Shown here: piece by piece, positions 1 to 49,337 of the stretch
Position numbering within the stretch: position 1 is the stretch's first letter
How the letters are laid out: each line of letters opens with the position of its first letter
NCBI RefSeq assembly: GCF_024710765.1
Contig: NZ_JANJUE010000027.1
Location: 1-49,337, forward strand
Reading direction: 5' to 3'
DNA length: 49,337 nucleotides
From: Pseudoxanthomonas sp.
GTDB lineage: Bacteria; Pseudomonadota; Gammaproteobacteria; Xanthomonadales; Xanthomonadaceae
Notes under the pieces: generated by a model
Seen by the model: only the letters and a program-made list of their open reading frames with translations
What the model was told of the DNA's origin: nothing
Databases searched by the model: none
Made by a program: the position numbers and the translations under genes

Positions 1-43
1 CGTGACGTACTGAGCCGCCGCACCACCGACGGCATGACGCATG

Positions 44-67
44 CATCCGCCCCCTCGGGGGCGGATG
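44..67. repeat. Perfect GC-rich hairpin at left edge
   Basis: Two 11-base arms (CATCCGCCCCC and GGGGGCGGATG) flank a two-base centre. No T-run follows on either strand, so it is not a standard intrinsic terminator. It may end the gene to the left of the window or be an intergenic hairpin. Positions 1-136 otherwise show no supported gene; a short frame is open from base 1 to 132, but it has no recognisable protein and may be chance. Confidence 0.5.
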
Positions 68-136
68 ACGCCGATGGCGGCAGACAGGAAGACCGAATTG
101 GGCTAAAACGGGGACTCCTTCCCCCGAGCTGACCCG

Positions 137-640
137 ATGTCGACCGTGGCTGCGATTCCCTCCGATGCCGAACTGCGCGCGCAGGCCGAGCTGATCGGTA
201 CCCGTCTGCGCGCCGAGCATGATCACCTGGTGACCGCGGAAAGCTGTACCGGCGGCTGGATCGCCAAGACGGTGACCGACATCGCCGGTTCCTCGGACTG
301 GTTCGACAGCGGCATGGTGGCCTACAGCTACGAAGCGAAACAGGCCCTGCTGGGGGTGCGTCCGCAGACCCTGGAAACCCACGGCGCGGTCAGCCGCGAG
401 ACCGTCATCGACATGGTGTCCGGCGCGCTGGTGAATTCCGGTGCGAGCGTGGCCGTCGCGGTGACCGGCATCGCCGGCCCGGGCGGCGGCAGTGAGGGCA
501 AGCCGGTCGGAACGGTCTGGATCGGCTGGAAGCGCCGCGGCGGCTATGCCCGCGCGGAAGTGTTCCTGTTCGACGGCGACCGCGACGCGGTCAGGCGGCA
601 GACGGTGGCGACCGCGCTGAGCGGACTGGAAAAGCTGTGA
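137..640 (+). CDS. pncC: Nicotinamide-nucleotide amidase (CinA C-terminal domain, PncC)
   Basis: This 167-residue protein is a stand-alone CinA C-terminal domain. The family deamidates NMN to nicotinate mononucleotide in pyridine-nucleotide recycling in the cytoplasm. The diagnostic motifs are AESCTGG at residues 34-40, which contains the catalytic serine, and TGIAGPGGG at 110-118. The length is normal for single-domain PncC; the N-terminal MoCF-like domain of full CinA is absent. A gene of this type commonly sits just upstream of recA in gammaproteobacteria, which fits the lexA-recA order here. The next gene starts 31 bases after the stop codon on the same strand. Confidence 0.93.
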   Translation: MSTVAAIPSDAELRAQAELIGTRLRAEHDHLVTAESCTGGWIAKTVTDIAGSSDWFDSGMVAYSYEAKQALLGVRPQTLETHGAVSRETVIDMVSGALVNSGASVAVAVTGIAGPGGGSEGKPVGTVWIGWKRRGGYARAEVFLFDGDRDAVRRQTVATALSGLEKL

Positions 641-671
641 TGCGACCGACCGGCGGGAAAGGGCGACGCTG

Positions 672-2357
672 ATGTGGGAGACCCTGGGAGCGGTGCGCGA
701 TCTGGGGCGGTTGCAGGAAATCGCCTCGGTCCTGATCCGCAACGGTTTTGGCGACATGGTCCGGCGCATCGGCCTGGCCGGAGCGCTGGAGCGGGCCGGC
801 AGGCTCCTGCACTGGCAGCATGCGGAAGACGCGCTGCGGATGGAGCCGCCGGAACGACTGCGGCGCGCGCTGGAAACGCTGGGACCAACCTTCGTCAAAC
901 TCGGCCAGGTGCTGGCCACCCGCATCGACCTGCTGCCGCCGGAATGGATCGCGGAGTTGAGCCGGCTGCAGAACGCGGTGCCGGCGGTGCCTTACGAGGT
1001 GATCCGCCCGCAGCTGATCGAGGATCTCGGCGACCTCCCGGAAAACATCTTTGCCCGCTTGGACCCGGAACCGCTGGCCGCCGCTTCACTGGCGCAGGCG
1101 CATCGCGCCTGGCTGGAGGACGGTCGCGCAGTGGTGCTCAAGGTGCGCCGCCCCGGAATCCGCGAAGTGGTCGAGGCGGACCTGCGCCTGCTGGCGCGAC
1201 TGGCCGACATCATCCAGACGCAGGTGCCGGATCTGCGTCGTTACCATCCCGTCGGCATCGCCCAGCAATTCGCCGCGTCGTTGCGCGCGGAACTGGATTT
1301 CGCCGGCGAATGCCGCAATGCCGAGCGCATCGCCCTCAATTTCCAGGATCATCCCGAGGTGATGATCCCCGCGGTGCACTGGCAATGGACCAGCGAGCGC
1401 CTGAGTGTGCAGGACTGGGTGGACGGCATCCCCGGCTGCGATCTGGCGGCGGTGGACGCGGCCGGACTGGATCGCCATGCGCTGGCCCGCACCGGCGCGG
1501 CGATCGTGCTGAAGATGGTGCTGGTGGACGGGTTGTTCCATGCCGATCCGCATCCGGGCAACATCTTCTACCTGCGGGACGGGCGTATCGGCTTGATCGA
1601 TTTCGGCATGGTCGGCTGGGTGTCCGAACAACGACGCTTCCAGGTCGCGCGATTGCTCAACGGGCTGGTCGGCGAGGATCCCGAGGCCGTCACCGACATC
1701 CTGCTGGACTGGACCGAAGGCGACGCGTCGGTCGACGAGACCCGCCTGCAGGCCGATGTCGGGGTGTTCACCGACCGCTATCGCGGCGTGCCACTGAAGC
1801 AGCTGCGCATGGGCGCCATGCTCACCGACGTGGCCGCGCTGCTGCGCCGGCACGGCCTGAGCCTGCCGCCGGACCTGGCCCTGATGATCAAGGCGTTCCT
1901 GACCCTGGAAGGCCTGGGCCGGCAACTGGATCCGGACTTCGACATGGCCAGCGAGGCGCGTCCCTACCTGGAACGCGCGATCCTGGAGCGCTACTCGCCA
2001 CGCGCGGTCGCCCGGCGCGGCCGCCGCAGCCTGTCCGGGGCCCTCGATCTGGTCGGCGACATGCCGCGCGATCTGCGCCGCCTGCTGCAGGCCGCGCGCC
2101 GGGGCCGCCTGCGCGGGCAACTCGACATCACCTCGCTGAAGGCCTTTGGCGACCAGCTCAACAGCGCCGCCAACCGGCTCACCATCGGCGTGGTCACCGC
2201 CGCGTTGATCATCGGCTCGTCCATCGTGATGAACAGCGTGGGCGGCGGCACCTCCAACCGCTGGCTGATGGCGATGGGCGTGCTGGGCTTCGTGTTCGCG
2301 GCCATGACCGGGGTCTGGATCGTGCTGTCGATCTGGCGGAGCGGGCGCAAGCGCTGA
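672..2357 (+). CDS. ABC1/AarF/UbiB-family atypical protein kinase
   Basis: This 561-residue membrane protein belongs to the UbiB/ADCK family, which supports isoprenoid-quinone biosynthesis through a kinase-like ATPase fold. Visible family features are the KxGQ motif at K76-Q79, the alanine-rich nucleotide loop near 136-142, the ATP-binding lysine in VLKVRRPG (K157), the catalytic segment ADPHPGN at 291-297 and DFG at 310-312. Two hydrophobic helices near residues 503-525 and 530-555 form the usual C-terminal anchor. The ATG at 672 follows a GGGAAAGGG stretch. The family is clear, but whether this is the ubiquinone UbiB or a paralogue cannot be told from this window, so no symbol is given. Confidence 0.9.
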   Translation: MWETLGAVRDLGRLQEIASVLIRNGFGDMVRRIGLAGALERAGRLLHWQHAEDALRMEPPERLRRALETLGPTFVKLGQVLATRIDLLPPEWIAELSRLQNAVPAVPYEVIRPQLIEDLGDLPENIFARLDPEPLAAASLAQAHRAWLEDGRAVVLKVRRPGIREVVEADLRLLARLADIIQTQVPDLRRYHPVGIAQQFAASLRAELDFAGECRNAERIALNFQDHPEVMIPAVHWQWTSERLSVQDWVDGIPGCDLAAVDAAGLDRHALARTGAAIVLKMVLVDGLFHADPHPGNIFYLRDGRIGLIDFGMVGWVSEQRRFQVARLLNGLVGEDPEAVTDILLDWTEGDASVDETRLQADVGVFTDRYRGVPLKQLRMGAMLTDVAALLRRHGLSLPPDLALMIKAFLTLEGLGRQLDPDFDMASEARPYLERAILERYSPRAVARRGRRSLSGALDLVGDMPRDLRRLLQAARRGRLRGQLDITSLKAFGDQLNSAANRLTIGVVTAALIIGSSIVMNSVGGGTSNRWLMAMGVLGFVFAAMTGVWIVLSIWRSGRKR

Positions 2358-2444
2358 GCCGCCGGGGCGCCGTCATCCCTCCGGCCGGCGGAGACAGCGG
2401 GACGGGGGCGCACGGCGAGGAAAGCGCGTCGCGGGAGCCTGGGC

Positions 2445-2473
2445 TTGCCAAGCGGGTTTGTTAGTAGTAATAC
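2445..2473 (+). promoter_or_regulatory. Predicted lexA promoter
   Basis: A -35-like TTGCCA (2445-2450) lies 17 bases before a -10-like TAATAC (2468-2473). The -10 sits inside the LexA operator. Transcription would start around 2480-2482, at or just before the lexA ATG, leaving essentially no leader. Confidence 0.5.
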
Positions 2474-2479
2474 TACTAA
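2461..2479. promoter_or_regulatory. LexA operator (SOS box)
   Basis: The 19-base sequence TTAGTAGTAATACTACTAA is a perfect palindrome about one central base. It matches the TTAG-N6-TACTA operator described for Xylella and Xanthomonas LexA. It ends two bases before the lexA start codon, so bound LexA would block its own promoter (autoregulation). Confidence 0.92.
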
Positions 2480-2481
2480 CC

Positions 2482-3123
2482 ATGGACCTGACCGATACCC
2501 AGCAAGCCATCCTCGCCCTGATTGCCGAGCGCATCGAAACCGAGGGCGTGCCGCCCTCACAGACCGAGATCGCCCGCGCGCTGGGATTCAAGGGCGTACG
2601 TGCGGCGCAATACCACCTGGAGGCCCTGGAACAAGCCGGCGCCATCGAGCGGTTGCCGGGCCGCGCCCGGGGAATCCGGTTGCTGAGGGCACCGGTGCAG
2701 GCCCAGCCCGAGCTGGGATTCCCGCCCGCCAACGAGGACGGACTGCGCATACCGGTGCTCGGGCAGGTGGCGGCCGGCGCGCCGATTGGTGCCGATGCCG
2801 GCCATCACGATTACGTCCTGCTGGATCGGGCTTTCTTCGCCCCGGCGCCGGATTACCTGCTGCGGGTCAAGGGCGATTCGATGCGGGACGAAGGCATCTT
2901 CGATGGCGACCTGATCGGGGTACACCGCACCCGCGACGCGCGTTCCGGGCAGATCGTGGTGGCCCGGATCGACGAGGAGATCACGGTCAAGCTGCTGAAG
3001 GTCGGCAAGGACCGGATCCGGCTCCTGCCGCGCAACCCGGATTATTCCCCGATTGAAGTCCAACCTGACCAGGATTTCGCCATCGAAGGCCTGTACTGCG
3101 GCCTGGTGAGGCCCAACCGGTGA
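2482..3123 (+). CDS. lexA: LexA repressor, SOS regulon
   Basis: This 213-residue protein is the transcriptional repressor of the DNA-damage response. The N-terminal winged helix-turn-helix (about residues 1-65) carries the typical PPSQTEIAR and YHLEALE segments. The autocleavage site is A98-G99, and the self-cleaving dyad is S133 (GDSMRDEG) and K170 (EITVKLL). RecA filaments trigger cleavage, and recA lies immediately downstream. The start MDLTDTQQ matches remembered xanthomonad LexA. A longer frame through the operator from a TTG at 2458 is rejected because it would translate the operator. There is no Shine-Dalgarno sequence upstream, only the operator itself, suggesting leaderless translation. 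Confidence 0.97.
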   Translation: MDLTDTQQAILALIAERIETEGVPPSQTEIARALGFKGVRAAQYHLEALEQAGAIERLPGRARGIRLLRAPVQAQPELGFPPANEDGLRIPVLGQVAAGAPIGADAGHHDYVLLDRAFFAPAPDYLLRVKGDSMRDEGIFDGDLIGVHRTRDARSGQIVVARIDEEITVKLLKVGKDRIRLLPRNPDYSPIEVQPDQDFAIEGLYCGLVRPNR

Positions 3124-3149
3124 CGCGCCCACACGTTCGCGCGGGTTTG

Positions 3150-3169
3150 TCCGACGCCATGGTGTCGGA
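3150..3169. repeat. Inverted repeat between lexA and recA
   Basis: TCCGACGCCATGGTGTCGGA is palindromic apart from one G-T pair and is followed by TTTCCT. It could be a weak terminator or attenuator for lexA, or a protein-binding site. The T-run is too short for a confident terminator call. Confidence 0.3.
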
Positions 3170-3291
3170 TTTCCTGATGGTCCATCCGCAGTCACCGGCC
3201 TTAATTTCTGATTTCCCGGGACAGTCGCAGCCTGTGCGATCAGCCCCCGCTAGCCTTGCATTCAACGATTGATTCTTCTGAGGAACCGATG

Positions 3292-4329
3292 ATGGACGAG
3301 AACAAGAAGCGCGCCCTTTCCGTGGCCCTGACCCAGATCGAGCGCCAGTTCGGCAAGGGCTCGGTGATGCGCATGGGCGATCGCGTGATCGAGCCCGTGG
3401 AAGTGGTGCCGACCGGCTCGCTGATGCTGGACATCGCCCTCGGCATCGGCGGCCTGCCGAAGGGTCGCGTGGTGGAAATCTACGGGCCGGAATCCTCGGG
3501 CAAGACCACCCTGACCCTGCAGGCCATCGCGGAGTGCCAGAAGCAGGGCGGCACGGCGGCCTTCATTGACGCGGAGCACGCACTGGACCCGATTTACGCC
3601 GCCAAGCTGGGCGTCAACGTGGACGATCTGCTGGTGTCGCAGCCGGATACCGGCGAGCAGGCGCTGGAAATCGCCGACATGCTGGTGCGTTCGGGCTCCA
3701 TCGACATCGTCGTCATCGACTCGGTCGCCGCGCTGACCCCGAAGGCGGAAATCGAAGGCGAGATGGGCGACCAGCTGCCTGGCCTGCAGGCCCGCCTGAT
3801 GAGCCAGGCCCTGCGCAAGCTGACGGGCAACATCAAGCGTTCGAACACCCTGGTGGTCTTCATCAACCAGCTGCGCATGAAGATCGGCGTGATGATGCCG
3901 GGCCAGAGCCCGGAAACGACCACCGGCGGCAACGCCCTGAAGTTCTATGCCTCCGTGCGCCTGGACATCCGCCGCATTGGCGCGATCAAGAAAGGCGATG
4001 AAATCATCGGCAACCAGACCAAGATCAAGGTCGTCAAGAACAAGCTGGCGCCTCCATTCAAGCAGGTCGTCACCGAGATTCTCTACGGCGAAGGCATCAG
4101 CCGCGAAGGCGAGCTGATCGACATGGGCGTGGAGGCCAAGCTGGTCGAGAAGGCCGGGGCCTGGTACAGCTACGGCAGCGAGCGCATCGGTCAGGGCAAG
4201 GACAACTCGCGGACTTTCCTGCGCGAGAACCCGCAGATCGCGGCCAAGCTGGAAGGCGAACTGCGCGAGAAATTCCAGCCGGCCGAAGCCTCGCGTAACG
4301 AGGGCGAGGACGCGGACCAGGATGACTGA
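3292..4329 (+). CDS. recA: Recombinase RecA
   Basis: This 345-residue protein is the strand-exchange recombinase and the co-protease that triggers LexA cleavage. The Walker A motif GPESSGKT is at residues 65-72, and the core is near-identical to remembered Xanthomonas RecA. The C-terminal tail is acidic, as usual. Of two adjacent ATG codons, 3292 is chosen because GAGGAA (3280-3285) lies six bases upstream of it; an in-frame TTG at 3256 would add eleven or twelve non-conserved residues. No TTAG-N6-TACTA operator is visible between lexA and recA, so damage control may rely on read-through from lexA. recX follows on the same strand. Confidence 0.98.
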
Positions 4330-4388
4330 GTCATTCGGCAGGGAGAACGGTCCGGAACGGGTGCCGGTCTCCCGGCTTGGCGGATGGA

Positions 4389-4889
4389 ATGATGAGCAGG
4401 GATGAGGAACCGGGTACGTCGCCGCGACGGCGGCGAGTCCGGGCCGAGCAGACCCCGGTCCAGCGGGCGCTGGGTCTGCTGACCCGCCGGGAACACTCGC
4501 GGCGGGAACTGGAACGCAAGCTGGCCTCCCGTGGCGTCGCTCCGGAAGAGGCCAGGACGGCGGTGGAGCGGCTGGCCGGAGAAGGCTGGCAGGACGACCG
4601 CCGGTTTGCCGAATCGCTGGTCCGCAGCCGGGCCGGCAACGGCTATGGGCCGCTCCGCATTCGTGCGGAGCTGGCTACCCATGGGCTGGATCGCGAAACC
4701 ATCGCGGCGGCCATGGACACTTTTGATGGCGACTGGACCGAAAAGGCGTGCGACCTCGTCCGCCGCCGTTTCGGTCCGGGCGGCTTGATTGACCTGGCGG
4801 GGCGGCGCAAGGCCGCCGACTTCCTGATCCGGCGGGGATTTGACGGCGGCAGTGTCAGCGCCGCGACCCGGCTGGACCGGGAGGACTGA
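4389..4889 (+). CDS. recX: Regulatory protein RecX
   Basis: This protein of about 166 residues is the small helical modulator that binds RecA filaments and inhibits their extension. It is recognised from its position directly after recA, its size, and the repeated RecX segments: [15 protein letters not shown] near the start, then [29 protein letters not shown] as the second repeat. The N terminus is basic and arginine-rich. Two consecutive ATG codons (4389, 4392) follow GGATGGA, and either could be used. A TTG at 4377 would add four residues and has no better ribosome site. Confidence 0.93.
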
Positions 4890-4996
4890 ACCCGGCGGGC
4901 CTGTTAATCTAAGGCATTGGGTTGCTTCGGCCGGCCCGCGCCCGCATCTGTGGGGGACGCGGCGTCCGGATGCGCCCGTCAGCCAATGCCAGCCAG

Positions 4997-7645
<2,649 letters not shown>

Positions 7646-7656
7646 GCCCGCCCGGC

Positions 7657-7678
7657 CGCGCCCGCGCTTGCGGGCGCG
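7657..7678 (+). terminator. GC hairpin after alaS, weak terminator candidate
   Basis: Nine-base arms CGCGCCCGC and GCGGGCGCG enclose a GCTT loop. No T-run follows, so intrinsic termination is uncertain and read-through into csrA is possible. Confidence 0.3.
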
Positions 7679-7792
7679 TGCTCCGGCCCGTACCATGATT
7701 CACGACGATGAACCTATCTGGAAGCTTCCTCGCGTCCAGCGATGCAGGAACGCTGCCCCGGCTTTAATCTTGCCGGATTCAGGAGAAGAAAC

Positions 7793-8002
7793 ATGCTGAT
7801 TTTGACCCGCCGAGTCGGCGAAACCTTGATGATCGGTGATTCGGTCACGGTGACTGTGCTCGGCGTGAAGGGCAACCAGGTGCGCATCGGTATCACCGCG
7901 CCGAAGGACGTTGCCGTGCACCGCGAAGAGATCTACCAGCGCATCCAGCGCGGTGAGGAAGCGGGTTCCGCTTCCCACAACGACGATTCGTCCTCGAGCT
8001 GA
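7793..8002 (+). CDS. csrA: Carbon storage regulator CsrA/RsmA
   Basis: This 69-residue RNA-binding regulator dimerises and binds GGA motifs in mRNA leaders, changing translation and stability. In many gammaproteobacteria it controls motility, secretion and exopolysaccharide. The sequence [21 protein letters not shown] and the RNA-contacting R44 in AVHREEI are all present; the tail is serine-rich and variable. The ATG at 7793 follows a strong AGGAGAAG site (7781-7788), itself a CAGGA motif that could support autoregulation. An in-frame upstream ATG at 7742 would add 17 non-family residues and is rejected. The large EPS locus further right includes a plausible CsrA target leader near 13677-13722. 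Confidence 0.97.
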
Positions 8003-8009
8003 TTTCCGT

Positions 8010-8038
8010 TTGCCGCCGAACCGGTCTGCCGTTATCCT
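8010..8038 (+). promoter_or_regulatory. Predicted tRNA-Ser promoter
   Basis: TTGCCG (8010-8015) and TATCCT (8033-8038) are separated by 17 bases. The predicted start near 8045 lies about 33 bases before the mature tRNA. The promoter begins eight bases after the csrA stop codon. Confidence 0.5.
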
Positions 8039-8077
8039 ATGCGGCCGCCGTCGTTTGATTGCGGCGGAACATTTCCC

Positions 8078-8170
8078 GGAGTGATGCCCGAGAGGCCGAA
8101 GGGGCTCCCCTGCTAAGGGAGTATAGGGTCAAAAGCCTTATCGAGGGTTCGAATCCCTCTCACTCCGCCA
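8078..8170 (+). tRNA. tRNA-Ser (anticodon GCT)
   Basis: This 93-base class II tRNA has acceptor arms GGAGTGA and TCACTCC, a G discriminator and an encoded CCA end. The anticodon stem CTCCC/GGGAG frames the loop CTGCTAA, giving anticodon GCT at 8112-8114, which reads AGC/AGU serine codons. The long variable arm and the T arm GAGGGTTCGAATCCCTC are typical of tRNA-Ser. It corresponds in position and anticodon to E. coli serV next to csrA. Confidence 0.97.
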
Positions 8171-8180
8171 GTCGTACCAG

Positions 8181-8205
8181 AACCCCGCTTCGGCGGGGTT
8201 TTTGG
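8181..8205 (+). terminator. Intrinsic terminator after tRNA-Ser
   Basis: The eight-base stem AACCCCGC/GCGGGGTT has a TTCG tetraloop and runs into further T residues (to about 8212, with two interrupting G). It starts ten bases after the tRNA CCA. Confidence 0.92.
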
Positions 8206-8444
8206 TTTTTTTCCGCCGGTGAACACGATGCGTTGCCGCAGGAACGCTGCCGACGTGCGGAGACGACACAAGCGCGCAGGGGCGACTACCGGTTGGCAGG
8301 TCGCCCGTCATCATGTCCGTTGCAATCGCGATTTGCCGTGCGCGGGCAGGCAAGCTCGGGACCTGTCCGTTACCGCGCCCCTCTGATGAATCCCGGCGCA
8401 TGCCCGGACGGCGGAGCATGGGCTACCCCTGCCATTGGTCAGGC
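8206..8444. other. Intergenic stretch with no recognised gene
   Basis: About 240 bases between the tRNA-Ser terminator and the BlaI-type promoter. Short open frames occur on both strands, but none has a ribosome site plus a recognisable protein. No tRNA-like fold, tandem repeat or obvious small-RNA terminator was seen. Confidence 0.4.
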
Positions 8445-8473
8445 TTGACTACAGGTGTAGTCAGATCTAGTTT
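8445..8473 (+). promoter_or_regulatory. Predicted promoter of the BlaI-M56 operon
   Basis: TTGACT (8445-8450) and TAGTTT (8468-8473) are 17 bases apart. The -35 lies within the first BlaI-type operator and the -10 abuts the second, an arrangement suited to repression. Confidence 0.55.
8446..8463. promoter_or_regulatory. BlaI/MecI-type operator 1
   Basis: TGACTACAGGTGTAGTCA has perfect eight-base arms with a two-base centre and contains the TACA-N2-TGTA core typical of BlaI/MecI-family operators. Confidence 0.85.
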
Positions 8474-8490
8474 GACTACATCTGTAGTCA
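8473..8490. promoter_or_regulatory. BlaI/MecI-type operator 2
   Basis: TGACTACATCTGTAGTCA has the same arms as operator 1; only the two central bases differ. The centres are 27 bases apart. It lies between the -10 and the ribosome site of the repressor gene, implying autoregulation. Confidence 0.85.
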
Positions 8491-8505
8491 CCCGGGAGGG
8501 GAACG

Positions 8506-8892
8506 ATGGCACGCAAGAGCATCGGGGACCAGGAATTGGCCCTGCTCCAGTACGTGGGGCAGCAGGGTGACGCCTCGGTCGGGGAGGTCGCCGCGGGTTT
8601 CGGCGAGGCGCAGGGCCTGGCGCGCTCGACCGTGCTGACCATGATGGAGCGGCTGCGGGCCAAGGGCTACCTGAAGCGGCGCCATGCCGGCGGGGTCTAC
8701 CGCTATTCGGCCACCACCGGCGAGGACGACGTGGTGCAGGGCGCGGTGGCGACCTTCGTGGAGAAGACCCTGCGGGGTTCGGTCAGCCCCTTCGTGGCCT
8801 GGATGTCCAAGCGTGGCGAGGTCAGTGACGAGGAACTGGCCGAACTGGAAGCGTTGGTCGCGCGCCTGCAGTCCAAGCGGCAGGAGGACTGA
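8506..8892 (+). CDS. BlaI/MecI/CopY-family transcriptional repressor
   Basis: This 128-residue winged-helix protein resembles BlaI/MecI: an N-terminal helix-turn-helix (about residues 5-75, including GLARSTVLTMMERLRAKGYL) and a helical C-terminal dimerisation part. Family members bind TACA-N2-TGTA operators and are released when a partner M56 membrane peptidase triggers their cleavage. Two such operators precede this gene and the M56 gene starts two bases after the stop, so the pair is almost certainly one signalling module. The ATG at 8506 follows GGGAGGGG. The regulated genes beyond this operon are unknown; no beta-lactamase gene is present in the window. Confidence 0.92.
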   Translation: MARKSIGDQELALLQYVGQQGDASVGEVAAGFGEAQGLARSTVLTMMERLRAKGYLKRRHAGGVYRYSATTGEDDVVQGAVATFVEKTLRGSVSPFVAWMSKRGEVSDEELAELEALVARLQSKRQED

Positions 8893-8894
8893 CC

Positions 8895-10583
8895 ATGGAC
8901 GCGCTCATTTCGGCGTTGCTGGAACGCGTGGTCGCGACCAGTGTCCAGACAACGGTCCTGGTGACCATGGTCTGGGGTCTCTGCCGCTGGGTGCCGCGGA
9001 TGCCGCCGGCGACCCAATGCTGGCTATGGTGGCTGGTGGCCCTGCAGTCGCTGTCGGGATTGATCGCGCCACCGCTGGAATTGCCGTGGCTGGCACCGGC
9101 GGCTCCCTTGGTCGAGCGCCTTCCGGCCGCGGCCGGGGTGGCGGCGGCACCCGCCGCGATGGCCGTTCCGGCCTCGACCTTCGAGTTGTCGTGGCAGACC
9201 GGACTGGCAGTTCTGTGGCTGTCCGGCGTACTGGTGGTCGCCAGCGCGACGCTGCGGGACTGGCGGCGCAGCCGCGAACTCCTGAAGCAGGCCGCCCCGT
9301 GCACCAATGGCGCGCTGGTGCGGGCAATGGCGCTGGCCGCCGAGGCGCATGGACTTCGCGGCGCACCGCGCCTGCGTGTCTCCGATCGCATCGCGTCACC
9401 GCAATTGGTGGGGCCGTGGCGCCCGGTCCTGCTGCTGCCGGCGGGACGGGTGCTGGACGGCGATGACCTGGACATGGCGCTGACCCATGAGCTGGTGCAT
9501 CTGCACAGACGCGATCTGTGGTGGGGCTGGGTGCCGACCCTGGCCCGCCACCTGTTCTTCTTCCATCCCCTCATCCACCTGGCGGTGCGCGAATACGGCA
9601 TCGCCCGCGAAGCCGCCTGCGACGCGGTGGTGGTGGCGGGTGACCGTCGTTGCCGACAGGACTATGGCCGCCTGCTGGTGCGGCTGGGGACGTCGACCTC
9701 GTTCCGCACCGGCCTTGCCAGTGCTTCTCCCACCTTCCTCAGCCTCAAAAGGAGATTGACCATGCTGCAGAACACCGCCTACTTCCCGCGCGCCGGTTCA
9801 TTCATCCTGCTCGCACTGGTCGCCGCCGCCGGAGTGATGCCGCTGCGGCTGGTGGCCGCCTCCAGCGATGCCACCGCGGTCGCGGCCGCGGCCAGCCGGG
9901 GCGTCACCGGGTCCGGGACGACGATCATCCAGGCGAGCACGTCGCTGGTCAGTACCCATAGCGGCGAGAGCGAGGTTTCCGGACAAATCCATCTGTCCGA
10001 TTCAGGGCCGGACCAGGCCTATGTGCGCATCAATGGCCGTGACGAACGCACCGTGATGAATGGTTCCACCGACGATCTGGAAGAAGCGCGCCGTGCCGTG
10101 GCCGGCCAGGGACAAGCGCTGTGGGTGCGACAGGGAAGCGCGCGCTACCTGATCCGGGATCCGGGCACGCTGCAGCGTTTCGATGCGCTGATTGCGCCCG
10201 TCCGCCAGTTGGGCGAACAGCAAGGGGAACTGGGGGAGCGCCAGGGACGACTGGGCCTGCAGCAGGGCAAGCTTGGCCAGGAGCAGGGCGAACTGGGGCA
10301 GCGGCAGGCACGTCTTGCGCTGGCCGCGGCGCAACGTGCGCTGGAGGGCGCTTCCCGTGATGAATCACCGACGGAACAACGCGAGCAGGCCGAGATCAAT
10401 GCCCGCCAGAAAGCACTGGGCGAACGCCAGGAGGCGCTTGGCCGCCAGCAGGCCGAACTGGGACGGCAGCAGGGTGATCTTGGTACCCGCCAGGCCGAAG
10501 CGAGCCAACGTGCCGATGAGGGATTGAAGCGTTTGTTGAAGACCGCGCTCGCCAGTGGCGTCGCCCAACGCATCGGCAGGTGA
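8895..10583 (+). CDS. BlaR1/MecR1-like M56 membrane metallopeptidase with heptad-repeat C terminus
   Basis: This 562-residue protein is the predicted sensor-protease partner of the upstream repressor. Hydrophobic segments lie near residues 15-35, 40-60, 104-122 and 302-322. The zinc-peptidase motif HELVH is at 198-202 (H198, E199, H202), with a candidate third ligand E239 in REAACD. After the last membrane segment there is no penicillin-binding domain as in BlaR1. Instead the extracytoplasmic part ends in glutamine-rich heptads of the form LGxxQxx: five in tandem at residues 439-473 and four at 508-535, probably a coiled coil or stalk. The ligand is therefore unlikely to be a beta-lactam bound in the classical way. 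The AGGAGG site overlaps the end of the repressor gene, suggesting coupled translation. Confidence 0.9.
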   Translation: MDALISALLERVVATSVQTTVLVTMVWGLCRWVPRMPPATQCWLWWLVALQSLSGLIAPPLELPWLAPAAPLVERLPAAAGVAAAPAAMAVPASTFELSWQTGLAVLWLSGVLVVASATLRDWRRSRELLKQAAPCTNGALVRAMALAAEAHGLRGAPRLRVSDRIASPQLVGPWRPVLLLPAGRVLDGDDLDMALTHELVHLHRRDLWWGWVPTLARHLFFFHPLIHLAVREYGIAREAACDAVVVAGDRRCRQDYGRLLVRLGTSTSFRTGLASASPTFLSLKRRLTMLQNTAYFPRAGSFILLALVAAAGVMPLRLVAASSDATAVAAAASRGVTGSGTTIIQASTSLVSTHSGESEVSGQIHLSDSGPDQAYVRINGRDERTVMNGSTDDLEEARRAVAGQGQALWVRQGSARYLIRDPGTLQRFDALIAPVRQLGEQQGELGERQGRLGLQQGKLGQEQGELGQRQARLALAAAQRALEGASRDESPTEQREQAEINARQKALGERQEALGRQQAELGRQQGDLGTRQAEASQRADEGLKRLLKTALASGVAQRIGR

Positions 10584-10626
10584 GCAGGGGCGGCGTTCTT
10601 TTCCCCCCCTCGCTCGGGTCATGAGT

Positions 10627-10656
10627 CGAAAAACCTCGCTGTGGCGAGGTTTTTCG
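10627..10656. terminator. Intrinsic terminator after the M56 gene
   Basis: A perfect 13-base stem CGAAAAACCTCGC/GCGAGGTTTTTCG encloses a TGTG loop. The A and T runs inside the stem would let it act in both directions. Confidence 0.88.
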
Positions 10657-10831
10657 GTTTACGGGCCGTCGTTGGCCGTGCTCCTGGCGCCGCCGCCCCG
10701 CGCTGCGGGCTCGGGTCGGTGCCGATACCCCGTATCTCGATCGCCGCAAGCGTCGAAATAGGAGGAATCCGATTTCCCGCGCGTCCCGGGCTTCCCAGAC
10801 TGAGCTGTGCGGAATCGAAAAGGTCTGGACG

Positions 10832-11392
10832 TTGGACAGCAGGCATCGCGTATCGGGGCTCACCTTGATCGAACTTATGGTCGCTCTCGCCGTATTGGGG
10901 CTTCTGGCAACCTTGGCCGTCCCGGCCTATCGGGATTTCATGGTCCGGGCGCGCATGAGTGAAGCCCTGTCGATGGTGGGGCCTCTCAAGTTGGCGGTGG
11001 CGGAGACCGTCATGGTCCAAGGGGATCCGGCCGCATTCATGGCCTCCCTGCCGATTAAGGGCAAGCATTCGACGGAGGTCTTCGGCTATACGCCGATCGG
11101 CTATTTTCCGGGAAGCCGGGGAACCCGTTACGTCAAACAGGCGGTGGTCAGTGAGACGGGGGTCATCATCATTCAAGCCCAGGACACGGGTTGCAAGGGA
11201 TACCTGTCCCAAGACGGCAGCGATCTCACCCAGCTTTGGCTGTATCCGAAGCTCAACGGCAGCAAGTCCGGCCTGGACTGGATGTGCGTCTCCGCGACCT
11301 ACCATTGGAATGCCAAGGACCGCGTCTACAAATGTGTGCCCGCCGTCTGCCAGCATGACGACAACGATTTGCGGAAATGGCTGAAGGAATGA
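10832..11392 (+). CDS. Type IV pilin-like prepilin, isolated
   Basis: This protein of about 186 residues has a prepilin signature: a short basic leader, then G followed by LTLIELMVALAVLGLLATLAVPAY, giving cleavage after glycine, Glu at +5 of the mature protein and a hydrophobic alpha-1 helix. The +1 residue is Leu rather than the usual Phe/Met. Cysteines near the C terminus (CVPAVC) could form the pilin D-loop disulfide. No other pilus genes lie nearby. The start is uncertain. The TTG at 10832 has AAAGG upstream, but a consensus AGGAGG (10760-10765) stands six bases before an in-frame ATT at 10772, with no stop between. Major pilin, minor pilin or pseudopilin cannot be distinguished. Confidence 0.85.
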   Translation: MDSRHRVSGLTLIELMVALAVLGLLATLAVPAYRDFMVRARMSEALSMVGPLKLAVAETVMVQGDPAAFMASLPIKGKHSTEVFGYTPIGYFPGSRGTRYVKQAVVSETGVIIIQAQDTGCKGYLSQDGSDLTQLWLYPKLNGSKSGLDWMCVSATYHWNAKDRVYKCVPAVCQHDDNDLRKWLKE

Positions 11393-11467
11393 TGGCCATG
11401 GCCCGGGCAGACACCAGCGGAAGCTGGACCCGAAGTTCGCCCGCGTACCACTGCATTCGCCCACGTT

Positions 11468-11509
11468 CCTGCTTCTGAGGAGAAGGCGGGCCCGCGCGGC
11501 AGGTTTTTT
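11468..11509 (+). terminator. Possible terminator after the pilin gene
   Basis: CCTGC (11468-11472) can pair with GCAGG (11499-11503) directly before six T residues. Inside are two smaller hairpins (TTCT-GAGG-AGAA and the self-complementary GCGGGCCCGC). The branched fold makes the call tentative. Confidence 0.35.
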
Positions 11510-11524
11510 CCATGCCCAGGACAT

Positions 11525-11554
11525 AAAAAAACAGGCAGACCGAAGTCTGCCTGT
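11525..11554 (-). terminator. Intrinsic terminator of tRNA-Arg
   Basis: Read on the minus strand, the ten-base stem ACAGGCAGAC/GTCTGCCTGT with a TTCG loop is followed by six T residues (complement of 11525-11530). It lies nine bases beyond the tRNA 3' end. Confidence 0.92.
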
Positions 11555-11563
11555 TCTTGCAAA

Positions 11564-11640
11564 TGGCGCGCCCGGAGAGATTCGAACTCCCGACCGCCTG
11601 GTTCGTAGCCAGGTACTCTATCCAGCTGAGCTACGGGCGC
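11564..11640 (-). tRNA. tRNA-Arg (anticodon ACG)
   Basis: This 77-base tRNA on the minus strand has acceptor arms GCGCCCG and CGGGCGC, a G discriminator and an encoded CCA end. The anticodon stem CCTGG/CCAGG frames CTACGAA, giving ACG (read as ICG), which decodes CGU/CGC/CGA. In E. coli the equivalent argV genes follow the Ser(GCU) tRNA on the same strand; here it is about 3.4 kb away and inverted relative to csrA and tRNA-Ser. Confidence 0.97.
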
Positions 11641-11657
11641 GTTGCGTTAGAGGCGGA

Positions 11658-11686
11658 ATTCTGCACGATTCGATTTCGGGCGTCAA
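11658..11686 (-). promoter_or_regulatory. Predicted tRNA-Arg promoter
   Basis: On the minus strand TTGACG (complement of 11681-11686) and CAGAAT (complement of 11658-11663) are exactly 17 bases apart. The start would fall near 11651, about ten bases before the tRNA 5' end. Confidence 0.65.
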
Positions 11687-11886
11687 TCATTTTTCCGTAA
11701 CGAATTTCCCTGGCCGATATCCTATGGCGCGGGCACGCGGTCCCGGTGGACGTCCAGGGGCCGGGAAGCGCTGCCTGCATCCCAATTCCGGGATCCGGGA
11801 AGGGCCTGTTAGCGGGACTTTCACGGTCCGCCCGTGACAATACCGGCCACAGGGGGAACATCCAGTATTCCGGGAGTTCCATTTCA

Positions 11887-13443
11887 ATGCGTTTTTCCAA
11901 ACCCTTGCTCGGTCTGGGGCTGCTTGTGGCCGTCCCGCTGAGCGCGGTGGCCGCCACCTATACGGTGGGGCCGTCCGGGCGCCAGTACACCCAATTGTCC
12001 ACGCTCCTGCGCAACGTCGATCTCGCGCCGGGCGACATCGTCGAAGTGGACGGCAACGCGACCTACAGCGGGGACATCGTCATCGGTGACGATGACAGTG
12101 GCACCGCCGCCAATCCGGTGACCATCCGCTGGCGGCGGGTGGCGGGCGCCAGCCGTCCGATCCTGCGTGGCGGCACCCATACGATCAAGTTCGAACAATC
12201 CAACCACGTGGTGCTGGAGGGTTTCGAAATCACCGGCGGCAGTACGACCTGCGTTTTCAGCGAGGCCCACGGCGCCACCGTGCGCGATGCCTACATCCAC
12301 GACTGTCCGTCGCACGGCATCCTGGGCGCGGATCAGAACTCGGGATCCTTCACCCTCGAGTACAGCGAGGTGGCGCGGGCCGGGCAGGGCGATCGCCGCC
12401 ATGCCATCTACATGCAATCGGACGAGGTCGCCTACCCGGACACGGTGTTCCGGATGCGCCACAACTACGTGCATGACGCGACCGGCGGCGTGCTGGTGCG
12501 CGTGCGCCACCAGCGCGCGGAGATCTACTACAACTGGATCGAGGGCTCCGATCTGCATGAGGTCGAGCTGATTGGTCCCGACTGCGAGACCCAGAAGTCC
12601 GGCTGGACCGCGGACCTGCGCCGCGAGGACGCCGACGTGGTCGGCAACGTGATCATCCATCGCGCCAGCAGCCGTTCCGGCAATGCGTTCCGCATCGGCG
12701 GTGATCTCAATGGCCGCAACCAGGGCCGTACCCGCCTGGTCAACAACACGATCATCCTGGATCGCGGCGGCAGCGCCAACGCGGTGCTGGTCCAGTTGGG
12801 CCAGGGCTCGCTGGAAATGCACAACAACGCGATCTACCAGAATGGCGGCAGCACGCCGGCGATTGTGCGCGAGAACCCCGCCAGCGATGTGGCCACGCCG
12901 TATTGCGGCCCACAGGGCCGCGAACCGTGGTCGAACGGGCGGAAAGTGGCGGGCAGCAACAACTGGGTGCAGACCGGGGCGACCCTGGTGCCGGCCGAGT
13001 GGAGCGGCACGGTGCGAGGCGCGGATCCCCTGTTGACCAATGTCGCCCAGCGCAGTCTGCGTCCGCGCACGGGCAGTCCGTTGCTGGCCGCCGGCAACAA
13101 CACCCCGGCGACTCCGGCGGCGTTCCCGTTCCCGTCACCGCAACTGCTGCCGGCCTATGATCCGCCGCTGCGGGTCAAGTTGGCCATCGGCGATGCCCAC
13201 GCGCGGCTGGTGCCCAGCCGGATCGCGATCGGCGCGCTGGAACTCAGCGACATCGACAACCGCATCCGGGTCAATGGCGCGCAGCCGTTGATTCCCGGAC
13301 AGGGGCCCGCCGCGAGCCAGCCGGCGGCCGGCGCCCAGGCGCAGCCGCAACCGGTGTCCAGCCGGCGCGGCGTCTACCTGGGCCGCTCGCCCTATCGGCA
13401 GGCGCCGGCCGCGCGTTACCGGCGCTCGGTGGTCAAACCCTGA
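11887..13443 (+). CDS. Secreted right-handed beta-helix protein, polysaccharide lyase-like
   Basis: This 518-residue protein begins with a signal peptide (MRFSKPLLGLGLLVAVPLS, then AVAA before the mature TYTVG). The body reads as parallel beta-helix coils with recurring asparagine ladders (for example VVLEGFEITGG, NYVHDATGG, NNTIILD, MHNNAIYQN), the fold of pectate lyases, chondroitinase B and alginate-type lyases. The opening motif GDIVEVDGNATYSGDIVI is typical of that superfamily. The last 60 residues or so are proline-, alanine- and glutamine-rich and probably disordered. Substrate and catalytic residues cannot be assigned. An ATG-less longer frame upstream lacks a signal peptide and is rejected. 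It is the left boundary gene of the EPS locus and may trim or release the polymer. Confidence 0.82.
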   Translation: MRFSKPLLGLGLLVAVPLSAVAATYTVGPSGRQYTQLSTLLRNVDLAPGDIVEVDGNATYSGDIVIGDDDSGTAANPVTIRWRRVAGASRPILRGGTHTIKFEQSNHVVLEGFEITGGSTTCVFSEAHGATVRDAYIHDCPSHGILGADQNSGSFTLEYSEVARAGQGDRRHAIYMQSDEVAYPDTVFRMRHNYVHDATGGVLVRVRHQRAEIYYNWIEGSDLHEVELIGPDCETQKSGWTADLRREDADVVGNVIIHRASSRSGNAFRIGGDLNGRNQGRTRLVNNTIILDRGGSANAVLVQLGQGSLEMHNNAIYQNGGSTPAIVRENPASDVATPYCGPQGREPWSNGRKVAGSNNWVQTGATLVPAEWSGTVRGADPLLTNVAQRSLRPRTGSPLLAAGNNTPATPAAFPFPSPQLLPAYDPPLRVKLAIGDAHARLVPSRIAIGALELSDIDNRIRVNGAQPLIPGQGPAASQPAAGAQAQPQPVSSRRGVYLGRSPYRQAPAARYRRSVVKP

Positions 13444-13488
13444 GGAACGGACGGGCGGTCATCGTGCCGCCCATCCAGCCACCCATCC

Positions 13489-13517
13489 AGGCCGGGGCAA
13501 CCCGGCCTGTTTTTTTT
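13489..13517 (+). terminator. Intrinsic terminator after the beta-helix gene
   Basis: The eight-base stem AGGCCGGG/CCCGGCCT with a GCAA loop is followed by G and eight T residues. It separates the beta-helix gene from the sugar transferase transcript. Confidence 0.93.
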
Positions 13518-13676
13518 GCGCCGGGGAGGGCGCGCCGCGTACGGCAAGGACGACCGTTCGTCCCGGGCGCGGTCGGATGTGGCCGGGTAGCGCCTGAAGT
13601 CGCGTTGATAGCGGTGTTGCCAATGCAAGCGCAGGCCGTGGGTATCCGCGAATGACCGTAGTACAGGCAGGCCGCA
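13518..13676 (+). other. Upstream region of the initiating transferase
   Basis: No gene was recognised in these 160 bases and no -35/-10 pair with acceptable spacing stood out, although the promoter for the sugar transferase should lie here. The 13677-13722 stretch that follows is rich in CA-G(n)-A motifs and is treated separately. Confidence 0.4.
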
Positions 13677-13722
13677 GGAACGCCAGGGAACCGGGGGCCA
13701 GGACAGGGGGAAACATGCAGGA
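13677..13722 (+). promoter_or_regulatory. Cluster of five GGA motifs, candidate CsrA-binding leader
   Basis: GGA occurs at 13677, 13687, 13701, 13709 and 13720, each in a CA-G-rich context (CAGGA, CAGGGA, CAGGA, CAGGGGGA, CAGGA). One overlaps the Shine-Dalgarno sequence and one the second and third codons of the leader ORF. CsrA recognises GGA in such contexts and represses EPS leaders such as E. coli pgaA. That this RNA is a target here is inference. Confidence 0.4.
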
Positions 13723-13810
13723 CGGGTTGAATGCGTGCAGCCAGCGCTGCGCGCCGCAAGGGCCGCACACCGGCCGGCCGCGTGCGCCGCTGGCGGGAGT
13801 GATGCCATGA
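13715..13810 (+). CDS. 31-codon leader ORF coupled to the sugar transferase
   Basis: An ATG at 13715, four bases after AGGGGG, opens a 31-residue frame (MQDGLNACSQRCAPQ..., ending AGVMP). Its stop TGA (13808-13810) overlaps the ATG of the sugar transferase (13807-13809). The strong ribosome site plus the ATGA overlap suggests that translation of this small ORF feeds or gates the downstream start. The peptide is rich in Pro, Arg and Gly, has two Cys, and resembles no family known to me. It could be a chance frame in GC-rich DNA, although the Shine-Dalgarno quality and exact overlap argue against that. Confidence 0.5.
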   Translation: MQDGLNACSQRCAPQGPHTGRPRAPLAGVMP

Positions 13811-15204
13811 AGTCCAGTCAGGCCAGCCGCAAGGCGCGCGCCGCCCGCATCCTGTGGATCGCGGAAGTCATCGTGCTGATGGCAGCGGTGATGGCCGCGG
13901 CGTGGATCCGTTTCCACAACGAACCCGAGTACCACGTCGTCTTCGCCCAGCAGGCGCCGATCCGGGCGGTGCTGGTGGCGTTGTTCCTGACTGGCGCGAT
14001 GGCGGCCTTCGGCCTGTACCAGGTCCATGTCCGCCACACGCGGCTGGATTTCGTGCTGCGCCTGACCCTGTCGTTCGCGTTCGGCGGCATCGGCCTGGTG
14101 GTGCTGTATTACCTGATTCCGGCGACCTACATCGGCCGCGGCGTGCAGGCGATGTCGCTGGCGCTGGGCCTGGTCGGCGTCTGCCTGGTCCGGCTGGCCT
14201 GGATGCACATCTACGGCTCGGACGTGCTGAAGCAGCGGATCCTGATCTTCGGCGCCGGCAAGAATGCGGACCTGATCAATTCGCGCATGCGCCGCAAGTC
14301 GGATCGGCGCTCGTTCCTGGTGCTCGGTTTCGTGCCGGTTCCCGGCCAGCCGGTGCTGGTGCAGGAGGATCTGCTGGTGCGCCCGGGCGAGGAAGGGTTG
14401 TCCGAACTGGTCGAGCGCCTGCAGATCGACGAACTGGTCATTGCCCCGGACGAGCGCCGCGGCGGCCTGCCGATGGAAGAGATGCTTCTGTGCGTGCAGC
14501 GCGGCGTGTCGGTCGTGGACCTGTCCAGTTTCTTCGAGCGCGAGGCCGGCATGGTCCAGCTCAACGTGGTCGATCCGTCCTGGCTGGTGTTTTCCGGTGG
14601 TTTCGATTATTCGACGCCGCGGCGGTTGAGCAAGCGCTTCTTCGATCTGGCTGCGGCGCTGGCGCTGCTGTTGATCGCCTGGCCGCTGATGCTGCTGGTC
14701 GCGCTGGCGGTGTGGGTCGAATCGGGCGGGCCGATCTTCTACAGCCAGACACGGGTGGGCGAACGCGGCCGCCATTTCACCCTGACCAAGTTCCGCAGCA
14801 TGCGGGTCGACGCCGAGAAGGACGGCGTGGCGGTGTGGGCGAGCAAGGACGACGATCGCAGCACGCGGGTCGGCAAGATCATCCGCAAGACCCGCCTGGA
14901 CGAACTGCCGCAGCTGGTGGCGGTGATTCGCGGCGACATGAGTTTCGTCGGGCCGCGTCCGGAGCGCCCGCACTTCGTCGACATGCTCAATGACGAGATC
15001 CGCTACTACGGCGTCCGCCACAGCGTGAAGCCCGGCCTGACCGGCTGGGCGCAGTTGCGCTATCCCTATGGCGCCTCGGTGCGCGACGCCGAGGAGAAGC
15101 TGAAGTTCGATCTGTTCTACGTGAAGAACCACGGCCTCGTTTTCGATCTGATGATCCTGCTGCAGACGGTCGAGGTCGTGCTGTTTGGACGTGGCGCGCG
15201 CTGA
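13807..15204 (+). CDS. Polyprenyl-phosphate sugar-phosphate transferase initiating EPS synthesis
   Basis: This 465-residue membrane protein transfers a sugar-1-phosphate from a nucleotide sugar to undecaprenyl phosphate, the committed first step of repeat-unit assembly. Four N-terminal membrane helices fall within about residues 12-125. A Rossmann-like middle begins at RILIFGAGKNADLI, and another hydrophobic helix (FFDLAAALALLLIAWPLMLLV) precedes the catalytic domain. Catalytic-domain signatures are FRSMRVDAE, KTRLDELPQL, SFVGPRPERP and GLTGWAQLRYPYG. The organisation matches the XrtA/PEP-CTERM-associated transferase family (TIGR03013 type). The ATG follows GGGAG and overlaps the stop of the leader ORF. 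Sugar specificity cannot be read from the sequence. Confidence 0.92.
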   Translation: MKSSQASRKARAARILWIAEVIVLMAAVMAAAWIRFHNEPEYHVVFAQQAPIRAVLVALFLTGAMAAFGLYQVHVRHTRLDFVLRLTLSFAFGGIGLVVLYYLIPATYIGRGVQAMSLALGLVGVCLVRLAWMHIYGSDVLKQRILIFGAGKNADLINSRMRRKSDRRSFLVLGFVPVPGQPVLVQEDLLVRPGEEGLSELVERLQIDELVIAPDERRGGLPMEEMLLCVQRGVSVVDLSSFFEREAGMVQLNVVDPSWLVFSGGFDYSTPRRLSKRFFDLAAALALLLIAWPLMLLVALAVWVESGGPIFYSQTRVGERGRHFTLTKFRSMRVDAEKDGVAVWASKDDDRSTRVGKIIRKTRLDELPQLVAVIRGDMSFVGPRPERPHFVDMLNDEIRYYGVRHSVKPGLTGWAQLRYPYGASVRDAEEKLKFDLFYVKNHGLVFDLMILLQTVEVVLFGRGAR

Positions 15205-15232
15205 TCGCGCTCCCGGCACGCGGCAACGCGGC

Positions 15233-16147
15233 TCAGCCGGGAAGCAGGTTCCTCGCCGCGCGACGCGCGGCGAACGGTACCAGCCGCAGCAGTTCGCGGC
15301 GGATCACCGGGTCCGGCGTCAATCGCCAGGCCTCGCGTGCCAGTCGCCAGCCATCGCCCCAGCGCCCACGGATCAGCATGCCGCGGGCGTTGCGCGCGTA
15401 GGTGCCGGCGAGTGCGCGATCCAGTTCCGCGTCGGCGACCTCGCCACGCGCGGCGCGTACCGCGCGTTCGACCACGCGCACGTAGTCGTCGTAGGTGCTG
15501 GCTTCGGCCGAGAGGCCGTCGTGGCCGCGCATGGCGCGCACCAGCGATTGTTCGACCACGCCGATAGGCCAGCGCTGGGCGATGCGCAGGTGGAAGTCGA
15601 TGTCCTCGGCGGTGCGCAGGCTTTCGTCGAAGCCGCCGATGTCCTCGAACACTTCGCGGCGCAGGATGGCCGAAGCCGGCGCCAGCGCGGGATTGTGGAT
15701 CACCCAGCGCAGCACGCGGCCATCCTCGCGGATCACGTCGCGGCGGCGGAACACGTCGATCAGCCGACCCTCGCTGTCGACCCTTTCGACGTCGCACAGG
15801 ACCATGCCCGCGTCCGGATGCGCCTCCAGCCAGGCCAGTTGCCGTTCGGTCTTCTCCGGCAGCCATTCGTCGTCGCTGTCCAGCAGGGCGAAGTAGCGGC
15901 CGCGGGCCAGGCGCATGCCATGGTTGCGCGCCGCGGACACGCCGGCGTTGGCCTGCCAGACGTAGCGGATGCGATCACCGTAGCGAGCAGCCAGCAGATC
16001 GCCGGTACCGTCGCTGGAACCGTCGTCGACGACGATGATTTCATCGATCGTGCGGGTCTGCGCGAGCACCGTGTCGATCGCGCGCACCACCAGGTCCCGC
16101 CGGTTGTAGGTGGGTATAATCGTTGAAACCTCGATAGCTGGCGCCAT
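15233..16147 (-). CDS. Family 2 glycosyltransferase
   Basis: This 304-residue GT-A glycosyltransferase probably adds a sugar to the lipid-linked repeat unit at the inner membrane. The fold markers are STIIPTYNRRDLV at the start, VVDDGSSDGT near residues 39-48, the nucleotide-binding DSDD at 90-93 and the candidate base ED at 181-182. GGAGAG (complement of 16158-16163) lies ten bases before the ATG. Its start codon shares the four bases CATG (16145-16148) with the divergent deacetylase gene. The stop lies 28 bases from the convergent sugar transferase. An upstream in-frame start would run deep into the deacetylase gene and is rejected. Confidence 0.9.
   Translation of the reverse strand: MAPAIEVSTIIPTYNRRDLVVRAIDTVLAQTRTIDEIIVVDDGSSDGTGDLLAARYGDRIRYVWQANAGVSAARNHGMRLARGRYFALLDSDDEWLPEKTERQLAWLEAHPDAGMVLCDVERVDSEGRLIDVFRRRDVIREDGRVLRWVIHNPALAPASAILRREVFEDIGGFDESLRTAEDIDFHLRIAQRWPIGVVEQSLVRAMRGHDGLSAEASTYDDYVRVVERAVRAARGEVADAELDRALAGTYARNARGMLIRGRWGDGWRLAREAWRLTPDPVIRRELLRLVPFAARRAARNLLPG
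16115..16120 (+). promoter_or_regulatory. Candidate -10 element for the deacetylase gene
   Basis: A perfect TATAAT preceded by TGGG lies inside the first coding codons of the divergent glycosyltransferase gene. Transcription would begin near 16127, giving the plus-strand gene a leader of about 19 bases. No good -35 is visible; a TG-containing extended -10 may compensate. Confidence 0.5.
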
Positions 16148-17168
16148 GCTGAAGGATCTCTCCAAGAAGCTTCTATACGTCAGTGGTCTGCTGGGCCTGT
16201 ACCACCGCGTGCGCAACGCGGACAGCCTGACCGTGGTGATGTTCCATCGTACCCTGAGCCCGGAGGATCCGCGCTGGCGGACCTGCGACCCGGATTACAC
16301 CCTGGCGACCCACTGGCTGGCCGATTCGCTGGCGTTTTTCCGCCGGCACTACCACGTGGTGTCGCTGGAGCAGGTGCTGGCTTCGCGCCGCGCGGGCACG
16401 CCGCTGCCACCGCGTGCGCTGTTGATCACCTTCGACGATGGCTGGGCCGACAACGCCGACTACGCGCTGCCCGAACTGCGCAAGGCCGGCCTGCCCGCAT
16501 TGATGTTCGTGGTGTCGGACGCGGTGGGCACGCGCCAGCCGTTCTTCCAGGAACGCCTGATCGCGGCGCTGCGTCGCGGTGCGTTGAAACTGGCGGATCT
16601 GGCCGCGGCGATGCAGCCGCACCTGGACGAACCCTGGCAGCCCCGCGACGAATCGCTGGGCGAACTGCGCGAGGCCATCGCGCGGTTGGAGCGCATGCCG
16701 GCGGCGGAGCGCGAGGCGGTGCTGGCGCCGTTCATGGCCGCGCTGGACGACGGCCAGCGGCACATGGTGACCGCCGCGGAACTGGAACAGCTTGCCGCCG
16801 GTGGCGTGGCTTTGGGCCTGCATGGCAAGACCCATACGCCGATGAAATTCGCGGCGGATCTGGATGCGGAGTTGTCCGGTGCACGCGCCGCGCTGGCGCG
16901 GCACCTGGGACAGCCGGCGCCCAGCGCCGAATCGATGTCCTTCCCGCATGGTTCCTTCGACGACGCGATCGCGCAACGCGCGCGTGGCGCCGGTTACGAG
17001 CTGATCTTCACCAGCGTGCCGGTGCTCAATCCGGTCGGCGACGGGGTCGGCTGGCTGCTTGGACGCACCGGTTTCGAGACCGATGCGGTGGTCGACGCGC
17101 GCGGGCGCTTCCGTCCGGACTGGCTGGCGCTCTACCTGTTCCGCAAACCGGCGCAGCGGCTGGCCTGA
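16146..17168 (+). CDS. NodB-type polysaccharide deacetylase (CE4), first of three
   Basis: This 340-residue protein carries the CE4 catalytic motif TFDDGW at 95-100 (general base and metal aspartates D97/D98) and the metal-binding HGKTH at 226-230. It probably removes N- or O-acetyl groups from the glycan or its lipid-linked repeat. There is no clear signal peptide. The hydrophobic first 20 residues (MLKDLSKKLLYVSGLLGLY) may associate with the membrane, so the site of action is uncertain. The ATG at 16146 overlaps the divergent start; a GTG at 16110 is possible but would begin upstream of the inferred transcription start. The gene converges on the GNAT gene with a 16-base gap. Confidence 0.88.
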   Translation: MLKDLSKKLLYVSGLLGLYHRVRNADSLTVVMFHRTLSPEDPRWRTCDPDYTLATHWLADSLAFFRRHYHVVSLEQVLASRRAGTPLPPRALLITFDDGWADNADYALPELRKAGLPALMFVVSDAVGTRQPFFQERLIAALRRGALKLADLAAAMQPHLDEPWQPRDESLGELREAIARLERMPAAEREAVLAPFMAALDDGQRHMVTAAELEQLAAGGVALGLHGKTHTPMKFAADLDAELSGARAALARHLGQPAPSAESMSFPHGSFDDAIAQRARGAGYELIFTSVPVLNPVGDGVGWLLGRTGFETDAVVDARGRFRPDWLALYLFRKPAQRLA

Positions 17169-17184
17169 GGCCTCGCCGCGGCGG

Positions 17185-18237
17185 TCATTCGTCTTCATCC
17201 GCCGAGGTCAGGAACCAGATCGGTTCGGTGCCGTTGGCAAGATTCCAGCGCACGAACACCGGTCGCCGGCCGCGCTCGCTGAAGCCGCTTTCGCGCCACG
17301 CCTGCAACTGGCATTCCGGCCCGGTGATCTCCACCGAGACCGAACCATGCCCGGCGGCGCGCGCGGCGGCGAGCAGGGCCAGCACATAGGCCTGCGGAAG
17401 CCCGTGCGCGCCGTTGTCGGACCAGAAGTCGCGCACGTGCAACGCGCTGTCCTCGACCTGCACCGCGAACCAGGCCTTCAGTTCCTTGCCGTCAGGCGAG
17501 GTGATCCAGAGATAGCGGGTGGTCGCCAACGGGGAATCGTCGAAGCGCCACTTGGCGTGCAGGCTGTCGCGCACCGCGAGCACGCCATCACCCTGCGACG
17601 AGGCCGACCACAGGGCGTCCATGCGCGGATCGACGCGATTGCCCCATTCGCTGCGCAGGCGCGGACCGTGCCAGCGGCGCCAGCCGTCACGGCAGGCCAC
17701 CGCGAGATCGAGCAGCCAACCGGCGGGCGAGGCGAGCCATGCGGCCGGCAGGCGCGTGCGCAGGTAGCGGGCATGGCGCAGCACGCGCGCATAGCGCACC
17801 AGATCGGTCGGATGCTGGTAGCCCATGCGCTTGAACACCGCGGCCGCCTTCGGATTGGGAAATCCGTACAGCACGTCAACCTGCTCCTTGCCGGCATCGA
17901 TCAGGCCCTGCTGCAGCATCAGCGCGGGGCCGAGCGAACGGTGTTCGGGCAGCACCGCCAGATCCACCAGCACGCCGGCGCCCAGATCGCGGCCGCGATG
18001 GCGCATCCGGCGGCGGCCGGCGCAGGCGGTGCCCACCCATTGTCCGCTGCGGGTTTCCTGCAGCAGTTGCAGCAGCGGCGGTCCGTGCGGACCGGCGAGG
18101 TAGAACCAGTCGTACTTGGCGGCGATCCGGTCGGTGCGGCCCAGATTGCCCCACCAGATCGACAGCACGGTGTCCCGGTCGCGCAGCGGATCGCCGGTGC
18201 GGACGAGATACTGGGGGGAGGGCGGGGCCTGGTTCAC
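17185..18237 (-). CDS. GNAT-like N-acyltransferase, last gene of the ACP operon
   Basis: This 350-residue protein appears to contain a GNAT fold: LVDLAVLPEHRSLGPALMLQQGLIDAG in the first half resembles the acyl-CoA pyrophosphate loop region, and a second weaker alpha/beta part follows (VEITGPECQLQAWRESGFSERGRRPVFVRW). It starts with GTG three bases after the stop of the NadE-like gene and ends the four-gene minus operon. The context suggests that it transfers an acyl group, perhaps from the acyl carrier protein of the same operon, to an amino sugar of the glycan. That role is inference; the donor and acceptor are not shown by the sequence. Confidence 0.72.
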   Translation of the reverse strand: MNQAPPSPQYLVRTGDPLRDRDTVLSIWWGNLGRTDRIAAKYDWFYLAGPHGPPLLQLLQETRSGQWVGTACAGRRRMRHRGRDLGAGVLVDLAVLPEHRSLGPALMLQQGLIDAGKEQVDVLYGFPNPKAAAVFKRMGYQHPTDLVRYARVLRHARYLRTRLPAAWLASPAGWLLDLAVACRDGWRRWHGPRLRSEWGNRVDPRMDALWSASSQGDGVLAVRDSLHAKWRFDDSPLATTRYLWITSPDGKELKAWFAVQVEDSALHVRDFWSDNGAHGLPQAYVLALLAAARAAGHGSVSVEITGPECQLQAWRESGFSERGRRPVFVRWNLANGTEPIWFLTSADEDE

Positions 18238-18240
18238 GGG

Positions 18241-19221
18241 TCAGTCCAGTTCCGGTACGTCGCCGGCCAGCACGGGCGGCATGTGCAGGTAGCGGGTGGT
18301 GCGGCGCTTGTTGCGGATGTCCTCGTAGACTGCTTCGGCCTGCGCCGGGCTCAGGCCCAGCGCGGTGGCCAGCTCGCTGGCCGGGCGATCGTGGTTGAGC
18401 GCCCACAGCGCCAGATCCATCTGCTGGTAGGGAAGGGCGAAATAGAACTCGTCCTGGCCCTGGCTGAGGCTGTAGGTATCGGTGGTGGGAATGGCGGCGC
18501 ACACGCGCTCGGGCAGCCCGAGGTGGCGAGCCATGCCATACACCTGGGACTTGTACAGGTGGGCGATGGGCTTGACGTCGGCGGCGCCGTCGCCGTTCTT
18601 GACGAAGAAACCCTGGTCGTACTCGACCCGGTTGGGCGTGCCGACCACGCCGTAGTTGAGGCGGTCGGCGTGGAAATACTCCAGGTTCTTGCGGATGCGC
18701 TGTTTGAAGTTGGTGGCCGCCACGATGGTCAGGTAGTCGGCCAGGGCCAGTTCGCGCTCGTGGCGCTGGCCATCCGGCGATTCGGCGATCAGGCGGAAGC
18801 GGTTGATGCGACCTTCGGTGCCACCGTCGATCACGATCTTGAACTTCCAGCCTTCGCCATACTCGGGCAGGGTGTTGCGCACCGCCTGGTCACGGGCGCG
18901 GTAGCAGCCGATGGCCTCCAGCGCCGGGGCGATGTCGATCGTCTCGGTGCGCACGCCCAGGTGCTCGGCGAGCAGGCGCGCGCGCACCGCGCTGTCGTCG
19001 GAGGAATCGCGTTCCGGCAGGATCAGGGTGAACACGCGATCCGGTCCGAGCGCGCGCACGGCCAGCGCGGCGCTGACCGAGCTGTCGATGCCGCCGGAGA
19101 TGGCCACGACCAGCCCGCGGCGATGCAGTTGCCGCGCGGTGATCTCGCGTAGCCGCGCGGCGATGCGGTCGGCTTCCTGTTCGTAGTCGATATCGAGGAC
19201 GTGGCGGTCGAGGCTGCTCAT
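18241..19221 (-). CDS. NAD synthase-like ATP pyrophosphatase in a biosynthetic operon
   Basis: This 326-residue enzyme has the PP-loop SGGIDSS at 42-48 and the NadE-type segments VVGTPNRVEYDQGFFVKNGDGAADVKPIAHLYKSQ (in part), VYGMARHLGLPE and DEFYFALPYQQMDLAL. The family adenylates a carboxylate and amidates it with ammonia; true NadE makes NAD from nicotinate adenine dinucleotide. Compared with ammonia-dependent NadE it is long, with about 35 extra residues around the basic stretch after position 125. It overlaps the upstream ligase gene by four bases (ATGA) and sits with an ACP and a GNAT, so a role in amidating a polysaccharide acyl substituent is as likely as NAD synthesis. There is no glutaminase domain. 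Confidence 0.82.
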   Translation of the reverse strand: MSSLDRHVLDIDYEQEADRIAARLREITARQLHRRGLVVAISGGIDSSVSAALAVRALGPDRVFTLILPERDSSDDSAVRARLLAEHLGVRTETIDIAPALEAIGCYRARDQAVRNTLPEYGEGWKFKIVIDGGTEGRINRFRLIAESPDGQRHERELALADYLTIVAATNFKQRIRKNLEYFHADRLNYGVVGTPNRVEYDQGFFVKNGDGAADVKPIAHLYKSQVYGMARHLGLPERVCAAIPTTDTYSLSQGQDEFYFALPYQQMDLALWALNHDRPASELATALGLSPAQAEAVYEDIRNKRRTTRYLHMPPVLAGDVPELD

Positions 19222-20726
19222 GGCGTTGCGGTCTGCTCCATCAGTTGGAAGCGTCGCACCTTGCCCGAAGCGGTCCGGGGCAGGGTGTCGACGAAGGTGA
19301 CTTGGCGGGGAATCTTGTAGGGGGCGAGGCGGGCGCGGCAGTGCGCCTTGATGCGGTCCTCGGCGCGGGGCGGAAGCTCGCCGGCGGCAACGACGAACGC
19401 GCGGATGACCTGGCCCATCACTTCGTCGTCCACGCCCACCACCGCGACTTCGCGGACGACGGGCAGTTCGGCGATGACTTCCTCGACGTCGGTGGGATGC
19501 ACGCGATGGGCGCCGGTCTTGATCATGTCGCTGCGGCGGCCCTGCAGGAACAGGAAGCCGTCGGCGTCCAGATGGCCGAGATCCCCGGTGTGCAGCCAGC
19601 CCTCGCGCAGCACCTGCGCGGTGGCCTCGGGATTGTTCCAGTAACCGGCCATCACGTTGGGGCCGCGCACGCAGACCTCGCCGCTTTCGCCGGGCGCGGC
19701 GGCGCTGCCGTCCTCGCGCTGGATCCGCCACTGCACGCCGGCCACGGGAATGCCGACCGAACCGAGCTTGTCGTCCAGTCGTTCCGGCGGCAGCCAGCTG
19801 ATCCGCGAAGTGGCCTCGGTCTGTCCGTACATCACGTACAGGCGCGGCGTGGGCAGCCGTTCGCGCAGTTGGCCGGTCAGCGCGGGCGACATCGCGCCGC
19901 CGGCCTGGGTGAGGTAGCGCAGCGAGGCCAGCGGGCGTTCGCGCTGCGCGAGTGGTTCCAGCAACAGCGCGAACGTGGAGGGCACGCCCGAAAAACCGGT
20001 TGCTTCGGCCTGTTCGATCGCGTCCAGCACCAGGTGCGGGAACATCAGGCCGGGCCCGAGCACCACGCAGCCGCCGCTGATGAGATGGGTGTGCAGGACC
20101 GACGCGCCGTAGGCGTAGTAGAACGGCAGCACGCTCAGAACCCGATCCGAGGCGTCCAGCGCCAGGTAGTCCACGATCGCCTGCGCGTTGGCCAACAGGT
20201 TGGCATGGGTGAGCATCACGCCCTTGGGCGCGCCGGTGGTGCCGGAGGTGTACAGGATCACCGCCAGATCGGATGCTTCGGGCAGCAGCGCGGCCGGCAG
20301 CGGTTCGTCCACCGCGTCGTCGACCAGCGCCCGGCCGTCCTCCAGCACCGTCGTCGCGGCAATGGAGGGCAGTTGCGCGACCGCGTCGACGGTATCGCGA
20401 TGCGCGCTTTCATGCACGACGTGGCGCGCACCGCAGTGCTGCAGCCACGGCAGGAAATCGCGCAGGCGCGCCTGTGCGTTCAAGGGCACCACCACGCCGC
20501 CGGCCAGCCAGGCGCCGTAGCAGGCGACCGCGGCCTCGATGCGGTTGGGCAGGATGATCGCCACCCGGTCGCCGGTTTGCAGGCCGCGGTCGCGCAGGTG
20601 CGCGGCGAACCGGCGCGCCTGCCGCCAGAAGCCGGCGTAGTCGACCCGGCGTTCGCCGTCGATCAGGGCCAGGCGGGCGGGCGCATCGCGTGCGACGCGT
20701 TCGACCCGGGTGCAGAGGGTTTCCAT
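19218..20726 (-). CDS. AMP-forming acyl-CoA/acyl-ACP ligase (ANL family)
   Basis: This 502-residue adenylating enzyme has the P-loop YTSGTTGAPKG at 159-169, YGQTEAT as the adenine-binding motif, TGDLGHLD before the hinge and the catalytic lysine K489 in the C-terminal ASGKVRR. It activates a carboxylic acid as the acyl-AMP and loads it onto a thiol. A separate acyl carrier protein gene ends 10 bases upstream, making ACP the obvious acceptor. It resembles the ligase that accompanies exosortase A EPS loci (TIGR03098 type). The acid it activates is unknown. Confidence 0.92.
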   Translation of the reverse strand: METLCTRVERVARDAPARLALIDGERRVDYAGFWRQARRFAAHLRDRGLQTGDRVAIILPNRIEAAVACYGAWLAGGVVVPLNAQARLRDFLPWLQHCGARHVVHESAHRDTVDAVAQLPSIAATTVLEDGRALVDDAVDEPLPAALLPEASDLAVILYTSGTTGAPKGVMLTHANLLANAQAIVDYLALDASDRVLSVLPFYYAYGASVLHTHLISGGCVVLGPGLMFPHLVLDAIEQAEATGFSGVPSTFALLLEPLAQRERPLASLRYLTQAGGAMSPALTGQLRERLPTPRLYVMYGQTEATSRISWLPPERLDDKLGSVGIPVAGVQWRIQREDGSAAAPGESGEVCVRGPNVMAGYWNNPEATAQVLREGWLHTGDLGHLDADGFLFLQGRRSDMIKTGAHRVHPTDVEEVIAELPVVREVAVVGVDDEVMGQVIRAFVVAAGELPPRAEDRIKAHCRARLAPYKIPRQVTFVDTLPRTASGKVRRFQLMEQTATP

Positions 20727-20736
20727 CGGCGCGGGA

Positions 20737-20985
20737 TCAGCCGGCCCGCTTGCGGGTGACGAAATCGTCGACCGTCTGGATGGTGTCGAAATTGGCGGGC
20801 GTCATTTCCTCCGGGACGATCTGCAGCTTGAATTGATCTTCCAGGAAGAAAATCAGTTCGTGGATGCCGGTCGAATCGATGATGCCGCCGCGGATGAGCG
20901 AGTCCTGATCCCCGATGGCGGAGGGATCATCCGAGAACAGGAAATTCTCCAGGATGAACTGCTTGATCTGTTGCTTCTGTTGCAT
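20737..20985 (-). CDS. Free-standing acyl carrier protein
   Basis: This 82-residue protein is acidic overall and has the carrier-protein helix-II motif GGIIDSTGIHELIFFLEDQF, with S38 as the predicted phosphopantetheine site (DST in place of the usual DSL/DSM). It is the first gene of the minus operon with the ANL ligase, NadE-like enzyme and GNAT. GGGGA precedes the ATG at 20985; an in-frame upstream start adds a proline-rich non-family extension and is rejected. It is not the fatty-acid ACP, which is normally beside fab genes, so it likely presents a special acyl group for glycan decoration. A phosphopantetheinyl transferase must act from elsewhere. Confidence 0.88.
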   Translation of the reverse strand: MQQKQQIKQFILENFLFSDDPSAIGDQDSLIRGGIIDSTGIHELIFFLEDQFKLQIVPEEMTPANFDTIQTVDDFVTRKRAG

Positions 20986-21065
20986 GGGGATCCCCTGTGG
21001 CTGTTTCGCTTGCTGCCATTGAAAACGCAAGCCCCGTGGGCATCCGGCCAGTCCGTACGGCGGCG

Positions 21066-21093
21066 TTGGCGGAGCGGGTGGCGGTGTTACCAT
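21066..21093 (+). promoter_or_regulatory. Candidate promoter of the sugar dehydrogenase gene
   Basis: TTGGCG (21066-21071) and TACCAT (21088-21093) are 16 bases apart, 32 bases before the chosen ATG. The match is moderate and may be chance. Confidence 0.3.
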
Positions 21094-21124
21094 CGCGCCC
21101 GTCGCCATGCCGGGGAAGCCCACG

Positions 21125-22315
21125 ATGCGTCGTCTGTCACTGGTCCTGCTGCTGGGAGTGGCGGCCTGCCGCCAGGAGGCGCCCGCACCCGCCGTGCAGC
21201 CGCACGTGGTCCGCGACGCCGCGCCGGTGCAGTACGCGTCCGAGAAGGGCGCTTACACCGTGACCGAACTGGTGACCGGCCTGGAACACCCCTGGGCGCT
21301 GGCCTTCCTGCCCGACGGCGGCCTGCTGGTCAGCGAGCGCCCGGGCCGCCTGCGCCGGATTGGCGCGGACGGCCAGGTGTCGCCGCCCATCGCCGGGTTG
21401 CCCGGGATCTTCGTCGACGGCCAGGCCGGCCTGCTGGACGTGGCGCTGTCGCCGCAGTTCACCCGCGACAAGTGGGTCTACCTGGCGTTCGCCGAGCCGA
21501 CCTTCCGTGGCAACAAGGCCGGCACCGCGGTGGCGCGCGGGCGGTTGGAAGGCGACGTCCTGAAGGACGTGGAGGTGGTGTACCGGCAGGAGCCCAAGCT
21601 CTCGCATGGCACCCATGTCGGCGCGCGGCTGGTGTTCGACGACGCCGGCCACCTGTTCGTCACCCAGGGCGACAACCGGGTGGCCGCGGCCGCCGCGCAG
21701 GAACTGGACAAGCTGCAGGGCAAGCTGGTGCGGATCTGGCCGGACGGGCGGATACCGGACGACAACCCGTTCGCGGGCAAGGCCGGCGCGCGCCCGGAAA
21801 TCTGGTCCTACGGCCATCGCAACATGCAGGGCGCGGCGTTGCATCCGGTCACCCGCGCGCTGTGGACCAGCGAACACGGCCCGCAGGGCGGGGATGAAAT
21901 CAACCTGCCGCAGGCCGGCGCCAACTATGGCTGGCCGCTGGCCACCCATGGCATCGACTACAGCGGCAAGCCGGTGCCGGGTGCGCGCGGACGCAGCGTG
22001 CCGGGCATGCAGGATCCGCATTACGTCTGGGAGAAGTCGCCGGCCGTGAGCGGGATGGCGTTCTATACCGGCGGCCTGTTCCCGCAATGGCAGGGCAACC
22101 TGTTCCTGGGCGCGCTGGCGGCCAAGCAGCTCATCCGGCTGGAACTGGACGGCGACAAGGTCGTGCACGAGGAGCGGCTGCTGGGCGAACGCAACCAGCG
22201 CATCCGCGACGTGCGCCAGGGGCCGGATGGCGCGTTGTACGTGCTGGTGGATGCGCCGGACGGCAAGCTGCTGCGGATCGCGCCGCCGGCGGGCACCGCC
22301 GCACCGGGCGGCTAG
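21125..22315 (+). CDS. PQQ-dependent aldose dehydrogenase-like lipoprotein
   Basis: This 396-residue protein is a six-bladed beta-propeller of the soluble glucose dehydrogenase/YliI (Asd) type, which oxidises aldoses to lactones with PQQ in the periplasm. Family landmarks are GLEHPWALAFLPDGGLLVSERPGRL near the start, HGTHVGARLVF, YGHRNMQGAALHP and EHGPQGGDEINL. A lipobox ending VAAC (C15) after MRRLSLVLLLG predicts a lipoprotein. The ATG at 21125 has GGGGAAG six bases upstream; an ATG 18 bases earlier would lengthen the signal. It stands alone on the plus strand between two minus operons and its stop shares CTAG with the convergent methyltransferase. Its connection to EPS synthesis is unclear. 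Confidence 0.88.
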   Translation: MRRLSLVLLLGVAACRQEAPAPAVQPHVVRDAAPVQYASEKGAYTVTELVTGLEHPWALAFLPDGGLLVSERPGRLRRIGADGQVSPPIAGLPGIFVDGQAGLLDVALSPQFTRDKWVYLAFAEPTFRGNKAGTAVARGRLEGDVLKDVEVVYRQEPKLSHGTHVGARLVFDDAGHLFVTQGDNRVAAAAAQELDKLQGKLVRIWPDGRIPDDNPFAGKAGARPEIWSYGHRNMQGAALHPVTRALWTSEHGPQGGDEINLPQAGANYGWPLATHGIDYSGKPVPGARGRSVPGMQDPHYVWEKSPAVSGMAFYTGGLFPQWQGNLFLGALAAKQLIRLELDGDKVVHEERLLGERNQRIRDVRQGPDGALYVLVDAPDGKLLRIAPPAGTAAPGG

Positions 22316-23274
22316 ACCGCGGCGGCCACCGCCGGTACCGCCGCCGCGGCCGGCTTGCGGGCGATGAAATCCACGCTGGTGATGCACAACTGTTCCGGCG
22401 GGATGGCGGCGAACTGCGGATGCACCGGGGTCGCGGCGAGCTGGCGCAGGCGTTCCGGGCGCGCGTTCGAGGTGTCCAGGACGATGGCGAATCCAAGGTC
22501 GCGGGCGTCGTCGACGAAGCGATGCGCGCGCAGCCGGTTCTGGTAGAGGAAGGCGTTGTTCCAGCGCTGCCATTGCCGATCCGAATAGCGCAGGTAGTGC
22601 AACTGGTGGATCTCGCGATCCACGTAGGCGTAGTGGTCGCCGCAGTTGACCGAATGGAACATGACCCCGCCGGGTGCGAGGATCCGCATCGCCTCGCGGT
22701 ACATCGCGCCGATCACTTCCGGCGGCACGTGTTCCAGCACGCTGTTGGAGAACACCACGTCGACTTCGCCGTCGCCCAGGGTGGTGCGGGTGGCGTCGGC
22801 CGGCGCGCGGTACTGGACCACGCCGTCGGTGGCCGTTTCCAGCGAATCGCCGGCCAGCAGGCGGTTGCGCAGGCGCAGGTAGCGCTCGCGCACCGCGTGG
22901 GGATCGGCGCCGCCGGCTTCGGCGATGCGCGGCAGGAATTTTTCCAGGGTGGCGACGCAGCGTTCGGTCAGATCGCGGCGCAGGTGGGTGTTCAGATCGT
23001 AGGTGGTGACCCGCGCCGCGCCGGCCAGGTAGCAGGCGAACGGGAACGTGGGATACCAGCCGGTGCCGATTTCGAAGCCGCGCATGCCGGCGAAGGGATG
23101 GCCGGCGTCGCGCAGGTGCCCGGCCATGATCGCCCAGTCGTCGATCTTCACCGACAGTTCGCGCTCGAAGTCCTGCAGGCCGCCGAACTGGCGCTGCAGG
23201 TGGAAATGCAGGGTATGGCCGCCGGGCAGGTATCCCAGCACCTTCTGGACCATTCCTTTGACTCGCCAGTGCAT
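22312..23274 (-). CDS. SAM-dependent class I methyltransferase
   Basis: This 320-residue protein has the SAM-binding motif FEIGTGWYP at 67-75 and the post-II segment VDVVFSNSVLEHVPPEVI, followed by an APGG-type motif (RILAPGGVMFHSVN). It probably methylates a sugar hydroxyl or a carboxylate of the repeat unit. It is the third gene of a minus operon with the GT4 and the amidotransferase, starting 27 bases after the amidotransferase stop. The C-terminal tail is alanine/proline-rich. Its stop codon TAG lies within a CTAG that is also the stop of the convergent gene. Confidence 0.87.
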   Translation of the reverse strand: MHWRVKGMVQKVLGYLPGGHTLHFHLQRQFGGLQDFERELSVKIDDWAIMAGHLRDAGHPFAGMRGFEIGTGWYPTFPFACYLAGAARVTTYDLNTHLRRDLTERCVATLEKFLPRIAEAGGADPHAVRERYLRLRNRLLAGDSLETATDGVVQYRAPADATRTTLGDGEVDVVFSNSVLEHVPPEVIGAMYREAMRILAPGGVMFHSVNCGDHYAYVDREIHQLHYLRYSDRQWQRWNNAFLYQNRLRAHRFVDDARDLGFAIVLDTSNARPERLRQLAATPVHPQFAAIPPEQLCITSVDFIARKPAAAAVPAVAAAV

Positions 23275-23301
23275 GTCGGCTCCGTGATCGGGTGTGGGCG
23301 C

Positions 23302-25296
23302 TCAGGCCGCGGGGACCGCCAGCGGCGCGTCGGCGTCGCGATGGGCGGTGGGGGCGGTACGCGCTTCGTTGAGCTGGCGATGCACCAGCAGGGTGGAGAG
23401 GATGCCGACGAACGCCTGGTTGTCGGCGAAGCCGGTGGCGCGGCCCTGCCGGCATTTTTCCACCAGCCGCGAGACCGCCTGCGGTTCGAAGTAGCCGGCG
23501 TCACGGACCGACGCGGGCGCCAGCAGTTCGGCCACGTAGTCCAGCGGTTTTCCGTCGAAGAAGAAGCTCTGGCTGTCCGGCGCGCGATAGGGCTGCTTGG
23601 TCCGCTGCACGATGTCGGCCGGCAGCAGATCGGCAAGCGCGCGGCGCAGCAGGTACTTCTCGGTCATGCCGCGGATCTTGAAGCTGGGCGGCAGCCGGTT
23701 GGCGAATTCGATGACCCGGTGATCCAGGTAGGGGAAGCGCCCTTCGATGGAGTTCGCCATCGCCACCCGATCCCCCTGCGAGGACAGCAGGTAGCCGGCC
23801 AGCAGCGACTTGGCTTCCACGTACTGGTCGCGGGCCAGCGGGCTCCAGTCCATGATGCCCGGTGGCAGGGTCTGCTCGTAGGCATCCAGCGGATCCCAGC
23901 TGGAGGAGGCCGCGCGCAGATCCGGCGACAGGAACGCCAGCGCGCGCTGCGAGGTCGTCCAGCGCGGCACGTGGGCGAACACCGGGCGGTGCAGGTGTTC
24001 CATGCCCTGGCCGAAGAACGACTGGGCGAAGCCCGGATGGCTGACCGGCGAATTGCGCAGGTATCCGTACAGGCGTTCCAGCAGGCGCGGGCGCAGGCGC
24101 GAATCCGGTTGCCGCGCCCAGAACCGGCGCACCTTGGCTTCCTTGAACAGATCGTAGCCGCCGAACACCTCGTCGGCGCCTTCGCCGGTGAGCACCACCT
24201 TGTAGCCGTGCTCGCGCACGCTGCCGGCCAGCAGCATCAGCGGCACCGGCGCGGTGCGCAGCACCGGGGTCTCGGTATGGCGGATCAGGCGCGGGAAGGC
24301 TTCGCCGATGTCGCGGCGGGTGCAGCGCAGGGTGGTGTGATCGGTGCCGAGATGGCGGACCATCGCCTGCTGGTGTTCGCTCTCGTCGAACTCGCCGTCC
24401 TCGAATGCGACCGAGAAGGTGCGTACCGGCGTGTCGGTGAATCCCTTGATCAACGCGACGATGCCGGAGGAATCCAGGCCGCCGCTGAGGTAGGCGCCAA
24501 CCGGCACGTCGGCGCGCAGTTGCAGGCGAACGGCGTCGACCAGCAGGTCGCGCAGTTCGGCGGTGGCCTGTTCCACCGACAGCGGATAGCGCGAGGGCGA
24601 GGTGTCGGCGGCGTCGGGGAATTCCCAGTTCCAGTACGTGCGCAGGTGCTGGCTGCCGTCGGCCTCGATGCTCAGCAGGCAACCCGGCGGCAGGCTCTGC
24701 ACGCCGTCGTACAGGGTGTCCGGATCCACCGGCGCCCAGTAGGTGAGGGTCTGCATCAGCGCGCGCGGATTGAGCTGCGCGCATTCGGGCAGCACCGCCA
24801 GCAACGATTTCACTTCCGAGGCGAACCACACCCGGCCGTGCCGGTGCGCGTGGTACAGCGGGCGGATGCCGGCGCGGTCCCGCGCCAGCACCAGCCGCCG
24901 GCGTTCGCCGTCCCACAGGGCGATCGCGAACTGACCGTTGAGATGCTGGACGAAATCATCGCCGTAGCGGTCGTACAGATGTACGATCACTTCGGTGTCG
25001 GAGTGGGTGTAGAAGCGGTGGCCGCGGGCTTCCAGATCCCGCCGCAGTTCCACGTAGTTGAAGATCTCGCCGTTGAACACCGTCCACACGGTGCGGCGCT
25101 CGTTGTGGATCGGCTGGTCGCCGGTGGCCAGGTCGATGATCGACAGCCGCGCATGCGCCAGCGCCGCGCCGGGCTCGGCGTGGAAGCCGAAGCCGTCCGG
25201 GCCGCGGTGGACCAGCGGATGGATCATCCGCTCCAGCGTGCCGCGCGCGTCGTCGGGCCTGACATCCGCGCCGCTGAAGCCTGCGATTCCGCACAT
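23302..25296 (-). CDS. Asparagine synthase-like glutamine amidotransferase
   Basis: This 664-residue two-domain enzyme resembles AsnB. The N-terminal glutaminase domain starts with the obligatory Cys2 (MCGIAGF) and has HARLSIID and FNGEIFNY; the synthetase domain has the PP-loop SGGLDSS at 271-277 and GEGADEVFGG at 371-380. In EPS/O-antigen clusters such proteins (for example the exosortase A-associated amidotransferase, TIGR03108 type, and WbpS-like proteins) are thought to convert uronic acid carboxyls to amides. AGGAG precedes the ATG. A much longer open frame continues upstream but overlaps the GT4 gene in another frame and is not coding. The substrate is inferred, not shown. Confidence 0.9.
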   Translation of the reverse strand: MCGIAGFSGADVRPDDARGTLERMIHPLVHRGPDGFGFHAEPGAALAHARLSIIDLATGDQPIHNERRTVWTVFNGEIFNYVELRRDLEARGHRFYTHSDTEVIVHLYDRYGDDFVQHLNGQFAIALWDGERRRLVLARDRAGIRPLYHAHRHGRVWFASEVKSLLAVLPECAQLNPRALMQTLTYWAPVDPDTLYDGVQSLPPGCLLSIEADGSQHLRTYWNWEFPDAADTSPSRYPLSVEQATAELRDLLVDAVRLQLRADVPVGAYLSGGLDSSGIVALIKGFTDTPVRTFSVAFEDGEFDESEHQQAMVRHLGTDHTTLRCTRRDIGEAFPRLIRHTETPVLRTAPVPLMLLAGSVREHGYKVVLTGEGADEVFGGYDLFKEAKVRRFWARQPDSRLRPRLLERLYGYLRNSPVSHPGFAQSFFGQGMEHLHRPVFAHVPRWTTSQRALAFLSPDLRAASSSWDPLDAYEQTLPPGIMDWSPLARDQYVEAKSLLAGYLLSSQGDRVAMANSIEGRFPYLDHRVIEFANRLPPSFKIRGMTEKYLLRRALADLLPADIVQRTKQPYRAPDSQSFFFDGKPLDYVAELLAPASVRDAGYFEPQAVSRLVEKCRQGRATGFADNQAFVGILSTLLVHRQLNEARTAPTAHRDADAPLAVPAA

Positions 25297-25321
25297 CGTC
25301 CGGGTCTCCTGGGTAGCGGGA

Positions 25322-26506
25322 TCAGGTGGAGCCGGCGGCGTACAGCGCGCGCTCGCCCCGGGCTTCGGCCAGCACTTCCTCGCAGGCCAGCAGGGTGTCC
25401 TGGGCGACCTGGCGCCAGTCGCGCGAGAACCGGCGGGCCAGCGCGGCCTCGTCCCATTCGCGCTCCAGCGCCTGGCGCAGGCCGTCGGCCAGCGCGGCCG
25501 GATCGCGCACCGGCACCAGCACGCCGCTGGCGTCGTCGACCACTTCGGGAATGCCGCCCACCGGGGTGGCGACCACCGGCCGGCCGCAGGCCAGCGCCTC
25601 GACCAGCACGTTGGGGTGGCCTTCGGAATAGCTGGGCAGGGTGACCAGATCGGACGCGCACATCCAGCGCGCGACCTCCGCCGGCGGGCGGGTGCCGGCG
25701 AAGCGCACCGGCAGATCGCCGGCCGCGGCCAGCGCCGCCAGTTCCGCATGCATCGGGCCTTCCCCCACCAGCACCAGTTGCAGGCGCGGGCGGGAGGCGC
25801 GCAGCTGGCCGGCGGCGACCAGCAGTTCGCGCAGGCCCTTTTCCGGCACCAGCCGGCCCACGTAGGTGACCACTTCGGCGTCCGCGGGCAGATCCAGCGC
25901 CCGCCTGGCCTCGGCGCGGTCGGCCGGATGGAAGATGGACGCATCGCAGCCGTTGGGGATGGCGCGGATGCGGTCCGGGTCTGCGCCGTAGTCGCGCTCG
26001 GCGACCCGGCCCAGGTCCTCGCTGACCACCAGCAGGCGGCGGGCGGCGTGCAGCACGGGGCGGGTCAGGCGGCGGCTGATGGCGTCGCGCACGCGCAGAT
26101 CCGAGCCGCGCGCGCCGACCACCAATGGCGCGCCGATCCGGCGCGCGGCCAGCATCGCGCCGTAGGCGTCGGGATACAGCCAGTAGGACAGCACCAGGTC
26201 CGGGGCGAAGGCGCGCATGGGCGCGGCGATGGCGCGCGCGCACAGGCGGCCGTTGAACGGACGGCTGACGGCGGGCAGGGCGGGGTAGCGCACGTACTCG
26301 ACATCGCAGCCGGGCACGTCATGGTGCTCGTCCGAGGCCCGGTACAGGTAACTGCGCGGTTGCGCCCAGCGCGGGTAGCTGGCGACCGGGCTGATCACCC
26401 GCACCTGCGCCAGCCGCGAAAGCTCGCGCACGGTCTGGTAGATCGGGCGGCCGCGGTTGGGCTCGCCGGCAATCGGGAACTGCGAAGTGACGATCAGCAG
26501 CCGCAT
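25322..26506 (-). CDS. Family 4 glycosyltransferase
   Basis: This 394-residue GT-B enzyme begins MRLLIVTSQFP, carries VVGARGSDLRV in the N-terminal domain, and has the GT4 donor-binding segment SEGHPNVLVEALACGRPVVAT with the E-x7-E pattern in the C-terminal domain. It probably extends the lipid-linked repeat. It is the first gene of the minus operon with the amidotransferase and the methyltransferase, and shares a 94-base divergent upstream region with the acyltransferase gene. That region contains an overlapping TATA motif readable on both strands (26561-26568). Confidence 0.9.
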   Translation of the reverse strand: MRLLIVTSQFPIAGEPNRGRPIYQTVRELSRLAQVRVISPVASYPRWAQPRSYLYRASDEHHDVPGCDVEYVRYPALPAVSRPFNGRLCARAIAAPMRAFAPDLVLSYWLYPDAYGAMLAARRIGAPLVVGARGSDLRVRDAISRRLTRPVLHAARRLLVVSEDLGRVAERDYGADPDRIRAIPNGCDASIFHPADRAEARRALDLPADAEVVTYVGRLVPEKGLRELLVAAGQLRASRPRLQLVLVGEGPMHAELAALAAAGDLPVRFAGTRPPAEVARWMCASDLVTLPSYSEGHPNVLVEALACGRPVVATPVGGIPEVVDDASGVLVPVRDPAALADGLRQALEREWDEAALARRFSRDWRQVAQDTLLACEEVLAEARGERALYAAGST

Positions 26507-26600
26507 GTCGCCCCGCCTCGGCCGGATGCCGGGAACTGGCCTGTTGCGGGACTCGCTAGCGTTATATCGACCATGCAGTGAACCGGTTCCGGGAGTTGAA

Positions 26601-27632
26601 GTGGTCCGCGAAAATTCGCCTTCCGTGCGCGTGGTGGAGCTGGATGCCCTTCGGGGCATCGCCGCCGTGGCCGTGATGGCTTATCACTACACAACGCGGT
26701 ACACGGAACAGATAGGCCATGCGGGGGGCATGCCGCTGGACCTGCTGCCTGGCAAGTACGGCGTGCAGCTGTTCTTCCTGATCAGCGGCTTCGTCATCTT
26801 CATGACCCTGGAGCGGACCCGCACCGCGATGGATTTCGTGGTCTCGCGCTTCTCCCGGCTGTTCCCCGGCTACTGGTCGGCGCTGGCGATCACCAGCCTG
26901 GTGGTGTATTCGATCGGCCTGCCGCTTCAGCAGTTGCCGCTGCACGACTGGGCGCTGAACCTGACGATGGTCCAGGAGTTCCTCGGTGGCGAGCACCTGG
27001 ACGGCTCCTACTGGACCCTGCAGATCGAACTGTTCTTCTACGCGCAGATGCTGCTCTGGTACATGCTGGGGCTGCTCAGGCGGATCCACTGGATCATCGC
27101 CGGCTGGCTGGTGCTGGCCGCCATCGAGGGCGTGTTCGAAAAGCACGGCTGGCATTTTTCCTACGTGCTGCGCGAGCTGCTGATCCTGCGGTTCATCCCG
27201 TTCTTCGCGATGGGCATCCTGTTCTACCGAATACGCCAGCATCCCGGCGAGCGGCCCTTGAACATCGCGATGATCGCGTTGTGCCTGTTCGCGATCGGAA
27301 TCGGCGAGCGTCCGGTATTCCTGCTGGTGGGCACGGTCTGCTGCGCCATCTTCATCGCCTTCACCCTCGGCTGGCTGCGCTTCCTCAACGTGCGCTTCTT
27401 CGCCTGGCTGGGCACGCTGTCCTATTCGCTGTACCTGATCCACCAGGCCATCGGCTTCGCGGTGATTTACCGGCTGGAACAACGGGGCGTGCCCAGCCTG
27501 GCCGCCTGCGGGGTGGCGGTGGCGGTGGCGTTCGGCCTGGCCATGCTGCTGAGCTACGGCGTGGAAAAACCGGCGATGCGCTGGATCCGCTCGGAATGGA
27601 AGCGGCGCGGCATGCGCCTGGAGACCGCGTGA
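26601..27632 (+). CDS. Acyltransferase 3 (OafA/YrhL-like) membrane O-acyltransferase
   Basis: This 343-residue polytopic protein has the acyltransferase-3 opening ELDALRGIAAVAVMAYHY, where H29 is the likely catalytic histidine, and about ten hydrophobic segments throughout. Such proteins acetylate polysaccharide hydroxyls using acyl-CoA on the cytoplasmic side. The GTG at 26601 has GGGAG five bases upstream and places the family motif at the normal distance from the N terminus. Longer starts overlap the divergent GT4 gene. The flippase gene follows 43 bases later on the same strand. Confidence 0.9.
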   Translation: MVRENSPSVRVVELDALRGIAAVAVMAYHYTTRYTEQIGHAGGMPLDLLPGKYGVQLFFLISGFVIFMTLERTRTAMDFVVSRFSRLFPGYWSALAITSLVVYSIGLPLQQLPLHDWALNLTMVQEFLGGEHLDGSYWTLQIELFFYAQMLLWYMLGLLRRIHWIIAGWLVLAAIEGVFEKHGWHFSYVLRELLILRFIPFFAMGILFYRIRQHPGERPLNIAMIALCLFAIGIGERPVFLLVGTVCCAIFIAFTLGWLRFLNVRFFAWLGTLSYSLYLIHQAIGFAVIYRLEQRGVPSLAACGVAVAVAFGLAMLLSYGVEKPAMRWIRSEWKRRGMRLETA

Positions 27633-27675
27633 GCACGTACGATGGCGCCCACGCGGGGCACGGCAGGGAGCGGTT

Positions 27676-29148
27676 TTGAAGGACAGGCAGAAGATCGTTT
27701 CCGCGGCGGCGTGGAGCATCGGCGCGGGTTTGACCGGCCGTGCGGTGGGCCTGCTGGGCACCCTGTTGATCGCCCGCCACCTGAGCCCGGAGATCGTGGC
27801 CGAGGTGACGGTGGCCACCATCATCGCGTTGACCGGCAACTGGATCGGCGCCTGGGGCTGCGGCCAGTACGTGATGGTGCGTGGCGGCGAGGGGCGCGAG
27901 GCGATCTTCACCGCCAGCGTGTTCTACCTGGTGGCGGGCTCGCTGGTGATCGCGCTGACCTGGTGGGCGACGCCGTGGCTGGCGGGCTGGCTGCAGGCCC
28001 CGAACCTGGCCACCTACCTGCCCGGCGCACTGCTGGGCATCGGCATCCGCCGGCTGGGCGCGATACCGGACAAACTGCTGGCGCGTGAACTGCGGTTCGG
28101 ACGCATCGCGATCGCCACCGCGCTGGGCGACGTCGCCTATGCCACCGTCGCGGTGACGCTGGTGAGCACGACCGACCTGGGCGGGCGCGCGATGATCCTG
28201 GGTTTCATCGCCCAGTCCTGCGTGATCGCGGGAGTGACCATCACCGGCACCGGTTGGCGCAGCTGGCTGGCGCCGGCCCGTCTGCGCTGGGCGCGGGTCC
28301 GCGACATCGTCCGTTTCGGCGCGCCGATCACCGGCGAGATCACCCTTGCCGAGGGCGGGCGCTACTGGGACAAGCCGATGATGCTGCGGCTGGTCGGCGC
28401 GCATGACGCCGGTGCCTACGGCATGGCCTTCAATCTGGCGCAGCTGCCGGCGGTGTACGTCGGCGGCCACATCGGTACGGTGATGGTGCCGGCGATCGTG
28501 CGCGCGGAACCGGCGGCGCGCGCGCCGCTGATCGTCAACGCGCTGGTGGTCGCGGCGGTGCTGCTGTGCCCGATGGCGGCGGGACTGGCGGTGGTCGCGC
28601 CGACCCTGGTCGCCGCGCTGCTGCCGCCGGACTGGGCGATGGTGGCGCCGTTGTTGAGCATCCTGGCGTTTATGCTGCTGCTGGGGCCGGGCAGTTACAT
28701 CCTGTCCTCGTTCCTGACCTCGCTGGGGCGCAACGCGATCCTGATGTGGATCGAGGTGGCGACGATGGTGGTGCTAGTGGCCGCGTTCGCCGTGCTGGCC
28801 CGTTGGGGAGTGATGGCGGCGGCCTTCGCGGTCGGCGCGGCGATGCTGGTGCAGTGGATACTCACGGTCCAGGCCTGCCATCGCGATGGCGTGCGGCTGG
28901 GGCGCCTGTGGCCGCCGCTGGCGCGGGTCGCACTGGCCTGCGCGGTGATGGCGCTGTCGGTGTGGGGATTGCGGCTGCTGGTCGCCGGCCAGGCGCCGGC
29001 GCCGGCGCAGCTGTTGCTGGAAGTGGGAACCGGCGTGCTGGTGTACCCGCTGGCGCTGGCCATATGCGGCGGCGGCCTGCTGGGGAACCTGCTGCAGTCG
29101 GCGGGGTTGGGACGCCTGCCGTTGCTGGGACGCTGGCTGCGCGGTTGA
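27676..29148 (+). CDS. Wzx-like oligosaccharide flippase, first of two
   Basis: This 490-residue protein has about 12-14 hydrophobic helices and the MOP-superfamily start (SAAAWSIGAGLTGRAVGLLGTLLIARHLSPE). It is predicted to flip undecaprenyl-linked repeat units across the inner membrane. The start is a TTG with CAGGGAG upstream. A second unrelated-looking flippase occurs at 39447, so the locus may export two different lipid-linked glycans, or one of the pair may handle a side product. It lies between the acyltransferase and a GNAT gene in a plus-strand operon. Confidence 0.88.
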   Translation: MKDRQKIVSAAAWSIGAGLTGRAVGLLGTLLIARHLSPEIVAEVTVATIIALTGNWIGAWGCGQYVMVRGGEGREAIFTASVFYLVAGSLVIALTWWATPWLAGWLQAPNLATYLPGALLGIGIRRLGAIPDKLLARELRFGRIAIATALGDVAYATVAVTLVSTTDLGGRAMILGFIAQSCVIAGVTITGTGWRSWLAPARLRWARVRDIVRFGAPITGEITLAEGGRYWDKPMMLRLVGAHDAGAYGMAFNLAQLPAVYVGGHIGTVMVPAIVRAEPAARAPLIVNALVVAAVLLCPMAAGLAVVAPTLVAALLPPDWAMVAPLLSILAFMLLLGPGSYILSSFLTSLGRNAILMWIEVATMVVLVAAFAVLARWGVMAAAFAVGAAMLVQWILTVQACHRDGVRLGRLWPPLARVALACAVMALSVWGLRLLVAGQAPAPAQLLLEVGTGVLVYPLALAICGGGLLGNLLQSAGLGRLPLLGRWLRG

Positions 29149-29226
29149 GGGGTGGGGAAGGCGCGGGCGTGCGACTGCCGCGCGGTACGAATGAGGGCTC
29201 ATGGAAGCCAAGGGGGAAGGAAGGGG

Positions 29227-29859
29227 ATGTTCGATTTCAATGCCATCGTGCTGTTGCGACGCGAGGCCGGCAGTCCGGGCGACAACCCGCTGGCGCCGGG
29301 GCAGCAGTTCGTCGAGCTGGAGATGGGCGACGAGGCGCGGCTGTCGAAGGTCTACCGGCAGCAGGGCCGCACCGGCGATCCGGCACGCCTGCGCCGGCGC
29401 TTCGAGCATGGTTTCCGCTGCTTCGCGATCGAGGAAGGAGATGAAGTGATTGCCTGGTTCTGGGCGCTGCACGGGATACCGCGCTACTTCGACGAGCTGG
29501 GCTGGCTGTTCCCGCTGGACAAGACCCAGGTCTGGCTGCGCGATGCCTATGTGGTGCCGCAGCGACGCGGACGCCGGCTGCTGCTGGCGATGATGGCGAT
29601 CGGCAGCATGGTGGAATCGGCGCCGCTGGAATACCTGTCCGACGTCAGCTACATCAACCGGCCCTCGCTGCGCGCGCACCGCACCATGGGTTTCAAGCCC
29701 TTCGCGACCGTGTATGGGCTGATGCTGGGAGGCCGCCTGCTGTGGCGGAGCCTGCCGCCGCCGGCGCTGCGGCCGGAACCGACCGCGTTGCATCCGCACA
29801 AGCGCCTGCTCTGGCTCAGCGCCGAGGAGCGCGCCTGGCATCGCACCCAGATTGCCTGA
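29227..29859 (+). CDS. GNAT-family N-acyltransferase
   Basis: This 210-residue protein has a single GNAT-like domain: WLRDAYVVPQRRGRRLLLAMMAIG matches the acyl-CoA pyrophosphate-binding loop (Q/R-x2-G-R/x), followed by SDVSYINRPSLRAHRTMGFKPFATV, the typical late GNAT strand-helix. The ATG at 29227 follows a very strong purine-rich ribosome site (GGAAGGGG). It is the last gene of the plus operon with the flippase and converges on the CelD-like gene with a 15-base gap. It probably acylates an amino sugar; the acyl donor is unknown. Confidence 0.8.
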   Translation: MFDFNAIVLLRREAGSPGDNPLAPGQQFVELEMGDEARLSKVYRQQGRTGDPARLRRRFEHGFRCFAIEEGDEVIAWFWALHGIPRYFDELGWLFPLDKTQVWLRDAYVVPQRRGRRLLLAMMAIGSMVESAPLEYLSDVSYINRPSLRAHRTMGFKPFATVYGLMLGGRLLWRSLPPPALRPEPTALHPHKRLLWLSAEERAWHRTQIA

Positions 29860-29874
29860 CCGGCGCCGCGCGGC

Positions 29875-30975
29875 TCAGTCGTCGTGGCCGAGCCGGTAGG
29901 CCAGCGGCCGCAGCGCACGTGCCGCCGACAGCCAGCGGTTGGCCGTGGTGCCCGCGGCGAGGATCCCGGACACCATGATCTGCTGATCCGGCAGCAGTTC
30001 GGCCAGGTAGGAATTCTCCCGCGCCTGGCTGTCGAACTGGCGCAACTGCGGCCAGCGCGCGTTCATCGCCTCGAACAACTGCCACTCGTTGATGCGGCCG
30101 GGGCTGGCCTGGCGGTATTCGGGATCCCAGCCGGTCTTGAAGCCGCTGAGCACCTGGCCCGACATCAGGTTGCTGGTCGAGGCGATCACCCGTCCGGCGC
30201 ACAGTGTTTCCACGAACACCAGCGTACCGGTCGGCGCCAGCCGCGCCGCCATCTCCAGGAAGAATCCGCGCTGGGCCGGACTGGCGTGCAGGGAACTGCC
30301 GGCGTCGCCCTTCCAGCCGGCGTGTTCGAGGGCGAGATGGCGCTCGGCCGCGGCCTGATCCGCATCGGCGCCCTGCAGGATGCGGGTGGCCACCTCGCCC
30401 TGATCCTGCAGGCGGCGCAGGCGCCGGCGCAGATCCTTGAGCACCGAACCGCGCATGCGCGCGGTGGTGGAGACACCGGCGCGCGTGCGCAGCACCGGAC
30501 GCTGGAAGCGCCGGGTTTCGTGCCATTGCAGGCGCGGATCGCGGGTGGCCCACAGCGCGGCCGACAGCGGACATTCGGCGACCAGGTTGTGCAGCAACAG
30601 CACCGGTGCGGGGGAGCGTGGCTGCGCCATCAGGTCGATCACCGCCGCGGCCACCGTCTCGGCGGCGCCGGGCGCGTGCAGCAGGCCGGACTGGAAGGCA
30701 TGCGCGTGCCGGTAGGCGCGCCAGTGCGGCAGCGGCACGAACAGGTTGGGGCGCCGATGCTCCAGGCAGGCCAGGCCGATCAGCGCATCATCCTCGCCGC
30801 GCACGCGCAGCAGCGACGGCGGTGCCTGCGGCGTCAGCCAGCGCACCGCCGCCTGCACGAATCCCGGCATCAGGAAGGGATTGGACGACGCGCTGGCGCG
30901 GGCCAGCGTTTCCCATTCCGCGAAGTCACCGGCCTGCAGGCTTTTCCAGTCATCCAGGGTGACCGTCGCGGTCAT
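29875..30975 (-). CDS. CelD/BcsL-type (FemAB-like) acetyltransferase, second of tandem pair
   Basis: This 366-residue protein resembles the CelD/BcsL double-GNAT proteins (acetyltransf_6 type). Recognisable parts are the SSNPFLMPGFVQAAVRW opening (in many members NPFxSPxWxxAW), the middle lysine/arginine helix RGSVLKDLRRRLRRL, and the C-terminal domain VETLCAGRVIASTSNLMSGQVLSGFKTGWDPEYRQASPG (in part). Such proteins accompany EPS and exosortase A loci (FemAB, TIGR03019 type) and probably transfer an acyl or aminoacyl group. Its ATG overlaps the stop of the upstream paralogue by four bases (ATGA). Confidence 0.82.
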   Translation of the reverse strand: MTATVTLDDWKSLQAGDFAEWETLARASASSNPFLMPGFVQAAVRWLTPQAPPSLLRVRGEDDALIGLACLEHRRPNLFVPLPHWRAYRHAHAFQSGLLHAPGAAETVAAAVIDLMAQPRSPAPVLLLHNLVAECPLSAALWATRDPRLQWHETRRFQRPVLRTRAGVSTTARMRGSVLKDLRRRLRRLQDQGEVATRILQGADADQAAAERHLALEHAGWKGDAGSSLHASPAQRGFFLEMAARLAPTGTLVFVETLCAGRVIASTSNLMSGQVLSGFKTGWDPEYRQASPGRINEWQLFEAMNARWPQLRQFDSQARENSYLAELLPDQQIMVSGILAAGTTANRWLSAARALRPLAYRLGHDD

Positions 30976-32099
30976 GCCGGCACGGTCCCGTGCCGGCGGC
31001 CGCGCATCGCGTCCATCAGGCGCGTGCGCAGACCCACGCGATCCACCGACAGCCAGGCCATGCGCCCCTCGGCCATCGCCAGCACGCGCTTGTAGTCCAT
31101 CTCGCCGGCCATCAGTTCGTAGCGCCGATGTCCTTCCTGGACGGCGTTCTGCACGGCTTCGGTCAACAGCAGCAGGCCGGGGCTGCCGCAGTCGCCGATG
31201 CGCGGATAGTCGATGCCCGCCTGGTAGAAACAGACCACGCCGCGCGAGATCAGGTGATAGAGATAGCCTGCCACGTGCCCACCGGCCTCGAAGCGCAGCA
31301 ACTGCGCGCCGTGGTCCGGTTGCGAGGCGGCGATCAGCCGGCGATGGAAGGCGATGATGCGGGGATCGGCGAACGCGCCCTGTTCGCCGGCCTCGGCGGT
31401 CCAGTGGGCCTGGTGCAGCGCGACCAGGCCATCGAAGAACGCCAGGCGTTCTTCCGTCGTGGTGGCCACGTCGATTTTCAGTTCGCCCCAGCGCTCGCCC
31501 AGCTTGCGCGCGGTACGGCGCACGCGGGCGCGGGTGTTGCGTCCCAGCACGCTCGACAGGTACAGGCCGTGGTCCTCGCGCAGGCCGGTCAGGTCGATGT
31601 AGGGCGTCGGCCGCTTGAACATGCGCAGGCGCAGGTTGGGCGCGCGCAGTTGTTCCAGCGGAATGCGATCGACCTCGATGCCCGGCAGGAACAGGGTCAG
31701 CCAGTGGCGTTCATGACGATGCAGGTGATCCACGAACGCGACCAGGGTTTCGCTTTCCAGTCCGGTTTCGCTGAGCAGGCCGTTGAACTCGATGGTCAGG
31801 CTGTCGAGCGCGCGGTCACCGACCTGGTGCAGGCGCAGGTGGGTCGGACCCAGGCCCAGGAAGCGCCGGCGCGCCGTGACGATGCCCAGGCCGACCAGGC
31901 GCTTGTCCAGATAGACCGAGGCCAGGCGTGCGTTCCGGCGCGGGCAGATCATCTCCAGCCAGGTGCCGATCCAGATCCAGCTGAGGAACACGCTGCATTG
32001 CGAGCGGCTTTCCAGTTCTTCCCAGCGTTGGCGCAGGAGATCCAGATCCGGCAGTGGTTCCAGGCGAACGTCGAACGAGCGGGTGGCGGGCGAGAGCAT
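30972..32099 (-). CDS. CelD/BcsL-type (FemAB-like) acetyltransferase, first of tandem pair
   Basis: This 375-residue protein has the same architecture as its downstream neighbour: FLSWIWIGTWLEMI near the start, the basic helix NTRARVRRTARKLGERWG, and a C-terminal GNAT half with GHVAGYLYHLISRGVVCFYQAGIDYPRIGDCGSPG (in part). The two are diverged paralogues rather than a recent duplication, because the DNA is not obviously repeated. The start is uncertain: ATG 32099 has a weak GAGAAA site, whereas a GTG at 32144 would add 15 residues without a ribosome site. It is separated from the upstream fusion gene by about 135 bases. Confidence 0.82.
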   Translation of the reverse strand: MLSPATRSFDVRLEPLPDLDLLRQRWEELESRSQCSVFLSWIWIGTWLEMICPRRNARLASVYLDKRLVGLGIVTARRRFLGLGPTHLRLHQVGDRALDSLTIEFNGLLSETGLESETLVAFVDHLHRHERHWLTLFLPGIEVDRIPLEQLRAPNLRLRMFKRPTPYIDLTGLREDHGLYLSSVLGRNTRARVRRTARKLGERWGELKIDVATTTEERLAFFDGLVALHQAHWTAEAGEQGAFADPRIIAFHRRLIAASQPDHGAQLLRFEAGGHVAGYLYHLISRGVVCFYQAGIDYPRIGDCGSPGLLLLTEAVQNAVQEGHRRYELMAGEMDYKRVLAMAEGRMAWLSVDRVGLRTRLMDAMRGRRHGTVPA

Positions 32100-32234
32100 C
32101 GGCGGTTTCTCGTATCCGTTGGCGGGCGTGGTCACGATGGGCACGCGCGGCCGCGCGTGATCAGGGCGGAGGATGCAAGCGCTGTGCCACGGGAGCGCAC
32201 GGCGGGGGGAGCGGCGGGAAGGAGGGCGACATGA

Positions 32235-34310
32235 TCAACCGAAGGTCGCATCCAGTCCCTGCTCCACGCCCACGCGCGGCGTCCAGCCCAGCTGTTCGCG
32301 CGCGGCGGTGGTGTCGAAATTGGCGAGCGGGCGCAGCGAACGCACGCGGTAGCGGGTCAGCGGCACGTCGCACTTGAGCACCTTGCCCAGCTGCTCCACG
32401 CCCCAGCCCAGCAGCAGGAAGGTCCAGACCGGCACGCGCAGCCGTTTCAGTTCGCCACCGAGTTTGCGCTGCGCGCGCTGCAGATAGGCCTCCTGGGTGA
32501 CGGCCGAGGTGTCCACGATGTTGAACAGCTTGCCCACCGCCTGCGGCGCGTCGGCCGCCTGCACCAGTGCGTCGACCACGTCGTCGATGTAGACCAGCGG
32601 CAGGGTCTGCGCGCCGCTGCCCACCGCCACCCAGCGGCCGGCCAGGCCGATGACGCCATTGGGGGTGACCTTTTCGGCGCCGGGCCCGAAGATCTGGCCG
32701 GGACGCAGGATCACCGCGGGCAGGCCGCGCTGTTCAATCGCCTCGCGCACGTGGCGTTCGGCGTTCAACTTGGTCTGGGTGTAGGCGCCGCGCCATTCCG
32801 GATGCGGTTCGTAGGAAGAGGCTTCGGTCATCACCGCGTCGGCGGCGCGCCCGGCGTGATCGAACACGCTCATCGAGCTGACATAGACCAGCCGGCGGTT
32901 GCCGTGCGCCAGGCAGGCCTCGACCACGTTGCGGGTGCCCCAGACGGTGCCGGCTTCGAAATCGCGCGGACCGCCGCGCATCGCGGCGCCGACGTGGTAG
33001 ACCACGTCCACGCCCTGGACCGCGTGATCGACGATGCGCGGATCGCCCAGGTCGCCGATCACCGTCTGGATGCCGGCGTCCTGCGCATACGCGGCGACCG
33101 GGCGGCGCACCAGCACGCGCACGCTGCGGCCCTCGGCGCGCAGGCGCGCGACCAGCCGGCGGCCGAGGAAACCGGCGGCGCCGGTCACCAGCGCGTCGGC
33201 CGGCGGCAGGTCGGCGTAGCGGCTTTCCAGCAGCGCCAGGCGCTGGCGATCCGGTTCGACGCACAGCGGTTCCAGCAGGCGGGCGATGCGCAGCGCGTCC
33301 TCGCCGGTGAACGGCGGGGCGGCGCCGTCGCGCGCGGCCTGCGCGAACGCCTGTGCGCCATGCTGGATGCCGGGCGAGGGCTTGAGCATGCCGGTGGCGA
33401 AGCGCACCACGTTCCAGGGCACGCGGAACACGTCCTTGAGCGCGCTGAAGAACGCGTTGGCGACGATGCCGATGAACTTCGGACCGGGCAGCACGCGATG
33501 GATGCGGCAGGTCTGCAGGAAGCGATCGACCTCGATGGTGCCGCGGGTGCCGCGCACGAACACGCGGTTCTCCATCGGCCGCGCGTTCCAGGACAGCAGC
33601 AGGCGGCCGATGCCGCGCTCGGCGCGGATGTTGGCCTGCCACTCGTCGAAGTGCAGGTTGGGGTCGGTGCCGCGGGACTGGAAGGCGACTTCGGCGTGGC
33701 CGATTTCACCCAGGAACGCTTCCAGCGTGTACAGGCCGTGCACGCCCAGATCGCGGAACGGGTACGAGCCCTGGGTCACCGCACCGGGCAGCGGGCCCCC
33801 GGCGTAGGGCGGATATTCCGAATTGCGGATGATGTCGACCGACACCACCTCGCCGATGCGGCCGTCGCGCACCGCCTGCAATGCCTGCATCAGCACCGGA
33901 TCGAACAGGTCCGAATGGTTGACGCCGAGCAGGCGCCCGCGGGCTTGCGCGCGCGCGATCATCGCTTCGCAATCGGCCACGCTGTCGGCCATCGGCTTCT
34001 CCACCAGCACATGGCAGCCCATGTCCAGCGCGGCCAGGGCAATCGCCGGATGCGAGGACGGCGGGGTGAGCACGTACACCGCCTGCGGCTGCGCATCGGC
34101 CAGTTCCTCCAGGCGCGCGACCGCGCGGGCCACGCCGAAGCGCTTGGCCAATGCCTGCGCCGCCGGCAACTGGCTGTCGCAGACGCCGACCACGTCGACG
34201 AAATCCAGGCGCTTGAGCGCGGACAGGTGATGGGTGGCGACATAGCCGGCGCCGACGATGGCGACGCGCAGCCGGGAGGAAGCGGAAGCGGGCATGGGGG
34301 TATTGAGCAT
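32235..34310 (-). CDS. Fused Gfo/Idh/MocA oxidoreductase and SDR epimerase/dehydratase
   Basis: This 691-residue protein joins two NAD(P)-dependent enzymes. Residues 1 to about 360 are Gfo/Idh/MocA-like: VAIVGAGYVATHHL at 16-29 and the catalytic E104-K105-P106, with a D-x2-H-type pair near 188-191. Residues from about 372 on are an extended SDR: TGAAGFLG at 376-383, S478/S479, and the active-site Y510-x3-K514. Together they could oxidise and then reduce or epimerise a nucleotide sugar, channelling a keto intermediate. The gene starts two bases before the upstream GT stop in the operon. The exact sugar and step are unknown. Confidence 0.88.
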   Translation of the reverse strand: MLNTPMPASASSRLRVAIVGAGYVATHHLSALKRLDFVDVVGVCDSQLPAAQALAKRFGVARAVARLEELADAQPQAVYVLTPPSSHPAIALAALDMGCHVLVEKPMADSVADCEAMIARAQARGRLLGVNHSDLFDPVLMQALQAVRDGRIGEVVSVDIIRNSEYPPYAGGPLPGAVTQGSYPFRDLGVHGLYTLEAFLGEIGHAEVAFQSRGTDPNLHFDEWQANIRAERGIGRLLLSWNARPMENRVFVRGTRGTIEVDRFLQTCRIHRVLPGPKFIGIVANAFFSALKDVFRVPWNVVRFATGMLKPSPGIQHGAQAFAQAARDGAAPPFTGEDALRIARLLEPLCVEPDRQRLALLESRYADLPPADALVTGAAGFLGRRLVARLRAEGRSVRVLVRRPVAAYAQDAGIQTVIGDLGDPRIVDHAVQGVDVVYHVGAAMRGGPRDFEAGTVWGTRNVVEACLAHGNRRLVYVSSMSVFDHAGRAADAVMTEASSYEPHPEWRGAYTQTKLNAERHVREAIEQRGLPAVILRPGQIFGPGAEKVTPNGVIGLAGRWVAVGSGAQTLPLVYIDDVVDALVQAADAPQAVGKLFNIVDTSAVTQEAYLQRAQRKLGGELKRLRVPVWTFLLLGWGVEQLGKVLKCDVPLTRYRVRSLRPLANFDTTAAREQLGWTPRVGVEQGLDATFG

Positions 34311-34312
34311 GA

Positions 34313-35500
34313 TCAGGAAAGGGGGCGTTGGCGTTGCAGGGCCTGGGCCACGGTGTCCAGCACGCTGTCCACGCGGCTGTCCCAGGTCTGGTCGGCGACC
34401 GCGGCGATGCGCTCGGCGGCGGCCTGCGGGGTGTCTTCGGCCAGCGCGCTTTCCAGCGCGCGCAGGTAGCCCTCGCGGTCATGGGCGATGCGCACCCAGC
34501 GCGAGAACTTCTCGATTTCGGGGTTGTAAACGCTGACCACCGGCTTGCCGGTGGCCAGGTACTCGCGCAGTTTGAGTGGATTGGAATTGGCGACCTGGCG
34601 ATTCATCCGGTACGGGATGATCGCCACGTCGAACGCCTTGGCCCACTGCGGCAGGGTGGGATAGGGCTGGGCCCCCACCAGGCGCACGTTGGACAGCGCA
34701 CGCAATTCGCTCACGTCGGCGGCGGCGTGGCCGACCAGCAGGAAGGTCCACTGCGGGCGCTGGCGGGCCAGCCAGGCGATCAGGTCCAGATCGATCCACT
34801 CGTGCAGCGAACCGATGTAGCCGACCACCGGACCCGACAGGTCGCGCGCGGCGGCGGGGATCTCGGTGCCTGCCTCGCCGGCCTGGCGGAACAGCGCCAC
34901 GTCCACGCCGTGCGGCGAGTAGAACGTCCGCGGATTCAGTCCGCGCTTGCGTTCCAGCAAGGCCGGCGGAGCGACGAACTGGAGGTCGGCCGCGCGGCTG
35001 AGCGCGTCGTCGCGCTGGCCGATCAACTCGGCGTCCACGCCGGGATGCGCGGCATAGTCGTCGATGCAGTAGTACACGCACAGTTCCTCGCCCAGGCGCC
35101 CGGCCAGGAAACCCGGGTGCGGGACCGCGAACCAGGAAATGCGCCGCTGGATGCCGATCGCGCGCAACGCACGACGCACCGCCCAACGGCCGAACAGGCG
35201 GTTGAAGGCGTCGACGCCGGGAATCCGCCGGAACGGCAGTTGCGGCACGGTGCAGCGCCAGAAGCCGTTGCGGATGCGCTCGGGCCGGCGCAGCGCCGCG
35301 CTCAGTTTGCGCCACGCCTTCTTCAGGTCGCGGCCGGACGCGTTGGGCGCGCGCATCCCGGGGGAATCCACGTACAGCACCGGCATGTGCCCGGCCAGGC
35401 GGGTGGCGATGTGGTGGCTGCTGGTGCGGTTCTCCGCGTTCCAGTCATTGCCGAAATAGACCACGCCCAGCCCCTGCAGGGTCGCGTTGGCATCAGGCAT
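34313..35500 (-). CDS. GT-B glycosyltransferase (TuaH/GT4-like)
   Basis: This 395-residue protein has the N-terminal YFGNDWNAENRTSSHHIATRLAG seen in TuaH-like glycosyltransferases, CVYYCIDDYAAHPGVD in the middle and the donor-side segment NPLKLREYLATGKPVVSV with GYIGSLHEWIDLDLI. It likely adds one sugar of the repeat unit in the cytoplasm. Its ATG lies inside the last codons of the upstream methyltransferase (an eight-base overlap), so translation is coupled. The downstream fusion gene begins two bases after its stop. Confidence 0.87.
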   Translation of the reverse strand: MPDANATLQGLGVVYFGNDWNAENRTSSHHIATRLAGHMPVLYVDSPGMRAPNASGRDLKKAWRKLSAALRRPERIRNGFWRCTVPQLPFRRIPGVDAFNRLFGRWAVRRALRAIGIQRRISWFAVPHPGFLAGRLGEELCVYYCIDDYAAHPGVDAELIGQRDDALSRAADLQFVAPPALLERKRGLNPRTFYSPHGVDVALFRQAGEAGTEIPAAARDLSGPVVGYIGSLHEWIDLDLIAWLARQRPQWTFLLVGHAAADVSELRALSNVRLVGAQPYPTLPQWAKAFDVAIIPYRMNRQVANSNPLKLREYLATGKPVVSVYNPEIEKFSRWVRIAHDREGYLRALESALAEDTPQAAAERIAAVADQTWDSRVDSVLDTVAQALQRQRPLS

Positions 35501-36104
35501 CGCGCCACCATGCGATCAGCCAGGCGGTCGCGCCATGGTGGATCCAGTCCTTGTGCACGCCGGGAATGGCTTCCACGTGCGGGCCGATGCGGCCGCAGGC
35601 CGGGGCGAAGAAGGTCACCAGGCCGTTGCGGCCCAGATGGCGCATGCGCGCCACCGTCGCGGCCGGATCGCTGAGGTAGTAGAGCACCTCGCAGGCGGTG
35701 ACCAGGTCGAAGCGGTGGCGTTGCTCGCCCCAGGGCTGGTGGAACAGGTCCGCGGCCGCGAAGTGCGCCCGTGGCAGCCGCGCCTGCGCGCGCGCCACCG
35801 CGTGGGCGCTGACGTCCAGGCCGTATTGTTCATCGCTGAGGCGGGCCAGGTATTGGGTCTGGTGGCCTTCGCCACAGCCGATCTCGAGCACGCTGCCGAC
35901 CCGGCCGAAGGTCTGTTCGATGACCCGGTTGGTGGCCTCGAAGCGGGTCCGCTCCATGGCCGAATCCATGTTCCAGGGGTCTTCCATGCGGTAGGCCAGA
36001 TCCAGCCGCGCATGATTGTCGCTGCCGCCGACGCCGCGCAGCGCGTACTTCATCCACAGGCGGCGCTGTGCCTTCTTCAGCAGTCCGGCGGTGCCAGCAA
36101 ACAT
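35493..36104 (-). CDS. SAM-dependent methyltransferase (NodS-like)
   Basis: This protein of about 203 residues has the SAM motif LEIGCGEG at 73-80, the acidic end of strand 2 (YGLDVS), and ACEVLYYLSDPAATVARMRHL as the post-II region, resembling nodulation NodS and related sugar methyltransferases. The ATG at 36104 is preferred because GGGGGAAG lies just upstream; an ATG at 36125 would add seven residues and also has a purine-rich site. It overlaps the next gene by eight bases. It probably methylates a sugar or an N-linked substituent of the glycan. Confidence 0.85.
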   Translation of the reverse strand: MFAGTAGLLKKAQRRLWMKYALRGVGGSDNHARLDLAYRMEDPWNMDSAMERTRFEATNRVIEQTFGRVGSVLEIGCGEGHQTQYLARLSDEQYGLDVSAHAVARAQARLPRAHFAAADLFHQPWGEQRHRFDLVTACEVLYYLSDPAATVARMRHLGRNGLVTFFAPACGRIGPHVEAIPGVHKDWIHHGATAWLIAWWRDA

Positions 36105-36131
36105 CTCACTTCCCCCTGAATCCATCTTCCT

Positions 36132-36881
36132 TCAGCAGTGCGGCACCTCCGTGGTCGCCGCACGCGCGCTTTCTTCGTCCACCCGCAGCGGTCGCAGCGG
36201 CGAGCTGTACCAGCCGACCACCTGGCCGCAGCGGAACTCGACCCACGACGGGCCATAGTCCCAACGCGCGGCGTGTTCGCCGTCCGGCTCCCCGAGGATG
36301 CGCCGGACCTGCTTGCCGTCCATGCCGACGGTGAGCCGGCTGGCGACTTCCGGCGTTCCCAGTCCCGGCGAAACCGCATCACCGGGACCGGCGGGATCCA
36401 GCGACGGGGTCGCGGTCTTCTGCGCACCCCACCAGTACAGCACCAGCGCAAGCAGGGCCAACATCAGCAGGTAACGGCGACGACGGGGAAATCCGGTCAC
36501 CGGCGCGGGCTCAGAATCTATCTCGAGGTCGTTGGCCGGTTCCGATTCGCGCGCCCAGGCGCGCGCCGAGGCGGCGAATGCGGGTGTCGCCGCGGGCGGA
36601 AGCGTCTGCGCCAATGGCGCGGTGTCGAACGCCTCGTCCGCCGCCGCCGGGGTCGGACGCGAGGCGCCCGGGAGCCGGCCATGCACGCGATGGAACTCCA
36701 GCGCGGCCGCGTACATGCGGTTGAGCCGTTGCAGTCGCGCGACATCGGCGGGATGGCGCTGGTGATCCGGATGCAACTGCATGACCCGGCGCCGGTAGGC
36801 ATGCTTGAAATGCAGCATGCTGCATTCGGCGTCCAGTCCCAGTTCGTTGTACAACGCGACAAAGTCGGTATCGTCCGACAT
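36132..36881 (-). CDS. Membrane J-domain protein with BamE/SmpA-like C terminus
   Basis: This 249-residue protein starts with a DnaJ-like J domain whose HPD motif is at 37-39 (MQLHPDHQ). A low-complexity linker (about 70-130) leads to a single membrane helix at 137-151, and then a segment at about 184-230 (SRLTVGMDGKQVRRILGEPD, then WDYGPSWVEF and VVGWY) resembles the BamE/SmpA-OmlA fold. The predicted topology is a cytoplasmic J domain with a periplasmic BamE-like end. A longer frame upstream overlaps the divergent deacetylase and is rejected. It heads the minus operon of EPS enzymes. The J-domain call is good, the BamE resemblance moderate, and its function unknown. Confidence 0.75.
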   Translation of the reverse strand: MSDDTDFVALYNELGLDAECSMLHFKHAYRRRVMQLHPDHQRHPADVARLQRLNRMYAAALEFHRVHGRLPGASRPTPAAADEAFDTAPLAQTLPPAATPAFAASARAWARESEPANDLEIDSEPAPVTGFPRRRRYLLMLALLALVLYWWGAQKTATPSLDPAGPGDAVSPGLGTPEVASRLTVGMDGKQVRRILGEPDGEHAARWDYGPSWVEFRCGQVVGWYSSPLRPLRVDEESARAATTEVPHC

Positions 36882-37046
36882 GCAGAACACGCCCCTGATA
36901 TATCCCGCCCACGTTAGCGCAGTGCGTCCGGATTCGCCTGCCAGACGGCAAAGCGGCGCGGATGCGGCCACCGGCCGGGGGGATGGCCGGATTTGTCGGC
37001 AATCCGCGTATTCAGGGCATCGGGCATGGTTGCCGGATGCGGATGG

Positions 37047-38132
37047 ATGATGGCCAGGGGAGCATCGAAACAGGCAAGGGAACGGGCAGGGCGCAGGCAG
37101 CTGCTGGCACGCTGGTGCCACCGCGCCGGTGTGCTGCCCCTGCTGGGCCGGATGCGACTGGGATCGGGCGACGCGGTGCGGGTGCTGGCCTATCACCGCG
37201 TGCTGGAATCGGCCGACCCGGACGACTTCAGCTTCGACACCGACCTCATCAGCGCCTCGGCGGATGCGTTCCGCGCGCAGATGGCCTATTTGAAGCGGTA
37301 TTTCGTGCCGATGACCTTCGCCCAGGTGCTCGATCAGCTGGACCAGGGCAAGCGGCTTCCGCGCGGCGCGGTGCTGGTGACCTTCGACGACGGCTACGAC
37401 GACAACTACCGGATCGCCTTCCCGATCCTGCGCGAGTTGGGGATGTCGGCGATGTTCTTCGTTTCCACCGGTCATATCGATTCCGGGCGACCGTACGCCT
37501 ACGACTGGCTGGTGCACATGGTGTGCTCGACCGAGGCCCGGCGCCTGCAGGCGCCCGAGCTGGGCGTGGACTGGCCGCTGGGCCAGGGCCTGGGCGAACG
37601 CCGCGTGCAGGCATCGGAACTGCTGGACCGGCTCAAGTCGCTGGATGACGAGGGCCAGAGCGCGCTGATCGCCCGGCTGGAGCGCGAATGGAACCTGCCG
37701 CGCTCGCAGGGCCACCCCCATTGCCGGCCGATGACCTGGGACCAGCTGCGCGAGATGCGCGCGGCCGGCATGGAAATCGGCTCGCACGGGGTCGACCACC
37801 GGATGCTGGCCAAGCTGCCGCGGGATCGGATGATCGCCGAGGTGCAGGGATCCAAGCAGGCGCTGGAACGCGAGCTCGGTGGCGCGGTCGCGGTGCTGTC
37901 CTATCCGGTCGGCGGGCCGGACGCGTTCGACGGCGATACGGTCGAGGCGGTGCGGGCGGCCGGGTTCCGGATGGCCTGCAGCTACGTGGCCGGGACCCGC
38001 GCGATCGAGGCCACCACGTTGTATTCGGTGCCGCGTTTGCCGGTGGAACGGCAGATGGACCGGGAATGGTTCGAGGCGATGGTGGCGGTGCCGGAGGTGT
38101 TCAGCTACACATCAAGGTTGCGCACAGGTTGA
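37047..38132 (+). CDS. NodB-type polysaccharide deacetylase (CE4), second of three
   Basis: This protein of about 361 residues has the CE4 motif TFDDGYDDNY from residue 112, a tyrosine-histidine pair in VLAYHRV near 48-52, and the metal-binding GSHGVDH. The C-terminal barrel segment LSYPVGGPDAFD is also typical. Two ATG codons (37047, 37050) follow GGATGG and earlier starts are possible, so the N terminus is tentative. It opens the long plus operon that continues with the ligase/polymerase at 38155. It is long for a simple NodB protein and resembles the EPS-associated deacetylases that act on lipid-linked or nascent chains. Confidence 0.86.
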   Translation: MMARGASKQARERAGRRQLLARWCHRAGVLPLLGRMRLGSGDAVRVLAYHRVLESADPDDFSFDTDLISASADAFRAQMAYLKRYFVPMTFAQVLDQLDQGKRLPRGAVLVTFDDGYDDNYRIAFPILRELGMSAMFFVSTGHIDSGRPYAYDWLVHMVCSTEARRLQAPELGVDWPLGQGLGERRVQASELLDRLKSLDDEGQSALIARLEREWNLPRSQGHPHCRPMTWDQLREMRAAGMEIGSHGVDHRMLAKLPRDRMIAEVQGSKQALERELGGAVAVLSYPVGGPDAFDGDTVEAVRAAGFRMACSYVAGTRAIEATTLYSVPRLPVERQMDREWFEAMVAVPEVFSYTSRLRTG

Positions 38133-38154
38133 ACGAGCGGAGCGACAGGGGCTG

Positions 38155-39450
38155 ATGTTCTTTTTCTTGTTGGTGTATCTGGCGCTGGTGATCATCCGGC
38201 CCCAGGATTATCCGGCGATTGCCGAAAACCCCGGACCGCCGTTGCAGTCGATCGCGCTGCTGGCGGCGGCCGGCCTGTGGGTGTTCTCCGCGCGCAAGTC
38301 GTTCTCCGCGCCGCAGTACCTGCTGATTCCGTGCTTCCTGCTCGTAGCCATGTTCTCCAAGGTGGTGAACGGCTGGCCGGGTGGCGCGCTGTTCGTGTTC
38401 TTCATCTTCGCCCCGGTGCTGTTGGCCTATGTGTTGCTGGCCAACGCCGCCAGCACCCGCGAGCGGCTGGAGACGGTGATGGCGGTGCTGACGATCTGCG
38501 CGGGCGTGCTGGCGCTGCACGGCGTGGAGCAGGCAACGATCGGGATGGGCTGGACCGGAGTGGAGCTGTCCCAGGGCACCCGCATCCAGTACGTCGGCAT
38601 CTTCAACGATCCCAACGACCTGGGCCTGCTGTTCGTCATGTGCCTGCCGATGGCGTTCTACCTGGGCGCGCGCGGCGGCTTGATGGGGTTGCGCCGGCTG
38701 TTCTGGCTGCTGGTGGCGGGCTTGCTGATCTATGGCTGCTACCTGACCAACTCCCGTGGCACCCTGTTGGCGCTGGTCGCGCTGCTGGGCGTGTACGTAT
38801 GGCGCAAGCGCGGCATCTTCACCGCCGGCCTGCTCGGGGTCGCGGCGCTGGGCGGGCTGATGATGCTGCCTTCGCGCCTGCAGGACATGGAGGTGTCCGA
38901 AGCCTCGGCGATGGGTCGCGTGGATTCCTGGTACGAAGGCATCCAGATGTTCATCGGCAATCCGGTGTTCGGCATCGGCGCCGGCGGCTACTCGGACCTG
39001 CACGAGCTGACCGCGCACAATTCCTTCGTGCTGGTGCTGGCCGAGCTGGGCATCATCGGTTTCACCCTGTGGCTGGCCATCGTCGGCTACAGCTTCCGGA
39101 TGATGCTGGCGCCGCTGCGGCGCGGCGACGACATCATCAACGACGTGCCGCCCGAGGTGCCGGACGAGGTGGCGCTGGCCGAGTGGCACAAGGACCGGGC
39201 GCTGACCCTGACCCTGCTGATGTCGCTGAGCGGCTTCATCACCGCGGCCTTCTTCCTCAGCCGCAGCTACGTGATCATCCTGTACCTGCTGATCGCGATC
39301 GTGGTCGCCCACTACACGCGCCTGCGCGAGGTCTATCCGAGCCTGCCGGCCTTCAGCCTGGACAAGGACCTGCTGCGCTGGCCGATCTATTCCGTAATCG
39401 GCGTTATCGGCCTGTACGTGATGGTCAAGGTACTCCTGGCAATGGCATGA
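38155..39450 (+). CDS. O-antigen ligase/polymerase-like membrane protein (Wzy/WaaL superfamily)
   Basis: This 431-residue protein has around ten to twelve hydrophobic helices and the large periplasmic loop of the O-antigen ligase superfamily. The motif GIFNDPNDLGLLFVMCLPMAFYL matches the family signature, as in the O-glycosylation ligase of exosortase A loci (TIGR03097 type). YSDLHELTAHNSFVLVLAELGIIG carries the conserved histidine of the H-N-x-F/Y segment. It may polymerise repeat units (Wzy role) or transfer them to an acceptor. AGGGG precedes the ATG. The next gene overlaps its stop by four bases (ATGA). Confidence 0.88.
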   Translation: MFFFLLVYLALVIIRPQDYPAIAENPGPPLQSIALLAAAGLWVFSARKSFSAPQYLLIPCFLLVAMFSKVVNGWPGGALFVFFIFAPVLLAYVLLANAASTRERLETVMAVLTICAGVLALHGVEQATIGMGWTGVELSQGTRIQYVGIFNDPNDLGLLFVMCLPMAFYLGARGGLMGLRRLFWLLVAGLLIYGCYLTNSRGTLLALVALLGVYVWRKRGIFTAGLLGVAALGGLMMLPSRLQDMEVSEASAMGRVDSWYEGIQMFIGNPVFGIGAGGYSDLHELTAHNSFVLVLAELGIIGFTLWLAIVGYSFRMMLAPLRRGDDIINDVPPEVPDEVALAEWHKDRALTLTLLMSLSGFITAAFFLSRSYVIILYLLIAIVVAHYTRLREVYPSLPAFSLDKDLLRWPIYSVIGVIGLYVMVKVLLAMA

Positions 39451-41000
39451 ACAGTCGGTCGCGCACCCTCAGCAACACCCTGTTCTCCTCGGTAGGCACC
39501 TACACCGAGTACGTGCTGGGCATGCTCACGTCCATCGTCATCGCCCGGCACTTGGGGCCGGACGGTTTCGGCACCTACAGCCTGGTGATCTGGCTGGTGG
39601 CGATGGGGGTGGCGATCACCAACTCCGGTACCGCCAGCGCCGCGATCAAGTTCGTCGCCGAACTGCGCGGCACCGAACACACCGAGATGATTCCGTACCT
39701 GCTGGACTACCTGCGGCGCGCCCAGCGGATCTTCCTGCTGGTGGTGCTGCTGGCCGGCGCCGCGGTGTTCATCTTCGGCGGCGACCACATCGCGCCCGGC
39801 ATGAACCACAAGCTGCTGCTCGGCTTCCTGGTGCTGGCGGTGGCGCTGCGTTCGTCCTACATGTTCAACATCGGCGTGGCCAAGGGCTTCGAGAATTTCC
39901 GCGCGACCGCGATGGTGGCGCTGGTGTCCACCCCGATCAACCTGTTGCTGGTGTTGCTGGCCTGGCGGCTGGATGCGCCGGTGGAATGGCTGCTTGCGGT
40001 GTTCGTCGTGTCCAGCTTCGTGTTCTTCGGCATGTCGTTCCGCCAGATCGCCCCGCTGGTGCCCGCGCGCCAGCACGGCGTGCAGCTGCCGGCGCCGTTG
40101 CTGGGCCGGGTGCGCAGGCACATGGGCTGGACCGCGCTGACGGTGTCGGTCGGCTTCATGGCGGCCAGCGAAGTGGAAGTGATGTTCCTGAACATGTACG
40201 CCGACAGCCATGCCGCCGGCCAGTTCAAGGTCGCCTACCAGTTGGCGATCGGCGCGGCGATGCTGGTGCCGGGCGTGTTCGGCGCGCTGCTGCTGCCGAT
40301 GATGGCCAACGCGCTGAGCCGCGGACGCGAGGTCGCCGCGCAACGCTTCGTCGCCACCACCGGCTACCTGGTGCTGCTGGCCGCGCCGCTGGCGGCGTTC
40401 GGCGTCGTGTTCTGCAACGACGTCATCCACCTGCTGTATGGCCGCGAGTACTACGCGGCCGGACCGGTGTTCGCGGTATGCCTGGTCGCGGCCTGCCTGA
40501 CCACCATGACCCAGGGCGGTTCCAGCCTGCTGGTCAGCGCCGATCGCCAGCGCAGCATCCTGGTGCTGGTGATCATCTGCGCGTTGCTGAAGGTGGTGCT
40601 GGACGCGGTGCTGATCGCCCACTTCGCGCTGAAGGGCGCGGTGGTGGCGTACATCACCGTGGCCACGCTCAACGCCGTGGTCTACATGACCCTGGCCACC
40701 CGGGTCAGCCATGCGCATCCGGAATGGGGACGGCTGGCGCGGATCCTGTTGGCCGCCGCGCTCGCGGGCCTGCTGGCCTGGCCACTGCGCGGATTGCTGC
40801 CGATCGCCTCGGTGCTGAGCGGCGGCGCCGTCCTGGTACTGGCCTACATTCCGTTGACCCTGTTGCTCGGCTGCTGGAGCCGGGGCGACATCGAGCACCT
40901 TCAGCATCTCCACCAGCGCTTCGCCGCGGGTCGGCCGCGGCTGGGCGCGCGTTTCCTGGCGTGGGCCTACCAGCGTGCGCCGGGTGAGGGCACGCCATGA
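39447..41000 (+). CDS. Wzx-like oligosaccharide flippase, second of two
   Basis: This 517-residue protein is a MOP-superfamily flippase with about 12-14 membrane helices and the typical opening LFSSVGTYTEYVLGMLTSIVIARHLGPDGFGTYSLVIW (in part). It overlaps the polymerase gene by four bases and the CapK-like gene by four bases, so all three are translated together, which is the expected pairing of flippase and polymerase. The C terminus is unusually extended and arginine-rich (GDIEHLQHLHQRFAAGRPRL in part). It is more obviously Wzx-like than the first flippase at 27676. Confidence 0.88.
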   Translation: MNSRSRTLSNTLFSSVGTYTEYVLGMLTSIVIARHLGPDGFGTYSLVIWLVAMGVAITNSGTASAAIKFVAELRGTEHTEMIPYLLDYLRRAQRIFLLVVLLAGAAVFIFGGDHIAPGMNHKLLLGFLVLAVALRSSYMFNIGVAKGFENFRATAMVALVSTPINLLLVLLAWRLDAPVEWLLAVFVVSSFVFFGMSFRQIAPLVPARQHGVQLPAPLLGRVRRHMGWTALTVSVGFMAASEVEVMFLNMYADSHAAGQFKVAYQLAIGAAMLVPGVFGALLLPMMANALSRGREVAAQRFVATTGYLVLLAAPLAAFGVVFCNDVIHLLYGREYYAAGPVFAVCLVAACLTTMTQGGSSLLVSADRQRSILVLVIICALLKVVLDAVLIAHFALKGAVVAYITVATLNAVVYMTLATRVSHAHPEWGRLARILLAAALAGLLAWPLRGLLPIASVLSGGAVLVLAYIPLTLLLGCWSRGDIEHLQHLHQRFAAGRPRLGARFLAWAYQRAPGEGTP

Positions 41001-42337
41001 GCCTGTATGCGCCGCTGTTCCGGCGGGTGCTGTTCCCGCTGTACGAATCCGGCCTGCGCGGGCGCAAGACCCTGCGCTATCTCGACGAATACGAACGCAA
41101 CCAGTCGCTGGACGAAGACGCGCTGCGCGCGCTGCAGTGGCAGAAACTCCAGCGCCTGCTGCGCCATTGCTGGGAGCAGGTGCCGTTCTACCGTCGGACC
41201 TGGGGCGAACTGGGCATCGGCTCGCACGAGGACATCCGCGGACTGGACGACTACGCCCGCCTGCCGTTGCTGGACAAGCCGACCATCCGCGCGAATTTCG
41301 AGGCGCTGATCGCCGCCAACCAGCGTCCCGGCCTGCTGTACAAGACCACGGGCGGCTCCACCGGCGAGCCGCTGAAGTTCGGCTATACCCACGAGAGCTA
41401 CGAACGCCGGATGGCGATCATGTGGCGCGGCTATGGCTGGTCGGGCGCACGCCTGGGCCAGCGCACGCTGTATCTGTGGGGAACCCCGGTCGGCGCGCAG
41501 AAGCGCAAGGACCGCCTCTACCACGCGGCTTTCAACCGCTACATGCTCAGCGCCTTCGAGATGAGCGACGCGCGCATGGCGGAGTATGCCGACGCGTTCG
41601 ATCGGTTCCGCCCGGAGAGCGTGGTGTCGTACGTGGCGCCGATCGTGAAGATGGCCGAGTGGCTAATCGCCAACGGCCGCAGCGTGCATCGCCCGCAGCG
41701 GATCCTCGGCGCGGCCGAAACCCTGCATGAAAGCCAGCGCGCCCTGATCGAGCAGGCGTTCGGCTGCCCGGCCTACAACACCTATGGCTGCCGCGAGTTC
41801 ATGCTGATCGCCGCCGAGTGCGAACATCGCAAGGGCCTGCACGTCAACATGGATCACCTGCACGTGGAACTGGGAGCGGGCGTTGGCGGCGACGTCGCGG
41901 GGCCGCGCGAGATCATCGTCACCGACCTGCACAACCTGGGCATGCCGCTGCTGCGCTACGTCAATGGCGACCTGGCCACGCCGGGGCAGGGGCGGTGCAG
42001 CTGCGGACGCGCGCTGCCGCTGCTGGCCAGCGTCGACGGCCGCAAGCTCGACGCCCTGCGCACGCCGGACGGCCGTTACATTCCCGGCGAGTTCATCGTG
42101 TACGCTTTCCTGGGGGCGACCGGCATCCGTCGCTACCAGGTGGTGCAGAAACGCCTGGATGCCTTCGAGATCACGCTGGTGCGCGATCACGACTTCGAAC
42201 CGGCGGTGGTCGAACGCATGGGCGCGGAGCTGCGCAAGGTGATTGGCCAGGACGTGGCGCTGGATTTCCGCTTCGCCGACGACATTCCACTGACCGCGAC
42301 CGGCAAACAGCGCGTGACGGTATCTGAACTGACATGA
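40997..42337 (+). CDS. Phenylacetate-CoA ligase-like adenylating enzyme (CapK/PaaK family)
   Basis: This 446-residue protein has the adenylate-forming P-loop TTGGSTGEPL at 117-126 and the CapK-type segments YNTYGCREFMLIAAEC, REIIVTDLHNLGMPLLRYVNGDLA and LPLTATGKQ-like end (IPLTATGKQRVTV), including the C-terminal lysine. CapK-like proteins occur in many capsule and O-antigen clusters; their carboxylate substrate is generally unknown. A CSCGR motif near residue 334 is also common in this family. It overlaps both neighbours by four bases. This is a second acid-activating enzyme in the locus, distinct from the ANL ligase at 19218. Confidence 0.88.
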   Translation: MSLYAPLFRRVLFPLYESGLRGRKTLRYLDEYERNQSLDEDALRALQWQKLQRLLRHCWEQVPFYRRTWGELGIGSHEDIRGLDDYARLPLLDKPTIRANFEALIAANQRPGLLYKTTGGSTGEPLKFGYTHESYERRMAIMWRGYGWSGARLGQRTLYLWGTPVGAQKRKDRLYHAAFNRYMLSAFEMSDARMAEYADAFDRFRPESVVSYVAPIVKMAEWLIANGRSVHRPQRILGAAETLHESQRALIEQAFGCPAYNTYGCREFMLIAAECEHRKGLHVNMDHLHVELGAGVGGDVAGPREIIVTDLHNLGMPLLRYVNGDLATPGQGRCSCGRALPLLASVDGRKLDALRTPDGRYIPGEFIVYAFLGATGIRRYQVVQKRLDAFEITLVRDHDFEPAVVERMGAELRKVIGQDVALDFRFADDIPLTATGKQRVTVSELT

Positions 42338-43488
42338 AGGGTATGGAAGTCATCCACTTCGTCGAGAACCTGGAGCGCGGCGGGCTTGAGCGCACGGTCA
42401 TCGACCTGATCGCCGCCCAGCGCGATGCCGGCCACGATTGCCGGGTGATTTGCCTGTTCGAGCCCGGCCAGCTGGCGGACGAGCTGACCACGCAGGGCGT
42501 GGAAGTGGCGGCCTGCCACAAGCGGCAGGGCATGGACTGGTCGGCCGTGCGCCGCGCCCGGGCGCTGCTGCGGCGCCACCCCGGCGCGGTGCTGCATACC
42601 CACAACGCGACCGCGCATTACCACGCGGTGCTGGCGGCGCTGGGCCTGCCGCTGGCGCGGGTCATCAACACCCGCCACAGCATGGGCGCGTCGAATCCCG
42701 CCAGCCGCAAGGAATGGTTGTATCGCCGCAGCATGCGCATGACCGACTACGTGGTGGGCGTGTGCGAGGCCGCGCGCCAGTGTTTCGAAGACCAGGGCGT
42801 GCGTCCGCGCCAAAGCCTGCTGGCGGTTCCCAACGGCATCCGCCTGGAGCGCTTCCAGGCCACCGGCGCCGCCGGACGCGCGACGCTGGCGGCGGAGCTG
42901 GGCTGGGCCCCTGACAGCCGCATCATCGGCACGGTGGGACGCCTGCAGCCGGTCAAGAACCAGCAGGTGCTGCTGCGGGCGTTCGCGCAACTGCGCGCCG
43001 GGATGCCGCAGGCGGTGCTGGCGATCGTGGGTGACGGCAGCCTGCGCGAGCCGCTGGAGCGGCTGGCCGGTGAGCTGGCGCTCGGCGATGCCGTGCGTTT
43101 CCTCGGTGATCGCAGCGACGTGCCGCGGCTGCTTGCCGGGATGGAGGTCTTCACCCTGCCTTCTTCGAGCGAGGGCTATTCCATCGCGCTGCTGGAAGCC
43201 TGCGCCGCGGCGCTGCCGATCGTGGCGACCGATGTCGGCGGCAACCGCGAGATCGTCCACGAGGGCCGCAACGGACGGCTGGTGGCGGCGGGCGACCCCG
43301 CCAACCTCGCCGAGGCCCTGCGGGCATTGCTGGCCATGCCGGACGAGGCGACGCGGATGGGCCAGGCAGGACGCGACTGGGCGCTGGCCGAAGGATCATT
43401 CCGCACGATGGCCCTGCGTTACGAGCGGCTGTACGCGGGCCACCCGGTGAGCGCGGGCGAACTGGCCGCGCTCACGGAAACCGCCTGA
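42334..43488 (+). CDS. Family 4 glycosyltransferase (XrtA-locus type)
   Basis: This 384-residue GT-B enzyme has the opening IHFVENLERGGLERTVIDLIAAQRDAGHDCRVICL (in part), typical of the EPS-associated family TIGR03088, and TVGRLQPVKNQQVLLRAFAQL with the donor site SSSEGYSIALLEACAAALPIVATDVGG. It probably adds a sugar to the growing repeat unit. The start overlaps the CapK-like stop (ATGA). The next gene begins 100 bases later, the longest gap inside this operon so far. Confidence 0.9.
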   Translation: MKGMEVIHFVENLERGGLERTVIDLIAAQRDAGHDCRVICLFEPGQLADELTTQGVEVAACHKRQGMDWSAVRRARALLRRHPGAVLHTHNATAHYHAVLAALGLPLARVINTRHSMGASNPASRKEWLYRRSMRMTDYVVGVCEAARQCFEDQGVRPRQSLLAVPNGIRLERFQATGAAGRATLAAELGWAPDSRIIGTVGRLQPVKNQQVLLRAFAQLRAGMPQAVLAIVGDGSLREPLERLAGELALGDAVRFLGDRSDVPRLLAGMEVFTLPSSSEGYSIALLEACAAALPIVATDVGGNREIVHEGRNGRLVAAGDPANLAEALRALLAMPDEATRMGQAGRDWALAEGSFRTMALRYERLYAGHPVSAGELAALTETA

Positions 43489-43588
43489 TGCGCGTGCCCG
43501 CATGCCCGTTCGTATGGAACCTGCGTGACCCGCACGCCCGTGCGCGTGATCGCATGCTTTCCCCCCCTGAATCCGGATCCCCCGTCGC

Positions 43589-44227
43589 ATGAATCCCCGG
43601 CCGCGCCGACTGAAAATCCTGCAATGGTTGCCCAATGCCTGGCTGACCACGGCCGGGCCCGCGGACGAACCCAGCCTGTACCTGACGTTCGATGACGGCC
43701 CGCATCCCGAGTACACGGCGCCCCTGCTGGATCTGCTCGCCGAGCACGACGCCAAGGCCAGCTTCTTCCTGATCGGCCAGCAGATCGAACGGCATCCGGA
43801 GCTGGCCCGGCGGATCGCCGAGGAAGGCCACACGCTGGGCAACCATTCGTTTTCCCATCCGCGTTTCGAGACCCTTTCGTTGCGGCAGCAGTTCGAGGAA
43901 ATCCAGCGCACCGACACGCTGTTGACCGCGATCAACGGCCGCGATCGGCATGGCTTCCGCCCGCCGCGCGGCGTGCTGTCGCTGCCGATGATCGCCCGCT
44001 GCATCCGCGAGCGCCGGCGCATCCTGTACTGGTCCTACGACAGTCTCGACTACAGCCGGCGGCCCGCCACCGAACTGCTGGACGCCATCGGCCGGCATCC
44101 GGTCCGGGCCGGCGAAATCGTGCTGATGCATGACGACAGCCGGCTGTCGCTGGAGCTGCTGCAAGAGCTGATTCCGCGCTGGAAGGCCGCCGGATTCGCG
44201 CTGCGCGCGCTGCCCTCTCCGGGCTGA
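43589..44227 (+). CDS. NodB-type polysaccharide deacetylase (CE4), third of three
   Basis: This 212-residue protein is a compact, classical NodB domain: TFDDGPHPEYT from residue 33 (catalytic aspartates D35/D36), metal ligands H86 and H90 in GNHSFSH, RPPRG at 124-128, and a late LMHDDS motif. All five canonical CE4 motifs can be picked out, unlike the two longer family members at 16146 and 37047. There is no signal peptide and no good Shine-Dalgarno before the ATG at 43589, although it lies in the run of plus-strand genes. It likely N-deacetylates a GlcNAc- or GalNAc-like residue. Confidence 0.9.
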   Translation: MNPRPRRLKILQWLPNAWLTTAGPADEPSLYLTFDDGPHPEYTAPLLDLLAEHDAKASFFLIGQQIERHPELARRIAEEGHTLGNHSFSHPRFETLSLRQQFEEIQRTDTLLTAINGRDRHGFRPPRGVLSLPMIARCIRERRRILYWSYDSLDYSRRPATELLDAIGRHPVRAGEIVLMHDDSRLSLELLQELIPRWKAAGFALRALPSPG

Positions 44228-44321
44228 ATCCACGCCGGCGCCGGCACTGGCCGGATTCCCCCCCGTCCCGCGTTGTTGGAAGTGGCGGCAGACGCCGGAG
44301 CAGGCAAAGACGGGGGAAAGC

Positions 44322-45527
44322 TTGAACGTTCTGATTGGATTGGCCGTGCTGGCCGCCGTCGCGGCGATCGGTGCCTTCGCCATCTGGCGCCTGCTGCGCG
44401 CGCGCAACATGGAAATCTGGATTGGCAGCTACCTGCGCCGCAAGCCGCCGCAGGTCACCGATCGGCCGGTCCATGTGATGTTCTGCTTCGTCGACCATTT
44501 CGAACCGATGTGGCGGGGCGCGGACCTGGCCACCCAGCGCACGCGGGTGGATCGCTGGTGCCGCGAGTACCGGGACATGGCCGCGCGCCACCGCGACGCG
44601 GACGGGCGACCGCCGCAGCACAGCTTCTTCTATCCGGAAGAGGAATACACGCCGGAACACCTGGAGAAGCTGGCCGAACTGTGCGCCGACGGCTATGGCG
44701 AGATCGAGGTGCACCTGCACCACGACAATGACACCGAAGCCAACTTCCGCCAGAGCATCACCCGCTTCTGCCACATCCTGCACGAACGCCATGGCGCGCT
44801 GCCGCGGGATCCGGCCAGCGGCGAGCTGCGTTTCGGCTTCATCCACGGCAACTGGTGCCTGGACAATTCCCGTCCCGATGGTCGCTGGTGCGGCATCGAC
44901 AACGAACTGATCCTGCTGCGCGAGCTGGGCTGCTATGCCGACTTCACCATGCCCTCGGCGCCCAGCGACACCCAGACCCGCATCATCAATTCGATCTACT
45001 ACGCCACCGACGATCCCCACGCGCCCAAGTCCCACAACGAGGGCACGCCGGTACGCGTGGGAGGCACGCCGAGTGGTGACCTGATGCTGCTGCAGGGCCC
45101 GCTGGGCCTGAACTGGCGCGACCGCCGGATGGGCATCATCCCGCGCATTGAGAACGCCGACGTGCGCGGCGGCCAGCCGCCGACCGCCGCCCGCGTGGAT
45201 GCCTGGGTGCGTACCGGCGTGCACGTGGAAGGCCGTCCGGACTGGGTGTTCATCAAGATCCATACCCACGGCACCCAGGAAGCGGACATGGACACCCTGC
45301 TTGGCGCGTCGGTGGACGCCATGCATCGTCACCTGGAAACCGCCTACAACGATGGCAAGCGCTTCGTGCTCCACTACGTCAGCGCGCGCGAGGCCTACAA
45401 CATCGCCAAGGCCGCCGAGGCCGGACGCGAGGGCAATCCCAACGAGTACCGCGACTTCGTGCTGCCGGCGCCGCGCTCGTCGTGGGCCGGCTCCGGCCGC
45501 AATACCGCGACCCGGGATGCCGCGTGA
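44322..45527 (+). CDS. Unrecognised membrane-anchored protein, possibly deacetylase/hydrolase-like
   Basis: This 401-residue protein starts with TTG after GGGGGAAAG and has one N-terminal helix (VLIGLAVLAAVAAIGAFAIW), then a soluble domain. Suggestive features are VMFCFVDHFEP near residue 53 (an early acidic strand end), HSFFYPEEEY, the histidine/aspartate-rich EIEVHLHHDNDTEANF, and FIHGNWCLDNS, an arrangement reminiscent of metal-dependent carbohydrate deacetylases or hydrolases with a beta/alpha barrel. I cannot name the family. Its stop overlaps the GTG of the following GT2 (GTGA). It probably works on the glycan at the membrane, but this is inference from context. Confidence 0.7.
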   Translation: MNVLIGLAVLAAVAAIGAFAIWRLLRARNMEIWIGSYLRRKPPQVTDRPVHVMFCFVDHFEPMWRGADLATQRTRVDRWCREYRDMAARHRDADGRPPQHSFFYPEEEYTPEHLEKLAELCADGYGEIEVHLHHDNDTEANFRQSITRFCHILHERHGALPRDPASGELRFGFIHGNWCLDNSRPDGRWCGIDNELILLRELGCYADFTMPSAPSDTQTRIINSIYYATDDPHAPKSHNEGTPVRVGGTPSGDLMLLQGPLGLNWRDRRMGIIPRIENADVRGGQPPTAARVDAWVRTGVHVEGRPDWVFIKIHTHGTQEADMDTLLGASVDAMHRHLETAYNDGKRFVLHYVSAREAYNIAKAAEAGREGNPNEYRDFVLPAPRSSWAGSGRNTATRDAA

Positions 45528-46315
45528 ACAGCGTTGCCGCCACGCCCGGGCCGGAGGAAACCGACACGCGGGTCAGCGTGATCATGCCGGTCTACAACGC
45601 CGAGCAGACCCTGCTGCGTTCGGCCGAGTCGGTGCTGGCGCAGACGTTCGGGCGGGTGGAGTTGATCCTGATTGACGACGGCTCGCGCGACGGTTCGGCG
45701 GCCATCATCGCGGAACTGGCCGCGCGGGATGACCGCGTCGTCGCCATCCGCCAGGCCAATGCCGGCGTCGCGGCCGCGCGCAATGCCGGCCTGCGCGCCG
45801 CGCGTGGCACCCACATCGCGTTCCTGGACAGCGACGACTGGTGGGTGCCGCGCAAACTGGAACTGCAACTGGCGCGGATGCGGCAGACCGGGGCCCGGAT
45901 CTGCTATGCGAGCTACCAGCGGGTGGCCGAGGATGGCCGACTGCTGTCCAAGGTATCGCCGCCGCTGTCCGTGGACTACCGGCGCATGCTGGGCAGCAAC
46001 CACATCGGCAATCTCACCGGCATCTACGAACGCGGGCTGGGCGAAGCCTCGTTCCAGCGGATGGGGCACGAGGACTACGTGTTCTGGCTGGAGCGCGTGC
46101 GCCAGGCCGGCAGCGCGGTGCGGGTCGAGGACGACGAACCATTGGCCTACTACCTCGTGCGCAACGGTTCGGTTTCCGCCAACAAGCTGCGCGCCGCCGG
46201 CTGGCAATGGCGCATCTACCGCCAGGTCGAGGGACTCAGCGCACCGCGCGCGGCCTGGTACATGATCCACTACATCCGCAACGCGCTGTGGAAGCGCAAG
46301 CCGATGCCGACCTGA
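45524..46315 (+). CDS. Family 2 glycosyltransferase
   Basis: This 263-residue GT-A protein has VSVIMPVYNAEQTLL at the start, LIDDGSRDGS near 49-57, the DSDD metal/nucleotide motif at 102-105 and GHEDYVFWLERV as the acceptor-side ED motif. The GTG start at 45524 overlaps the upstream stop by four bases; an ATG-like start further up (45482) would run inside the upstream gene. It likely adds one sugar of the repeat unit. Together with the next gene it forms a tandem GT2 pair, only seven bases apart. Confidence 0.9.
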   Translation: MNSVAATPGPEETDTRVSVIMPVYNAEQTLLRSAESVLAQTFGRVELILIDDGSRDGSAAIIAELAARDDRVVAIRQANAGVAAARNAGLRAARGTHIAFLDSDDWWVPRKLELQLARMRQTGARICYASYQRVAEDGRLLSKVSPPLSVDYRRMLGSNHIGNLTGIYERGLGEASFQRMGHEDYVFWLERVRQAGSAVRVEDDEPLAYYLVRNGSVSANKLRAAGWQWRIYRQVEGLSAPRAAWYMIHYIRNALWKRKPMPT

Positions 46316-46322
46316 CGCGACG

Positions 46323-47222
46323 ATGACGAACCGTTCCCCCACCGTGGCGGCGTCGTACGCCGTCGTGATTCCCGCCTACAACGCCGCCGCCACCATCGCC
46401 AGGGCGCTGGACAGCGTGCTGGCCCAGACCGTTCCCGCCACGCAGGTGATCGTGGTGGACGATGGTTCGCCCGATGGCGGACAACTGGCGGCGGTGCTGT
46501 CCGGATATGGCGACCGGGTCCTGCTGCTGCGCCAGGCCAACGCCGGCCCCGCCGCCGCGCGCAACACCGGCGCCAGGCGTTGTGAAAGCGAATGGATCGC
46601 TTTTCTCGACGCTGACGACAGCTGGTTGCCGCACAAGATGGAGCGCCAATTGGCGCTGGGCCGCGATCCGCGTGCCGGATTGCTGCATGGCTCCGCGCGC
46701 GACCGACGACCCGCGCTCCCGCGTGAACTCGACTTCGATGCGTTGTGGGAATGCAATCGTGTCTGCACCTCGATGACGGTGGTGCGCCGACAGGCCTTCG
46801 AGGCGCTGGGGGGCTTCGACGAGTCGCCGCGACTGATCGGCGCCGAGGACTATCACCTGTGGCTGCGCATCGCCCATGCGGGCTGGAAGGTACTGGCCTG
46901 CCAGGATCGGATCGGCCACTACACGCCCGCCAGCGGCAGCATCACCAGCCGGATCGAGCGCTGCGCCCGCGCCGAGTTGCACAACGCGGCCACGCTGGGG
47001 CAGTCGCTGGGCGTGCCGCAGCCCCAGGTGGAAGCGAAGCTGAGGGCGATCCGCACCGATTTCGGCCAGCACCTGCTGCACGCGCGCAACCTGCGTGGTG
47101 CGCGGGCACTCCTGACCGAGGCACTGACCAGCCGGATGTCGCTGCGCGGCCTCGGCCTGTGGTCGGCCACCTTCGTGCCCACGCCGCTGCTGGATCTGCG
47201 CCGCCGCCTGCGCAATGGCTGA
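46323..47222 (+). CDS. Family 2 glycosyltransferase
   Basis: This 299-residue GT-A protein has YAVVIPAYNAAATIARALDSVLAQT, VVDDGSPDGG near 44-53, DADD at 96-99, and an ED-type motif in LIGAEDYHLWLRIA. It is diverged from its upstream neighbour. It is the last gene of the plus operon and converges on the heparinase-like gene with a 30-base gap in which no terminator was seen. Donor and acceptor are unknown. Confidence 0.9.
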   Translation: MTNRSPTVAASYAVVIPAYNAAATIARALDSVLAQTVPATQVIVVDDGSPDGGQLAAVLSGYGDRVLLLRQANAGPAAARNTGARRCESEWIAFLDADDSWLPHKMERQLALGRDPRAGLLHGSARDRRPALPRELDFDALWECNRVCTSMTVVRRQAFEALGGFDESPRLIGAEDYHLWLRIAHAGWKVLACQDRIGHYTPASGSITSRIERCARAELHNAATLGQSLGVPQPQVEAKLRAIRTDFGQHLLHARNLRGARALLTEALTSRMSLRGLGLWSATFVPTPLLDLRRRLRNG

Positions 47223-47252
47223 GCATCGCGCAGGCGGGGCGTCAGGCGAGGG

Positions 47253-49211
47253 TCAGATCTCGCTCAGCTCCACCACATAGCCGGTGGTGCTGCCGGTCAC
47301 GTCGATGCGGTAGCGCGCGCCGTCCTCGACATACTTGCCCGAGCTGAAATTGCTGTTGATCGTCGCATTGGCGGGTGAAAGCACCCGCACCCGCAGGCGC
47401 CCGGCGGTGGCTTCGCGACTGTTCACCAGGGTCGGCGCCACCGGCACGTTGACCTGGAAGGTCGCGGTGGTGCCGCTGGTGACGGCGAACTGATCGCTCA
47501 CGGTCAGGCGGCGGTTGGCGAAGGCGAACTGGCGCTGCCAGGACGTCACCGCCGTGTTGTCGCAGAACGAGGGGGTCAGGTTGGCATTGGCGGTGAAGGC
47601 GCCGCCGGATCCCGGGTTGACGTCAAGAGTGGACGCGCGACTGTTCGATTCGCACTGGCGAGCGATCGTGCCATTGCGCGCGAACCGCACCAGGTTGTGC
47701 ACGTCGGTGCCCTGGTTGATCCCGCTGCCGCTCCAGATGTTGGCCGTGACCGCCAGCCAGTCACCTGCAAACAGGGTGAACGAACCCTGGTCCTGGTGGG
47801 CGTGACTCTCGTTGTAGGGGCCGGCCACGATCGCCACCCACATCGCATTGCGATCCCAGCCGGTGCGGGCGAACAGATGCCCCACGCCCTTGGCGTGATA
47901 GACCAGCTCGCTGGGCTGCACGGGAGTGGTGCCCGCCGGCAGCAGGTCATAGCGATAGTTGAAGCCCGAGGTCATCTGCGACACCGAGATGTTGCGCAGC
48001 CACCAGGTCGCGACATTACGTGCTTCATTGCTGAGGGCCAGATCGCGTGCCTCCAGCATCAGCCGGCGATGGTAGTCGTACAGTTCGGGGACGGAATTGC
48101 GTGCCTGGTCGCCGATGGGCGCGAAGCGATCCATCGTCGGCACAGTGGCATTCACCCAGTAATAGATGCTGTCGGTGGCGTGCGGACTGGCCAAGGCCAG
48201 ATTCGTGCCAGTGGCATCGCGCCATACTTCGTACAGCCAGAACAGCCGCATGTGCGAGGTGCCATAACCGGTACCTTCGCTGCTGCCGCCGCCGGGCAGG
48301 CGGGCGAAGTACTCGCGCAGGGCGGGCAGCTTGTTGGTCTGCAGGAAGGTCATCCAAGTAGTGCTCCGGCTGGCCAGCGCCCAGTACATGGTCGCTTCCA
48401 GGAAGCTGTAGTAGTAGTTGTTGCCCGGGTTGCTGATCGACCAGCCCGACCACGGGAACGAACGTCCGCCCCATTGCGCGCTGCCGTAGTTCCAGATGTT
48501 CCATACGGCCTGCTCCGCGTACGCGGACCAGCGGTTGCGCTGGCTGGCGGTAATGAACGCACCACAGGTGTCCAGCGTGGTTGCGACGTCGGCGATCATG
48601 GTGCCGACTTCCAGGTAGGAATCGTTCGACACGGCTGGTCGGCCGCCGCCTGCGATGGCGGTTTCCGCCGCCGCCACCTGGCGCTCGGCGATGCTGATGG
48701 CGAGCGTGCAGTAGCGGGTTTCCGGCGACAACTGATACATCATCACCGCCTCGCTGGCGGTGAATCCGTAACCGGTACCGCCGTTGCCGACTGCGGCGTC
48801 GACCCAGTTCTTGAAGCGGGTATAGGCGGCCGAACCGCGGTCGGCATACAGCCGCGCCGAAGGCAGGGCGACCAGGCGCGGGGGCGCGGAGTTCTGGGAG
48901 GCGCCGCCATCGCCGGTGACCGGCGTCTGCACGGGCGGCCGGTTGGCCGAGTTTCCGGCGCTGGCCGGTTTGCGGCCGGTGAGACTGACGAAACGGCTGC
49001 GGGTGAAACTGCCGACCTGGGCGGCAGCGGTGCGCACGTCGGTCCAGGTGCGGGCGGTGATCCACTGTGCACGTTGGCCCAGCAGACCACTGGCACTGGC
49101 GGCGCCAAGGCAGGTCAGCAGGGGAACCGTGACGGAAAGCGAAAGGAGGAAACAGCGCCAGCGGGCGGACCGCGGCAGGCGGGGGGAACCGGAAAACGGG
49201 ATGCGCGACAA
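47253..49211 (-). CDS. Secreted heparinase II/III-like polysaccharide lyase
   Basis: This 652-residue protein has a cleavable signal sequence (hydrophobic stretch LLSLSVTVPLLTCLGAASAS), an N-terminal alpha/alpha-toroid part containing many aromatic residues, and the heparinase II/III signature ESHAHQDQGSFTLFAGDW with H470, H472 and D474 as candidate active-site or metal residues. A C-terminal beta-sandwich follows (about 540-652). Such enzymes eliminate uronic-acid-containing chains. The start is a TTG with AGGAG six bases upstream. It is the right-hand boundary gene of the locus, divergent from whatever lies beyond 49337. The real substrate may be the polysaccharide made here. Confidence 0.85.
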   Translation of the reverse strand: MSRIPFSGSPRLPRSARWRCFLLSLSVTVPLLTCLGAASASGLLGQRAQWITARTWTDVRTAAAQVGSFTRSRFVSLTGRKPASAGNSANRPPVQTPVTGDGGASQNSAPPRLVALPSARLYADRGSAAYTRFKNWVDAAVGNGGTGYGFTASEAVMMYQLSPETRYCTLAISIAERQVAAAETAIAGGGRPAVSNDSYLEVGTMIADVATTLDTCGAFITASQRNRWSAYAEQAVWNIWNYGSAQWGGRSFPWSGWSISNPGNNYYYSFLEATMYWALASRSTTWMTFLQTNKLPALREYFARLPGGGSSEGTGYGTSHMRLFWLYEVWRDATGTNLALASPHATDSIYYWVNATVPTMDRFAPIGDQARNSVPELYDYHRRLMLEARDLALSNEARNVATWWLRNISVSQMTSGFNYRYDLLPAGTTPVQPSELVYHAKGVGHLFARTGWDRNAMWVAIVAGPYNESHAHQDQGSFTLFAGDWLAVTANIWSGSGINQGTDVHNLVRFARNGTIARQCESNSRASTLDVNPGSGGAFTANANLTPSFCDNTAVTSWQRQFAFANRRLTVSDQFAVTSGTTATFQVNVPVAPTLVNSREATAGRLRVRVLSPANATINSNFSSGKYVEDGARYRIDVTGSTTGYVVELSEI

Positions 49212-49337
49212 GGGGATCTCCTGGCAAGGAAACCGCGCGCAGAACAGAGAATCACGACCTGTGATGATCGCCCGCTGCGGCTCCCCCTAGCCACATACGA
49301 CCCGCGCAACGGCGTGCGCATCATAGCTGCATAACGG
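49212..49337. other. Right edge, upstream region of the heparinase-like gene
   Basis: This 126-base stretch holds the ribosome site of the heparinase-like gene and presumably its promoter. No confident -35/-10 pair, repeat or further gene is seen before the window ends. Confidence 0.4.

Follow-up and report, generated by a model that had tools for sequence, protein, structure and literature searches.

A carrier-protein gene cassette with a NadE-like enzyme in a polysaccharide locus of Pseudoxanthomonas: a putative amidation module

What does a protein of the NAD synthase family do in an operon with its own acyl carrier protein (ACP), in the middle of a locus for extracellular polysaccharide? 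The question is raised by the window, i.e., the whole stretch of DNA that was analysed (49,337 nucleotides of Pseudoxanthomonas sp., contig NZ_JANJUE010000027.1), for which a sequence-only reading had proposed that four genes build a special, perhaps amidated, acyl group on a free ACP and transfer it to an amino sugar.

The cassette and its surroundings

Rereading of the coordinates bore out the positions, strand and spacing of all four genes: the ACP and ligase genes are 10 bases apart, the ligase and NadE-like genes overlap by ATGA (19218-19221), and 3 bases lie between the NadE-like and GNAT genes. The features on which the following relies are:

13807-15204, plus strand: EpsB_2-type sugar-phosphate transferase (TIGR03013, 536 bits, cut-off 393.35)
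17185-18237, minus strand: tandem-GNAT N-acyltransferase gene (350 aa; from Pfam and predicted structure)
18241-19221, minus strand: gene of the NadE-like protein, a putative amide synthetase of the PRK00876/NF002048 subfamily (326 aa)
18733-18909, minus strand: family-specific stretch of the NadE-like protein (residues 105-163, from the alignment; predicted strands at 126-158)
19078-19101, minus strand: PP-loop of the NadE-like protein, ISGGIDSS (residues 41-48; from the alignment)
19218-20726, minus strand: ANL-superfamily acyl ligase gene (502 aa; AMP-binding match)
20737-20985, minus strand: ACP gene, encoding a free-standing carrier protein (ACP/PCP; 82 aa)
20872-20874, minus strand: codon of Ser38, the expected phosphopantetheine attachment site (IIDSTG; from the ACP alignment)
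21125-22315, plus strand: sorbosone-dehydrogenase-like gene (TIGR03606, below cut-off)
22312-23253, minus strand: class I methyltransferase, between the AsnB-like and ACP genes and present in close relatives
23302-25296, minus strand: AsnB-like glutamine amidotransferase (664 aa, starting MCGIAGF)

Judged by its sequence, the EpsB_2-type transferase marks the polysaccharide context of the operon. The other proteins of the locus include glycosyltransferase-like, flippase-like, polysaccharide-deacetylase-like and FemAB-like proteins, several of them with matches below the curated cut-offs. In the window the AsnB-like and methyltransferase genes form a minus-strand unit of their own, which is split from the ACP operon by the plus-strand sorbosone-dehydrogenase-like gene, probably a bystander. 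A consensus scan of positions 17000-25400 returned no promoter-like sites and three terminator-like sites, for which 3.4 were expected.

Exosortase loci had also been named in the sequence-only reading, but this label did not fit the organism itself. A search with PF09721 at E 0.001 yielded no exosortase match, either in this genome, which is 99.88% complete in 443 contigs, or among 36 congeners sampled, and we reject an exosortase (XrtA) locus for this genome. An exosortase match does occur in 12 of the 17 other NadE-like-positive genomes of the class, which include one with a NadE-like fragment (G197) and exclude our own NadE-like-positive, exosortase-negative genome, vs. 114 of the 351 genomes without a NadE-like gene (Fisher p 0.0026, kinship ignored). 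In five of these 17 genomes the exosortase match shares a contig with the NadE-like match and is at most 16 kb from it; contig breaks may depress this number. The window resembles XrtA EPS clusters in its EpsB_2-type transferase, which scores over the cut-off, and in a ligase and an AsnB-like protein related to TIGR03098 and TIGR03108, but it differs from them in that both of these matches stay below the cut-offs and in the lack of an exosortase match in the genome and the 36 congeners.

In the carrier protein the Asp-Ser-Thr noticed previously was confirmed at residues 37-39, and all 29 aligned ACPs share its D37 and S38. Pfam gives the protein a sub-threshold PP-binding_2 match (E 0.079), and the two best carrier matches in NCBIfam, ACP_for_OlsHI (59 bits, cut-off 130) and AmcB, both below cut-off, are models for the ornithine-lipid ACP and the cispentacin ACP. 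Its nearest solved structure is the peptidyl carrier protein 2my5, amino-acid carrier proteins being closest. A complete ANL enzyme (Pfam AMP-binding, 6.1e-89), the ligase scores 366.7 bits against TIGR03098, under the cut-off of 592.35, and its nearest structures by sequence are feruloyl-CoA, oxalate-CoA and succinylbenzoate-CoA ligases.

By sequence the GNAT is weakly recognised (PF00583, 1.2e-4, 22.8 bits, cut-off 20.7). Its predicted structure (pLDDT 95.4) is a tandem GNAT, and the best Foldseek matches of this model include GNAT acetyltransferases (e.g., Eis2) and N-myristoyltransferases, enzymes that acylate amines. The AsnB-like amidotransferase had been overlooked in the sequence-only reading, yet it belongs to the conserved gene set (see below). 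It passes the cut-off of TIGR01536 with 501 bits (scanned with a longer upstream frame) and aligns to TIGR03108 almost from end to end, although with 431.7 bits it does not reach that model's cut-off of 816.9.

A NadE-like family tied to a carrier protein

By score the NadE-like protein belongs to PRK00876 (NF002048; 475.7 bits, cut-off 313), a model named "NAD(+) synthase", and it also exceeds the cut-offs of TIGR00552 (143.6 bits, cut-off 63.65) and PF02540 (NAD_synthase; 161.3 bits, cut-off 21; E 2.8e-47), so that its sequence is compatible with NAD synthesis; against the equivalog PRK13980 it scores 175 bits, below the 255 of that model. For comparison, 20 NAD synthase domains were taken from genomes with a NadE-like gene and aligned with 23 NadE-like proteins. 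The PP-loop residues S42, G43, G44, D46 and S47 are common to both sets at 90% or more, and so are N171/R175/R177, T195, E200, G210/D211, K224 and D257, as would be expected of a functional ATP-pyrophosphatase. Comparison with NadE active sites, as had been suggested, thus leaves the ATP-pyrophosphatase residues in place, but many positions conserved in NadE are changed, and residues 105-163 comprise 59 residues vs. 14-15 in the 20 NAD synthases, i.e., approximately 45 extra residues between the domain halves. This long insertion, with invariant residues of its own (e.g., Y107, W125, K128 and Y163), sets the protein apart from the NadE synthetase domain, and we consider it probable, as far as the alignment goes, that its substrate site differs from that of NAD synthase. 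The closest folds are Pyrococcus NadE (2e18; VIA Z 27.3, rmsd 2.5 over 244) and Francisella NMN synthetase (3fiu; VIA Z 26.9, rmsd 2.9 over 231), the latter name indicating that the NadE family can change its substrate.

The earlier reading had staked its case on the NadE-like gene not being the only NAD synthase of the genome, and this is supported by a second NAD synthase match, of full length and on another contig (C56; E 1.3e-69, open frame of 571 aa), the NadE-like protein of the window giving a split match in the same search. A second NAD_synthase match was present in all 25 other PRK00876-bearing genomes checked, at full length in 24; these were drawn from 41 such genomes besides our own (16 of the class, 24 relatives over the cut-off, and G197, the NadE-like fragment of which has an inner stop and scores below the cut-off, so that it is counted among the 25 and not among the 17 over-cut-off class genomes discussed below). 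PRK00876 is also patchily distributed: among relatives 25 of the 61 genomes searched exceed its cut-off, and among the class genomes 17 of 369, with our own included in both counts, which points to an accessory gene. The control genome of Methanosarcina acetivorans also scores above this cut-off.

A scan of named genomes for loci returned at least 555 NadE-like relatives, the best 80 of which were analysed, a sample biased toward near relatives, the nearest of them from Pseudoxanthomonas. Counts over 103 loci were not used, since the two locus sets (L037-L093 and L094-L173) partly overlap (e.g., L041 and L150) and such counts are not independent. Neighbouring genes were called with codon models and not from raw open frames, which bring antisense shadows. 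After exclusion of 15 loci with short upstream sequence, 65 of the 80 reach far enough upstream; on either strand all 65 have an ACP gene, 59 a ligase gene, 59 an AsnB-like gene and 53 all three. When only the same strand is considered, in the 64 loci with 6 kb of upstream sequence, the ACP gene is found in 60, the ligase gene in 56 and the AsnB-like gene in 54. A tblastn search of stretches from 40 genomes gave the ACP in 39, the ligase in 35 and the GNAT in 22, and the AsnB-like protein occurs in 37 of 41 stretches, the window included. The pairing of ACP and NadE-like genes extends to records titled Beta- and Deltaproteobacteria and Myxococcota. Recurrence of the arrangement is far beyond chance. 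The expectation that the four genes would stay together was, therefore, correct for the ACP, ligase and NadE-like genes, across genera and phyla, but less so for the GNAT gene, which is near the NadE-like gene in only 40 of the 80 loci.

Class genomes show the same partnership. Matches to the ACP profile of at least 112 bits occur in all 17 genomes (of 369) with an over-cut-off NadE-like gene and in none of the other 352, figures to be read with the reservation that the profiles (A2 for the ACP, and A4) were made from cassette genes, which favours cassette members, and that the genomes are mutually related, which makes the Fisher value of this comparison indicative only. Six of the 17 strong ACPs (G335, G074, G105, G137, G410 and G196) are absent from A2 and still score 116.6-131.2 bits, although for G137 a congener is included in the profile. 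In each of the 17 genomes the ACP match is on the contig of the NadE-like gene, a few kilobases or less away. Among the class genomes lacking an over-cut-off NadE-like gene, 15 gave weaker matches of 44-73 bits; for G197 no ACP of the cassette type was listed. Taken together, there is little doubt in our view that the ACP, ligase, NadE-like and AsnB-like genes form a conserved module that is separate from NAD synthesis.

Not all loci are complete. The ligase gene was not found nearby in six of the 65 loci, in five of which a PrmC-like gene takes its place; in one of these five (L118) a ligase and a carrier gene lie farther away on the opposite strand. The class I methyltransferase of the AsnB unit is present in eight of the best 80 loci. 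As minor clues to the chemistry, a gene for a protein family whose members in two other loci resemble methylmalonyl-CoA epimerase or glyoxalase-type proteins was seen in three of the 80, and a KAS III-like gene in seven, accompanied in the inspected loci by a second carrier and one more GNAT-like protein. An apparent NadE-GNAT fusion (L172, 663 aa) was discarded: by eye, its joining stretch is unlike either family and looks like a frame change.

A PrmC/HemK-like methyltransferase gene is part of the cassette in 18 of the 80 loci (two cut by the contig end), in 16 directly upstream of the NadE-like gene. All four PrmC-like proteins that were scanned, which come from outside the 80 loci, pass the cut-off of TIGR00536 (hemK_fam) and fall slightly below that of the equivalog TIGR03534 (191-195.5 bits vs. 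199.1). PrmC methylates the side-chain amide of glutamine, and the presence of a neighbour from an amide-methylating family fits a carboxamide product. This argument is weakened by the motif NPPY, which is altered to APPY, SPPY or IPPY in seven of the 17 readable PrmC-like proteins of the 80 loci (7/22 in all loci gathered). A search of the 369 genomes with a PrmC-like profile (E 1e-60 or better, at most six candidates scored per genome) gave two strong matches, both in NadE-like-positive genomes and both members of the profile, and one partial match of 241 bits in a genome without a NadE-like match. The idea of an amidated product has thus gained from the PrmC/HemK-like genes inside some cassettes; that the amide would be borne by the ACP-bound acyl group we infer.

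A proposed carrier-bound amidation and its alternatives

We tentatively propose, with somewhat less than even confidence, that the cassette is a dedicated carrier-protein amidation module decorating a surface polysaccharide, with the GNAT moving the amide to a sugar amine. The ligase would adenylate a small acid and attach it to the free-standing ACP. As an ATP pyrophosphatase, the NadE-like enzyme would then adenylate and subsequently amidate the free carboxylate of the carrier-bound acid, while the AsnB-like protein, with its glutaminase domain, would supply the ammonia or make a second amide, e.g., on a uronic acid. Finally, the tandem GNAT would take this amidated acyl group off the ACP and place it on a sugar amine. 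Amidation on the carrier followed by such a transfer may be the most likely single reading, if slightly short of an even chance; the chemical steps, the acid and the acceptor are all ones that we infer. A wider version, in which the NadE-fold family is a carrier-dependent amide synthetase, the PrmC-like protein N-methylates the amide in some lineages and the tandem GNAT passes the group to a surface sugar, is a little more doubtful still.

This mechanism is favoured by the strict pairing of ACP and NadE-like genes in the genomes sampled, the second NAD synthase match, the retained ATP-pyrophosphatase residues and the family-specific stretch, and further by the PrmC-like neighbours, the proximity of the ACP to amino-acid carriers and that of the GNAT model to enzymes acylating amines. 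It is weakened by the AsnB-like enzyme, which could form an amide alone, by the ligase-less loci, which leave the loading of the carrier there unexplained, and by the proportion of loci with a nearby GNAT gene.

The alternative that survives best, although we consider it rather unlikely, is that the AsnB-like and NadE-like enzymes both amidate sugar carboxylates, making uronamides as WbpS does, while the ACP, ligase and GNAT add an unrelated acyl group, the two activities merely sharing one polymer. PMC7468200 links two TIGR03108 relatives, WbpS and WbqG, to the formation of uronamides, and the match of the AsnB-like protein to this model along almost its full length would agree with that role, its sub-cut-off score less so. 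A loose association through one polymer, however, predicts less than what is seen, as the NadE-like gene tracks the ACP type genome for genome.

Two further alternatives appear improbable. In the first, the NadE-like enzyme would accept an amine in place of ammonia and act as an amide ligase, coupling the acid to an amino sugar or an amino acid. Its many departures from conserved NadE positions and its family-specific stretch would allow for this, and the half of the 80 loci without a nearby GNAT gene may need another joining enzyme; the PrmC-like neighbours, however, point to a primary amide, and we know of no characterised NadE-family enzyme that uses an amine other than ammonia. In the second, of similarly low probability, the product would be a lipid or a small molecule instead of a polysaccharide group, as might be surmised from the ornithine-lipid and cispentacin models that are the top, if sub-cut-off, carrier matches of the ACP. 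Against this stands the position of the cassette among glycosyltransferase-like and flippase-like genes and the EpsB_2-type gene, as well as a polysaccharide-deacetylase-like gene, recognised by eye, near the cassette in nine of the best 80 of at least 555 loci. That the NadE-like protein is simply a second NAD synthase supporting the locus is very improbable, since its scores above the PF02540, TIGR00552 and PRK00876 cut-offs and its fold nearest to NadE and NMN synthetase are outweighed by its patchy distribution, the ACP gene beside it in every over-cut-off class genome and the second NAD synthase match in every genome checked.

Relation to described systems and implications

Carrier-bound amidation would have its closest described counterpart, among those we found, in the Wbp/Vim pathway of Porphyromonas gingivalis, at least to judge from PMC7468200. 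There, the AsnB-type WbpS makes a uronamide, deletion of PGN_1234 (a WbpS homologue) abolishes it, and VimA is the proposed enzyme for attaching an amino acid to the uronamide-bearing sugar; the authors also remark on similar genes in exosortase loci. The linking-sugar pathway of that organism and the cassette thus have in common an AsnB-type amidotransferase and a GNAT-type transferase acting, in the cassette putatively, on an amino sugar, but the term "acyl carrier" is absent from the main text of PMC7468200 and the AsnB-like protein of the window stays below the TIGR03108 cut-off.

Carrier-based tailoring of the butirosin or D-alanylation type likewise combines a free-standing carrier, a loading ligase, tailoring on the carrier and a transferase, and differs in that it ends in decarboxylation or simple transfer, whereas amide formation by a NadE-fold enzyme is proposed for the cassette. 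With NadE and Francisella NMN synthetase the NadE-like protein shares the fold and the ATP-pyrophosphatase residues; unlike them it has the insertion between the halves and changed conserved positions, and its gene has a constant carrier-protein gene as neighbour and shares the genome with a separate NAD synthase match. Although it is a member of the PRK00876/NF002048 subfamily by score, its genome context speaks against the NAD synthesis that the subfamily name implies. The consulted sections of a survey of NAD synthases (PMC3376133) mention no such cassette, and our literature search, the coverage of which extended to few subscription journals, yielded no paper that we recognised as describing it.

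If the proposed reading is true, a family named NAD(+) synthase, with at least 555 loci in a single scan of genomes, is misnamed, and metabolic models would be led astray if PRK00876 genes were counted as NAD synthases. It would also represent a new type of carrier-bound chemistry and predict amide groups in extracellular polysaccharides, in some lineages as N-methylamide, for the testing of which the cassette would provide a defined gene set for the amide decoration of polysaccharides.

Variation of the cassette among relatives

The cassette of carrier protein (ACP), ANL ligase, NadE-like protein and GNAT varies among the loci of relatives that carry the NadE-like gene. In some of them, including L150 (locus positions 4858-6211), a second carrier protein adjoins a KAS III-like gene and a further protein judged GNAT-like by eye. 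Two loci (L048 and L050) each contain two carrier sets, i.e., AsnB-ACP-PrmC-like (a PrmC/HemK-like methyltransferase) and ACP-ligase-NadE-GNAT, and besides these an additional ligase on the opposite strand. At L172 (10001-11989) a single frame of 663 aa spans both the NadE-like protein and the GNAT, and the stretch between them is odd; this is probably due to a frame change. The cut-off of PRK00876, the family of the NadE-like protein, was also exceeded in an archaeon, the control genome of Methanosarcina acetivorans.

Other genes of the window

Four further features were observed in the window:

29875-32099, two Acetyltransf_6 (FemAB-like) proteins, side by side
32235-34310, Gfo/Idh/MocA oxidoreductase and nucleotide-sugar epimerase-like domain within one frame
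38155-39450, O-ligase-like protein
40997-42337, second AMP-forming ligase of the same region, PaaK/DVU_1553 type, with scores below the cut-offs

The O-ligase-like protein is a relative of the exosortase-A-associated family TIGR03097, although its score (64.8 bits) falls far below the cut-off (188.1); no match to an exosortase was obtained in the genome that encodes it. The FemAB-like pair may represent amino-acyl transferases of the kind of VimA, the Porphyromonas gingivalis protein proposed to add an amino acid to a sugar.
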